In this document: positions 1 to 38,000 of the stretch, piece by piece
Layout: every line of letters begins with the position of its first letter
Position numbering within the stretch: the first letter of the stretch is position 1
Origin: a virus
Strand: one strand, 5' to 3'
DNA: 38,000 nt
Virus record (IMG/VR): IMGVR_UViG_3300035099_000676
Location: 1-38,000 of that record
The notes under the pieces: model-generated
What the model was told of the DNA's origin: nothing
The model's input: only the letters and a program-made list of their open reading frames with translations
Databases searched by the model: none
Program-made: the position numbers and the translations under genes

Positions 1-894
1 CAGCGAACCCATGCGGTACGGGTTGCGGCAGACCAGCTGGCTGTAGTGGGTGATCCAGATCACGTCGGAGTCCTTGGTCTTAGCCATGGGCTTGGCCTCG
101 AAATCCTTGAGCACCATGTATTCAAGAAGCTCCTCGTCCACGAAGTCCATGCGGGTCTGGGAGTAGCCGGGCACCTTGATCACCGGCGCACCCTCGAAGT
201 CCAGCGCCTGGTAGCCGCCGGTAAGAACTCCCGGGACCTGCTGCCGGCGCTCGGCGCGCAGCAGATCGCCGTAGCGATACCACTGGGTCGAGCCGGCATA
301 GACCGCGGTCACCCGGCCGCCCCGCGCTTCCACCGTGGACTTCACGTCCCGCATCAGTTCCTCGGTCAAATTGCGCGGGGTGCCGCCGTTGGCGTTGACG
401 TAGGCCTTCCACCAGGTGTAAGTCGCGCGGTCGAGGTTGGCGTAGACGCCGGTATCCGCAATGGCGGCGAACAGCCCGGTGATGTCCTTGCCGGAGTTGC
501 CGGTACCGTCCGACATCAACTGGGTGTTGATGTTGCCGCGCATATCGGAGAGGCCCATGTCCAGCTCCGTGCGCAGCGCGGGCACGATCATGCCGCCCGC
601 GTCGCCCACCGCCTGGGCCAGCCCGGAGACCTCCACCTCGACCTTGTTGAGCTTCCAGCCGAGGAAGGCTTTCTTGAAGCCCTGGTTCCCGGCACCGGCC
701 GCGGAGTCGCCCTCCGCGTAGGAGCCGGCGGAGGCGTTTCCGGCGTAACGCACCGGCCAGCGGATTCCGTCGCCCGCGCCCTGCTTGCGCTGGATGCGGG
801 TGAGCAGGAAGGTGTTGGTGAACAGGGCCTCTACCCACGGGCCCTTGTACAGCTCGACGATCAGACCGGCGAGCGTGTCTGTAGTTGCAGCCAT
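1..894 (-). CDS. Major capsid protein, HK97-like fold (3' end outside window)
   Basis: Reading from ATG at 894, 298 codons are visible before the gene runs out of the window, so the C-terminus is missing. The start follows a clear Shine-Dalgarno, AAGGAG, seven bases upstream. The protein opens MAATTDTLAGLIVELYKG and has the pattern of HK97-type coat proteins: an N-terminal region, a long middle segment (KAFLGWKLNKVEVEVSGLA) and a late segment (DFEGAPVIKVPGY). It would form the icosahedral head shell. It directly follows the scaffold gene, the usual order in head modules. The family call rests on overall pattern and position; I cannot separate HK97 gp5-like from other HK97-fold coat families. 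Confidence 0.82.
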   Translation of the reverse strand, partial: MAATTDTLAGLIVELYKGPWVEALFTNTFLLTRIQRKQGAGDGIRWPVRYAGNASAGSYAEGDSAAGAGNQGFKKAFLGWKLNKVEVEVSGLAQAVGDAGGMIVPALRTELDMGLSDMRGNINTQLMSDGTGNSGKDITGLFAAIADTGVYANLDRATYTWWKAYVNANGGTPRNLTEELMRDVKSTVEARGGRVTAVYAGSTQWYRYGDLLRAERRQQVPGVLTGGYQALDFEGAPVIKVPGYSQTRMDFVDEELLEYMVLKDFEAKPMAKTKDSDVIWITHYSQLVCRNPYRMGSL

Positions 895-945
895 ATCTCA
901 CTCCTTCTTCAGCCCGCCATGACGTTGGCGATGGCAAATGCCGGG

Positions 946-1809
946 CTAGGTCACGCCGGTGCGCAATGCCTGCTCCAGACGATCTCCAGCCTCGGCGAGA
1001 TTCTTGGGAGGCGGCGGGCTCTGTTGAGCCGGATTGCTCGCCGCCCCCACACTCTGCGGCTTCGGTTGCTGCTGCGGCTGGGAGACCAGGTAGGGCTTCT
1101 CGTTCACCAGCGTCTCGACGACCTCGTCCATCCCCGTGACCTTGCCGTCGTCATGCACCTGCACGGCCCCGAACGATGGCAGCGACCTGGCGATCACGAA
1201 GGCGACGTCCGGATCGACAACCCCCTTCGTCTGGGCGGCGAGCAGGAAGCGAGCGCGGATGGCGTCGTCCTTGCGGGCAGCCGCCTCTTTCTCCCGCGCC
1301 TGGCGCTCCTTCTCGTAGAGCTCCTTGAAGCGCTCCTGCTCCTCCAGGGCCTTGCGCTCGGCCTCTTCCTGCGCGGCGGCGATCTCAGCAAGGCGTCGTT
1401 CTGCCGCCTTTGCGCGGGCAGTCAGGGTCGCCATGCGTTCCCGCACGGCGCCCGTGAACTGCTCCTCACCCAACTCCAGGGTGCCGTCCTTGACCAGGCG
1501 ATTCACCTGCTCCTGAGTCAGCTTCACCTGGATGCCCTTCGCCTGTGTCGCCGGCGTGTGCGTTTGAGTCTGGGCGCCATCGGTTTGCTGACCCTGGGGC
1601 GGCTGCTGGCCGCCTGTGGCCGGCTGCCCAGCCTGGGCTGCCTGTCCCCCGGATGCGGACTGCTGCGCCCCGGCGCCTTGTGCGGCGCGTGCCGACTGGG
1701 CTGCGTTTGCACCCTGGCCGGCCTGCCCCGAGCCTGCCGAAGCGGTGTCGGTCTGGCCCTGCCCGCCAGTCTGCTGCTGGTCTTGCTGGTTTTCGGTTCC
1801 TTCGCTCAT
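946..1809 (-). CDS. Capsid scaffold protein
   Basis: This 287-residue protein has three zones. The first ~100 residues are low-complexity and rich in Q, G, A and T. The middle is charged with strong heptad character (AKAAERRLAEIAAAQEEAER onward), predicting a long coiled coil. The C-terminal part is Pro/Gln-rich and ends in a short charged helix (LAEAGDRLEQALR). This is the typical make-up of phage scaffolding proteins, and it lies immediately upstream of the major capsid gene. The start at 1809 (MSEGTENQQ) is preceded by GGAGGGAGACC. A longer frame to 1932 exists, but its extra residues have no ribosome-binding site and look non-native. No protease-like domain is seen, and no separate prohead protease gene is visible in the module. 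Confidence 0.8.
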   Translation of the reverse strand: MSEGTENQQDQQQTGGQGQTDTASAGSGQAGQGANAAQSARAAQGAGAQQSASGGQAAQAGQPATGGQQPPQGQQTDGAQTQTHTPATQAKGIQVKLTQEQVNRLVKDGTLELGEEQFTGAVRERMATLTARAKAAERRLAEIAAAQEEAERKALEEQERFKELYEKERQAREKEAAARKDDAIRARFLLAAQTKGVVDPDVAFVIARSLPSFGAVQVHDDGKVTGMDEVVETLVNEKPYLVSQPQQQPKPQSVGAASNPAQQSPPPPKNLAEAGDRLEQALRTGVT

Positions 1810-1928
1810 GGTCTCCCTCCGGTTTACGCCCCGCGGCGGGTCTGCCTGGATATCGCTCCGGCCGGCGGCCAGGTATCGCCCTGGCGGGCGGTATATCCGA
1901 AGCGGCTTGCCCGCGTCAGCGGCAGCCG

Positions 1929-2300
1929 TCAATCGGCGCTCATGTCCTCCGGCGGCTCCTCCTCCATCGCGCGGTAATGCTTACGCACGTGCGCCAGCGC
2001 CGCCACCCGCGCCGAGCGGGACCACTTGACTCCGCCCCGTGCCCCCGACAGCGCCCCCGCAAGGGCGTGCACCCCGGCGCGGTTCACCACCAGCGTGTCG
2101 CCGCGCAACTCATGATGCGGCCCGCCCCACTCGCTGCGGTTGTCGAGGTCAGGCGCGTAGGCGAAGGCCTCGCGGATCGCCTCGGTCGCGCCCGCCTCGC
2201 CCTCCTCGCGCGCCTCCGCCAGTCGCCGGGCGAGGGCAGTCTTGTCCACGTCGCCCCAGGCGCGGTCCGAGATCTCCGAGTTGTCAATCTTGATCGCCAT
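1929..2300 (-). CDS. Small head-module protein with PHHE domain (copy B)
   Basis: A 123-residue protein starting MAIKIDNSEISDRAW at ATG 2300, with GGAG six bases upstream. It shares a domain with the preceding gene: IDN...S..AW near the start, I.EAF.YAP in the middle, GPHHE.R..LVVNR, then ALAHVRKHYRA at the C-terminus. From general knowledge, similar PHHE/H-rich segments occur in phage capsid modules, sometimes fused to prohead proteases or other head proteins, but the role is not established. Its position directly before the scaffold gene suggests a structural or assembly function. The copy has a longer acidic tail (EEEPPEDMSAD) than its paralogue. Confidence 0.7.
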   Translation of the reverse strand: MAIKIDNSEISDRAWGDVDKTALARRLAEAREEGEAGATEAIREAFAYAPDLDNRSEWGGPHHELRGDTLVVNRAGVHALAGALSGARGGVKWSRSARVAALAHVRKHYRAMEEEPPEDMSAD

Positions 2301-2311
2301 GGCTGCCTCCA

Positions 2312-2644
2312 TCACTCGCCGATGGGTACATCATCACAGGCCCGCAGGTGCCGCCGTAGGTGGGCCAGCGCATCCACGCGCGCGGCCTGAGGGATGACGT
2401 TGCGGTCCTCCTCGCGGGGGTAACTCATCACCCCTGTCGCCCGGTAGAGGGCGTCGCGGTTGATGATCAGCACGCCGTTGCGGACCTCGTGGTGCGGGCC
2501 CACGGCCTCCCGACCTGGCGGCGCATAGCAGAAGGCCTCTGCGATCAGCCCGGCATCGGCATCCCGCAGCGCCTCGCGCAGCGCGTCCTCCGCCTCCTCG
2601 TCCCACGCCGCATTGCTCACCCGCTCGTTGTCTATGAGCAGCAT
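2312..2644 (-). CDS. Small head-module protein with PHHE domain (copy A)
   Basis: A 110-residue paralogue of the next gene, 11 bases upstream of it. The chosen start, MLLIDNERVSN at 2644, aligns with the MAIKIDN start of the paralogue and has GAGG six bases upstream; the frame stays open to 2671. Shared signatures are IDN, AEAFCYAPP, GPHHEVR, LIINR and DALAHLRRHLRA. It is the first gene after the leader with promoter and terminator at 2684-2898, so it opens the capsid transcription unit. Function unknown. Tandem duplication followed by divergence is the simplest history. Confidence 0.7.
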   Translation of the reverse strand: MLLIDNERVSNAAWDEEAEDALREALRDADAGLIAEAFCYAPPGREAVGPHHEVRNGVLIINRDALYRATGVMSYPREEDRNVIPQAARVDALAHLRRHLRACDDVPIGE

Positions 2645-2683
2645 CGCTATCCTCGCGCCTGCCTGACTCACCCCGTTCGGCCC

Positions 2684-2740
2684 AAAAAAGAAAGCGGGCT
2701 CCCCCGAATCCCGATCTCTCGGAACTCAGGGAAGCCCGCC
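2684..2740 (-). terminator. Rho-independent terminator/attenuator before capsid unit
   Basis: On the minus strand GCGGGCT (2733-2739) pairs with AGCCCGC (2694-2700), with CCC/GGG extending the stem inward. The stem is followed by TTTCTTTTTT (2693-2684). It lies about 40 bases upstream of the first capsid-unit gene and about 125 bases downstream of a promoter on the same strand. Confidence 0.78.
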
Positions 2741-2863
2741 TCATCTTGCTCGATGCCAGCAGGCGAACGCCTAACGGCTATTCAGTTTCCGGGTGGGCCG
2801 CCCGGCCCCGCGGACATAAGCCCGCCGAGCGGCCCGATCTGCACGTTCAGCGCATGCAGGTTT
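2684..2863 (-). ncRNA. Structured leader or small RNA upstream of capsid unit
   Basis: The predicted transcript runs from about 2863, just after the -10 box, to the terminator near 2684, roughly 180 nt. It contains short GC hairpins (GGCGTTCGCC near 2761-2770; GGGCCGGGCGGCCC near 2795-2808) and a 25-nt segment (2736-2760) identical to one in the leader before the portal gene (7636-7660). Its core reads GGCATCGAGCAAGATGAGG. In both leaders this segment runs into the terminator's 5' arm. It may be an attenuator or antitermination leader, or an independent small RNA. No known riboswitch class was recognised. Confidence 0.5.
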
Positions 2864-2869
2864 GGGAGC

Positions 2870-2898
2870 AGTTTAGCACCGCGCGGCGCCCCTGTCAA
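2870..2898 (-). promoter_or_regulatory. Sigma70-like promoter for capsid unit
   Basis: On the minus strand a perfect -35 TTGACA (2898-2893) is followed after exactly 17 bases by TAAACT (2875-2870), which matches 4 of 6 of TATAAT. Initiation would fall near 2863. The host-type consensus suggests reading by the bacterial polymerase. Confidence 0.72.
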
Positions 2899-3035
2899 TC
2901 CTCTTGGGGGCCCATCTGGTAGCATAGCGATTATGTCCCCATGCAACTGCGGGTGCACACAACGGCGGGTGCAAACAGCAAGCGGAGTAACCGCAAGCGT
3001 AGCTGTCCGGTTTGTGGCGGTTAAGGAGGCATTCG

Positions 3036-3125
3036 GTGTGTCTGTGGCTGGGGGTTGCCGAAGGCGGCGTTTGGGTTTGCTGGGTCCTCGATATCCTCAA
3101 GATCGGCGAGCAGAACACCAAGTGA
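3036..3125 (+). CDS. Possible 29-residue hydrophobic peptide
   Basis: GTG at 3036 sits six bases after a strong AAGGAGG and opens 29 codons ending TGA at 3123-3125. The peptide begins MCLWLGVAEGGVWVCWVLDI and could insert in a membrane. The AAGGAGG overlaps the stop of another short frame (2941-3024, 27 residues, ending RKRSCPVCGG) on the same strand. Nothing is recognised and no clear promoter is seen. This is a weak candidate resting on the ribosome-binding site alone. Confidence 0.25.
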   Translation: MCLWLGVAEGGVWVCWVLDILKIGEQNTK

Positions 3126-3845
3126 AATCCTGTCAAGCGCGCATCCCGCGCGGCGCGAACGGCCCGCTGGTCACACACAACATATGGGGTCTTCCCGAAT
3201 GCCCTGCCCCTAGATGCAGCGGTTTGCCGCCAGAGAGGTACAGATTCCCATCGGCATTACTGACAACCACCGCCGTGCTGGTCACACTTGGGCCGCTTGT
3301 TGTGGAATACCTCTATCGTGGAAACTTGTGAATGGTTATGTGGAAGAATCTCACGGAGGCATTATGTGCCGAAGGAGGTGATGAGCCGTGGGGCACATTT
3401 TGCTCGCGCCGGGAGGCACCAGTCCGGTGGCTCCGGACTGACTGCGCGTCGCTCCGGCAGTGGGCACCGAGAGGCTAGCCATCTCCCGACCACTGCCGGA
3501 CGACACTCCCGGAAGGCTGGAGGTCACAGCAGCCTGTGAGAAGAAGGCCGGAAGGCCGGTATGCAGCCTTACCTGCCCACTGTGACTTGGAGCCGGGCCT
3601 CGGATTCCTGCATGCCGCCCGGACGGTTGGCCTCCGTCCCGACGGAGAGTCCGGGGCCTGGCACCGCTTGTCCTTTCCATATTACGCCCCGATTTTGAGA
3701 TGGGTCAAGTTGCGGTTGCGGTCGTGTCTCGGCCGCTCCGCCGCCATCAGCCCCGTATCGGCGCTTCACGCTAGGGCCTACTGCCCGCAGGGAAAGACGG
3801 TACCCGTCGAGAATGTGGGAGCAAAACCTAGTGGGAACGGTCAGC
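3126..3845. other. Long intergenic region with strong inverted repeats
   Basis: About 720 bases without a convincing gene. The part from 3350 to 3660 is dense in inverted repeats: AGTCCGG/CCGGACT (3421-3427, 3433-3439), an 11-bp perfect stem TCCGGCAGTGG/CCACTGCCGGA (3453-3463, 3490-3500) enclosing GGCTAGCC, a GGCCGGAAGGCCGG element near 3546-3559, and GGACGG/CCGTCC (3621-3626, 3634-3639). A full anti-16S match, AAGGAGGTGAT, occurs at 3372-3382, but the frame after it has no protein-like composition. The region could be a structured RNA, a long leader of the 3846 gene, or remnants of inserted DNA. I compared it by eye with RNase P, tmRNA, SRP, T-box and cobalamin motifs and found no match. Confidence 0.4.
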
Positions 3846-4712
3846 ATGCCCAAACCGGGGAAAAGCGAGTCCCAGCCACAACTGCCCGCTCGCCTCGGTG
3901 AGATATGCGATTGGATCTCGCAGCAGGTGGGAAAGTGGAGCCTTCCTCAATCGCTCCACGTAAGGAAGGCCGCTAGCGCTGCAGACATGCGGAATGTCGT
4001 TAACTTAGGCATTCGGGCGCTTGGTTCCCATGCGTTCGGGGAGGGGGCCTTTATCCTCTGGCAGCGTGACCTGCAAGCATTCTATATTGCTTACTGGGTA
4101 GCAGGCGGACAGGAAGAACCAGTAGGTTACCTTGACTTTTTTGGAATTGACCCCGCCGTGCGGTTCTTCGAACATGTCTTGCTGTGTGATGGTAGGCCCG
4201 AGAATTTCGAGAACCCTCGAGCCGAGAGAATAGCCGTTGCTGCTGTCCCGCGAGGCGAGTGGAGGCGACTTGCACGGATTGATCTCTATGTTCCTGCGCT
4301 TGTTGCGGTGACGCCCACGCGCGTATCCCCCCAATGTGCTTCTCTGGTCAGGGGGCACATCTGCGTTGCGCTATTGAGAGAGGCATGTCGCGATCTAGCT
4401 CCTTTCCACAACTTGATCCTCCGGCGCCTCGCGACGACGCTCGTGGAGGTGGCCCCTGGTTCCCCGGTGCGCTATCATGCAGAGCGATGGGCGAAGAAGC
4501 TCGGATTTGGCAAGTTTGACGCCTATGAGCGTCTACACCCTATGGTTGGGCTTCATGCGGCCCTATATGCTTGGCCGTTCTGCGGTCGCCTCCGTCGCTT
4601 TTTTCGAAGGCTCCACAGACTTGCCGTCTTTCTCAAGCCGTTCATGGAATTCCTGGCTTGGGCGTGGCGCCTCGTCCGGAATCTTCTTGTTGTCGCGGGA
4701 ATAGCCATATAG
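3846..4712 (+). CDS. Hypothetical protein, faint GNAT-like middle, hydrophobic C-terminus
   Basis: A 288-residue protein on the strand opposite the phage operons, in visibly less GC-rich DNA than its neighbours. From the ATG at 3846 it reads MPKPGKSESQPQLPARLGEI; an upstream ATG at 3813 is possible, and neither has a good ribosome-binding site. Residues ~170-220 (LVRGHICVALLREACRDLAP, later AERWAKKLGFGKFDAYERL) faintly recall the C-terminal half of GNAT acyltransferases, where ALL..A and KLGF motifs occur. This is only a suggestion. The last ~70 residues are rich in W, F, L and R with hydrophobic stretches (FLAWAWRLVRNLLVVAGIAI), suggesting membrane association. It sits between the MuF and capsid units as probable cargo. 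Confidence 0.55.
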   Translation: MPKPGKSESQPQLPARLGEICDWISQQVGKWSLPQSLHVRKAASAADMRNVVNLGIRALGSHAFGEGAFILWQRDLQAFYIAYWVAGGQEEPVGYLDFFGIDPAVRFFEHVLLCDGRPENFENPRAERIAVAAVPRGEWRRLARIDLYVPALVAVTPTRVSPQCASLVRGHICVALLREACRDLAPFHNLILRRLATTLVEVAPGSPVRYHAERWAKKLGFGKFDAYERLHPMVGLHAALYAWPFCGRLRRFFRRLHRLAVFLKPFMEFLAWAWRLVRNLLVVAGIAI

Positions 4713-4821
4713 TCACTGGCGGGGGATGGCTCTTCTATGGCAGGGCGCTCCAGGCCATACGTCGCTCCTTTTTCGGGATTCGGTCGGGAATGAAATACCC
4801 GATTCGTCTCCCCTCATTCTA

Positions 4822-5826
4822 TCAGGCTGCGAAGCCGTTCAGTCTCCGACGCGGCGGCCTACCAGTGCTGCCGAATTCTCCCATTGGGGAGCGGATTTCC
4901 CGTCGGAACTGCCGCTGCAAGTCCGCCGGCGTGCGGTTCAGCAGGTCGGGTGAGATAATCCCGCGCTTCTTCTCCTCGTCGGTTGCGAGACGCTCTACAA
5001 ACGGCGTCAGCACATGTACACAGCGCGGGTGGAAAGGCGGGCCGCCGTTGATCGCGCTGATCGGCGGGTACACGGGGTGCGGCTCGTCACCGATGTTGAC
5101 GATGACGTTCTCGTAGTAGAGGCAGAAGTCTCCCGCGTTGTGAGCCGAGACCTGGGCGAGGGTGATGTTGTGCTCGCGCAGCCGGTTGATGGTGCCCTGG
5201 GTCATGGCCTCGCGCGTGGTCGTCCGCGCCACCATCTCCGTGTAGCGGTCCAGGTCCCACTTGCGGCCGAGGCGATCCGTGAAGAACGGCCGTCCCTTCT
5301 CAATCAGCCGCTCCTGGATGGCCTTGCTGACATCCAGTCTCGTCTTGCCCTCGACGATCCCCTTCGCGACCTCCTCCATGCCGACCCGGCGGAAGACGTC
5401 ATCAGCCCTTCGTCCGATCTGTGCGATCGCGAAGTCGGCCGTCCGCAGCAGCTCCCCGGTCGCCGCTTCCGCCGCCTCGCGATGCACCTGAGCGAAAACG
5501 TCAGACTGCGGGCGCCCGAGGTTGATGCCGGCGCGCCGGATGTTGCGAATCCCGTCGTCGGCGAATTCCATGCCGAGCCGATACGAGGCCGGCATGTTCA
5601 TCTGCGCCCAGGCCGCGGTCTCATCGCCCAGATTGCTCAGCACGACGTTGTACTGCCGCAGGTGGGCAAGGGCGTACCGGCGCTGCGCGAGAGTGGCGGA
5701 GGCGCTGCTGAGTACTTCCAGCGCGTCGGCCATCCCCTTCCGATAGACGGCCGCGAGGGAATTCAATGGCCCCTCGAACGCCCGCCGGAACTCCTCCACC
5801 TTGGCGCGGCTGATGAGCCTGGGCAT
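4822..5826 (-). CDS. Phage head morphogenesis protein, MuF/SPP1 gp7 type (minor capsid)
   Basis: A 334-residue protein placed right after the portal gene, as expected for MuF-family minor head proteins. These are internal capsid proteins bound to the portal in a few copies. The C-terminal third has the family hallmark: an ARTTTREAM helix, then a segment ending in PPFHPRCVHVLTPFV (Cys/His, around residues 268-282). The N-terminal two thirds are mostly helical. ATG 5826 is preceded by GGGGTGAG. No toxin domain follows the MuF region; the tail of ~50 residues is basic and low in complexity. Confidence 0.8.
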   Translation of the reverse strand: MPRLISRAKVEEFRRAFEGPLNSLAAVYRKGMADALEVLSSASATLAQRRYALAHLRQYNVVLSNLGDETAAWAQMNMPASYRLGMEFADDGIRNIRRAGINLGRPQSDVFAQVHREAAEAATGELLRTADFAIAQIGRRADDVFRRVGMEEVAKGIVEGKTRLDVSKAIQERLIEKGRPFFTDRLGRKWDLDRYTEMVARTTTREAMTQGTINRLREHNITLAQVSAHNAGDFCLYYENVIVNIGDEPHPVYPPISAINGGPPFHPRCVHVLTPFVERLATDEEKKRGIISPDLLNRTPADLQRQFRREIRSPMGEFGSTGRPPRRRLNGFAA

Positions 5827-5829
5827 GTC

Positions 5830-6036
5830 TCACCCCGAACGCTGACGACGGATGTGCGCGAGTAGCCGCAGCAGGCAGAGCAGCAGGCGCCGCCACCAGG
5901 GCGCGGGAGTGGGGGAGGAGGCGGTTTCCGCGGCTGCCCGCTCGAGCAGCCGCGCCTCTTGCGCGGCCATGAGACGCCAGACGTCTTCGCGGCGATGCCC
6001 CGCCAGGCCGAGCTGCTTGCGTCGGCGCTTATTCAT
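5830..6036 (-). CDS. Small basic protein with C-terminal hydrophobic helix
   Basis: A 68-residue protein between portal and MuF genes, ending three bases before the MuF start. From ATG 6036 it begins MNKRRRKQLGLAGHRREDVW and ends with an amphipathic/hydrophobic stretch WWRRLLLCLLRLLAHIRR. The frame is open to 6102, but the extra residues encode the dispersed repeat at 6076-6097 and are unlikely to be native. Function unknown; the strongly basic N-terminus suggests binding to nucleic acid or an acidic partner. Confidence 0.55.
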   Translation of the reverse strand: MNKRRRKQLGLAGHRREDVWRLMAAQEARLLERAAAETASSPTPAPWWRRLLLCLLRLLAHIRRQRSG

Positions 6037-6075
6037 CGCCCCGTAGACGCGGCTGTGGAACAGTGGCGCAGACCC

Positions 6076-6097
6076 GCCCTGAGCGCAGCCGAAGGGT
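6076..6097. repeat. Dispersed repeat, family 1 (copy 1)
   Basis: GCCCTGAGCGCAGCCGAAGG-type element just after the portal stop codon. Related copies lie at 7811-7830, 15131-15151 and 26060-26081, with consensus GCCCTGAGCnTGTCGAAGGG. Its two ends are imperfect inverted repeats. Confidence 0.65.
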
Positions 6098-6098
6098 C

Positions 6099-7580
6099 TC
6101 AAATCTGCGCTCCTTCCGCGTTCTCCTCGCCGACGTCGCGCCGCGCGGTCGAGCCACGCCGCCCAGCCGCTCCGGTCAGCGCCACCGCCTGGCCGGTCTC
6201 TTCGGCGATCCGCGCCATCTCCGCCTCGACCGCGTCCGGCCCGTCGAGCCTGCGCACGGACGATTCGATGCTGGTGTTGCCGGCGGCCAGACGCTGCGCC
6301 TCCATCTGCACCATCTCCATCATGTCCTCGGGCAGACCATCCGCCCAGTTGATGACGGGCGCGCGCGGCTCATATCCCGCGCCGCCGTGGATGGCCTCGA
6401 GCTGCTGCGCGCACAGCAGCGCCGCTTTGAGCGCACGGTCGTAGTACAGCCGCTTGCGGTTCACCTTGGCTAGGGTGCGCAGCAGCCGCAGCCGCAGCGC
6501 CCGACCCGACTCGGCCACGCCGTATTTGTCCAACCCGAAGGCCGAGGGCGCGGTCTCGCTCATCAGGAAGATCATCTCCATCAGCCGATCAACCTCGGAG
6601 AAGGCCGCGGTCAGATGGGCGTCCCAGGTGATGTACGACGGCGGCTGCTCGCCGGCGCCCAGTTGAATGGCCTCCATGCGGTCGAACCGCACCTTCCCGT
6701 CCTCGTCCACGAAGCTCGGCGGCAGCACGATCTTCGGGGCGACGTGCTTCTGCAGCACCTCGTCAATCTGCGATATGCGATCATTGAGCGCCTCGAAAAG
6801 CGACTCCAGCCCCTCGTAGTCGCTGATCCCCCAGAAGCGCGAGCCGTAGCGGAAGTTGGGCGCGTGAAAGATCGGGATGTGGTCGAGGCCGGTCTCCTCC
6901 TCTTCGGGCAGGTCCTGGTAGGCTTCGAGAGTATTGAGGGGAATCTGCTGGAGCGCCTTGCCGCCAATGCTGATGGTGGCGGCCTGGCTGCCGGACACGG
7001 TGAGGGTGGAGATGCTGCCCAGGTCGAAGAGCTGGTGACGGATGACGCCTGGCTCGTGCACCTCTGCTCGCAGGTAGGCCCGCTTTGTGTCCTGCGGATC
7101 ACGTTTCACCCAGGCGAGGGTGACGCGGACGACCCTGCGCACATCGTCGTCATCCAGTTCGGGGAAGTAGATGCTGGCCGGCACCTCCTCGATGATCGCC
7201 TCGGGTTGGTCGGCCTGCGGAGTGCGCTTCCCCCAGCGCACCTTGTAGACCGCGTCTCCCCGGAACGAGTTGCTGAGCGCGGATTCGTAGTTCGCGGTAT
7301 GCAAGTTGTTGCCGGCGACGATGCGGTCGAGGGCCTCCTGCACCTGCTCGTCGCCATCGGGAGCGAGAAAGTCCGGCTGCTCGCCGAACAGGAGGTCAGC
7401 CGAAAGGCGGGAGATCACGCCCGCCATGTTGGCCGCGATGTATCGCCGCAGCTGGTAGCGCCCGGGCATCCCGGCGTACAAGTCCTTGTGCCGGCCCAGG
7501 AACAACTTCTCGTAGCGCGCGTAGGCCTCGACGCGCTGCCGATGCTCAGCAGGCGGATATGTCTTGAAGTCGATCGCCAT
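6099..7580 (-). CDS. Portal protein (SPP1 gp6-like)
   Basis: A 493-residue portal. It forms the dodecameric ring at the packaging vertex, where the terminase docks. Recognisable features are the early conserved region (ANMAGVISRLSADLLFGEQP), the segment HIPIFHAPNFRYGSRFWGISDYEG that precedes LFEALNDRISQIDEVL, and the late helical part (ESGRALRLRLLRTLAKVNRKR), matching SPP1-type portals in order and length. Of two adjacent ATGs (7583, 7580) the second has the better spacing from GGAGG. The gene is preceded by a promoter, a structured leader and a terminator. The C-terminal tail is low-complexity. Confidence 0.88.
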   Translation of the reverse strand: MAIDFKTYPPAEHRQRVEAYARYEKLFLGRHKDLYAGMPGRYQLRRYIAANMAGVISRLSADLLFGEQPDFLAPDGDEQVQEALDRIVAGNNLHTANYESALSNSFRGDAVYKVRWGKRTPQADQPEAIIEEVPASIYFPELDDDDVRRVVRVTLAWVKRDPQDTKRAYLRAEVHEPGVIRHQLFDLGSISTLTVSGSQAATISIGGKALQQIPLNTLEAYQDLPEEEETGLDHIPIFHAPNFRYGSRFWGISDYEGLESLFEALNDRISQIDEVLQKHVAPKIVLPPSFVDEDGKVRFDRMEAIQLGAGEQPPSYITWDAHLTAAFSEVDRLMEMIFLMSETAPSAFGLDKYGVAESGRALRLRLLRTLAKVNRKRLYYDRALKAALLCAQQLEAIHGGAGYEPRAPVINWADGLPEDMMEMVQMEAQRLAAGNTSIESSVRRLDGPDAVEAEMARIAEETGQAVALTGAAGRRGSTARRDVGEENAEGAQI

Positions 7581-7595
7581 CATGCCCTCCGGCCA

Positions 7596-7637
7596 AAGAA
7601 AAAGACGGCCCGCCCCGATCACGTCGGGACGCGGGCC
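7596..7637 (-). terminator. Rho-independent terminator/attenuator before portal
   Basis: On the minus strand GGCCCGC-GT-CCCGA (7637-7624) folds on TCGGG-GCGGGCC (7618-7607) around a CGTGA loop, a nearly perfect 12-bp stem. CTTTTTCTTT (7604-7596) follows directly. The portal start lies 16 bases further on. Confidence 0.85.
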
Positions 7638-7690
7638 GCCTCATCTTGCTCGATGCCAGCGGTCTCTGCGGCGGACTTGCAGTCCGCCGA

Positions 7691-7720
7691 CCTGCCTGTG
7701 CGTGTCCGCACGCAGACAGG
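7691..7720. repeat. Dispersed repeat, family 2 (copy 1)
   Basis: A 30-bp imperfect palindrome. Its reverse complement begins CCTGTCTGCGTGCGGACACG. A second copy at 26028-26057 matches it at 26 of 30 positions. Here it forms a hairpin inside the portal leader; the other copy lies inside a gene. Confidence 0.65.
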
Positions 7721-7771
7721 TTATGCCCGGATTATCGTACCAGAGCGACGATTCCCGGCCAACTGCAGTGG

Positions 7772-7800
7772 ATTATAACCACCTGCCCTCTGCCCGTCAA
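7772..7800 (-). promoter_or_regulatory. Sigma70-like promoter for portal unit
   Basis: On the minus strand TTGACG (7800-7795), exactly 17 bases, then a perfect TATAAT (7777-7772). This is the strongest promoter I can see in the window. The -35 box lies within the 3' end of the preceding small gene. Confidence 0.85.
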
Positions 7801-8042
7801 CGTCCGCCCCGCCCTGAGCTTGTCGAAGAGCCCTCGTCTCGCGGAAGCGGCGGCGCGTCGCGGTCGAGCCGATAACTGGGCTTGCGGTCCATGACCTCCA
7901 CGCGCTGGGGCACGCCGTCGCTGTACGTCACCTCGAACGTCACCTTTCCATAGCCGCCCAATTGCTGACCCTCAAACGCGACGATCTGGGTCAGCCGCTG
8001 CCAGTGCCACGTCTCGCGGGAGGATTCGCGCGCGTCGCCCAC
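7797..8042 (-). CDS. Small hypothetical protein downstream of terminase
   Basis: An 81-residue protein starting with GTG at 8042, one base after the stop of the terminase nuclease-half gene, with GAGG upstream, so translation is probably coupled. The core (WHWQRLTQIVAFEGQQLGGY, then VTFEVTYSDGVPQRVEV) reads as beta-rich and could be a small head or connector protein, but no family is recognised. The last ~25 residues include translation of a dispersed repeat (7811-7830), so the C-terminus may have been altered by that insertion. Confidence 0.6.
   Translation of the reverse strand: MGDARESSRETWHWQRLTQIVAFEGQQLGGYGKVTFEVTYSDGVPQRVEVMDRKPSYRLDRDAPPLPRDEGSSTSSGRGGR
7811..7830. repeat. Dispersed repeat, family 1 (copy 2)
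   Basis: GCCCTGAGCTTGTCGAAGAG, a member of the family also at 6076, 15131 and 26060. It lies in the 3' end of the 7797-8042 gene, beside the portal promoter. Confidence 0.65.
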
Positions 8043-8043
8043 A

Positions 8044-8928
8044 TCACCATCCCTCGGGCCGCTGCGTCAGCCCCCGGGCGGTCGGGCGCTTCCGCACCTG
8101 CCACGCGATGCCGATCGCCATCACCCGGTCGTCGTGCTTGCCCTCAGCCGCCTCCTGCGACCCGGAGTCGGTGGTCACGAAAGTGAAGCACTCGTCCACC
8201 AGGTCCGCCGACATCATCCGCAGCGCGCCGGAGGCGATCGCCGCCGCCAAGTCGTCAACCAGGATGGGCTTCGTCGCCTGATCCGTGGGCCACCCCAGCA
8301 CAGGCGCCGACCGGCCCATGTGGTCGTAGCGGACGTGCGTGTAGAGCCGCGGGTAGCGGCAGACGTTGCGCAGCGTGTTCAGTGTCGAGTGCCCGTGGTT
8401 GTTGCGCTCCACCGCCACCCACGCCCAGTTGTACCACTTGCCCAGGGCGGCCAGCAAGTGTCCGAACCGCTCCGGCGCGATTCGCCCGTGCAGCTCGGCT
8501 GCCTGCGCCCCGCTCTCCTTGTCGAGCACGACTGCGGCCGACGCGTCCCCGCCAGCCAGTCCTTCGCCCACGTCCGCTCCGATGACGTACTGGCGACCCT
8601 CCTCCGGTTTCGCCCACACCACCAGGCGCGCGGGCGCGATCGGCAGCGCCTCCCCGCGCATGCCGGTCAGGGCGGTTACGCTCACCGCCGCCGGCGCCGC
8701 GGCGATCCGCGCTTGGGCCGCCCGCAGCGCCTCGGTGTCGAAGCAGCAGCGCCCGCTGGCCAGGAAGCAAGTGACGTCGTCCTCGGGGTACTGCTCAGCG
8801 AAGTGCGCGCCCAAGTCGCGCCGTTTCTGCCGCCGCCACTTGATCTGGCCTAAGGTCAGACCCCAGCGGCGAATCAGGGCGATCTCTTCGGTTGTGAGCG
8901 GTGTCACTTCCACGCCATCACCTGGCAC
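8044..8928 (-). CDS. terL: Terminase large subunit, C-terminal nuclease half (split gene)
   Basis: A 294-residue protein corresponding to the nuclease half of TerL, which cuts DNA at the start and end of packaging. After a linker (TTEEIALIRRWGLTLGQIKW, WRRQKRRDLG, YPEDDVTCFLASG) comes an RNase H-like nuclease with the expected acidic residues: D119 in VIGADVGEG, E174 in AVERNNHG, and D266/D267 in KHDDRVMAIGIAW. It lacks the ATPase domain, which is encoded by a separate gene at 10291-11049. A membrane pentapeptide gene lies between. GTG 8928 is the first start after that gene's stop and has only a weak ribosome-binding site. All key nuclease residues are intact, so the half looks functional. 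Confidence 0.85.
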   Translation of the reverse strand: MPGDGVEVTPLTTEEIALIRRWGLTLGQIKWRRQKRRDLGAHFAEQYPEDDVTCFLASGRCCFDTEALRAAQARIAAAPAAVSVTALTGMRGEALPIAPARLVVWAKPEEGRQYVIGADVGEGLAGGDASAAVVLDKESGAQAAELHGRIAPERFGHLLAALGKWYNWAWVAVERNNHGHSTLNTLRNVCRYPRLYTHVRYDHMGRSAPVLGWPTDQATKPILVDDLAAAIASGALRMMSADLVDECFTFVTTDSGSQEAAEGKHDDRVMAIGIAWQVRKRPTARGLTQRPEGW

Positions 8929-8965
8929 GGCTGGTCGCGCCCGTGCCCCAGACGCGTCCTGCAGT

Positions 8966-10180
8966 TCATCGCTTGAACCGCCGGTTCAGCGCCAGGATGA
9001 ACAAGGCAATCAGCGGCGGCCCGACCACCCCCTCCGCCACAGACAGGTAATGCCCCGCCGGATACACTGGCTGCAGTGGTCTGTCACCGCGGAGCAAGAA
9101 GCACATGACGGAGTACCAGAAGCGCGACCAGAAGCCCTCCATGGACAGCGATGCCGCCGAAGAAGGGCTGGGCTGGAGAGCGAAGGCCGGAATGCAGGTG
9201 AAGGCTAACGCAAAAGCGAGAACCATGCCCACGATCCACGCGCCCGCCCGGACGTAGTCCTCGCCGTACCCGCTGATCCATCGGTAGAACGCAATCGCAG
9301 ACAGGTAGCGCCTGTACGTGGCTCGTAGCCAACCCTTACACGGCTCAAGCCGCCGCATTTCCATCTCGCCGAAATGAAAGTCGCCGGCGGTGATGGGATC
9401 GCGCCGCTCCTCGTAGTTGTGCTTCAACTGCCGGTAAAGGTTACCGATCAGGGCGTAATCCTTCTCTTCGCCCTCTTTTTCGGACGTCAATTCATCCCGG
9501 ACCGCAAAGCGACCACCAGAACGCCTGGCCCACTCAACAGCCGTGAAGTCCACCTGCCGCACATCGGCGCCAAGGAATCGCGTCCGGCCAAGGAAGGCAT
9601 GTTGGAATAGGACTTTCTCCGACTGATGAAAGCGAGCCCACCTGAAATCGGCATCCGCTTCGCGGGAGAACACCCAATTATCTCGGTATCCGGCGAACAG
9701 CGCCGCGCCCTCGAACCTCGCCACGCTGAAGCTCGCCACGCTCTGGAACGTCGCTTGAGAGAACTGCGCCGCGCCCTGGAACGTCGCTGCGTAGAAGTTC
9801 GCCTCGCCCTGGAAGGTCGCGAAAGAGAAGTACGCCCCGCCCTGGAAGGTCGCCGCGTAGAAGTTCGCCTCGCCCTGGAACGTCGAATTGGTGAAGCGCG
9901 CCGCGCCCTGGAACGTCGCCCCCCGAAACCAGACCGGCCCGTCGAAAGCCCTGTTGCCGAAATCCGCGCCACCCGGAAATACAAAGCCGGTGAAGTCGTA
10001 GTCCTTGCGAGCCAGCATGGCCCGGATCTCGTGCTGGAAAGCTGCGGCGTCCTTGTCGGGCTTGTCGGAATGGCAGATGCACAATCCTTGCTCGTCATAC
10101 GGCTCCCGCCCGCAGCGGGTGCCGTCGTGCATCTCCACGGGGCACGTGGCGGCAGATTGCTTGGCCTCAGGCTCAGCCAT
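8966..10180 (-). CDS. Pentapeptide-repeat membrane protein inserted within terL
   Basis: A 404-residue protein with three zones. Residues ~14-45 carry a Cys/His cluster (CPVEMHDGTRCGREP, then LCICH) that may bind zinc. Residues ~65-175 are pentapeptide repeats of the ATFQG-A-F type, predicting a right-handed quadrilateral beta-helix. The C-terminal ~120 residues have a strong membrane segment (AGAWIVGMVLAFALAFTCIP), a semi-hydrophobic loop (FWYSVMCFLLRG) and a last helix (VVGPPLIALFILALNRRFKR), resembling two-helix ion-channel-like tails seen on some pentapeptide proteins but without a GYG filter. The start has an excellent site, GGGAGGTG, seven bases upstream. Its place between the two terminase halves is unusual. 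A membrane effector or superinfection/defence role is conjecture. Confidence 0.75.
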   Translation of the reverse strand: MAEPEAKQSAATCPVEMHDGTRCGREPYDEQGLCICHSDKPDKDAAAFQHEIRAMLARKDYDFTGFVFPGGADFGNRAFDGPVWFRGATFQGAARFTNSTFQGEANFYAATFQGGAYFSFATFQGEANFYAATFQGAAQFSQATFQSVASFSVARFEGAALFAGYRDNWVFSREADADFRWARFHQSEKVLFQHAFLGRTRFLGADVRQVDFTAVEWARRSGGRFAVRDELTSEKEGEEKDYALIGNLYRQLKHNYEERRDPITAGDFHFGEMEMRRLEPCKGWLRATYRRYLSAIAFYRWISGYGEDYVRAGAWIVGMVLAFALAFTCIPAFALQPSPSSAASLSMEGFWSRFWYSVMCFLLRGDRPLQPVYPAGHYLSVAEGVVGPPLIALFILALNRRFKR

Positions 10181-10290
10181 CGCTTTACACCTCCCCCAGT
10201 AGTGGCAGACGCTTTCGCTGGCTGGTCCTCAAGCCCCTGTATCTCATCTACCCAGTCGGCCGCAGCGGACGTCTTCAGGGGATCGTTGTC

Positions 10291-11049
10291 TCACACCCTG
10301 ACGGGAACTCCGGCGGATCTCAGTTGCTTGCTCCACGCCGCAATCTCCTCTGGCGTCGGCGGGATGGTGTATTCCGCATCCTCCCACCAGACGTAGAATT
10401 GCGGCGTGAATCGGTTCTCGCGCGCTTTCGCCGCCACCCACAAATCATGGAAGTAGTTGCCCACGCCGTTCGCCGTGGACTCGAGCACCACGCGGCCGTC
10501 GGCCGGCACCGCCTCCAGCAGGCCTACCAGCGACTCCTCCGGGTGCGTCCAGCGCGACACCTCGGAGCAGTGCAGGTTGTTGATCGTCAGGCCATGCCCG
10601 AACCGCGTGCTGCCGGCGGTCCCCACGAAGAAGGATGAATTCAACGCCTCCCACACCAGTTCCCGCCGGGTGTCGTATTTCGGTGTGCCGACCTTCAGCT
10701 TGACCACCGCCGGCAGCCGCTCCCAGAACAACTTCACGATCCCGAAGATCTTCTGAGTGCTCTCCAGGTCGTGGGCGATCAGCGCCGACACCGTGTTGGG
10801 CCGCAGCAGCGTGTCGGCGAAGAACATGGCGCTGATGAGCGTGGTGAACCCCAACTGCCGCGGCTTGAGGATGATGTCCCACGCGGTGCGGTGCTCCCAG
10901 TAGTCCCGCTGCGCCGCGTTGAAGTGCAGCGGGATGACGCGGCGATCCTTGGTGCGAATCCACAGGTAACGCTCGATCCAGCCCCGGGGATCGTCGCGCT
11001 CCTCAAGGATCTCCCTGATCTCGTCTCTCAGCAGGCTGGAGCAGCTCAT
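10291..11049 (-). CDS. terL: Terminase large subunit, N-terminal ATPase half (split gene)
   Basis: About 252 residues with the packaging-motor ATPase domain: AAQRDYWEHRTAWDIILKPR leading into the Walker A-like KPRQLGFTT (residues ~62-70), a Walker B-like stretch ending LHCSEVSRW, and the coupling-region motif VVLESTANGVGNYF. The frame stops after YVWWEDAEYTIPP plus ~20 residues, just where a normal TerL would continue into the linker and nuclease domain. That missing half is encoded at 8044-8928. The start is uncertain: ATG 11049 is used, overlapping the TerS end by 47 bases, and no good ribosome-binding site is visible. Coupled translation from terS is likely. Confidence 0.83.
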   Translation of the reverse strand: MSCSSLLRDEIREILEERDDPRGWIERYLWIRTKDRRVIPLHFNAAQRDYWEHRTAWDIILKPRQLGFTTLISAMFFADTLLRPNTVSALIAHDLESTQKIFGIVKLFWERLPAVVKLKVGTPKYDTRRELVWEALNSSFFVGTAGSTRFGHGLTINNLHCSEVSRWTHPEESLVGLLEAVPADGRVVLESTANGVGNYFHDLWVAAKARENRFTPQFYVWWEDAEYTIPPTPEEIAAWSKQLRSAGVPVRV

Positions 11050-11554
11050 CAAGGAAGTCGAGGGCCGCGTTGGCCTGCTCATCCGTGAGCTGCGCGAGGC
11101 GACGCTCGATCTCAAGTCCACCAATCAGCACCTCCTCGGGCACGCGCTTGACCACGCCCAGGGACTGCAGCAACTTCACGCGATCCTCGAGCGTGGTGAG
11201 AATGATCCGCAGGAAGCGGCCGCGCGCGGGCGATCCTTTCGGCGCCTCCATCATCTCCGCCCACGCCTGGCGCGCCACGGCGTTGGTCTCCTCGATGATC
11301 TCGGCGGCAGCGTCGAGCACGGCGGATTCGAGTTTGCCGCTCTGCTTCAGTTTCTCGTGGACGCGCTTTCGAACCGTCGCCAGGTCGCGGTCCACGGTGC
11401 GTTTGCTGACGCCCACCACCTCGCCGATCTCGCGGATGGTGAGTTTGCGCACCAGGGAGAGCGTCCACACGCGGGCGCGGCGATCCTCCACCGCCCGCGT
11501 TAGTTCGCCCCGCGTGCGCCCTCTCGTCGGCCCCCGCTGCGCCTCACCAGGCAC
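11003..11554 (-). CDS. terS: Terminase small subunit-like DNA-binding protein
   Basis: A 183-residue protein beginning with GTG at 11554 (GAGGGG upstream). Residues ~35-65 form a helix-turn-helix, KLTIREIGEVVGVSKRTVDR, followed by a long helical region (KLKQSGKLESAVLDAAAEII onward) suited to oligomerisation. Position just before the terminase ATPase gene, size and HTH-plus-helices layout fit a small terminase subunit, which recognises the packaging site and regulates the large subunit. It could instead be a regulator with a sigma-like HTH, but synteny favours TerS. Confidence 0.7.
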   Translation of the reverse strand: MPGEAQRGPTRGRTRGELTRAVEDRRARVWTLSLVRKLTIREIGEVVGVSKRTVDRDLATVRKRVHEKLKQSGKLESAVLDAAAEIIEETNAVARQAWAEMMEAPKGSPARGRFLRIILTTLEDRVKLLQSLGVVKRVPEEVLIGGLEIERRLAQLTDEQANAALDFLDELLQPAERRDQGDP

Positions 11555-11565
11555 GGATCAGCCCC

Positions 11566-13062
11566 TCAAAATTGCGAAATCGCGCCATTTCGCGCCACTT
11601 GTACGCTCTCGTGAGCGTGGTCGGCGAAGGTTTTCCCCGTCTCCATGTGGCGCGCCTGGCCCCCGGTCATGGTCTGCCACCGCTCAATCGCGACATCGCA
11701 GTAGCCTGGAAGCAGCTCCATGGCGACACATCTGCGCCCGTTCTGCTCCGCGGCGATGATGGTCGTCCCCGAACCGGAGAAAGGCTCGTAGACCAGCCCG
11801 CCTTCTTCGGTCGTAAGTCGCATGAAGAACGCCGGCAGCGCCACCGGAAACATGGCGGGGTGCGCCAGGCTTTCCTGGTTGCGCCCAAAGTGCTGCACGT
11901 TGCCGGGCCGCGCAATTCCGCGGGCCACGAGCGCCTGATCGGGCACCGAGATATTCCCCGTGGCGGGGTTGTAACCGCCGCCCCCAGGGCGATACTGCGG
12001 CACCTGCTCACTGACATGCCCCACCGCGCGCGGGCGGAACTTGATGCGAAACCGCTTGGCGAAGTGGAAGACGTCCTCGTACATCTCCGCCAGGTTGAAG
12101 TCGGTCTCGGCCAGCCAGTCGCGGTTCAGGTCCACGACCTGTACCATCCAGTTGACGGCGTCCTGGCGCGCGAAGAAGTGGATCGGCTCGAAGTCGTTGC
12201 GCAGCCGCGGGTAGTGCTCTCCCGGTAATCCAGGCTTGACCCAGATCAACTGGTCAACATAGCGCCACCCCGCCTCGACCATGGCGATCACCGTGCGCAT
12301 CACGTAGAGGCTTCGCTGCCCGTCCTCGACATGCTCTTTGATGTTGACGAAGAACGAGCCGGCCTCGTCGAGCGCGCGCCAGACCTGCGCCGCCACGCGC
12401 AGGAACCAGGCGGGGTAATCGGCGGCCGGGATGCCGCCGTAGGTGGAGGCGCGCTGCATGGCGTAGGGCGGCGATGTGACGCAGCAACCGGCCTTCTCGC
12501 CGGCCATGGGGCGATCCACGTCGGCGGCAACGGTGCAGTCCCCGCACAGCAGCCGGTGCTCGCCCAGCAGCCAGAGGTCGCCCGGGCGGGTGACCGGCTC
12601 CGCCGGGGCCTCGCCCGGGCCGGGATCTTCCCCCTGCGCCTGGTGCTGCTCGGCCTCGATGCGCTCCAGCAGCGCCCGCACCTCATCCTCGCCCCAGCCT
12701 GTGGAATCCAGCGTGCCCGCCTCCATGCGCTCGCGCAACAGCACTGCCAGGGCCTGATCATCGTCCTCGGCCAGGCGCACCGACTCGTTGTCGTCGACGA
12801 GGAACGCGCCCGGATCGCTGCCGTCATAGACGTGCACCCCGATCTCGGCGCAGCCCAACTGCCGCGCCGCCTCGACCAGGGCGTGGCCGGCCAGGATCAT
12901 GCCGTCCGACTGGATCACCACTGGCTTCTGCTGCCCATGGCGGCTGAGGTTGGCGCGCAGCGCCGCAATCTGCGCCTCCGGGTGGCTGCGATAGTTGCGT
13001 GGATTCGCCGCCAGCCGCTCAATCGGCCACCGCGGCCAGGCCGCGGTTGTCTCGACGCTCAT
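11566..13062 (-). CDS. ParB-like domain fused to DNA methyltransferase (N4/N6)
   Basis: A 498-residue two-domain protein. Residues 1-100 are ParB/Spo0J-N-like (LAANPRNYRSHPEAQIAALR, then KPVVIQSDGMILAGHALVEA). From ~165 on is an amino-methyltransferase of beta-type order: catalytic TSPPY at 196-200 and the S-adenosylmethionine site EPFSGSGTT at 426-434. Such fusions are common in phages, usually without a cognate restriction enzyme, and may protect phage DNA or mark packaging sites. N4-cytosine and N6-adenine cannot be distinguished here. The start at 13062 has GGGGAGGG upstream. The frame continues to 13125, but that extension covers a terminator hairpin. Confidence 0.85.
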   Translation of the reverse strand: MSVETTAAWPRWPIERLAANPRNYRSHPEAQIAALRANLSRHGQQKPVVIQSDGMILAGHALVEAARQLGCAEIGVHVYDGSDPGAFLVDDNESVRLAEDDDQALAVLLRERMEAGTLDSTGWGEDEVRALLERIEAEQHQAQGEDPGPGEAPAEPVTRPGDLWLLGEHRLLCGDCTVAADVDRPMAGEKAGCCVTSPPYAMQRASTYGGIPAADYPAWFLRVAAQVWRALDEAGSFFVNIKEHVEDGQRSLYVMRTVIAMVEAGWRYVDQLIWVKPGLPGEHYPRLRNDFEPIHFFARQDAVNWMVQVVDLNRDWLAETDFNLAEMYEDVFHFAKRFRIKFRPRAVGHVSEQVPQYRPGGGGYNPATGNISVPDQALVARGIARPGNVQHFGRNQESLAHPAMFPVALPAFFMRLTTEEGGLVYEPFSGSGTTIIAAEQNGRRCVAMELLPGYCDVAIERWQTMTGGQARHMETGKTFADHAHESVQVARNGAISQF

Positions 13063-13084
13063 GATCCCTCCCCGGCGGCCGGCA

Positions 13085-13122
13085 AACAAAAAGCCGCCCA
13101 CGATCTCAACACCGCAGGCGGC
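13085..13122 (-). terminator. Rho-independent terminator before methylase-terminase unit
   Basis: On the minus strand GCCGCC (13122-13117) pairs with GGCGGC (13098-13093), followed by TTTTTGTTT (13092-13084). It sits between a promoter (13132-13160) and the ribosome-binding site of the methylase gene, the same order as at the portal and capsid units, but with almost no leader between promoter and stem. Confidence 0.65.
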
Positions 13123-13131
13123 CACGCTCCC

Positions 13132-13160
13132 ATTATAGCAGGCGATGACTTCCCCGTCGA
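13132..13160 (-). promoter_or_regulatory. Sigma70-like promoter for methylase-terminase unit
   Basis: On the minus strand TCGACG (13160-13155; 4 of 6 to TTGACA), 17 bases, then perfect TATAAT (13137-13132). Spacing is the same as in the portal and capsid promoters. Confidence 0.7.
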
Positions 13161-13259
13161 CGTTCCCGGATTGTACTCCTCATGTGCTGCTGCTGCCGAA
13201 GGATTCCTGATCAATTTCACGGAAACGACCATATGGCCTTCCGCCAAGGAGAGAACACG

Positions 13260-14564
13260 GTGTACACATTCAAATGCCCGGATGCTTGGCAGGCACCCAA
13301 TCTTCCCCAGAGAGATGCATGGCTTGATTACTGGGCACCACTTTTCTCGAGAATTGAGGCAGAGTGGCAGCGTGAGCATCTGCTCACTCAGGTTGAGAGA
13401 GATATTCCTAGCTACCAGGATCAGGTTGGACATTGGCGCCAGATGGGAGGCCTTCCCCGCGAGATTCAAGAACTGGCGACGAGAGATCATCCAGGCCTCA
13501 ATATGTGCGTGTTGCTTGGCATAGCCACGCTTCGAGAGTTCGATCTGGGCCCTGGCCCAAAGCGGTTTGTGGCAACAGTATACCTCGGCAGACGCCCGTT
13601 CATGAGCTGGGATATGGCCTACCGCCGCGCCAGGAGCGAGATCAGAGGACCTGGCGCGGTTAACCTGTACGCGACTCCAGTGCTAGAAGGCTTCAGATCC
13701 AGCCAAGGCGGGTCGGAAATCTGGCTTGTGCCACACGTTTGTGCCGGCGGTGGGCTACACCTTTTGTCCTGCACAGATGGAGTCTACGCCGCGGTCATGC
13801 AGCGCAACCGAAGACCTTCACGGCCTGACCAACCTGTCTCAAATGAAGGAAGCCTCCAGCAAGCGGCCGGAATGAGTCATTACTTCGATGCCATGTTTTC
13901 CTATCAGCGCGCTGCGCATGAGGAAGCAAATCAGGAACTCGTAATACTCAATCGGAATCAGCCAATCCGCTACTTCATTGATATGGCACATACCGGCCTT
14001 GAATCCGGGACATCCGGCGTTTACGCATTCCATGCAATTCGGCCGTACGCCCGTCACCTTGGATTGAAGGAACTACCGAGCGGTTCCTATCCCGGAACAG
14101 CATTGCCGGCGCGCATGGTGTCCATTGGTCATGATAGGCTCAAGCTGGTCGGACCCGACGCCGACCTTGAGGTTATTGACGACTGTTTGATCGATGTCCA
14201 GACGATGTTCGGGTTCGGTTTGCTGCAAGTATGCATCGTAGACCGCAAGGCGGAGGGTCTGTCATCCAGGGATCTTCTTCTTCTGGATGGCGAGATATAC
14301 TACGAAAGGGGCAGTGGCGAGAACCTTTGCAGACCTGTTCATATGATTCGGTGGGAAGATACGGAGCGCCTCAGCGCTGATGCGGGAAGCTGCTCGTCCC
14401 ACGTATTTCGCTGGACACCTACAATCCGTCTATCGGAACTCGGTGGCAGAATGCCTTGGTCGGCCGAGGACGAACTTCTGGACTTGCCCGTGAGCGTGAA
14501 TTCCGCATTGGAGCGCGTGCTGCAGCACCGGAACGAGATCGACGAGGTCTTGGCGGCCGAATAG
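13260..14564 (+). CDS. Hypothetical protein, 434 residues, reverse-oriented cargo
   Basis: A long plus-strand gene in less GC-rich DNA, flanked on both sides by minus-strand phage genes. GTG 13260 is preferred because AAGGAG lies eight to nine bases upstream; ATG 13233 in the same frame has no such site. The protein begins MYTFKCPDAWQAPNLPQRDAW and is soluble and mixed alpha/beta with no membrane segment. I recognise no catalytic motif. The middle (NQPIRYFIDMAHTGLESGTS, then GVYAFHAIRPYARHLGLKEL) is distinctive and could seed a profile search. Opposite orientation, atypical base composition and isolation suggest cargo acquired by the phage; a defence or anti-defence role is conjecture. It converges with the ParB gene, with no evident terminator in the 75-base gap. 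Confidence 0.6.
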   Translation: MYTFKCPDAWQAPNLPQRDAWLDYWAPLFSRIEAEWQREHLLTQVERDIPSYQDQVGHWRQMGGLPREIQELATRDHPGLNMCVLLGIATLREFDLGPGPKRFVATVYLGRRPFMSWDMAYRRARSEIRGPGAVNLYATPVLEGFRSSQGGSEIWLVPHVCAGGGLHLLSCTDGVYAAVMQRNRRPSRPDQPVSNEGSLQQAAGMSHYFDAMFSYQRAAHEEANQELVILNRNQPIRYFIDMAHTGLESGTSGVYAFHAIRPYARHLGLKELPSGSYPGTALPARMVSIGHDRLKLVGPDADLEVIDDCLIDVQTMFGFGLLQVCIVDRKAEGLSSRDLLLLDGEIYYERGSGENLCRPVHMIRWEDTERLSADAGSCSSHVFRWTPTIRLSELGGRMPWSAEDELLDLPVSVNSALERVLQHRNEIDEVLAAE

Positions 14565-14639
14565 ATGCGCAGACTACGTCGGGCTCTCAGTGCATGCGGC
14601 CTGGTGAGGTTATCATCCGCTTGAGCGCATCCCATCCGG

Positions 14640-15299
14640 CTACTCAGCGTCCGGCACATGCTGGTTCGCCAAGTAGATCTCGCAGACTGCCGCCAGGCAA
14701 GCCCCGCGGCTCGTGCCGCGGCCGATCTGCCGCTTGGCATGTTCCATCGCACGCTCGAACACGGCGTATTCGGTGCCGACCAGCACGACCGTTACCGGAT
14801 GGGGGGCCGCCGCTTCCTGTTCCTGCGCCTGTTGGCGCAGTCCCGCCTGCAAGTCCGCCGGCAGTCGGAGAATCTCGAGCGAATCCTTCAGCTCCGTTTC
14901 CGACCAGGGCAGCATCCCGGCGAGGTCCTCAAGGGAGTAGGTCGCGCTGAGGTCGTGAAGTACTCCAGCCAGCCGCTGCGGCACGGGCTGCCCGCGCAGG
15001 TAGTTCAGTTGCAGCCCCCGGATCTTGGCCTCCTCGACGGTGATGTTCCAGACCTCGCACGGCAGTTCCTCGATTCCAAGATCGGCCGCCGCCTTCCAGC
15101 GGTGATAGCCGTCCACCAGCAGATAGCCTTGCCCTGAGCCTGTCGAAGGGTCGGCGGGCCGTTCCGGATCAGGCATGACCTTGAGCGGCTCCATGATGCC
15201 GCGCTCCCGGATGCTGGCTACCAGTTTCGGGTAGTTCTCAGGGTCGAAGGCGTTCGGATTCCACGGATTCTCACGGATCTTGTCGCGCCGGATCAGCAT
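14640..15299 (-). CDS. ParB-like partition/nuclease domain protein
   Basis: A 219-residue protein with an N-terminal ParB/Sulfiredoxin-like domain: IRENPWNPNAFDPENYPKLV, SIRERGIMEPLKV, then LLVDGYHRWKAAADLGIEEL, the VDGYHR box being characteristic. A HTH-like middle follows (SATYSLEDLAGMLPWSETEL). From ATG 15299 translation opens MLIRRDKIRE; the frame is open further upstream but has no better start. In the ParB domain the peptide DPSTGSGQ interrupts a conserved strand. It is the exact translation of a dispersed repeat (15131-15151) inserted in frame. ParB-like proteins in phages may bind DNA sites or act as CTP-dependent clamps; the role here is not known. Confidence 0.75.
   Translation of the reverse strand: MLIRRDKIRENPWNPNAFDPENYPKLVASIRERGIMEPLKVMPDPERPADPSTGSGQGYLLVDGYHRWKAAADLGIEELPCEVWNITVEEAKIRGLQLNYLRGQPVPQRLAGVLHDLSATYSLEDLAGMLPWSETELKDSLEILRLPADLQAGLRQQAQEQEAAAPHPVTVVLVGTEYAVFERAMEHAKRQIGRGTSRGACLAAVCEIYLANQHVPDAE
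15131..15151. repeat. Dispersed repeat, family 1 (copy 3), inside ParB gene
   Basis: GCCCTGAGCCTGTCGAAGGG. On the minus strand it is translated as DPSTGSGQ within the ParB domain, adding residues without breaking the frame. Confidence 0.7.
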
Positions 15300-15304
15300 C
15301 GCGC

Positions 15305-16534
15305 TTACACCCGTCGCTCTTCCATCGGCCAGAGGGGCATCCCATTGTTTCCACGCGGGATATCCGGGCGATCTGCCAGCTCGCGCGGAAGGGTAGGAAA
15401 CTGATGAAGAAGATGCCTCAGGCGTAGCTGTGCGTGCCCCACCCAGTATTGACAGTCGCGACGCCACTCCTGCTCCGTCTGATCTGCTCTTCGTGCCATC
15501 CACATCGAGACGTCGGTATACCATGCCGCAGCCCGGAGACAGAGTTCGTGCCGATGCTCCTCATCAAGAATCCCCAGCTTGTCGGCCGCTTCAGCGGCGA
15601 AGAAAAACAATTTGCCGGCCTCGTAAGCTGGCGGTTGGAGCCCGTCGGGGCCAAAGTGAAGCTGTCGTGCCGCCTCGAACGAGCCGAGCGCTGACTCAAG
15701 CAGCCGACGCCCTTCTTCCTCCGTCTTTGATCGGTCGTCAGCCGAGTGAAGTTGCGCGAGACCTCTATTGACATGCGCAGCAATGTGATTCGGATCCTTT
15801 GCCAGCGCGGCATCGGCATAGCGAATGGCATCCTCATATTTCCCGATATGGTCAAGGATGCCGGCAAGCTGGCTCAGACGATTCGGATCGCGCTCGTCTT
15901 CTGGCATCGCATTGACTGCCCGCTCCATCAGCTGCGCGCCCATATCGAACTTGCCCATGCTAACGGCAAGCTGTCCCAGTAGTGCCGTCAGATCGGGATC
16001 CAGCTCAAGCATTGGTGACTTCGTCACGCTCGTGAGGAAAGCTTGCACATTCTCCTGGGCATGTTCCATCTCCCTTAGACGGTCCTCGGCGCGAGTTTCA
16101 ATGGCTCGCAAGGCATTCTCGCCATTGGAGATCATCGTTTGCACCTTGTCCTCGGCCGCGAGGGCGGTGGAGAAGCGTGCTTCAGCTTCCTCGCGCAGTT
16201 TGTCCACCCTCATGATGGTCGCGTCCGCATCCCTCTTCAGATCGCGCAACGCATAATGCTGCCTCAGTGCGAAGGCGCCGGCGCCTATCGCAATGATGGC
16301 GAGGAGAAGCTGTGCAGTGGTCAGCGCAGCATCCGCCCGCGCCATGACGGACTCGGAGAACTTGAGGAGGAGATCTGTATCTCTCACCGGTGGCCCGCTT
16401 GTGGCCGCCATCAACAGGTCAGTCCGTATGTCTGCCACCAGATGACGGGCCCAGACGGCCCATCCCGCCACGATGAGCGCGGCGAGAGTTGCGACGATCG
16501 TCAAGGTCACCCACACGGGACATGGTTTCTGCAT
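15305..16534 (-). CDS. Membrane-anchored TPR protein
   Basis: A 409-residue protein from ATG 16534 (GGGAGG five bases upstream). Two membrane segments lie near the N-terminus (VWVTLTIVATLAALIVAGWA, residues ~8-28; TAQLLLAIIAIGAGAFAL, ~75-92). A charged coiled coil follows (RVDKLREEAEARFSTALAAE). Residues ~190-300 hold TPR-like units: LGQLAVSMGKFDMGAQLMER, AGILDHIGKYEDAIRYADAA, LAKDPNHIAAHVNRGLAQLH. It would place a protein-interaction platform at the membrane. It lies between HAD and ParB genes in the operon. Function unknown; such proteins are unusual in phages. A long overlapping upstream extension of the frame is a shadow of the HAD gene. Confidence 0.7.
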   Translation of the reverse strand: MQKPCPVWVTLTIVATLAALIVAGWAVWARHLVADIRTDLLMAATSGPPVRDTDLLLKFSESVMARADAALTTAQLLLAIIAIGAGAFALRQHYALRDLKRDADATIMRVDKLREEAEARFSTALAAEDKVQTMISNGENALRAIETRAEDRLREMEHAQENVQAFLTSVTKSPMLELDPDLTALLGQLAVSMGKFDMGAQLMERAVNAMPEDERDPNRLSQLAGILDHIGKYEDAIRYADAALAKDPNHIAAHVNRGLAQLHSADDRSKTEEEGRRLLESALGSFEAARQLHFGPDGLQPPAYEAGKLFFFAAEAADKLGILDEEHRHELCLRAAAWYTDVSMWMARRADQTEQEWRRDCQYWVGHAQLRLRHLLHQFPTLPRELADRPDIPRGNNGMPLWPMEERRV

Positions 16535-16559
16535 CCTGGCCTCCCGCTTGGTCTTACGT

Positions 16560-17051
16560 TCACGGCGCGTGTTTCCTCTTAGCTGTTTTCGCCATGCTCT
16601 CTTCGTATTCCCGCTGCGTGCGGCGGTACGTTTGCCGGCAGCGCGCCACGATCTCTTCAGGCACGCCCTGGTCAACGTCACCCAGCCCCCGATCATCCCA
16701 GTAGACGTGCGCCACCGGTTTGCCGGTAAGATTCGGCTCGAACCACCACTCGTAGCCCTGTGTGCCCTCGTCGCTTGAGAATCGCTCGAACACCACGCCC
16801 CAGATCTCATCGAAGGGCACATCATGCGCGAGTAGGTAGCGGACCATCGCTTCGACCTTCTCCCTGCGCCCCGGCTCGGGCCACTCCGAATTGACCCGCG
16901 ACGAGTGGATGATGATCTTCCACCCCTCCGCGCGCAACTGCCGCAGCACCTCGATGGTGAGCATGTTCGGCGGGCCGCAGGCGGGGAAAGCGTAGCCGCA
17001 GATCTTCCCGTCAAAGTCGACGGCGATCACTGGCACTGCCGCTCCACTCAT
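16560..17051 (-). CDS. HAD-superfamily hydrolase
   Basis: A 163-residue protein with the HAD catalytic signature: motif I VIAVDFDGKIC (D12 nucleophile, D14 acid/base), a KIIIHSSR stretch consistent with motif II, and a late VYWDDRGLGD consistent with the Mg-binding motif IV. The intermediate VRYLLAHDVPFDEIWG resembles the small phage/bacterial HAD proteins annotated as phosphatases or nucleotidases. Substrate unknown. Its start overlaps the stop of the ASCH gene by four bases (ATGA), so it is translationally coupled to it. Confidence 0.75.
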   Translation of the reverse strand: MSGAAVPVIAVDFDGKICGYAFPACGPPNMLTIEVLRQLRAEGWKIIIHSSRVNSEWPEPGRREKVEAMVRYLLAHDVPFDEIWGVVFERFSSDEGTQGYEWWFEPNLTGKPVAHVYWDDRGLGDVDQGVPEEIVARCRQTYRRTQREYEESMAKTAKRKHAP

Positions 17052-17512
17052 GTTATGCCCCTCACAGCCATCTGATTGCGAACCTCAGCCTCGACCTGAG
17101 GCGGCAGATCGAAGATTCCCAACCGCCCGCGACAGGGAATGAGGCGCGCGAATGCGACCTGCCGATCAAACCGCCAGCCGATCAGGCCAATCTCAAACCA
17201 TTCCCTCGTGTTTAGATGCTGCGCTTCATCGCGTAGCCACTCAGCATAAGTAGCGTAGGTGACGAGCCCGGTCAGCCGGGCCACCCCAACGATCCCGCCG
17301 GAACGCTCCCGTGCGACCGTTGTGGCTTGACCGCTTCCGCTGGCTAGGCGGACGACGAACAGCGGCGCACGACGATCCGGCTCGCGGCCCGCGTGGATGG
17401 CGATGATCTGTCCAATCGCTGATACTGACGGCCTCCAGCCGCGGATCTCAATGGTCTTGTGCCCCTGCACCAGCGCATCCGCCCACGGCTGCTTGATGCT
17501 CAGCGCGAGCAT
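17048..17512 (-). CDS. ASCH-domain protein
   Basis: A 154-residue protein starting MLALSIKQPWADALVQGHKT. The opening LSIKQPWA, the H/E-rich GHKTIEIRGW and IIAIHAGRE are the core strands and binding-groove residues of ASCH domains, which have a PUA-like fold that binds RNA or modified nucleobases. The ATG overlaps the upstream ATP-grasp stop as TAATG. A frame extending to 17539 exists but lacks a better site. With ATP-grasp and HAD neighbours, a role in handling modified nucleotides or RNA is possible but unproven. Confidence 0.75.
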   Translation of the reverse strand: MLALSIKQPWADALVQGHKTIEIRGWRPSVSAIGQIIAIHAGREPDRRAPLFVVRLASGSGQATTVARERSGGIVGVARLTGLVTYATYAEWLRDEAQHLNTREWFEIGLIGWRFDRQVAFARLIPCRGRLGIFDLPPQVEAEVRNQMAVRGIT

Positions 17513-18396
17513 TACTGCTCCCCATCCGTCCGGGCGCACAAGGCCCTCGGCTCTTTGCTCTCGCAGCGGCAGTGCCTGTAGATCAGTTTGCGCGGGTCGG
17601 CTTCAGCGCGCCATAGGCAGGTTTCGCGCAGATCTACGGGTTCGCCGCAGACCTCGCATGGCGGCCAACTGCCCGGGCAGTCCTTCGGGTGCCATGATCG
17701 CGGCCCCTCGCCCATGTCAATGAGATACCAGGCGCCGTCGCGCCCGCGCGCGAAATCTACGCTCCAATGCCCAGGCACGGCGGCGCCGACCTGGACAGCG
17801 TAACTGTCGAGCAACGCCCGCGCCGCGTCGCCAAGGGCGGCCATGTCGCGGAGCAGCTCGATCCAGTTCGGGCAATCGGGCCGCCCGTTCGCCAATGCCT
17901 CCAGCGGCCAGTAGAAATGCCGGCAGACAATCTCGCTGTCGCGGATGAAGTAGCGCCACTCCGGGGCCACCGGCATGCCGCGAAAGGCATGGAAACGCCA
18001 GTCGAGTTCGATGAACTCGCGGACGACGAGCGCACAATGGGGCAAGCCGAGCAGGTCGGCCATGTGCCCGAACTCGATAACGTTTGTCACATGCCGCAGT
18101 AGCGATTCGGGCGTGGGGGCGTAACATGTCTCGCTCCACTCATGTTTGCCGCTGGCAAGGTCGGTGCGCAGGAAGACGGGATAGCCAATCGCGTCGGCGG
18201 CCTGTTTCACCAACTCGAAATACTCCGGCCAGTCCGCGGGCGGCTCAGTGCCACCGCTGACCGCGAAGAACCAGTCATCGAGCAATCCCGGGCGGGTCTC
18301 CGGGATGATCGCGGTGCGCGGAGTCGGGATGTCCAACCGCTTCACCGCCGGCCACCAATTCAGCATTGAGGTTTGCTCGCGGCCCTCAGTGGTCAT
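17512..18396 (-). CDS. ATP-grasp domain protein with C-terminal Cys cluster
   Basis: A 294-residue protein. The core PVFLRTDLASGKHEW, HCALVVREFIELDWRFHAFR and VDFARGRDGAWYLIDMGEGP resembles ATP-grasp proteins found in phages and bacteria (DUF4343-like), which ligate a carboxylate to an amine or similar using ATP. The last ~55 residues add a Cys-rich piece (PPCEVCGEPVDLRETCLW, then HCRCESKE) that may bind zinc and is not part of the ATP-grasp fold. ATG 18396 overlaps the preceding stop (ATGA). Substrate unknown. Confidence 0.7.
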   Translation of the reverse strand: MTTEGREQTSMLNWWPAVKRLDIPTPRTAIIPETRPGLLDDWFFAVSGGTEPPADWPEYFELVKQAADAIGYPVFLRTDLASGKHEWSETCYAPTPESLLRHVTNVIEFGHMADLLGLPHCALVVREFIELDWRFHAFRGMPVAPEWRYFIRDSEIVCRHFYWPLEALANGRPDCPNWIELLRDMAALGDAARALLDSYAVQVGAAVPGHWSVDFARGRDGAWYLIDMGEGPRSWHPKDCPGSWPPCEVCGEPVDLRETCLWRAEADPRKLIYRHCRCESKEPRALCARTDGEQ

Positions 18397-18779
18397 GGCG
18401 TAGTTTCCTCGCGTCGGGCACATGCTTGCTCGGCTTCTTGAAGCCGCCGCTTGACTTCATCGATGCCGAGCAGGTCAGGCAGCTTGCCCCTGGTGATCGC
18501 GTAGTGGATGCGCTGCCACGCAGGGAATAGGTGCGCGCATGCCTGGTGCGCGCGGCGGTGAGAGAGGCTATCGTCGCGGCATTCCATCAGCCGCTTATGC
18601 AGCGCCGCCCGCCGCTGATTCCACTCGTGCGAGAACTCGCCCCAACGTGCCAGGTCGCACCCCGCCTCCTGCTCCAGCGCCACTGCGCGCTCCAGATCGC
18701 GCACCAGCTCGTGGATGGCATCAATCTCGGCTGCCACTCCTGTGAACTGGACAGCCCCTTCGGCTAGACCCTCCGCCAT
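18393..18779 (-). CDS. Small helical hypothetical protein
   Basis: A 128-residue, mostly helical protein (MAEGLAEGAVQFTGVAAEID...HELVRDLERAVALEQEAG). The ATG at 18779 follows GAGGGAG. It overlaps the end of the preceding gene by 16 bases and the next gene by four, so it is embedded in a coupled operon. His/Trp pairs (WGEFSHEWNQRR, HLFPAWQRIHYAI) are notable. No family recognised. Confidence 0.6.
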   Translation of the reverse strand: MAEGLAEGAVQFTGVAAEIDAIHELVRDLERAVALEQEAGCDLARWGEFSHEWNQRRAALHKRLMECRDDSLSHRRAHQACAHLFPAWQRIHYAITRGKLPDLLGIDEVKRRLQEAEQACARREETTP

Positions 18780-19333
18780 GGCTGTGCTCCCTCTTGCATC
18801 AGTGCCCACCACTCGTTCGCCGGCAGCGCGGTGGTGATCATTCCCCAGCGCACGGGGCGATAGTCGGGCTGCCTGATGATGATCCGCCGCATCTCCTCCT
18901 TGTCGCGCGGGCTCGTCGCCGGCGAGAACAGAACCGGGATGCCCTGGAACTGCAGGAGCCGCGATCGGCCAACGACGTCTCCGACATCGGTCACCAGCGC
19001 AAAGCATTCGGTCAGCGCTTGGTCGCCCTGCAGCCACGAGCGCATCTGCGCCAGACGCTCCGCGCGGATGCGCTCGCGCTCTCGCTCGAGTTCGTCAGTG
19101 CGCTCCGCAGGCGCATCCGGTTGCTCTCCGGCCGCCAGCAACGCCAGATACTCCTCCACGCCCATGCCGACCAGGTCGCAGCCGATGTGCACCAGGCCCC
19201 GGTTGCGCATATCGCCCAGCAGCCGGTCATGCTCCGGGTCCTCGAGGTTGAACACAATCGGCTGCCCCTGGAAGCTGCACAGCTCCTCCTGGTCTTTGGG
19301 CCCCCGTGCCATCACCGCGTGCCACTGGATCAT
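18764..19333 (-). CDS. Hypothetical protein
   Basis: A 189-residue soluble protein. ATG 19333 (MIQWHAVMARGPKDQEELCS) has AAGGAG seven bases upstream and overlaps the Dam-type methylase stop as ATGA. The middle is a charged coiled-coil-like helix (RTDELERERERIRAERLAQM). The last part (VRWGMITTALPANEWWALMQ) is compact. No family recognised; a much longer in-frame extension upstream is a shadow of the methylase gene. Confidence 0.6.
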   Translation of the reverse strand: MIQWHAVMARGPKDQEELCSFQGQPIVFNLEDPEHDRLLGDMRNRGLVHIGCDLVGMGVEEYLALLAAGEQPDAPAERTDELERERERIRAERLAQMRSWLQGDQALTECFALVTDVGDVVGRSRLLQFQGIPVLFSPATSPRDKEEMRRIIIRQPDYRPVRWGMITTALPANEWWALMQEGAQPWRRV

Positions 19334-20370
19334 GCCTGCACTCCTTCTCCCGCCAGGATTATGAACTCGCGGTTCTCCGCGCGTTTCTCTGCCGTCGCCA
19401 CGGCGACCAGGTGCGCATAGGCCAGCTCGACTGCCCGCGTCGGGCGGAATTGCTCGATGACCGCGCGCACCTGCTCCAGCGAAGCCACGGCGTTGCCGTA
19501 TGAGATCACCCACAGCCGGTGGCTCTCGCACAGGCCCAGGAACTCCCCAAACTCCTGCAAGCCGCGCTCGGTGGAGTATGCGCTCGTCCGCCGCGCCTCC
19601 CCGAACCATCCATCGAGGACGCGGTACTCCTTTTCGTAGGACAGCGTGCCGGCATACGGCGGATCGAGGTAGAGCACATCGGCGCCTGGTGCCATGGCGA
19701 CCGCCTCGCGCGCATCGCCCCGCCAGGCCGAGCATTCCTGCGCGCCCCGGAAGACCGCCGCGTTGATTGCGTGACGCAGCCGCTCAAGCGCGACGGATGG
19801 ATGCATCGCATTGGCCGCGATCGCCTGCTTGTAGGTCGCCTTGATGTCATCGTAGCGCCGCTCCAGGAAGGGCCGGTTGAAGGCGTTCGGGCTGGAGAAC
19901 CTCGAGTGCGGGCGCAGCCAGAAGAGGTACTTCAGCAAGAGCAACTGCGCCAGGGCGCGCTTCGTCTCGTCCGCAAACGCCGCAGCCGCCGCCCAGGCGT
20001 TGTCGAGGAACCGCGCGGCCTCGGGGGTCACATGATCCGGCGCGGCGCGGCTCTGCATATAATCGCCCGCATCCGGCTGGGGGATGAACAAGCGGATGAC
20101 GTCCTCGCACTCGAGCCGCACCGAGTCGTTTGCGATGAGCGCCCGCCCGATAATAGCGCTGCGCTCCGCGATGTCCGAGCAGGAGACTGCAAAGCCACGC
20201 GCCTTGGCGTAGAGACTTACCGCCCCCCCGCCGAGGAAAGGGTCCACGAAGCGCAGCGACGCCCAGCGCTCGCGCGGAATCACGCGCGAGATCTCCTTGA
20301 AGATGCGCGGGCAGAGCCTGCGTTTCCCGCCAAAATACGGGGGAAGGGCCTCGAAAGCGCGCCAGGGCAT
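19330..20370 (-). CDS. Dam-type (D12 class) DNA adenine methyltransferase
   Basis: A 346-residue alpha-class N6-adenine methylase. Motif X is PPYFGGKRR (residues 10-18), the AdoMet-binding motif I is RFVDPFLGGGAVSLY (40-54), and the catalytic motif IV is VLYLDPPYAGT (DPPY at 236-239). The target-recognition region lies between. No restriction partner is adjacent, so it is probably an orphan enzyme protecting phage DNA or replacing a host mark. Its ATG overlaps the recombinase stop by one base. Confidence 0.88.
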   Translation of the reverse strand: MPWRAFEALPPYFGGKRRLCPRIFKEISRVIPRERWASLRFVDPFLGGGAVSLYAKARGFAVSCSDIAERSAIIGRALIANDSVRLECEDVIRLFIPQPDAGDYMQSRAAPDHVTPEAARFLDNAWAAAAAFADETKRALAQLLLLKYLFWLRPHSRFSSPNAFNRPFLERRYDDIKATYKQAIAANAMHPSVALERLRHAINAAVFRGAQECSAWRGDAREAVAMAPGADVLYLDPPYAGTLSYEKEYRVLDGWFGEARRTSAYSTERGLQEFGEFLGLCESHRLWVISYGNAVASLEQVRAVIEQFRPTRAVELAYAHLVAVATAEKRAENREFIILAGEGVQA

Positions 20371-21290
20371 TAGCGCCGGACCTTTCGACGCGGGGCAGCG
20401 CTGCTCGCCTGCGCCCGCGGGTGGGCGCGGTCATAGACGTGGCGCAGGTGCTCGCGGCTGACGTGAGTGTAAACCTGCGTCGTGGTCAGGTGGGCGTGGC
20501 CGAGCATCTCCTGCACTGTCCGCAGATCGGCGCCGCCGTTGAGCAAGTGCGTGGCGAAGGTGTGGCGCAGCGCGTGCGGCCCCAGGGCGCGCCCGGTCGC
20601 GCGCAGGGTGTAGCCGGCAACCATCCGCCTGATACCGCGCCCCGTGAATCGCCCGCCGTCGCGGTTCAGAAACAGCGCGCGTTGGCTGCCGTCGTTGACC
20701 AGGGCCGGGCGCGCCTCGTCGAGGTAAAGCCTCAGCGCCTGCAGCGCCGATGCGCCGAGAACGACCAGGCGCTCCTTCTGCCCTTTCCCCCGAATCCGCA
20801 GCAGGTCGTCTTGCGGTAGGTCCTCCAAGTCCAGTGCCACCACTTCGCTGACCCTCGCCCCGGTCGCATACAAGACCTCCAGGATGGCCCGATCGCGCAG
20901 GCCATTGATAGTCTCGGTGTCCGGCGTCGCGAGGACGCGAGCCACCTCCTCCGCAGTCAAGAACTCGGGGAGCAGCCGCGGGCGGCGCGGCCCGTCAATC
21001 AGGGCCGGGAGGTTGGCTTTGGCGGCCCCGGTGCGCACCAGGTGGCGCCAGAAGGAGCGAAGGGCGGAGAGCTTGCGCCCCATAGTCACCGGCTTGCAGC
21101 CAGCGCGGCGGACGTGGGCAAGGAAGCCGGTCACGTCCTTGAGTGTGGCGTCCGCAAAGCGCTTTACGCCGCGAGCATCCAGGTAAGCGATGAACTCGAC
21201 GAGATCTGCGCGGTAGCATCGGATCGTGTGAGGTGAAGCATTCCGCACCGAGGTCAAGTAGTCGAGGAACTCCCCCAGGTCGCGGATCAA
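20370..21290 (-). CDS. Tyrosine recombinase (XerC/D-type; possible phage integrase)
   Basis: A 306-residue recombinase of Xer size. The N-terminal SAM-like domain (ASPHTIRCYRADLVEFIAYL) is followed by the catalytic domain with the full set of active residues: R146 (YATGARVSE), K172 (GKGQKERLV), H239 and R242 (HALRHTFATHLL), H265 (LGHAHL) and nucleophile Y274 (TQVYTHV). Such enzymes cut and rejoin DNA through a 3'-phosphotyrosine. It could integrate the phage or resolve its genome; no att core can be identified from a single window. It is coupled by ATGA to the RuvC gene. Confidence 0.9.
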   Translation of the reverse strand: MIRDLGEFLDYLTSVRNASPHTIRCYRADLVEFIAYLDARGVKRFADATLKDVTGFLAHVRRAGCKPVTMGRKLSALRSFWRHLVRTGAAKANLPALIDGPRRPRLLPEFLTAEEVARVLATPDTETINGLRDRAILEVLYATGARVSEVVALDLEDLPQDDLLRIRGKGQKERLVVLGASALQALRLYLDEARPALVNDGSQRALFLNRDGGRFTGRGIRRMVAGYTLRATGRALGPHALRHTFATHLLNGGADLRTVQEMLGHAHLTTTQVYTHVSREHLRHVYDRAHPRAQASSAAPRRKVRR

Positions 21291-21832
21291 CGGGGCCTCC
21301 TGTTCCGCGGCTCTATCTGTATTTTTCCATGCCGCTTCTTGACCGGCTTGATGGGGTGGGGGAGGGCCTTGCGCGTCCGCTCGCGATTCAGCGCCACCAG
21401 GGCGATGGCGCAGGCATCGAGGACGTGTTCGTTCTCGCTGTCAATCTTGAGCAGAAGCTTCACACAGCGCCCGACCTGCTCCTTGCCCGCGCGGCCTCGG
21501 CCGGTGATCGCCTTCTTGATCTCCTGCGGCTGGTAGTCAATCAGGCGAATGCCGAGCGACTGACAGACCGCCCGCACCAGCTCCTGTTTGGCCCGCTGCG
21601 CCATGCCAATGCTTCTGCGGCCCCACGTGCCCGGGCGCTCTGTTGCCACTACGGTGACAGCCTGCTCGCGGCAAATCTCGTGGGCCGCCCGCTGCAACTC
21701 AAAGGCGCTGCAGCGCGCAGGGAGCGCAATCGCCCGCTGCACCCGGATGCCCTGCCCGTCGTCGCTCAGCACGGCGATTCCGCCGGGACTGCCGAGGTCG
21801 ATCCCGCAGACTCGCAGAGCCTCTCTCATCAT
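21287..21832 (-). CDS. RuvC-like Holliday junction resolvase
   Basis: A 181-residue RNase H-fold nuclease. Active-site acidic positions fit RuvC: D12 in CGIDLGSPGG, E65 in VVATERPGTW, and D139 in NEHVLDACAIAL with H136. The TGRGRAGKEQV segment is typical of RuvC. The C-terminus is basic. In phages such resolvases process branched replication or recombination intermediates before packaging. The first ATG (21832) overlaps the HerA stop as ATGA. Confidence 0.82.
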   Translation of the reverse strand: MMREALRVCGIDLGSPGGIAVLSDDGQGIRVQRAIALPARCSAFELQRAAHEICREQAVTVVATERPGTWGRRSIGMAQRAKQELVRAVCQSLGIRLIDYQPQEIKKAITGRGRAGKEQVGRCVKLLLKIDSENEHVLDACAIALVALNRERTRKALPHPIKPVKKRHGKIQIEPRNRRPR

Positions 21833-23568
21833 GCTCCGTCCCCCATGAATAGCGTCTGCGATGCCCGCACGCCCTCGGACGTGACCTCCGCCAGACCGTT
21901 GCGCCGCAAGGTGCCCAAATAGGTGCCGAAGGTGCCGCCGCTAACGGTGAACCCTGTCCCCTCGGCTAGGTCCTCCCGACTCAGGGTCGCGGGATACGCC
22001 TCCACCAGTAACTCCAGCATTTTCCGCTCGCCGGCGCGCAGCGCGCCCCGCCAGACATCGAGCCGTTCCTCAAGCGTTGTCGGCGTAGGCGGCACATGGC
22101 CCGCGCGTTCAAGCCCGGCCTCAGTGATCTCTACCTCGCGGCCTTCCAGAGCGATATAACCGCCACGACGCAGGTCGCCGAGGTAAGTCCCGAACGTCCC
22201 CCCGCTCGGGGTGAAGCCGCTGAGTGTGCCGAGCTGACTGCGCGTCATGACCATCGGATGGTGCTGTGCCAGGGTGCGCAGCATTCGCAACGCGCCCGCG
22301 CGCAGATGATCGTCACCGTTGGCGGGCGGTGCCAACGGGGGCCCGGGTGCCCGGCGCGGCGCATTCTCAATGCGCTCGGACTTGGGTATTGGCGCGGCTC
22401 TGGTGGTGGCAGGCAACTCCGCGGGTAGTTCCGCTGGTAGTGGAGTCTGGGCGAGGGCGGCCGCCTTGCGCGCGATTTCCTCGCAACCGGCAGTTACCGT
22501 CTTCAGCGTGCGCATCGCATCCTTCAGCGGCGCCACCATTCGCCTCCGCTCTGCGGAAAGAGCGCGCTCCACTTCGCGTCGGATCGTGTCCTCGCTCGGG
22601 CGCTGCGCGCCGCGCCGGGTCTCAGCCAGCTCGCGCTCTAGCTCCCGCACGCGGCGCTGCAATCCGACGCGCTCTTGGATGTCTTCTTCTGCGGCCCGCG
22701 GCAAATCGGCCAGCTTAGCGAGCATCGCCTTGACGCGCTCCGGCGGTGGCGGAGGCCCTTGCGCTGCTCGAGCGCCCCGCGCGATCTCCGGGTGGTGCGT
22801 CTGGACTCCACCGACCTTGACCAGCGTCAACGACGTCGACATCGCGCGACCGATGCAGTAGAACTCGCCCGGATCGCGGGTCATGAGCAGATTGAGGACG
22901 CGCTTCTGTTCGGCGCCGCTGAGTCCCAGGGCCTCGACTGCCCGTTTCCGGTCGATGTCCAGGCTGGTCGGCCCGACCATGACATTGAAGCACTGCGCAG
23001 CCGCTTGCTTGTTGAGATTGGAGAGTCGCTGCGTTGCCAGGATAGCGCAGAACCCGCGCTTGCGCCCGCGCGTGCACAGGTCTGCCACCGCATCAGTGGA
23101 TTCGGAGTCTGCCTTTTCCGGGCAGTAAACATGCGCTTCATCTACCACGACGAGGGCCGGATGCCACAGCGGCCGGGGCGCATTGATCAGGGCCTCAAGG
23201 AAAACCCGCACAAAGTGGGGCCGTTCCCGGGCGCGCATCTCATACAGGTCGCACACCGCGCTGACGCCCAGCTCGAGCAGCCGGTGCGCCAGCATCTCGG
23301 CCAGCCGCGGCTCGGCCGCGATGTCCCCGCCCTTGCCCACCAGGACGTAATCAAACTTCTCGCGCAGGCTCGGAAACTCGCCCTCCGGATCGATCACGAT
23401 CTGCTGGATCGTCCCGTGGCTCTGCTCGAGGATGCGCCGGAGCGCCCAGGACTTGCCCCCGCCGCTGGTCGCCTGCAGCAGCAGGCGGGTCGGCAGCAGA
23501 GTTTCCAGGTCGACGTAGAATGGCTTGCCGCCGTCAATGGCGCGTCCCAGCTCGATGCGGGTCTTCAT
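21829..23568 (-). CDS. HerA/FtsK-type ATPase (DUF87) with duplicated C-terminal module
   Basis: A 579-residue protein. Walker A is ATSGGGKS (residues 33-40), Walker B is VVVDEAH (140-146), followed by TRGRKRGFCAILATQRLSNL, the HerA-type arginine/sensor segment. A coiled coil (~265-330) and a Pro-rich linker lead to two copies of a short winged-helix-like unit: SGFTPSGGTFGTYLGDLRRG and TGFTVSGGTFGTYLGTLRRN. HerA-like pumps translocate DNA or support end resection with nucleases. The neighbours are RuvC and a radical SAM repair-like enzyme. ATG 23568 overlaps the upstream stop (ATGA); the longer frame to 23814 is a shadow. Confidence 0.82.
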   Translation of the reverse strand: MKTRIELGRAIDGGKPFYVDLETLLPTRLLLQATSGGGKSWALRRILEQSHGTIQQIVIDPEGEFPSLREKFDYVLVGKGGDIAAEPRLAEMLAHRLLELGVSAVCDLYEMRARERPHFVRVFLEALINAPRPLWHPALVVVDEAHVYCPEKADSESTDAVADLCTRGRKRGFCAILATQRLSNLNKQAAAQCFNVMVGPTSLDIDRKRAVEALGLSGAEQKRVLNLLMTRDPGEFYCIGRAMSTSLTLVKVGGVQTHHPEIARGARAAQGPPPPPERVKAMLAKLADLPRAAEEDIQERVGLQRRVRELERELAETRRGAQRPSEDTIRREVERALSAERRRMVAPLKDAMRTLKTVTAGCEEIARKAAALAQTPLPAELPAELPATTRAAPIPKSERIENAPRRAPGPPLAPPANGDDHLRAGALRMLRTLAQHHPMVMTRSQLGTLSGFTPSGGTFGTYLGDLRRGGYIALEGREVEITEAGLERAGHVPPTPTTLEERLDVWRGALRAGERKMLELLVEAYPATLSREDLAEGTGFTVSGGTFGTYLGTLRRNGLAEVTSEGVRASQTLFMGDGA

Positions 23569-24560
23569 GCCGTGCAATTGCACCTCACGGGTGACGGCGT
23601 TCGGCCCGGCCAATCCGGGCCAAACACCATGCGCCATACCTCCGGCGTCTCTTTGCACAGCGCCCACGAATCCGTACAGCCAGCCAGGCGCTCCCGGATG
23701 TCGCGGTAGAGATGCACCCGCTCGTGCATGCCGAGTCGCCACGGATGATGGCCGAAGTCCGGCTCCATGCGCGCGACCCGCCGCGCTAGGGCGCGCTGCA
23801 CCGCGGAGCCGCAACTCATGAGTCTGTGTGTGGCATCAGTGAACCGCAGCGTCCCCAGGGTAATCCGCTCCCATCGCCGTGCGGCGACGTCCAGCAGCAT
23901 GCCGAGCGCGCCGATCGCTGTGCAGTCAACCAGCGGGTCTAGACGAAAACGAACGCGCCATCCTGCATCGAGCAACCTGACTGCCGCCGCCATTCGATCC
24001 GCCGCTCTCGGCGTGCGCAATGCGAGGGTGTGACTGCCCACGACTTCCTGCCCCAAGGAGAAGCTGAGAATCACCCGCGGAGTGGGCTGGGTCTGGAAGA
24101 GCACGGCGGGCGGGAGCGCCTTGGTGAGCAGCAGCAGCGTGTGCCGCCCTTGCTCCCGGAACATCTCAACCAGCCGCAGGCTCAACTCCGCCGAGATCGC
24201 CGGCGCGAATGAATCCGAAAGCTCGCCAGCGTTAACGACGACTCCGCCGAAACCGCTGCATTCGGGGCAGGCAGCGTGAGTGATGAGCTGCGTGTCGCGT
24301 GGGAAGTCCGGTATGCCTGCTCCGTCCGTCCCGGCGCCGGCGCACGCCGGGCACCTCGTCCGCTCCATCCAGCGTTCGACCTCGCGCTGCATGGCCGGCA
24401 AGTCGGCCTCGGTCAGGTCGCGCGGGCACCCTCGCCAGAAGACCCCCTGCAGGTAGCAGTAGGCGCATGCGTGCGGGCACTGGGCGATGCAGGGCAGACG
24501 CCAGAAACCTGGGCACACCACGCCTGGCTTGGACTCGAAGCGCCCGATCCTCCGCGTCAT
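23565..24560 (-). CDS. Spore photoproduct lyase-like radical SAM protein
   Basis: A 331-residue protein. The cluster-binding CPHACAYCYLQG gives C28-C32-C35 (CX3CX2C), and the following YCYLQ matches spore photoproduct lyase, the radical SAM enzyme that repairs the thymine dimer of UV-irradiated spore DNA. The late part (LGTLRFTDATHRLMSCGSAV, RLGMHERVHLYRDIRERLAG) fits the same family. Between ~80 and 120 it carries a DnaJ-like double CxxC zinc finger (CPACAGAG...CPECSGFG), which I do not expect in the family. It may repair or modify phage DNA. ATG 24560 follows AAGGA and is coupled to the upstream gene. Confidence 0.75.
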   Translation of the reverse strand: MTRRIGRFESKPGVVCPGFWRLPCIAQCPHACAYCYLQGVFWRGCPRDLTEADLPAMQREVERWMERTRCPACAGAGTDGAGIPDFPRDTQLITHAACPECSGFGGVVVNAGELSDSFAPAISAELSLRLVEMFREQGRHTLLLLTKALPPAVLFQTQPTPRVILSFSLGQEVVGSHTLALRTPRAADRMAAAVRLLDAGWRVRFRLDPLVDCTAIGALGMLLDVAARRWERITLGTLRFTDATHRLMSCGSAVQRALARRVARMEPDFGHHPWRLGMHERVHLYRDIRERLAGCTDSWALCKETPEVWRMVFGPDWPGRTPSPVRCNCTA

Positions 24561-24778
24561 GCCCGATCCTTCCCCTCGAGCTTCGCGATCTTGGCCTTCG
24601 CGCGGATCAGATGCACGCATGCCTCGCTGATATTCTCGGCGGCGGATTCGTAGTTGCCCTGGGCGCAGCGTACGGCGATCTCCTCCAACTCCCGCTGGCG
24701 GCTGGTGATCATCCCGCGCAGCTCGGGGCCGGTGTGCCGCCGCTCCGACGCGCTCTCTGTAGTTGCTTGTCGCTTCAT
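24557..24778 (-). CDS. Small helical protein
   Basis: A 73-residue protein from ATG 24778, after GAGGAGG. It is a helical, charged protein (GPELRGMITSRQRELEEIAV, ISEACVHLIRAKAKIAKLEG). Both ends are coupled by ATGA overlaps. Family unknown. Confidence 0.6.
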   Translation of the reverse strand: MKRQATTESASERRHTGPELRGMITSRQRELEEIAVRCAQGNYESAAENISEACVHLIRAKAKIAKLEGKDRA

Positions 24779-25038
24779 TCGGATAACCTCCTCTGGCTGC
24801 GGATGGCGCCCAGTGTTGCCGCGAAGTTCGGGAAAATCTCGGCCAGCGCCGGCTCCCATCCGCAGGACACCCGCCACAGCTTGGTCTCCTCGTCGAACTC
24901 GCGCGCCTCCGGGTGCACCTCGCTCTTCAGCGCCTCCAGCGCCGCGCGCCAGTCGTCACTCGGCCCGGTCCAGCGGAACTGGAAATAGGCCAGTCCCTCA
25001 ACGTCGATGATTTGCAGGTCTCGCACCAGGGCGGCCAT
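24775..25038 (-). CDS. Small hypothetical protein
   Basis: An 87-residue protein (MAALVRDLQIIDVEGLAYFQ) whose ATG overlaps the previous stop as TAATG. The pattern FDEETKLWRVSCGWEPALAE suggests a compact alpha/beta protein in which a short acidic helix precedes a strand. No family recognised. Confidence 0.6.
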   Translation of the reverse strand: MAALVRDLQIIDVEGLAYFQFRWTGPSDDWRAALEALKSEVHPEAREFDEETKLWRVSCGWEPALAEIFPNFAATLGAIRSQRRLSE

Positions 25039-25271
25039 TACCGGGCGCCCTCGACGGAGCACTCGGCCTCGTAACGGGCGTTGACCGATTCGAGCCGCCA
25101 GCGCAAGCCGCACTTCTGGCATTTGGCGGTGGTGTACGGCAACGGGCGCTCCCGGCCTGTGGTGAGCGAAGCCGAACCATCAGGCTCCATTGCCGCCAGT
25201 CCGCCGCACTCGCAGACCACCGTGCAGATGTCGCCCTCCTCAGTCCAGTTGCGGATCTGTAGGGTTGCCAT
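25038..25271 (-). CDS. Small zinc-ribbon-like protein
   Basis: A 77-residue protein with two Cys pairs, VVCECGG and AKCQKCGLRWRL, spaced ~30 residues apart as in a zinc ribbon. ATG 25271 overlaps the upstream stop (TGATG). Likely a small nucleic-acid or protein adaptor; function unknown. Confidence 0.62.
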   Translation of the reverse strand: MATLQIRNWTEEGDICTVVCECGGLAAMEPDGSASLTTGRERPLPYTTAKCQKCGLRWRLESVNARYEAECSVEGAR

Positions 25272-25480
25272 CAACCGTCACCCCTCTCTCTCAGCTCCCG
25301 GAAGCGCTGCATGCACTCGTCCTTCTCGCAGCAGCCCCATCTCCGGCGGGCGCCGCGCGGGCCTTCCTCCATGATGATGCGCGTGGCGGCACCTGCGCCG
25401 GCGCCGCGGGTGCGCTTCAGCACCTCCGCCCATCGCAGGTCGGCCCCGCAAAAACGACACTTGGGAATCTGCTTGCTCAT
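25271..25480 (-). CDS. Small zinc-finger-like protein
   Basis: A 69-residue basic protein with CRFCGADLRW near the start and WGCCEKDECMQRF near the end, a plausible four-Cys zinc site. Coupled by ATGA to the gene upstream. Confidence 0.6.
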   Translation of the reverse strand: MSKQIPKCRFCGADLRWAEVLKRTRGAGAGAATRIIMEEGPRGARRRWGCCEKDECMQRFRELRERGDG

Positions 25481-25776
25481 GCCGTCCTCCTGCTGATCCG
25501 CTCTTTGACCGCCGCCTCTATCCTCGCAACCTCACCCTCAGTCAAGCCGTACTCTCGCAGTTCCTGGCGCGTGGCGTCGTGCATCTCGACGTGTCCTGGC
25601 GGCACCGGCTCTCTCGCAGCGCACTCGATGCAAATGCAATCGTCCACGTACGGCTCCAGCGCCAGCGACAACCACACGGCGGTTCCGCATTGCAGGCACG
25701 TCCCTTTCCGCGCCGGTAAATCCGTCGCCGGCAGGCGTCGAACCGACATGCACACCGCAACGCGCTTCTCGCTCAT
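25477..25776 (-). CDS. Small Cys-rich protein
   Basis: A 99-residue protein with GTCLQCGTAVWLSLA and CICIECAAREP, again two CxxC pairs forming a probable zinc site, followed by a charged helix (LTEGEVARIEAAVKERISRR). Coupled by ATGA to the next gene upstream. Confidence 0.62.
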   Translation of the reverse strand: MSEKRVAVCMSVRRLPATDLPARKGTCLQCGTAVWLSLALEPYVDDCICIECAAREPVPPGHVEMHDATRQELREYGLTEGEVARIEAAVKERISRRTA

Positions 25777-26288
25777 GCTGTCGCCCCCGTCGCATCAATG
25801 CCCAACTCGCGGGCCCACTCCCGGCGGACTTCGCTCGGCAGCGCTACCAGGTTGCTGGTCAGAATGCCGCCCGCGACGCCGCGCGCGAACTCCCGCGCCA
25901 GAGCCGCCGAGGGGCCCGTGTTCTCGGGGTGGCGCAGCGCTAGCAGCAGGCAGCCCACGACAGCGATCGCCATCTCCAGCGGTATGTCCGTGCGCACGCT
26001 CTCCACGCGCAACGTTCCCCCGCTCGCCCTGTCTGCGTACGGGCCCGCACAGGCGGGCCTATTCTGAGCACAGTCGAAGGGTTGATTCTGCCCCGCGAGG
26101 ACATCCTGAGCGCGCCGCACCGCCTCCTCCAGGATGCCGGCGACCTCGCCCTGGCGCTCGTTCCAGCATCTCTCGTGGAAGGACAGGCCCACCGCTCCCC
26201 ATGACTGCGGCAGCAGCGCGGTCTTCACTGGCTCCCCCTTCTCGAAGTCCCGCCCGCACAGCGGGCAGTTCTTGCTCAGCGTAATCAT
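25773..26288 (-). CDS. Cys-rich protein carrying in-frame dispersed repeats
   Basis: A 171-residue protein. The N-terminus has a zinc-binding look (KNCPLCGRDFEKGEPV...SFHERCWNERQ). The middle stretch QNQPFDCAQNRPACAGPYAD is translation of two adjacent dispersed repeats (26028-26057 and 26060-26081), so it is probably not native. The rest is helical (MAIAVVGCLLLALRHPENTG). ATG 26288 is chosen; an in-frame GTG at 26300 is possible. This is the first gene of a coupled run of small genes. Confidence 0.6.
   Translation of the reverse strand: MITLSKNCPLCGRDFEKGEPVKTALLPQSWGAVGLSFHERCWNERQGEVAGILEEAVRRAQDVLAGQNQPFDCAQNRPACAGPYADRASGGTLRVESVRTDIPLEMAIAVVGCLLLALRHPENTGPSAALAREFARGVAGGILTSNLVALPSEVRREWARELGIDATGATA
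26028..26057. repeat. Dispersed repeat, family 2 (copy 2)
   Basis: A 30-bp element beginning CCTGTCTGCGTACGGGCCCG, 26 of 30 identical to the reverse complement of 7691-7720. It lies within a coding gene and abuts a family 1 repeat. Confidence 0.65.
26060..26081. repeat. Dispersed repeat, family 1 (copy 4)
   Basis: TATTCTGAGCACAGTCGAAG plus GG, a diverged member of the family at 6076, 7811 and 15131, two bases from a family 2 repeat. Both are translated in frame in the 25773-26288 gene. Confidence 0.6.
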
Positions 26289-26360
26289 CGAGCAGATCAC
26301 CGTCCTTCTGCGGCAGATCGTCGGATATGGCGCTGCCCGGGCCGCGCGAACCCAGAGGAG

Positions 26361-26389
26361 ACGACAGGCCGCCGCAGCAGTGATATAAT
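26361..26389 (+). promoter_or_regulatory. Sigma70-like promoter for the DUF559-type nuclease gene
   Basis: ACGACA (26361-26366; 4 of 6 to TTGACA), 17 bases, then perfect TATAAT (26384-26389), 37 bases upstream of the start codon on the plus strand. Confidence 0.68.
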
Positions 26390-26425
26390 CCTTGGTAGCC
26401 TATCCGCGGGAGGTGCAACAACGCG

Positions 26426-27085
26426 ATGAAGCGCGATGAGACGGAAGAAGATATTCAGCGGCGCTTGGGCCTGGAAGACCAGCGGGTTAAGGAAGTTCTT
26501 CGCCAGTGCGATGAACGCATCAAGGCGAAGGCGCTTGCCCATGTTCAGGATTTTGGCGCCCACGAGGCCATGGCCTGCGAATCGCCGGTAGAGTTCATGC
26601 TCTGTCGCGCTCTCTTCGATGTTTTCTTCTTTGACCTTCTCGATAGCGCGGTCAGCATCCGACCGCAAGTTGAGATAGACAGATATCGGGTGGACTTCGT
26701 GGTTCAGTTTACGGAGGTTGCGACGTCCCCTAGCTATCAATTCAGCGCGTCCCGCTTTGTGCAGTGGCTCAACCACTTGGAACGCGAGCATCCCGATGTC
26801 AAGAAACTCCCCGACTTGGCCAGGCTTCATCCCCCCAAGCCGATAAACCCGGATCTCAAGGTCGTCGTCGAATGTGATGGGCATGAGTTTCATGAGCGGA
26901 CGAAGGAACAAGCCCGCGCGGACAAGTCCCGCGACCGCGAGTTGACCGCTATGGGCTACACGGTGCTGCACTTCACGGGAAGCGAGATTCACGCAGATCC
27001 TTGGAAGTGCGCTCGCGAGGTGTACCGAGTCCTCATCGGGTACGAGCATGATGACTCGTGGGTCTTTGAGGACGAGGAGGCCTGA
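26426..27085 (+). CDS. PD-(D/E)XK nuclease-like protein (DUF559/Vsr-like)
   Basis: A 219-residue protein against the operon direction. The C-terminal domain has the DUF559-type core: an early acidic helix ESPVEFML (E56), RYRVDFVV (D90), and KVVVECDGHEFHERTKEQAR (E149, D151, H153), then AMGYTVLHFTGSEIHADPWK, the Vsr/DUF559 closing strand and helix. These are Mg-dependent endonucleases, some linked to restriction or mismatch nicking. GGGAGGTG precedes ATG 26426. A private promoter and isolation suggest an independently expressed cargo gene, possibly for exclusion of competing DNA; the target is unknown. Confidence 0.75.
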   Translation: MKRDETEEDIQRRLGLEDQRVKEVLRQCDERIKAKALAHVQDFGAHEAMACESPVEFMLCRALFDVFFFDLLDSAVSIRPQVEIDRYRVDFVVQFTEVATSPSYQFSASRFVQWLNHLEREHPDVKKLPDLARLHPPKPINPDLKVVVECDGHEFHERTKEQARADKSRDRELTAMGYTVLHFTGSEIHADPWKCAREVYRVLIGYEHDDSWVFEDEEA

Positions 27086-27111
27086 CTCAGGGCCCTTATT
27101 CCCCACGGTCA

Positions 27112-27990
27112 TCATCCCACTCGTCCTTCCTGGTAATCGCCGGCCGTGATCGGCGCCGGCTCGAGCATCTCGTTCAGCCGCCGCAGGATGCGATAGCCGC
27201 ATCGCCGCTCGAGTTGGCCCTCGTCGCAGTTGGTGGTGATGACGGTCGGCAACTCGCGGCGATACCGTCGGTCAACCAGCGCGTGGAGGCGATCGCGAAT
27301 CCAGTCACCGCGCTCGTCAGCGAGCAGCCGCTCCGCCCCGAGGTCATCCAGCACCAGCAGATCGGCGCGGCCGGCGAAGTCTTCGAGGTCCTCGGCGCTA
27401 TAGCCGCCGTGCTGCTCGATCCGATAGTGCGCGCGGAGCTGCTCAAGATAGTCGGGCACGCTGACGAACAGCGCCGAGTAAAACTTGCGGACGAGCGCAT
27501 TGACGCATGCCGCTGCCAGGTGCGTTTTCCCGCAGCCGTGCTCTCCGACGAGCAGCAGCCCTCGTCCCTCCGCATACCAGTCAGCCCAGTTATCCACCAG
27601 GTCGCGGCAGCGCTCCAACGCGAACTCCGTGCCGCCCACTGGCCGGAAGTTCTCGAAAGAGGCTGCCTCGAACCGCCGGTCCAGACGCGCCTCGTGGAAA
27701 AGCCGGTCGAGGCGATCTTGGTGCTCTTTGGCCGCCCGGGCGCGCTCCTGCTCCTCGCGCGCGCGGCGCTCACAATCACAGCCGGGCGAATAGACCTCCA
27801 GCACCCCGCCGCCCATGAACAGCGGCCGCGGGATCTCCCGACGCACCCTAGCGGCCCCGCAGTGGCTGCACGGCGGGGGAGGACCTTTCGGCTCGCTTGC
27901 GCGCCCACTTCTCGGCAGCCGCTTTTCCCTCTCCGCGGCGCGGGTTATTGGAGCTGCGTCCTCGTCCGTCATCTGCCGATTGCTGTCCAC
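27112..27990 (-). CDS. dnaC: DnaC/IstB-like helicase loader ATPase
   Basis: A 292-residue AAA+ protein that would load the replicative helicase at the phage origin. It has an N-terminal zinc-binding section (CSHCGAARV at 41-49, CDCERR at 71-76), then Walker A GEHGCGKT (149-156), Walker B LLVLDDLGAE (211-220), and VITTN in sensor I. The GTG at 27990 is preferred: GGAGG lies seven bases upstream. This makes it overlap the end of the initiator gene by about 140 bases. If ATG 27972 is used the overlap is slightly shorter. A helicase gene is not visible in the window, so a host helicase may be recruited. Confidence 0.83.
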   Translation of the reverse strand: MDSNRQMTDEDAAPITRAAEREKRLPRSGRASEPKGPPPPCSHCGAARVRREIPRPLFMGGGVLEVYSPGCDCERRAREEQERARAAKEHQDRLDRLFHEARLDRRFEAASFENFRPVGGTEFALERCRDLVDNWADWYAEGRGLLLVGEHGCGKTHLAAACVNALVRKFYSALFVSVPDYLEQLRAHYRIEQHGGYSAEDLEDFAGRADLLVLDDLGAERLLADERGDWIRDRLHALVDRRYRRELPTVITTNCDEGQLERRCGYRILRRLNEMLEPAPITAGDYQEGRVG

Positions 27991-28903
27991 GACGTTGCCT
28001 CCGTTCTTCGTCCCATTTGGCCTCCATCCGGAACCAGTTCCAGAGCTGCTGGCGCGGCCGCGCGTTGGGAAGCAGCGGCTCATCGCCGCGCCGCGTCACC
28101 CATGCGCCGACCACGTCCTCGAGGTGAACCTGCGGGAAGCATCGCTGCGCTCGCTCAAGCAGCGCGACATCAGCCGCGACATCCGCGGGATAGCCGGCGA
28201 CCGCGTAGAGTAGATCGAGGCAGCCGCGAAACTCCTCAGGGACGGCCGCGAGTTCAGCCCCTCCCCCCGCTCCCCCCTCCCGTCCCTCCTCCGTACCTCC
28301 GGGAGATGATTGCTTATCCTCCACCTCCGGAGGGAGGAGGCCTCCGCGCGTACGCGCGCGAGAGCGTAAAGATTCCGTAGTTCTTGCGGAACGATTACGC
28401 AGCGATTGCGTAATTTCTACGGAATCTGTGCGCAAGGATTGCGTAATCGGTGAGCCGCGGGCGGGGTGGTATCGCGCGAAATGCTCGCGAGTCTTCAGCG
28501 AACACTTGCCCAATATTCGAGGAGGTGGGGGAGGATATCTGGTCGCCGACGGCGAGGGGATGTACTGCTCGTCCCCCCAGTTCGGCAGCACCGCCCAGCG
28601 CATGGCAACGCCGCCCCGCCGTTCCGTCCAGACGAGAAATTCCCCGGCCTGCGTCAGGCGATCCAGCGACTCCTCGACCTGGGCGATAGTGAACATGCCC
28701 GCCTCCAGCAGGAGACCGATGGCCTCGCCGGCGACCTCGTGGGCGTTGTAGGGGAAGACCCCGAAATCATCCGCCACGCGATTCCAGCACGCATCGAAGA
28801 TATGAAATGGCAGCAGGTTCCCCATCTGCATGACCACCGTATTGAGCGTGCGGCTTGAGAATCGGTCGGGATTGCCTTGACGCCTTCTCCCGCTCAGTGC
28901 CAT
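27848..28903 (-). CDS. Phage replication initiator-like protein with internal repeats
   Basis: A 351-residue protein. The N-terminal ~120 residues (FSSRTLNTVVMQMGNLLPFH, EEVGEA-like helices, FTIAQVEESLDRLTQAGEFL) look like a winged-helix initiator/DnaD-type domain. A Pro-rich and repeat-bearing linker follows. A C-terminal helical domain (AELAAVPEEFRGCLDLLYAV, YPADVAADVALLERAQRCFP) precedes a basic tail. It sits just before the helicase loader, as phage O/DnaD-like initiators do. The linker encodes ITQSLR-type 11-residue repeats from three tandem 33-bp DNA repeats, a candidate origin. ATG 28903 has a better-spaced GAGGT than the ATG at 28915. Confidence 0.65.
   Translation of the reverse strand: MALSGRRRQGNPDRFSSRTLNTVVMQMGNLLPFHIFDACWNRVADDFGVFPYNAHEVAGEAIGLLLEAGMFTIAQVEESLDRLTQAGEFLVWTERRGGVAMRWAVLPNWGDEQYIPSPSATRYPPPPPRILGKCSLKTREHFARYHPARGSPITQSLRTDSVEITQSLRNRSARTTESLRSRARTRGGLLPPEVEDKQSSPGGTEEGREGGAGGGAELAAVPEEFRGCLDLLYAVAGYPADVAADVALLERAQRCFPQVHLEDVVGAWVTRRGDEPLLPNARPRQQLWNWFRMEAKWDEERRQRRGQQSADDGRGRSSNNPRRGEGKAAAEKWARKRAERSSPAVQPLRGR
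28349..28447. repeat. Three tandem 33-bp repeats: candidate replication origin (iterons)
   Basis: On the minus strand, units begin ATTACGCAATCCTTGCG (28447-28415), ATTACGCAATCGCTGCG (28414-28382) and ACTACGGAATCTTTACG (28381-28349). Exactly 33 bp each, about three helical turns, they encode ITQSLR-, ITQSLR- and TTESLR-type 11-residue units. Superimposed are two palindromes: ATTACGCA/TGCGTAAT (28394-28401, 28407-28414) and AGATTCCGTAG/CTACGGAATCT (28370-28380, 28417-28427). The block is AT-richer than its surroundings and lies inside the initiator gene, the arrangement known from lambda O/ori. Confidence 0.65.
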
Positions 28904-28929
28904 GATGACATCCACCTCTGTTGCTGCGA

Positions 28930-29187
28930 TTACCGCTGATCCTCCACCATTGCTGCCGACGGCACCGTCTCATCCTCGCTGAAGAGCTCCGGCTGCTCCA
29001 GCGTGATCTGCACCCGGACGCGCTTGCCGCGCAGCGCCCCGAGCGCGTCCGCCAGCTCGTGCGGATTGCCGTCCTCGGACACGAGCGAGATCACCGCCAC
29101 CGGGTCGCACCCGATGATCACGTCGCCGTCCTTCTCGTCCACGTACTTGATCGCCGGCTTCGCTACTGTCGCCATGAATGCTGGCAC
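28930..29187 (-). CDS. Small hypothetical protein before the initiator
   Basis: An 85-residue protein starting with GTG 29187, placed eight bases after a near-perfect AAAGGAGG. It contains VDEKDGDVIIGCDPVAVISL and RGKRVRVQITLEQPEL, reading as a small beta-rich protein, with acidic patches. It is 26 bases upstream of the initiator start. Unknown function; position suggests replication. Confidence 0.62.
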   Translation of the reverse strand: MPAFMATVAKPAIKYVDEKDGDVIIGCDPVAVISLVSEDGNPHELADALGALRGKRVRVQITLEQPELFSEDETVPSAAMVEDQR

Positions 29188-29229
29188 TTCTATCACCTCC
29201 TTTCGCGCGCGGTCTCATGAACTAGGAAA

Positions 29230-29257
29230 CCCTCCCTCCCCGCCGAAGAGGGAGGGG
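29230..29257. repeat. CCCTCCC/GGGAGGG hairpin
   Basis: CCCTCCCTCCCC followed by GCCGAAGA and GGGAGGGG, a GC-rich inverted repeat between divergently placed genes (29187 on minus, 29289 on plus). On the minus strand it is followed only by TTTCC, so it is a poor terminator. Confidence 0.5.
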
Positions 29258-29288
29258 AAGCCATCTCCATGCGGAGAGGGAGGGAATC

Positions 29289-29492
29289 ATGGACACGACA
29301 CAAGTGGTGGCCGCTGTGCTCGCGACAGCCGTCTACGAGCATCTGACATCCGGCCAGCGGACCGCAGGAACCGCGCTGAATGCGCAGACGCTGAGCAGGG
29401 CGGTCCCGGACATCATGCTGTGCTATCATGCTGTCCTCCGCCAGCTACAGCAGCCCCAAACACCGACAGGCAAGCCTGCACGCGCTCGCTGA
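29289..29492 (+). CDS. Possible small plus-strand protein
   Basis: A 67-residue frame with a very good ribosome-binding site (GGGAGGGAATC before ATG 29289). It begins MDTTQVVAAVLATAVYEHLT and has a helical, soluble composition. Its 3' third overlaps the convergent gene 29413-29715 by 80 bases, which lowers confidence in one of the two. No family recognised. Confidence 0.45.
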   Translation: MDTTQVVAAVLATAVYEHLTSGQRTAGTALNAQTLSRAVPDIMLCYHAVLRQLQQPQTPTGKPARAR

Positions 29493-29715
29493 GATAGAGA
29501 AGGTCGTGGGCCGCGGCCATGAGCACTGCAAGGTGAATGGCCCGACCGGGTTCGCTGCATCGGCCCTCCAGATCGAAGCCGGAATCGGCAGCGGGTAGAC
29601 TCCTCACCGCGCCGGCGAGCTGGGCAATCTGTCCAAGCGCGGCTTGCAGGTCTGCCGCTGCCTGCGCTTGCTCGATGGTCAGCGGTCTGCCAAGGCTTAC
29701 GTGGTCAAAGGTCAT
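29413..29715 (-). CDS. Small helical hypothetical protein
   Basis: A 100-residue protein from ATG 29715 (AAAGGGA upstream), beginning MTFDHVSLGRPLTIEQAQAA. It is alanine/leucine-rich and helical (DLQAALGQIAQLAGAV, AVLMAAAHDLLYLSERVQAC). Function unknown. A gap of 123 bases separates it from the membrane protein gene upstream, with no clear signal beyond a possible lone -35-like TTGACG. Confidence 0.5.
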   Translation of the reverse strand: MTFDHVSLGRPLTIEQAQAAADLQAALGQIAQLAGAVRSLPAADSGFDLEGRCSEPGRAIHLAVLMAAAHDLLYLSERVQACLSVFGAAVAGGGQHDSTA

Positions 29716-29838
29716 ATCGCATTCCCTTTCAATCCCGGGGGCAGCCTCGACGCACCCGACTACAGGCTGGTCGAGTGGGCGGCCGACGGTCCCGGTGCCG
29801 TCCTGACGCACTGCCCCTCGTCAAGTCCGGTCCGATCT

Positions 29839-29979
29839 CTACCGACCGCGCGGCCGGCTCCACCAGGCGAGCGCCGCGGGGATCACCACGCCGAGCAGCC
29901 ACGCGAGGCCGACAATCCCCACGAGCAGCGCCGCCGCGGCTTGGCGCATCTGCTGAATCGCATCCGCAAGATCTCCCAT
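29839..29979 (-). CDS. Small membrane protein (46 residues)
   Basis: The ATG at 29979 follows GGAGGAGG. The protein has a short polar start (MGDLADAIQQMRQAA) and one strong transmembrane helix (AALLVGIVGLAWLLGVVIPA) ending WWSRPRGR. It could be a holin-like or accessory membrane peptide, but its location in the early region argues against lysis. Confidence 0.6.
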   Translation of the reverse strand: MGDLADAIQQMRQAAAALLVGIVGLAWLLGVVIPAALAWWSRPRGR

Positions 29980-30067
29980 AGCCTCCTCCGGTTTTCTCCC
30001 TGTCGGATGGCCGTCCCAGGGGCGCCCTGGACGAGGCACGGAGGCCACACCTCGCCCGGCGCCCGCC

Positions 30068-30289
30068 TCAAGTCCGCCGCCGCTCCGCCTCCTCAACCAG
30101 CACCCGGTGCCGATACTGCCACCACGCCAATTCCGCTCGACGCCGCGCCGACGCATTCTCTTCCAGGCCCGCAGCGATGAGAATCACAGCGAACCCGGCT
30201 GCCATCCAGACCACGCGCCAGATCTCAGTGCCGCCGATTACCCACCAGCCCGCCAGCCACCACCCGCCAACCAGGGCCAGCGTTCTCAT
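30068..30289 (-). CDS. Small membrane protein (73 residues)
   Basis: From ATG 30289 (GGGAGG upstream; ATGA overlap with the preceding stop). It has two hydrophobic segments (LALVGGWWLAGWWVIGG and WRVVWMAAGFAVILIAAGLE) and a charged C-terminal helix (ARRRAELAWWQYRHRVLVEE). Function unknown. The long frame that contains it is otherwise a shadow. Confidence 0.6.
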   Translation of the reverse strand: MRTLALVGGWWLAGWWVIGGTEIWRVVWMAAGFAVILIAAGLEENASARRRAELAWWQYRHRVLVEEAERRRT

Positions 30290-30921
30290 CCGAGCCTCCC
30301 GGTATGCCAGTCCAAGTCGGCATCCGCGATCGCCGCGCCCAGCCGCTGGCGGATTAGCCAGTCCGCCACCTTGATCACCGAACCGCCCGCCTCGATGCCC
30401 AGGCACTCCTGGACGTCGTACGTGCGCGGTCGCAGGCGGCTCTTCGCGGCGACCGCCACCACCTTGCGGCCATGGTCGATTATTACGCCGATTGGCGCGA
30501 GTCGGCACAGGTGGGGTTTGACCGCATGGACCCCGCAAACGGCCTGGCCGTTCGCGCGCCCCAGCCACCGACATGCGCCGCCCGACTCTGCGGGAACGTA
30601 TAGGCCGCCGGGCCGCACCGCCGGCGGCGCGAGGCCATGCTGCCGCGCGTAGGCCGCGAGACGTTCGCCCTCGCCGCCCCACAGACGCTCGGGCGCGCGT
30701 CCGTGGCAGCAGTGCCCGCATCGCAGGCAGGCAAAGCGCACGGTATCGTCCAGTCCGACCGGGCGCAGACGGTGCCGGAACACAGCCTCCCATGCACGGC
30801 CGTAGGCCTCGCGGTGAATCGCCTCCGACAAGCCCTTGTCCGCGACCGTCCACCCGGCGGGCAGCCCTGCCGGTCCGGCGGACAGGTCATCAGTGACCGG
30901 GCGTCGCTGCATCTCGATCAC
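30286..30921 (-). CDS. CxxCxxCC (YkgJ/UPF0153-like) metal-binding protein
   Basis: A 211-residue protein. CLRCGHCCHG gives C65, C68, C71 and C72, the CxxCxxCC signature of YkgJ-type iron/zinc-chelating proteins. Further Cys occur in GGACRWL, AVCGVHAVKPHLCRLAP and VQECLG. The GTG at 30921 overlaps the SbcC stop as GTGA and has GGAGGTG five bases upstream. Function in phages is not known; co-translation with SbcCD hints at a DNA-metabolism link. Confidence 0.72.
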   Translation of the reverse strand: MIEMQRRPVTDDLSAGPAGLPAGWTVADKGLSEAIHREAYGRAWEAVFRHRLRPVGLDDTVRFACLRCGHCCHGRAPERLWGGEGERLAAYARQHGLAPPAVRPGGLYVPAESGGACRWLGRANGQAVCGVHAVKPHLCRLAPIGVIIDHGRKVVAVAAKSRLRPRTYDVQECLGIEAGGSVIKVADWLIRQRLGAAIADADLDWHTGRLG

Positions 30922-33332
30922 CGCAGCACCTCCATGCGGCTGCCGGCGACGTCCTTCGTCACCTCGATCCGGGCCGGGAAGAGGTCTTTCAGCTCCTCGA
31001 CGTGGGTGATGCACAGGACGCATGCGAAGTGCTGCGCGACACGGTCAAGGCACTCCACGAACAGCCGCCGGCCCTCTACGTCGAGCGGTGCGGCGGTCTC
31101 GTCCAACACCAGGAGTTCGCAGCTCGCGCCGGCCCTGGCAGCCAGCAGCCGGCTCAGGCCGATGCGCAATCCGAGGTCGACGCGCATGGCCTCGCCGCCG
31201 GAGAAGGTCTCGTATGGCCGCTCGCCGCGGTCATTGGCGACGATGATTGCGAGAGTCTCGCTCAGCGTCTTGGCCTGCGTCTCCCGCTGCGACCGCAGCG
31301 CAACGGTCATCCGGCCGTCGCTCAGCTCGCCCAGGACCTCGTTCGCCGCCGCTTCGAGGTCCGGCACGGCCTTATCAATCAGCAGCGCCGGAATACCGCT
31401 GCGGGAGAATGCGCCGGAGCGCGGATTGCCGAGAAGCTCCAGGAGTTGCAGCCGCTTCTGATGCTCCGCGATCTCTGCTTCGCGTGCCTGCGCGCGCTCT
31501 GCAGCTGCCAGGGCGGACTGAAAATGCGCCTGGTCGCGGCCCTGGCGGCCCTGCAGCTCCGCGATCTCCCGGTCATAGCGCTCGATGCCCGCTCGTGCGG
31601 TTTGAATGGCGGCCTCGACCTGGGCGAGCATCTTGTCGAAGCGTCGGGGGTCACCGACCTGCGCGGCCAGCTCTTTTTCCCGATCGCTCAGGCCGCGAGC
31701 ATCGGCTTCCCGCTGCGCCAGCGAGGCTTCGACCTCGGCCTTCTGGGCGGCTGCGACGTCAATCCCCCGCAACCGCTCCTGTAGGTCTGCGCGCTGCGAC
31801 GCCTGGCGCTTGGCCTTATCGTGCTCTGCCGAGGAATAGCCGAGGTTTGCCCGACGTTGCCCTACGGCTGCCAGTTCGACCTCAAGGCCTACCCCTGCCC
31901 CCGCCTGCTCCATCTCGGCCAAACGGGCGCGCTCCTGTGCCGCCACGTTGCCCTCTGCGGCGCGCAGGGATTCCATCTCGGCCTGTTTCTCGGCCCAGGG
32001 CATTGCTGCCTGAGCAGCTGTGAGGTCCGCGTACACGGCGCCGATGTGCGCCACGGCTTCGCGTGCCTGGGCGATCAGCGGGCATTTGTCTCGGATGGCG
32101 AAGAACGAAGGCCGGATCGCTTCGTCAAGCGGGTTCGCACAGGGTACTTGGTCGAGCACTTCCGCCTGCCCGGCGAGCCGCTCGTGCTGGTCGTCGAGCT
32201 GCGCGACCCGGTGGAGGTGAACCTCCCGGATGTGCGAGATCTCGTGTTCGAGGGTCGCGACCTTGTTGGCGTACTCCCGGCGCGCCGCGGCGATTGCGGC
32301 CTGTAATGCGCGATGCTCGGTTTCCCACTGCTGCTGGGCGGCCTGCATCCGCTCTCGGATGAGCTGCTCCTCATGGGCCAGCTCCTGATCCTGCTGCCGC
32401 AGCTTCTCAAGGCTGGCCACCACGTTCTCGGCTGCCGCGGCAACCTCGATCGTGCTCATGATCTGGGGCCGCTCGGCAATCGCAGTCTCGAGGCTCCGCA
32501 GCCGCCCGCGCAGTGATTCGGCCGCGGCCTCGGCCTCCTGCCGCCGACGCTGCACATCCTGGATCTGCTGCTGGAGCCCTTTGGCCGCCTCGCGCTCGGC
32601 GAGGATATGCTGCTTCGCCTCAGTGGCATCGCCGATCGCCTGTTGTTCTTCTAGCCGTTTGGCTTGGGCCGCGGCGATCGCCGCGGCTATCTCCCGCAGG
32701 GCCGCCTCGATCTCTGCGGCCAAGGCGGCCTCAGCGCGATCGGCCTCGATCTGGCGGTTGGTCTGCTCGATGCGCACTTGCAGTTCGCGCGCGGCCTGTC
32801 GCGCCGCTTCCGCCCGGCGCTCCCACGTCTCCAGGTCGAGGATCTCCCCGAGCACACGCTTGCGATCAGCGGGCCGCGCTTGGGAGAAGGCGGCAGCGTT
32901 GCCCTGGTTCGCGCAGGCGGTATGGACGAACAGGTCGTCCGTCATGTGGATGACCTGCTCGATGCGTTGCTGCGTCTCGTTGACCGTCTTGCCATCCAGG
33001 ACCACCGTTCCCGGGCCGTCCGGATTGGCGATCTGGAATGAGAGGGTCGTGCCCCCGCCGCCTTTTCGATTGCGCTGGCGGGAGACCAGGTAGTCGTCAT
33101 CGCCCAGGGCGAACTCGAACTCGACGCGCCCGACGTTCTCGCCCTCGGTGATCACGCTGTCCGCGCCCGCCCGGGCATAGCCCCACAGGGCGTAGCGCAT
33201 GGCGTCGATGATGCTGGATTTGCCCGCCCCGTTTGGCCCACTGAGAACCGCGAGGTTGATGCCGGAGAGATCGAGATCATGAGCGCCTCGATAACTCTGG
33301 AAATGCTCCAATCTCAACCGAATCGGCCTCAT
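30918..33332 (-). CDS. sbcC: SbcC/Rad50-type exonuclease ATPase subunit
   Basis: An 804-residue SMC-like protein. The N-terminal half-ATPase has Walker A SGPNGAGKSS (31-40) followed by the Q-loop region (YLVSRQRNRKGGGGTTLSF). Long coiled-coil arms flank a central Cys-containing turn (VPCANPLDEAIRPSF), equivalent to the Rad50 zinc-hook position but without a clear CxxC. The C-terminal half has the signature/Walker B segments RVDLGLRIGLSRLL and LLVLDETAAPLD. With SbcD it forms a nuclease that opens hairpins and resects DNA ends. ATG 33332 (AAGGAGG upstream) overlaps the SbcD stop as ATGA. Confidence 0.88.
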   Translation of the reverse strand: MRPIRLRLEHFQSYRGAHDLDLSGINLAVLSGPNGAGKSSIIDAMRYALWGYARAGADSVITEGENVGRVEFEFALGDDDYLVSRQRNRKGGGGTTLSFQIANPDGPGTVVLDGKTVNETQQRIEQVIHMTDDLFVHTACANQGNAAAFSQARPADRKRVLGEILDLETWERRAEAARQAARELQVRIEQTNRQIEADRAEAALAAEIEAALREIAAAIAAAQAKRLEEQQAIGDATEAKQHILAEREAAKGLQQQIQDVQRRRQEAEAAAESLRGRLRSLETAIAERPQIMSTIEVAAAAENVVASLEKLRQQDQELAHEEQLIRERMQAAQQQWETEHRALQAAIAAARREYANKVATLEHEISHIREVHLHRVAQLDDQHERLAGQAEVLDQVPCANPLDEAIRPSFFAIRDKCPLIAQAREAVAHIGAVYADLTAAQAAMPWAEKQAEMESLRAAEGNVAAQERARLAEMEQAGAGVGLEVELAAVGQRRANLGYSSAEHDKAKRQASQRADLQERLRGIDVAAAQKAEVEASLAQREADARGLSDREKELAAQVGDPRRFDKMLAQVEAAIQTARAGIERYDREIAELQGRQGRDQAHFQSALAAAERAQAREAEIAEHQKRLQLLELLGNPRSGAFSRSGIPALLIDKAVPDLEAAANEVLGELSDGRMTVALRSQRETQAKTLSETLAIIVANDRGERPYETFSGGEAMRVDLGLRIGLSRLLAARAGASCELLVLDETAAPLDVEGRRLFVECLDRVAQHFACVLCITHVEELKDLFPARIEVTKDVAGSRMEVLR

Positions 33333-34609
33333 GCTCGGCCTCCTTCCTGCGGCTCTCCGCGCTGCCCAAGCATGCGGTCGATCATCAGGCCTTGCGCCAC
33401 CAGGGCATCGAGCAGGGGAGCGATGTCCGGACGCTGTGCGCCCCATGCGCGAATCGCAGCCTCGACGTCCATCTCGTGGCTGACCTCGACGGCTCCGGCG
33501 CGGCGCTGCGACTCCGCGCGCTCGATCTCGACCGCGATCTCCACCGCGCCCGCCGCCTCCAGGTTGCGGCGGATCTCAGGGATGTCTGAGGCCTCCGCCT
33601 CCGGCACGCGGATGCGCACGATCGCGCCTTGCACATCGTCGGGGCAAATCTTACCGCCGCTCGGGGTGATGGTGATGAAGCGGCGATAGGGCGTGCCCAC
33701 CCACTCAAAATCAGCATCGCCTGCGGGCGGCACTGTCACCATGAGGTAGCCCTTCTCCTCGCCTTCCTCTCCGAAGGTGACGGCCTCGGGCGAGCCGGCG
33801 TAGACCATTGACCGCGAGCCGTCGAACAGGGCGCGCTGCGGTTTGTGAATGTGCCCAAGGGCGAAATAGGAGTAGGGGAGGGCCAGCAATTCGGCGGCGT
33901 TCAGCGTCCACTCGCCGCCGAGCATCATGAGCCGATTCTGTGTTCCGGCTGCCGCCAGGTCAACCGAGAAATGGCCAAGGAACACGGCCGGGACGTCCCG
34001 CCGCAGTTCCGCTGCCTGCGCCCGGGCGACGTCCATCATCTTCTCGCGCATGATCAGATTGATCTGCCCGGGCTCGAGCTTGCGTGTCTCCTCCTCGCGC
34101 AGCAGCAGCGACTTGTTGGGCCAGGGCAGGCACGCGATCTGCAGCATCAGGTGGCCTTCATCGGGCGGCGGAATGCGGGCTGGTGCAACCTGCCAATACT
34201 CGTCCGTGCCGCCACCGACATCGGTTGCCGGGATGCGCCAAACATTCAGCAGTTCCGGGAGGTCAATGACGGTGATCGCAGGCACGCCCCGCAGTACATC
34301 CAGAGCATGCCATTCCGCCGGCGAGCGCGGCATGTCGTGGTTGCCCACGATGACGACCACCGGCACTTGTGCCATGATGGCCGGCGCGAATGCATCCAGC
34401 GCGAGGTGCCGCTCCGTGGGGGAGGGCCGGGGCGTATTGAACACGTCGCCCGCGTGGAGGATCAGCTCTGCGCCGCGCTCGATGGCATCAGAGACCGCGA
34501 ACTGCGCGCACTCGAAGAAGTCGATGAGGCGGGCATTGAGCCCGCTCTCGGGATCGATCCGATTGCGGGCCGGGCCCAGGTGCCAATCCGCGGTATGGGC
34601 GATCCTCAT
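33329..34609 (-). CDS. sbcD: SbcD/Mre11-type nuclease subunit
   Basis: A 426-residue metallophosphoesterase with all major metal ligands: D8 and H10 (HTADWHLG), D55 (ILHAGDVFNT), N90 and H91 (VIVGNHDMPR), later the FLGHFSVD and YFALGHIHKPQ His motifs. The C-terminal capping region is longer and charged. It partners SbcC downstream. Phages use the pair (e.g. T4 gp46/47) for recombination-dependent replication and host-DNA processing. Coupled by ATGA at both ends. Confidence 0.88.
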   Translation of the reverse strand: MRIAHTADWHLGPARNRIDPESGLNARLIDFFECAQFAVSDAIERGAELILHAGDVFNTPRPSPTERHLALDAFAPAIMAQVPVVVIVGNHDMPRSPAEWHALDVLRGVPAITVIDLPELLNVWRIPATDVGGGTDEYWQVAPARIPPPDEGHLMLQIACLPWPNKSLLLREEETRKLEPGQINLIMREKMMDVARAQAAELRRDVPAVFLGHFSVDLAAAGTQNRLMMLGGEWTLNAAELLALPYSYFALGHIHKPQRALFDGSRSMVYAGSPEAVTFGEEGEEKGYLMVTVPPAGDADFEWVGTPYRRFITITPSGGKICPDDVQGAIVRIRVPEAEASDIPEIRRNLEAAGAVEIAVEIERAESQRRAGAVEVSHEMDVEAAIRAWGAQRPDIAPLLDALVAQGLMIDRMLGQRGEPQEGGRA

Positions 34610-35007
34610 TGCGCACCGCCTTCCGCGGGCTGGGGCGCGCCGAACCACGCGGGGCCGCTTACGTGCTTGCCGACGATCGCATCGGCCAAGGCGGTGAGTG
34701 ATGGATAGACGCGGCCATCGTGCTCGATGCCGTTCTCCACGACGACCGCCTCATACCGGACGCCCTTCCATTCGCGGGAGAATCGCGTCCCTATAGGAGG
34801 CAAGCGCCGGTGCCGCGGCGTCGCTCCGGTCCCGCTCCCCGCCGCCCCGCGGGCATGCCTGTCCTGCGTGCGCCGGTCATAGGCCTCGATGCATCGGTGG
34901 CAGAGCTTGTCGCTCCCGCGGAGCCACACCATCAGCCGGATGGTGCGGCCGCATTCCGTGCAGGTCTCGCGCTCGTGCTTTTGGAGGCTGCGGACCGATG
35001 CGTTCAT
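34606..35007 (-). CDS. DUF2924-like protein with N-terminal zinc ribbon
   Basis: A 133-residue protein. TCTECGRTIRLMVW and KLCHRCIEAY form a zinc ribbon near the start. The C-terminus, IGTRFSREWKGVRYEAVVVE...YPSLTALADAIVG and GPAWFGAPQ, is the phage-linked DUF2924-type region (REW.G...V, YPSLT..A..I, NGP..FG pattern). Coupled by ATGA overlaps with neighbours. Function unknown. Confidence 0.7.
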   Translation of the reverse strand: MNASVRSLQKHERETCTECGRTIRLMVWLRGSDKLCHRCIEAYDRRTQDRHARGAAGSGTGATPRHRRLPPIGTRFSREWKGVRYEAVVVENGIEHDGRVYPSLTALADAIVGKHVSGPAWFGAPQPAEGGAQ

Positions 35008-35471
35008 CCTGCACCGCCTTGCTGCCGCTGGCCCCGGCTGGCGCACTGCTGACTGCAGAACTTGCGCTTCTTGCTTATCGGCGCCTCGAACAACTGGCCG
35101 CACGACCCACAAGTAATCCGCTCTCGCCGGTGGCCATATCGGGCTTGCATGGTTTGCGCACGGTTGACGGTGCGGGCGCGTATGCCTTCGGCGGTGACCT
35201 GCGAACGCATCATGTCGCAATGCCGCTGCCTTTCCTCGGGGGCCACCTGCGCGATGCGTTGGTTGCTGTGGATGCGCATATGGCACGACGCGCATAGGGC
35301 TATAAGGTTTTGGGGCGCGTGATTCCGCCGGTTGCCATCCCGGTGATGAACGAGCGCAGCCGGCGCGCCGCAGTGAGCGCAGGCGCCTTGGGTTGCGGCG
35401 AGTGCGAGGTGCTTGTTGCCGCCAAAGCGTCGACGATTGTCGTATGCTGCGAAGTAGTCTCGCGAGCTCAT
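35004..35471 (-). CDS. HNH endonuclease-like protein
   Basis: A 155-residue protein with an HNH/zinc core: CAHCGAPAALVHHRDGNRRN (C31, C34, H42, H43), then NLIALCASCHMRIHSN (C60, C63, H64, H68), matching the HNH beta-beta-alpha-metal fold. A second Cys group (ITCGSCGQLFEAPISKKRKF, CSQQC) forms a C-terminal zinc finger. It may cut DNA during packaging or be a free-standing homing-type enzyme. GGGGAA precedes ATG 35471. Confidence 0.78.
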   Translation of the reverse strand: MSSRDYFAAYDNRRRFGGNKHLALAATQGACAHCGAPAALVHHRDGNRRNHAPQNLIALCASCHMRIHSNQRIAQVAPEERQRHCDMMRSQVTAEGIRARTVNRAQTMQARYGHRRERITCGSCGQLFEAPISKKRKFCSQQCASRGQRQQGGAG

Positions 35472-36517
35472 CGTGCGTTCCCCTGCCCGCGTTGACATTG
35501 ATAACACAGGTTGCGGCCCCCGAACTGCTTGCGGCCGCGCTCGCTCTGACAGAAAGCCAGCTCCTTCGGAGTGAGCTGGCCCTGGCATGCGAAGCAGAGC
35601 ACCATATCGTCGAATCCCTGCTGGCCTTCCGCCGGTGTCACCTCGCCGGTATCCGGATCGACTCGTTCGCCCGGCTCATCGGTCGGAGGCTGCTGCTCTT
35701 CGTCGCCTCCGTTGTCGCCGGGCCCCAGGTCGGTTGCCTTCGAGAAGTCCGGCGGCGGCAGCGCAGGCTGCGGCGCGGTGGCCGCCCCGAAGATCTCCGC
35801 CGCGCTGGCCATGCCGCGGCGGCGCACCTCCTCGACGCTCATATCCGGCTCGACGCGGACGGCGAGGAAGCCGCGGGCCAATTCCTGCGGCGCGTACGCG
35901 GCCTTCACTCCGACCTGGCGGATGACCCGCAACATGGCCTTGGTCTCTGCCAGGGAGAAGCGGTCGCGGAAGCGCTTGTGGAATTCATCCGCGACGCGGG
36001 CGTCGTATTCACTCTCGGGGATGCGGCCCTCAGCGACTTGCTTCTTGTACAGGCGCTTGACCTCGCGCAGTTCCTCGTCCCAGCACCAGTATCTGCTCGC
36101 GTAGTGGGTCTCCCATTGGCCGGCGGGATCGAGCCATGCGGCCACCGCCTTGAAGCCCACGTTGTGTGGGCACATCGCCGGCCGCTGGAGCGCACCGGCT
36201 GCTTGCACACATGCCTCGCACGGCGGCGCATCCGAGACCATCTTTGAGTCGGTCGAACTCCAGACGATCCCCTTTGCGCTCGCGATCTTCAGCAGTCCGT
36301 TCTTGCTGAGGGCGACCTTGCCCCCGCCGCTCGGCGACGGATAGACGTCACCGTCCTCGGGCTTGGGCGAGAGCCGCACCTCGATCGCGCGGAGCCGCAT
36401 GCCCTCGCTCGCGAACACCACGCTGTGCGGGCCGAGCACGTTGATCTGCTCGCCGACCTTCGAGAGGTCGAGCGATTGCACTGCTTCGTTGAGCTTCACG
36501 GGCAGTTTGGAATTCAC
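35468..36517 (-). CDS. Phage recombination-region protein (possible single-strand annealing role)
   Basis: A 349-residue protein starting with GTG 36517, eight bases after GGAGG. The middle segment (GKVALSKNGLLKIASAKGIV, later ETKAMLRVIRQVGVKAAYAP) is of the kind found in phage annealing/recombination proteins that act with SbcCD-like or RecE-like nucleases. A short Cys pair group (PPCEACVQAAGAL, MCPHNVGF) and a C-terminal zinc-like end (VLCFACQGQLT, LCYQCQRGQ) are notable. No named family can be assigned with confidence; the function is inferred mainly from synteny. Confidence 0.45.
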   Translation of the reverse strand: MNSKLPVKLNEAVQSLDLSKVGEQINVLGPHSVVFASEGMRLRAIEVRLSPKPEDGDVYPSPSGGGKVALSKNGLLKIASAKGIVWSSTDSKMVSDAPPCEACVQAAGALQRPAMCPHNVGFKAVAAWLDPAGQWETHYASRYWCWDEELREVKRLYKKQVAEGRIPESEYDARVADEFHKRFRDRFSLAETKAMLRVIRQVGVKAAYAPQELARGFLAVRVEPDMSVEEVRRRGMASAAEIFGAATAPQPALPPPDFSKATDLGPGDNGGDEEQQPPTDEPGERVDPDTGEVTPAEGQQGFDDMVLCFACQGQLTPKELAFCQSERGRKQFGGRNLCYQCQRGQGNAR

Positions 36518-36657
36518 AGCCAACACCTCCATTGGTCAGGCGGCTCCGGGCCTTGGCCGGCGCCTGCCCTCCACAGCAGATTCAGCAGCCGCGCGACCGC
36601 CTGACGCAGATATGCGAAGAACGACCGCAGGCGGCTGCCCTCATGAAACCATCGCAT
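36514..36657 (-). CDS. Small protein with amphipathic helix (47 residues)
   Basis: From ATG 36657, with AAGGAG seven bases upstream. It reads MRWFHEGSRLRSFFAYLRQA and continues with VARLLNLLWRAG, a strongly amphipathic basic helix. Its stop overlaps the next GTG (GTGA), and its start lies 17 bases inside the preceding gene. No family known. Confidence 0.5.
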   Translation of the reverse strand: MRWFHEGSRLRSFFAYLRQAVARLLNLLWRAGAGQGPEPPDQWRCWL

Positions 36658-37267
36658 GCGCTTGCTCCTTCCCGCGACGTGCGGCAGCCGCCGCATGTGT
36701 CGTTTCGCGCCGCTGGCGAAGAAGCGGCCAACGATCCCGGTAGTTGTCAATGACGGATGTGTGCGCCCGCGTGCGCGCCAGGTGCTCCGCGAGCTCGGCG
36801 ACGTCGAATGCGCAGCCCCAATAAGCGGTGGGGCGGTAGGGGAGGAGGTCGAACGTCGGGTCCCACACCTGGCCATTGAGCATCGTCCAGCCGTGCCACA
36901 CGGGTATGAGGCCCCGAGGCATCGCCAGTCCCTCGGCATATCGCAGCCGTCCACCAGTGAGGAGCACAGCCCGCTGCGCATTCGCATAACATCCGCGCTG
37001 CTGCGGCTCCAGGCGGTCGCTCAGCTCCAGGAGCAGTTCATCCAGCCCCGCCGGTTGCTCACGCTTGCGGACCATCCACCTGCCGTGCTCGAGCAGATAC
37101 TCGTAGATGCTGGCGTAGGCATAGCCGCGGGAGCGCATGCCGGCGTTCCCCTGGCTCATCATGACGACATGCGACGCCAGGAAGCCGGCCAGGGTGTGCT
37201 GCAGGGCGGTGGCGGGAGCCATGCGCTCGACGATGCGGTTGACTTCACCCATCGTGACCTTTCGCAC
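36641..37267 (-). CDS. Transglutaminase-like hypothetical protein
   Basis: A 208-residue protein. The segment GCYANAQRAVLLTGGRLRYA, PVWHGWTMLNGQVWDPTFDL recalls small transglutaminase-fold phage proteins, with C (in GCYANA), H (VWHGW) and D (VWDPTF) as a potential Cys-His-Asp triad. The N-terminal region is helical. The GTG start at 37267 overlaps the upstream gene end and lies after GGAGGGAGG; ATG 37252 is an alternative. The enzymatic role is inference only. Confidence 0.55.
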   Translation of the reverse strand: MRKVTMGEVNRIVERMAPATALQHTLAGFLASHVVMMSQGNAGMRSRGYAYASIYEYLLEHGRWMVRKREQPAGLDELLLELSDRLEPQQRGCYANAQRAVLLTGGRLRYAEGLAMPRGLIPVWHGWTMLNGQVWDPTFDLLPYRPTAYWGCAFDVAELAEHLARTRAHTSVIDNYRDRWPLLRQRRETTHAAAAARRGKEQAHAMVS

Positions 37268-37268
37268 G

Positions 37269-38000
37269 TCAGCCTCCCTCCTCGCCGTTCGCGGCAGAGG
37301 GATTGTGATCGGGGTCATTGGCATCGCACAGCATCGGGGTGATCCCGCGCTGCTCGAGCCGCGCGAGGAAGCCCTCCTCTTCGGCCTGCTCGCGCGAGAT
37401 GAGCTGCTCGATGCGGGTGGGGCGGAAGAGACCGAAGATGCCGAGGCCTGCCTTCACGCCGGCGCAATCAGCGCACTCGACATCCGAGCCGCCGACATCC
37501 GTACTCACATGTACGCGGCCCGCGCCGTTGCACGAGCTACAGGGAATGGCTTTCGGGTGCGCGAGCAGCACCCAGGTCGTCCCGACTTCGAAGCCCTTTG
37601 GCACCGCGCCGATGCGGCGCGAGATGCCCTGCGCTATCCCCTCATGCACGAAGTCCGCCGGCGTCGGGTAGAACTTCGCGCCCACCCAGATCAGGCCGAC
37701 CTTGCGCTCCAAGTCGGCGGCCAGGTTGCGGATACCGCACAGGGGATCGCACAGTTGATGATCGTGGACTCTGCCGCAGCCGCGGACATCATCGGGCTGC
37801 AGCACCATGCGCGCCTGTGCCCAGGACCAGCCGATTTTCTGCTTGACACCCTCGTTGCAGCATGGACAGACCGACAGCGCGCGCGGCAGCAGGCCGCATT
37901 CGTGGGCTGGCCCGTCCGAGACGAGGTACAGCCCTCCCAGCTTGCGATAGCCGCAGCCGCGCTTGACCTTCGGCTCCAGCCGAATCTGGTCAACCGTCAC
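37269..38000 (-). CDS. Conserved phage zinc-ribbon protein (5' end may be cut off)
   Basis: The frame is open to the window edge; the first codon here is GTG at 38000, which may or may not be the true start. It has 243 residues, with Cys pairs in LSVCPCCNEGVKQ, RGCGRV...LCDPLCG, and a DnaJ-like PCSSCNGAGRV...CADCAG pair. It also has a repeated phage-type segment (IWVGAKFYPTPADFVHEGIA, GISRRIGAVPKGFEVGTTWV, LLAHPKAI). I recognise this as a conserved phage hypothetical but cannot name a function. It would lie at or near the start of the early operon. Confidence 0.6.
   Translation of the reverse strand: MTVDQIRLEPKVKRGCGYRKLGGLYLVSDGPAHECGLLPRALSVCPCCNEGVKQKIGWSWAQARMVLQPDDVRGCGRVHDHQLCDPLCGIRNLAADLERKVGLIWVGAKFYPTPADFVHEGIAQGISRRIGAVPKGFEVGTTWVLLAHPKAIPCSSCNGAGRVHVSTDVGGSDVECADCAGVKAGLGIFGLFRPTRIEQLISREQAEEEGFLARLEQRGITPMLCDANDPDHNPSAANGEEGG

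Follow-up and report, generated by a model that had tools for sequence, protein, structure and literature searches.

The terminase large subunit (TerL) is encoded here as two separate genes, an ATPase piece and a nuclease piece, with a pentapeptide-repeat gene between them, and five related contigs have terL cut at the same spot with other contents at the break or none. The window in which we analyzed this arrangement is a 38,000-nt stretch of viral DNA, positions 1 to 38,000 of IMGVR_UViG_3300035099_000676. On balance, we favor the explanation that intron-less HNH genes have repeatedly split terL at this site to leave a gene in pieces, that the two chains form the motor, and that the site in the window now holds a cargo gene. 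With somewhat less than even confidence, we would extend this to a two-chain motor whose break is a mobile, reusable site, where HNH cassettes enter, leave the split behind, or yield to a cargo gene. A first-pass annotation, made from the sequence of the window, had already described a split terL; its observation was partly confirmed and its interpretation partly supported.

The two terminase pieces and the gene between them

The features of the region are as follows.

4822..5826, minus strand: minor capsid protein (Phage_min_cap2, 3.9e-17)
6099..7622, minus strand: portal protein (SPP1_portal, 7.6e-14)
8044..8913, minus strand: TerL piece 2, pre-nuclease helices and RNase H-like nuclease (Terminase_6C); alternative start GTG 8928
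8848..8913, minus strand: N-terminal lead of piece 2 (VEVTPLTTEEIALIRRWGLTLG), 22 residues, second helix of the interrupted linker (from alignment and the model of the intact relative L019)
8914..10290, minus strand: interval between the TerL pieces, comprising 110 nt, the pentapeptide gene and 52 nt, with no RNA family and no flanking repeats
8966..10180, minus strand: pentapeptide-repeat protein of 404 residues, C-terminus weakly suggestive of a two-helix channel (Pentapeptide_3, hydropathy)
10291..11049, minus strand: TerL piece 1, ATPase (phrog_2 match and alignments), C-terminus QLRSAGVPVRV and stop; start unsure
10291..10383, minus strand: C-terminal tail of piece 1, 30 residues and the stop codon, after the FYVWW strand
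11003..11554, minus strand: small-terminase-like helix-turn-helix protein (HTH-type matches), overlapping piece 1
11566..13125, minus strand: ParB-like/DNA methyltransferase protein (N6_N4_Mtase, 1.1e-27; phrog_498 and ParB-like phrogs)

Both halves were recognised as terminase, as had been proposed, through phrog_2 (terminase large subunit) for the ATPase half, at 1.6e-16, and Pfam Terminase_6C for the nuclease half, at 1.1e-5 and above the family cut-off. Piece 1 holds the A, B, and coupling motifs of a gp17-like ATPase (KPRQLGFTT, LHCSE, and ESTANG), and piece 2 holds the conserved acids of an RNase H-like nuclease (in GADVGEG, VERNN, and HDDRV), and in the window the two domains lie in separate ORFs rather than in one polypeptide. 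The catalytic residues had also been called intact, and this held up, since the residues invariant in 29 intact relatives (E171 in LHCSE, D375 in GADVGEG, E430 in VERNN, and D522/D523 in HDDRV, in L019 numbering) are all present in the window's two pieces.

The halves annotated at 10291-11049 and 8044-8928 are indeed separate ORFs, but the start given for each needs revision. The ATPase frame is open from TTG 11124, and 11049, which overlaps the preceding small-terminase-like ORF, is one of several candidate starts. For piece 2, GTG 8913 is probably the start rather than GTG 8928, given that it is preceded by an SD-like AGGTGAT and aligns with the ATG starts of the split relatives L009 and L026.

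The ORF between the halves had been read as a 404-residue pentapeptide-repeat protein with membrane segments and a strong ribosome-binding site, and we could confirm the pentapeptide ORF: it matches Pentapeptide_3 at 6.2e-28, its ATG is preceded by the stretch GGGGGAGGTG, and its hydropathy profile is raised in two places, around residues 316-334 and 379-398. Its C-terminus weakly matches Ion_trans_2 at an E-value of 0.0071 and 16.7 bits, below the 22.5 cut-off, in a part where the single-sequence model is of low confidence (the model is good only at about residues 61-160). We found no direct or inverted repeats around the insert.

One break in related contigs, with differing contents

The relatives in our IMG/VR scans were the best 80 of 589, 378, 590, and 581 confirmed loci, and our counts therefore describe the nearest relatives rather than all of IMG/VR. 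The split screen flagged 13 distinct sequences among them. From the split count we removed L003, where a single in-frame stop lies elsewhere in terL; L032, whose stop falls only near the beginning of the matched stretch; and L323, which has a gap between matches and no stop. Four sequences split elsewhere in TerL (L171, L177, L179, and L183) were counted apart. The count and the trees rest on a close set of 30 contigs, window included, and 24 loci that were extra copies of contigs already included were left out of the trees by hand.

Within this close set of nearest relatives, terL is split at the same place in six of the 30 contigs (the window, L008, L009, L026, L053, and L064) and is not split there in the other 24, L003 among them. 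An HNH endonuclease gene occupies the break in L008, L009, L026, and L053 (HNH_3 E-values of 2.9e-8, 2.9e-8, 3.1e-9, and 9.1e-13), and each of these ORFs overlaps both TerL pieces, the ATPase piece at its end and the nuclease piece at its start. L064 has no insert, its two pieces sharing a 4-nt stop/start overlap. The window and L064 have no free-standing endonuclease gene at this site. The same split thus recurs in related phages with other inserts, as the annotation had anticipated, and its suggestion of a gene insertion between the halves is supported as well. Given five related fragments cut at the same spot with differing contents, the break looks like a reusable landing site rather than an accident.

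This recurrence also makes it very unlikely that an assembly error joined two contigs at the insert. The pentapeptide insert does occur in one contig only, as such an error might produce, but the same break is found in five other contigs, and the order methyltransferase, small-terminase-like protein, TerL, portal is the same in the window and L005 (a comparable small-terminase-like ORF lies ahead of terL in L002-L006).

Among the six split contigs of the close set, only the window has the pentapeptide gene at the break. It lies between the pieces on the same strand, and a membrane-type protein so placed might be a third part of the motor or its regulator, a proposal to which we give hardly any credence: none of the other five split contigs has the gene at its break, and no relative of its protein appeared in the IMG/VR scan (three stretches fit the pattern and none was confirmed) or among the phage records. 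Plasmid records gave 72 partial matches, none reaching 80% coverage, and PADLOC and NCBIfam gave none.

We located the break with the model of L019, an intact relative (mean pLDDT 88), in which it maps to a loop at residues 256-269, between helices 241-255 and 270-279. The tail of piece 1 after the FYVWW strand has the identical length of 30 residues in all six split contigs among the nearest relatives. The break does not coincide with the start of the nuclease fold; in the model it falls earlier, with about 75 mostly helical residues, kept on the nuclease piece, between it and the first nuclease strand near residue 339. By analogy with gp17, this stretch may belong to ATPase subdomain II. A linker motif noted at both break points had been read as a sign of duplication. 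This reading did not survive comparison, because the intact relatives L007 (APITGEEAAALQAALATEEAALVRR) and L019 (PTAAEEAAW...LSQDELRLIR) carry both stretches within a single chain. By hand count, the L019 linker is 54 residues in one chain versus 52 in the window, and W and QL stand at matching positions in L019 and the split linkers.

The HNH family appears to be common and not tied to terL, because searching with the HNH proteins gave 79 additional loci (L184-L262) of which only two carry both TerL halves, and these are the L026 and L053 contigs again; four (L212, L222, L241, and L242) have a weak match to the nuclease half only. Beside the window's ATPase piece we found no clear HNH remnant, as shuffled sequences did equally well in 745 of 20,000 cases (versus L009) and 5,258 of 20,000 (versus L026).

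A split copy could instead be a decaying or nonfunctional terminase. An essential gene is interrupted by a foreign one, L003 has its stop in terL, and the window's record may be a fragment, so that the phage could conceivably encode another TerL outside it. However, the pieces of the split contigs retain the catalytic residues where they were aligned, and the second piece has its own SD-like sequence. Across 690 nt of the ATPase piece, L008 and L009 differ by 17 nucleotide changes and one amino acid change, with dS (0.10) well above dN (0.002). The window contains no second nuclease half, only the one match being found; the protein at 21829-23814, which we considered as a second TerL, is HerA-like by Pfam (three phage records match it partially, one of which is annotated as terminase large subunit). 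Overall, we consider decay improbable.

The HNH genes of L008 and L009 differ by three changes, all altering amino acids. When we looked for a gene-conversion tract around the HNH gene in this pair, a single upstream junction was all that appeared: near-identity of the two contigs begins where the ATPase piece ends and continues past the portal gene as far as the alignment reaches, so that the HNH gene does not lie at the middle of their shared tract.

Trees and the origin of the split

Tree tests rejected a single clade of split contigs in both halves (p-AU of 1.7e-78 and 2.6e-114), and they did so likewise with L026 left out (3.9e-6 and 1.1e-5). L026 clusters with the intact L028 in both halves (100/100 and 99/97), and L008/L009 cluster with the intact L012-L014 in the C half (100/98), a group that is absent from the N-half tree, yet not rejected there (p-AU 0.307). 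L064 pairs with the intact L058/L133 in the N half only. In their two cores, L009 and the intact L012 are 82% and 84% identical, while their linkers differ in length (53 versus 31) and match at 12 of 31 positions; the flanks of the L009 linker match those of the split L053 at 19 of 30 and 12 of 18 positions. At the level of sequence, this comparison suggests local exchange around the break site.

The free trees had hinted at a mosaic origin of the window's halves, and the annotation had offered a recombinational swap as one explanation. The N half rejects a placement of the window with the L006 group (p-AU 0.00017), which the C half allows (0.111), but holding it with its N-half clade gave the better C-half tree (p-AU 0.606). 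The nuclease half is thus compatible with the clade of the ATPase half, and we dropped the swap.

Under the explanation we favor, intron-less, homing-type HNH genes would repeatedly enter one permissive loop in the pre-nuclease linker. Entry would end the ATPase chain at the loop, and the nuclease chain would restart from its own start codon. Given that the break lies in a loop and that the catalytic residues are kept, the two chains, made from neighboring genes, would presumably fold into one functional packaging motor, and we infer that they assemble into an active one. In L064, the site is empty, with the split persisting through the 4-nt stop/start overlap. In the window, the pentapeptide gene would most likely be a passenger that arrived beside or in place of an endonuclease, and the site may once have held an HNH gene. 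The HNH genes, known here only by their HNH_3 similarity and the local exchange of linker sequence, may well be homing. Weighing against this explanation are the window's lack of an HNH gene or a clear remnant of one, the restriction of the pentapeptide insert to one of the six split contigs, the spread of the HNH family beyond terL, the partial disagreement of the two trees over L008/L009 and L064, and the off-centre tract shared by L008 and L009, whose HNH genes differ only by amino-acid-altering changes.

The order of events could also be reversed, such that a terL with a long linker broke first by an L064-like overlap, the gap became a neutral landing site, and the intact relatives arose by re-fusion or replacement. 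L064, split with no insert, fits this account, as do the uniform length of the tail across all six split contigs and the intact L019 linker, which is near the split length with W and QL in place. PMC2988022 describes the same ambiguity for the split gene 43, and phage 44RR, which resembles L064 in being split with no endonuclease, has untranslated sequence replacing it. However, the splits are scattered over the trees, and short linkers are found in the closest intact relatives of L026 and of L008/L009, so that fission first would need several re-fusions or replacements. We regard it as unlikely, if a serious contender.

An unrecognised self-splicing element, which the annotation had also raised, would be a group I or II intron or a split intein that joins the halves after transcription or translation. 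There is precedent in the Jug phages (PMC12363816), ICP1 (PMC10448857), and IBB_35 (PMC3322345), where terL is likewise interrupted by introns or inteins, with endonuclease genes near or inside, and is spliced or predicted to be spliced. Moreover, the two halves share a reading frame in the window, L008, L009, L026, and L053, although not in L064; the kinship among the HNH cassettes makes this a weak argument. In contrast to those published cases, we found no intron or intein here: the window and the other five split contigs gave no Rfam hits at the gathering threshold, and a low-threshold scan of the insert region gave two unrelated hits only (E-values of 3.9 and 9.5). The window's pieces have no intein domain, with a tail of only 30 residues and a lead of only 22. 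The HNH ORFs occupy the gap in the contigs that have them, and L064 has no room for any element. We therefore consider splicing very improbable.

Comparison with other split genes and with intact terminases

Packaging motors are strong ATP-driven machines, and how force is transferred within them is a subject of current study. If a motor works when cut ahead of its nuclease domain, it would reveal a link that can do without a covalent bond, and a naturally split one would be a ready two-part system for tests of force transfer. The arrangement also suggests how breaks made by endonucleases in essential phage genes may turn into lasting sites where passenger genes settle.

Essential genes carried as two separate, unspliced chains with a free-standing endonuclease at the break are described in PMC2988022: nrdA of the Aeromonas phage Aeh1, split by mobE; T4 gene 60, by mobA; and gene 43, which is split in Aeromonas phage 25. 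For nrdA and gene 43, the paired chains were shown to be active. The contigs described here are like these cases in carrying an essential gene as two unspliced pieces and differ from them in that the target is TerL, one break recurs across several lineages, one contig has no insert, and the window has a non-endonuclease gene. In literature drawn mainly from outside subscription journals, we found no terminase split by an intron-less endonuclease and no use of the phrase "split terminase".

Among structures, the profile of the intact relatives matches T4 gp17 (3cpe and 3ezk) at 6.5e-44 in two stretches, one per domain, and the top fold match is 3cpe (1.4e-25). gp17 is one chain, whereas the window's TerL is two. 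The whole-chain TM-score versus gp17 is only 0.36, and single domains fit better, with target-normalised scores of 0.59 for the gp17 ATPase domain and 0.82 for the G20c nuclease.

The ATPase and nuclease ORFs are also separate, with or without an intervening gene, in L171, L177, L179, and L183, which are distant (at most 40% identity). They break later, after the stretch that is kept on the nuclease piece in the window, and the break holds other genes in L171 and L177, an ORF-free gap in L179, and nothing in L183.

In bacterial and archaeal genomes, 80 stretches fit a pattern and none was a relative, and the phage records gave no DNA-level match to the window. At the protein level, the ATPase half has matches in 303 phage records and the nuclease half in 308, in every case at below 60% identity. 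Two that we inspected, Vibrio phage 252E42.2 and Aeromonas phage phiARM81mr, have a single gene of terminase length across the match. The nuclease half of L183 is matched by two phage records, and that of L064 by two plasmid records.

The split terminase gene and its relatives

The split of the terminase gene is real and shared. In the window, a virus record of 38,000 bases, the ATPase and nuclease ORFs belong to a single large terminase (TerL) of the T4 gp17 type, as judged from a sequence profile and a structural model built from intact relatives without the window. The intact-relative model gives a low whole-chain TM-score against T4 gp17 (0.36), with single domains fitting better. The genes of this region are:

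11566-13125, minus strand, ParB-like/methyltransferase protein
11003-11554, minus strand, small-terminase-like protein
frame open from 11124, end 10291, minus strand, ATPase ORF
8966-10180, minus strand, pentapeptide-repeat ORF
8044 to 8928 or 8913, minus strand, nuclease ORF
7797-8042, minus strand, small ORF between TerL and portal
6099-7622, minus strand, portal
4822-5826, minus strand, minor capsid protein

The pentapeptide gene carries GGGGGAGGTG ahead of its ATG and is flanked by spacers of 110 nt and 52 nt. The nuclease piece has two candidate GTG starts, at 8928 and 8913; an SD-like AGGTGAT precedes only the latter, which also aligns with the ATG starts in two other split contigs (L009 and L026). 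We found one nuclease half in the window, a record that may be a fragment. By eye, the small ORF at 7797-8042 resembles a peptide encoded after terL in intact L007 (1136-1513). Elsewhere in the window, a 661-aa protein (21829-23814, minus strand) is HerA-like by Pfam (DUF87), is labeled terminase large subunit by phrog_2666, has a weak Zot-family match, and has partial relatives in three phage records. An SbcCD-like pair (30918-34648, minus strand) places an SbcC-like protein (30918-33446) beside a calcineurin-like phosphoesterase (33329-34648).

Loci were drawn from seven scans of the viral collection (IMG/VR); a scan of that collection with the pentapeptide protein returned no loci. Our split check covered 247 loci, including the window and setting aside the HNH-scan loci (L184-L262) and two named phage loci. 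Both halves were present in 237 of these (142 distinct), and 13 possible splits were flagged, with four of the source scans contributing their best 80 loci each. Six of the 13 are split at the window's place: the window, L008, L009, L026, L053, and L064. As L008 and L009 are close kin, these represent five lineages, and they make up 6 of the 30 contigs in the close tree group (each half at least 54% identical, every contig represented by a single locus). Four distant loci are split at a second place, further along the gene: in L171 (3443-5417) the pieces are separated by a small ORF bearing an HETH motif, in L177 (2665-5145) two ORFs do so, one with weak DNA-methylase similarity, in L179 (4917-6566) there is an ORF-free gap, and in L183 (4968-6390) the pieces overlap with nothing between. 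We dropped L003, where a single TAG (1704) interrupts the frame in terL's C-terminal part and a GTG-started ORF resumes at 1746; this stop is either an error in the sequence or a nonsense mutation of recent origin. L032 and L323 seem to have been flagged through the alignment alone.

In the literature, terL genes interrupted by introns or an intein are already known (PMC12363816, PMC10448857, PMC3322345), as are other phage genes split by intron-less endonuclease genes (PMC2988022), and a terminase gene lies in 35% of surveyed T5orf172 endonuclease neighborhoods (PMC10448857). Splits of other phage genes include a DNA polymerase B that has both a split intein and an HNH gene (PMC6892783), an RNA polymerase in two parts (PMC6811365), and a DNA polymerase encoded by two genes that a small ORF separates (PMC10580990). 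Passages from four further papers contain no case (PMC12210895, PMC6715854, PMC5587285, PMC7260188). No account of a terL divided in the absence of splicing came up in the literature searched; as this mostly excludes subscription journals, the result is weak evidence of absence.

One break with different inserts

The break is a site that HNH genes occupy in related phages, and in the window a cargo gene lies there. Counted from the end of the FYVWW strand, the tail of the ATPase piece is exactly 30 residues in all six split contigs. Tail and nuclease-piece lead together span 52-54 residues (65 in L053 by its longest start); the linker is 30-37 residues in the seven intact relatives that our script delimited in full, a count that leaves out L019 and L006, where the script cut too late. 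The first-pass annotation had taken TIPPTPEEIA and VTPLTTEEIA, at the two break points, for copies of a duplication, which was not borne out: intact relatives carry both stretches in one chain (L007, APITGEEAAALQAALATEEAALVRRYHL; L019, PTAAEEAAWAAQL...LSQDELRLIRGHGL). By manual count the L019 linker has 54 residues, against 52 for tail and lead in total in the window, and its W (position 17) and QL (20-21) match the window's tail; L019 is thus the equivalent of the split form in a single chain.

An HNH_3 gene occupies the break in L008 and L009 (E 2.9e-8 in each), L026 (E 3.1e-9), and L053 (E 9.1e-13), in each case starting within the ATPase gene's end and overlapping the nuclease gene's start. 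L064 has no insert, and the TGA stop of its ATPase gene overlaps the GTG of its nuclease gene. The HNH family is common, without a tie to terL: both TerL halves occur in 2 of the 79 loci matched by HNH proteins (L184-L262), which are the L026 and L053 contigs again, and four further loci have a weak nuclease-half match.

Among the six split contigs, only the window has the pentapeptide gene at the break, and no HNH-gene remnant was found beside it there. Confident prediction of its protein is limited to the pentapeptide part (about residues 61-160); the last 120 residues contain two hydrophobic stretches and weakly resemble two-helix ion channels (E 0.0071, a value that misses the cut-off). 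We see no sign that the gene takes part in packaging, and the simplest reading is that it is a passenger.

Splicing and function of the two pieces

The halves share one frame in five of the six split contigs, which would suit an intein joining them. However, these same-frame cases are not independent, because the HNH cassettes have a common relationship. The window's pieces showed no intein domain, and L064 leaves no room for any splicing element. No Rfam intron reached the gathering threshold in any of the six, and a low-threshold Rfam scan of the window's insert found nothing relevant.

The split terminase is probably functional. The split pieces keep the catalytic-motif residues that are invariant in intact relatives. 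L008 and L009 differ at 17 sites along 690 nt of their ATPase pieces, one of them altering an amino acid (dN 0.002, dS 0.10); the nuclease piece has no changes, and the HNH gene has three, all altering amino acids. Mapped onto intact L019, modeled with AlphaFold from an alignment of 29 sequences (mean pLDDT 88), the break falls in a loop of lower certainty (256-269) that connects helices 241-255 and 270-279. The strands of the nuclease start near residue 339, so about 75 residues ahead of them stay on the nuclease piece, and the model suggests that the two chains would need to co-fold.

Possible exchange at the break

In trees of each half (30 contigs and seven outgroup rows), split and intact forms were intermixed. 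The partner of L026 is intact L028 (N-terminal half 100/100, C-terminal half 99/97), and L064 pairs with intact L058/L133 in the N-terminal half only. L008/L009 group with intact L012-L014 in the C-terminal half (100/98) and sit with L012-L014 and L016/L034 in the N-terminal half (97/92), where the narrower grouping with L012-L014 was neither recovered nor rejected (p-AU 0.307). A free tree search can miss a slightly better tree, and single unstarred placements are unreliable. With groups named by trait rather than taken from the tree, a single clade of all splits was rejected in both halves (p-AU 1.7e-78 and 2.6e-114), as was a single clade of the splits other than L026 (p-AU 3.9e-6 and 1.1e-5). 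Parsimony gives four changes per tree, a count by which gains and losses are indistinguishable.

Comparing split L009 with intact L012, we found cores 82% and 84% identical, whereas the linkers match at 12 of 31 positions and differ in length (53 versus 31). L009's linker flanks agree with those of split L053 at 19/30 and 12/18 positions, on par with that pair's cores (65-66%). L026 and intact L028 repeat the pattern (cores 74% and 72%, linker 14/30). These comparisons fit, but do not prove, local replacement of the linker along with the insert, the outcome expected if homing co-converts the flanking sequence, as described in PMC2988022. Starting where the ATPase piece ends, L008 and L009 are near-identical across the HNH gene, the nuclease piece, and the portal gene, up to where their 5,363-base alignment stops, whereas upstream up to about 21% of sites differ in 150-base steps, a contrast that marks a recombination junction in the packaging genes.

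What the first reader, a model, noticed from the sequence alone, without database searches (positions are those of the whole stretch)
28349..28447. Three tandem 33-bp iterons inside the initiator gene: candidate phage origin
Exact 33-bp periodicity, an AT-richer block, overlapping palindromes (ATTACGCA/TGCGTAAT; AGATTCCGTAG/CTACGGAATCT) and location in an initiator-like gene next to a DnaC-like loader together point to a lambda-type origin. The repeats also encode an 11-residue ITQSLR-type repeat, so protein and DNA constraints overlap.
Basis: partly seen in the sequence, partly recalled or inferred. Interest (0 to 1): 0.62.

Follow-up and report, generated by a model that had tools for sequence, protein, structure and literature searches.

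The report
Phage replication origin inside initiator gene
A short run of repeated, partly palindromic DNA in the middle of a phage's replication-starter gene is very probably the site where that same protein binds to start copying the phage genome, an arrangement known from phages lambda and SPP1 and here found to be common in distant phages too.

Summary
The repeat is real: three units spaced exactly 33 bp at 28349-28447, encoding an 11-residue repeat on the minus strand. The copies are diverged (23/33, 17/33, 16/33) and are better read as 10-bp half-sites (TTACGCAATC / CTACGGAATC) in both orientations, with strong dyad symmetry. They lie in the linker of a winged-helix initiator, directly upstream of a DnaC-like loader. 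The closest relatives found form a natural swap: L146 shares the window's C-terminal domain and loader subfamily (59%) but has another N-terminus and other repeats; L140 has L146's N-terminus and repeats but another C-terminus and loader. So repeats go with the DNA-binding half, loader with the C-terminal half, as in lambda O. Among 41 non-redundant initiators beside such loaders, 31 carry linker repeats beyond codon shuffles, against 1 of 70 control genes. Codons inside repeats are frozen (91% vs 57%; 11 of 11 clades). Best reading: an initiator-binding origin of lambda/SPP1 type, a new member of a known kind. Not shown: binding or firing for this array; no relative shares its N-terminus. Unlike lambda, no AT-rich opening element adjoins it; the array itself is the AT peak, next to a G-quadruplex motif.

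The parts
27848..28915 (-). Initiator gene (355 aa): N-terminal winged helix, repeat-bearing linker, C-terminal domain
   Evidence: ORF; phrog_2149 replication initiation protein, 2.7e-5; position next to loader; AF2 model
28595..28870 (-). Predicted winged-helix domain (residues 16-107), the presumed DNA-binding part
   Evidence: AF2 on 14-row alignment, pLDDT ~85 over residues 21-90; Foldseek viral hits named replisome organizer / replication initiator, E 0.005-0.2; DnaD N-terminal domain among PDB matches, Z 6.8. Weak matches, generic winged-helix arrangement.
28349..28447 (-). Repeat array: three 33-bp units, candidate origin
28415..28447 (-). Unit 1 ATTACGCAATCCTTGCGCACAGATTCCGTAGAA
28382..28414 (-). 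Unit 2 ATTACGCAATCGCTGCGTAATCGTTCCGCAAGA
28349..28381 (-). Unit 3 ACTACGGAATCTTTACGCTCTCGCGCGCGTACG (weak copy)
28437..28446 (-). Half-site TTACGCAATC (exact)
28404..28413 (-). Half-site TTACGCAATC (exact)
28371..28380 (-). Half-site CTACGGAATC (2 mismatches)
28417..28426 (+). Inverted half-site CTACGGAATC (2 mismatches)
28394..28414 (.). Palindrome ATTACGCA-5-TGCGTAAT
28370..28427 (.). Outer dyad: AGATTCCGTAG (28370-28380) and CTACGGAATCT (28417-28427), enclosing the inner palindrome
28258..28286 (-). G-quadruplex motif just 3' (gene sense) of the array, one of two in the window
   Evidence: role unknown
27905..28210 (-). C-terminal domain (residues 236-337), shared with L146 (35%), presumed loader contact
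27112..28083 (-). DnaC-like helicase loader (start uncertain; its 5' part overlaps the initiator's end)
   Evidence: phrog_50 4.1e-57; IstB/DnaC ATPase in Pfam

Best explanation
The block at 28349-28447 is the phage's replication origin core, built into the linker of its own initiator gene. The N-terminal winged helix binds half-sites TTACGCAATC / CTACGGAATC there, probably as dimers on dyads (inferred). The bound complex bends and opens DNA at or beside the array (inferred). The C-terminal domain, tethered by the linker, brings the adjacent DnaC-like loader, which places a DnaB-type helicase, presumably the host's (inferred). The peptide repeat ITQSLR is mostly a by-product of the DNA repeat. 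Shown here: anatomy, class-wide repeats in this position, linkage of repeats to the N-terminal half and of loader to the C-terminal half, and class-wide codon freezing. Not shown: binding, opening or firing for this array.
For: (1) Anatomy: repeat array with dyads in the middle of a winged-helix initiator gene directly upstream of a DnaC-like loader. (2) Class survey: in 41 non-redundant viral loci found by loader homology, 31 upstream initiators have direct repeats above all 40 synonymous permutations, vs 0 of 41 loaders and 1 of 29 downstream genes (Fisher 1e-17); all arrays peak at 0.33-0.56 of the gene. (3) In 24 of 32 of these the gene's AT-richest 50 bp starts at or just 3' of the array, 7.5 expected. 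(4) Natural swap among the closest kin: window vs L146, C-terminus 35% (2e-13) and loader 59%, N-terminus and repeats unrelated; L146 vs L140, N-terminus plus linker 80%, C-terminus unrelated, loaders 31%. (5) Over 129 swap pairs: linker 10-mers are shared in 13 of 33 pairs with same N / different C, but 2 of 96 with same C / different N. (6) At conserved residues codons are identical in 91% inside repeats vs 57% in the N-terminus, 11 of 11 clades; pairs within one N-terminal family but with different repeats show no excess (48% vs 50%), and there the recognition helix differs too. (7) In the window the array is the gene's AT maximum and a third-position GC minimum.
Against: No relative with this N-terminus was found, so conservation of this very array is untested. 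With the peptide fixed, direct repetition here is not above chance and the dyad excess is modest. No AT-rich element adjoins the array and no skew minimum is seen. Copies 1 and 3 share only half their bases. 9 of 41 surveyed initiators showed no repeat signal.
Confidence: 0.77

Rival explanations
1. Coding repeat only: the linker is a low-complexity protein segment grown by local duplication, and DNA similarity follows from the peptide.
For: Direct repeat pairs in the window equal the expectation for this peptide (9 vs 9.4); Ser, Leu and Arg codons of the three ITQSLR copies differ.
Against: Dyads exceed the peptide-fixed expectation (7 of 400) and the block has joint-lowest GC3. In the class, codons inside repeats are frozen and repeats exceed synonymous shuffles in 31 of 41 initiators vs 1 of 70 controls.
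Confidence: 0.12
2. Operator for autoregulation: the initiator binds inside its own gene to block transcription, not to start replication.
For: Binding sites inside a gene could act as a roadblock; palindromic sites resemble operators.
Against: No further sites with up to 2 mismatches upstream of the gene, 28916-31000; the only promoter-like site in 28000-29400 is on the opposite strand. Known relatives in arrangement (lambda O, SPP1 gp38) use such sites as origins. Both roles could coexist.
Confidence: 0.06
3. Site of another protein, for instance a partition site for the phage's ParB-like proteins, or an RNA hairpin in the initiator mRNA.
For: ParB-like domains are encoded at 11566-13125 and 14640-15524; the block folds strongly.
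Against: The ParB-like genes are 13 kb away; class-wide arrays change with the initiator's own N-terminus; no Rfam match above noise in 27800-29300.
Confidence: 0.05

Closest known systems
Phage lambda O protein and ori-lambda
   Same: Origin in the middle of the initiator gene; repeats with dyad symmetry; helicase-loader gene directly downstream; DNA-binding N-terminal and loader-contacting C-terminal halves (own knowledge); array length changes alter the protein (Stx phages: 6 iterons, 13 extra residues; PMC7466680). Anatomy: PMC5043065, PMC6022878.
   Different: Lambda has four 18-19-bp iterons plus a ~40-bp AT-rich opening region; here ~10-bp half-sites at 33-bp spacing, no AT-rich flank, a DnaC-like AAA+ loader instead of lambda P, and no sequence similarity to O found.
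Phage SPP1 gp38 (replisome organizer) and oriL
   Same: Direct repeats inside gene 38 bound by gp38; loader gp39 (PMC6316719).
   Different: SPP1 oriL has an AT-rich unwinding element and a second origin oriR; its loader gp39 is not shown related to this one; SPP1 also encodes its own DnaB-type helicase.
Initiators with linker repeats in other phages, e.g. Bacillus phage Palmer gp38, Pseudomonas phage JBD68 gp54, L018, L034, L077
   Same: Initiator gene with repeats in the linker and a DnaC-like loader next.
   Different: Other N-termini and other repeat sequences; most carry an AT-rich stretch at or 3' of the array.
Iteron plasmids (P1, R6K, RK2)
   Same: Arrays of initiator sites at an origin (PMC5043065).
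   Different: Plasmid iterons usually lie outside the rep gene (own knowledge), bind initiator monomers and are accompanied by DnaA sites (PMC5043065).

Membership tests
Lambda/SPP1-type intragenic phage origin | Repeats lie inside the initiator gene, between DNA-binding and C-terminal domains | tested here: met
   Array at residues 157-189 of 355; winged helix 16-107; C-terminal homology 236-337
Lambda/SPP1-type intragenic phage origin | Helicase loader gene adjacent | tested here: met
   phrog_50 DnaC-like loader, 4e-57, immediately downstream
Lambda/SPP1-type intragenic phage origin | Repeats are initiator-specific: they follow the N-terminal domain | tested here: met
   For the class: 13 of 33 vs 2 of 96 pairs; kin swap window/L146/L140
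Lambda/SPP1-type intragenic phage origin | Adjacent AT-rich unwinding element | tested here: not met
   3' flank at most 40% AT per 50 bp, 5' flank at most 48%; array itself up to 58%
Lambda/SPP1-type intragenic phage origin | Initiator binds the repeats and opens DNA | not testable with these tools
   Needs biochemistry
Lambda ori proper (lambdoid O family) | 18-19-bp iterons, each an imperfect inverted repeat | tested here: inconclusive
   Unit 2 holds a 21-bp dyad (8-bp arms); units 1 and 3 do not on their own, but pair across units
Lambda ori proper (lambdoid O family) | Initiator homologous to lambda O | tested here: inconclusive
   No Pfam family hit, no phage record by tblastn; weak phrog_2149 only
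Iteron plasmid origin | Plasmid-type Rep protein | tested here: inconclusive
   No Rep family among Pfam or PHROG hits; neighbours are phage genes
Iteron plasmid origin | DnaA boxes at the origin | not tested
   DnaA boxes were not scanned

The most novel reading that the evidence does not exclude
In this GC-rich phage group the origin lacks a flanking AT-rich opening element and instead opens at the repeat array itself (cruciform-prone dyads) or at an adjacent G-quadruplex / purine-pyrimidine tract, which would be a different opening step from lambda and SPP1. The G-quadruplex motif at 28258-28286 is one of two in 38 kb, and relative L146 has one on the opposite strand just 3' of its repeats.
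Probability: 0.18. Interest if true: 0.55.

Novelty: new member of a known kind. Interest (0 to 1): 0.42.

Why it matters
It places an origin in an uncultivated phage with no sequence-level relative of its initiator's DNA-binding half, from anatomy that can be checked at the bench. More broadly the survey suggests a usable rule: for tailed phages with a DnaC-like loader, the origin can often be read from repeats in the linker of the gene just upstream, and those repeats travel with the DNA-binding half. Pairs such as L033-type and L041-type initiators (same family, changed recognition helix, changed repeat) make the protein-to-site code of phage initiators directly testable.

Tried and rejected
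Relatives of the initiator by 8-residue patterns in viral and genome contigs, and tblastn against phages, whole and N-terminus alone: none. Relatives of the loader by single-sequence patterns: none; the four-row alignment worked. DNA pattern TTACGCAATC-gap-TTACGCAATC in viral contigs: 10 hits, of the order I would expect by chance (rough estimate, not computed), none in a recognisable initiator. tblastn with the repeat peptide: chance hits only. Two-row loader alignment: in viral contigs only L146's own contig again, in genome contigs none. GC skew as origin test: monotonic, uninformative. Portal relatives (68-81%) as kin: most records lack this initiator and loader; G004 (L140) was informative for the swap, and G005 (L144) carries a third N-terminus with another linker repeat. 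Rfam: nothing real. PDB fold search gave only generic winged-helix matches such as Fur and DnaD, E above 0.1, Z below 8, so no family is claimed from it. A blastp match of the window's linker to L140 (residues 190-242, 4.6e-4) is low-complexity Gly/Pro sequence run without filtering and was not used.

Full report
What is there. On the minus strand the ORF 28915-27848 encodes a 355-residue protein. Residues 157-189 are three 11-residue units, ITQSLRTDSVE, ITQSLRNRSAR, TTESLRSRART, written in three 33-bp DNA units at 28447-28349. The units are diverged: 23/33, 17/33 and 16/33 identities. The offset-33 identity of 40/66 compares with a window mean of 20.0 (sd 4.6), and only the 9.7-kb array elsewhere in the window reaches 39. 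Tandem Repeats Finder misses it. The unit is better described as a 10-bp half-site: exact TTACGCAATC at 28446-28437 and 28413-28404, and CTACGGAATC at 28380-28371 and, inverted, at 28417-28426.

Is it more than the peptide repeat? With the protein held fixed and codons resampled, direct repeat pairs are as expected (9 vs 9.4) but inverted pairs are in excess (20 vs 6.1 +/- 5.0; 7 of 400). The block has the joint-lowest third-position GC (0.42) of 5155 33-codon windows over 14 genes and contains the AT-richest 50 bp of its gene, 58% against a mean of 36%. So there is a DNA-level signal, of modest strength when the window is taken alone.

The gene and its neighbour. Pfam gives nothing for the protein; PHROGs gives a weak replication-initiation match, 2.7e-5 over residues 40-168. 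An AF2 model of residues 1-150 from a 14-row alignment of phage initiators shows a winged helix at residues 16-107, pLDDT about 85 over residues 21-90. Viral fold matches are weak but several are named replisome organizer or replication initiator. PDB matches are generic winged helices, among them DnaD's N-terminal domain at Z 6.8. Downstream lies a DnaC-like loader (phrog_50, 4e-57).

The class. A search with an alignment of DnaC-like loaders returned 80 viral loci. The ORF upstream of each loader was taken as the initiator and reduced to 41 at 60% identity. In 31 of 41, direct DNA repeats within 150 nt exceeded all 40 synonymous permutations of the same gene; this happened in 0 of 41 loaders and 1 of 29 downstream genes. 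Every significant array peaked between 0.33 and 0.56 of the gene. The AT-richest 50 bp of the gene began at or just 3' of the array in 24 of 32 cases, 7.5 expected, which is the lambda and SPP1 layout of repeats with an adjoining opening element (PMC5043065, PMC6316719).

Which half do the repeats belong to? Among pairs with similar N-terminus and dissimilar C-terminus, 13 of 33 shared more than 3% of linker 10-mers; among pairs with similar C-terminus and dissimilar N-terminus, 2 of 96 did. The linker touches both halves, so this asymmetry is informative, although pairs are not independent. The same swap is seen in the window's own neighbourhood. Portal relatives led to G004 (portal 68%), where the small ORF upstream of the initiator is 59% identical and an SbcC-type gene again lies upstream; a search with that small ORF also gave L146. 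L146 has the window's C-terminal domain (35%, 2e-13) and loader (59%) but an unrelated N-terminus and repeats built on GGTATCG/CGATACC. G004 (L140) has L146's N-terminus and linker (80%) but an unrelated C-terminus and a distant loader (31%). So repeats are inherited with the DNA-binding half, and the loader with the C-terminal half.

Is the DNA conserved beyond the peptide? For one divergent pair from each of 11 clades, conserved residues used the same codon in 237 of 260 positions inside repeats and 440 of 770 in the N-terminus; all 11 clades go the same way (sign test 0.0005). The pair nearest the window, L140/L146, is in the same direction but not significant alone (23/27 vs 63/87, p 0.14). 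The clade pairs were picked by hand from the table, as divergent pairs that share a repeat type, after that table had been seen; the full table (154 non-independent pairs) gives 96% vs 75%. A useful control: initiators of the L033 and L041 types share an N-terminal family but carry different repeats (GGTGGGGCAGGAG vs GGTGTAGGCCCAGAA) and differ in the presumed recognition helix (GRSTVKLHIRELE vs DRSTVRKHIKQL); between types, codon identity in the array is no higher than elsewhere (48% vs 50%).

Mechanism. Best supported: the N-terminal winged helix binds the half-sites; the complex opens DNA at or near the array; the C-terminal domain delivers the loader, which loads a DnaB-type helicase. Steps shown by sequence: position, repeats, dyads, module linkage. 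Steps inferred from lambda and SPP1: binding, opening, loading. What does not fit lambda: no AT-rich flank (3' at most 40% AT), and instead a G-quadruplex motif at 28258-28286(-), one of two in 38 kb; L146 has one on the opposite strand just 3' of its repeats. Within the survey such motifs are rare (3 of 41 initiators), so this is a lead, not a feature of the class. GC skew has no minimum in the record and says nothing.

Known or new. Origins inside initiator genes are textbook for lambdoid phages and known for SPP1; in Stx phages extra iterons add residues to O (PMC7466680). This is a new member of that kind, in a phage whose initiator N-terminus has no detected relative. The survey's breadth is the more useful result; literature searches did not turn up a systematic survey of this kind, but the library lacks most subscription journals, so novelty of the survey is not claimed.

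Limits. No relative shares this N-terminus. The upstream ORF was taken mechanically as the initiator. The permutation test used 40 shuffles per gene. Homologous loci are not fully independent even after clustering.

Noticed in passing
window 8044-11124 (-): The terminase large subunit appears split: ATPase-like ORF 10291-11124 and nuclease-like ORF 8044-8928, with ORF 8966-10180 (phrog_15350 C-terminus) between them; the latter holds 33/66-bp tandem repeats at 9695-9920.
   Followed up: no
window 27848-28083 (-): The loader ORF's 5' part overlaps the end of the initiator gene in another frame; L146 has a similar overlap of about 185 nt.
   Followed up: no
window 28258-28286 (-): G-quadruplex motif GGGACGGGAGGGGGGAGCGGGGGGAGGGG directly 3' of the array; one of two in the window. 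L146 has one on the opposite strand at the matching place.
   Followed up: partly
L033, L035, L081 vs L041, L051, L052 (initiator genes): Natural specificity switch: same N-terminal family, altered recognition helix, different linker repeat, nearly identical sequence beyond the repeats.
   Followed up: partly
L069, L077 (initiator genes): Linker repeats at irregular spacing (LVITS motif in L077) with very high direct and inverted repeat counts, inverted 136 and 173 vs 28 and 48 expected.
   Followed up: no
L013 5099-5140: Two ATTACGCAATCGTGCGTA-like sites, close to the window's inner palindrome, in what looks like non-coding DNA of another viral contig.
   Followed up: no
L012 5640-5665 (-): Five tandem 16-bp units of ACTTACGCAAGCGGCC type, apparently not in a long open frame.
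   Followed up: no
window 28930-29196 (-): Small ORF just upstream of the initiator, conserved in G004 (59%) and L146 (about 60%), no family assigned.
   Followed up: partly
window 26426-27085 (+): Opposite-strand ORF with a DUF559 / MTES_1575 nuclease-like domain beside the loader.
   Followed up: no
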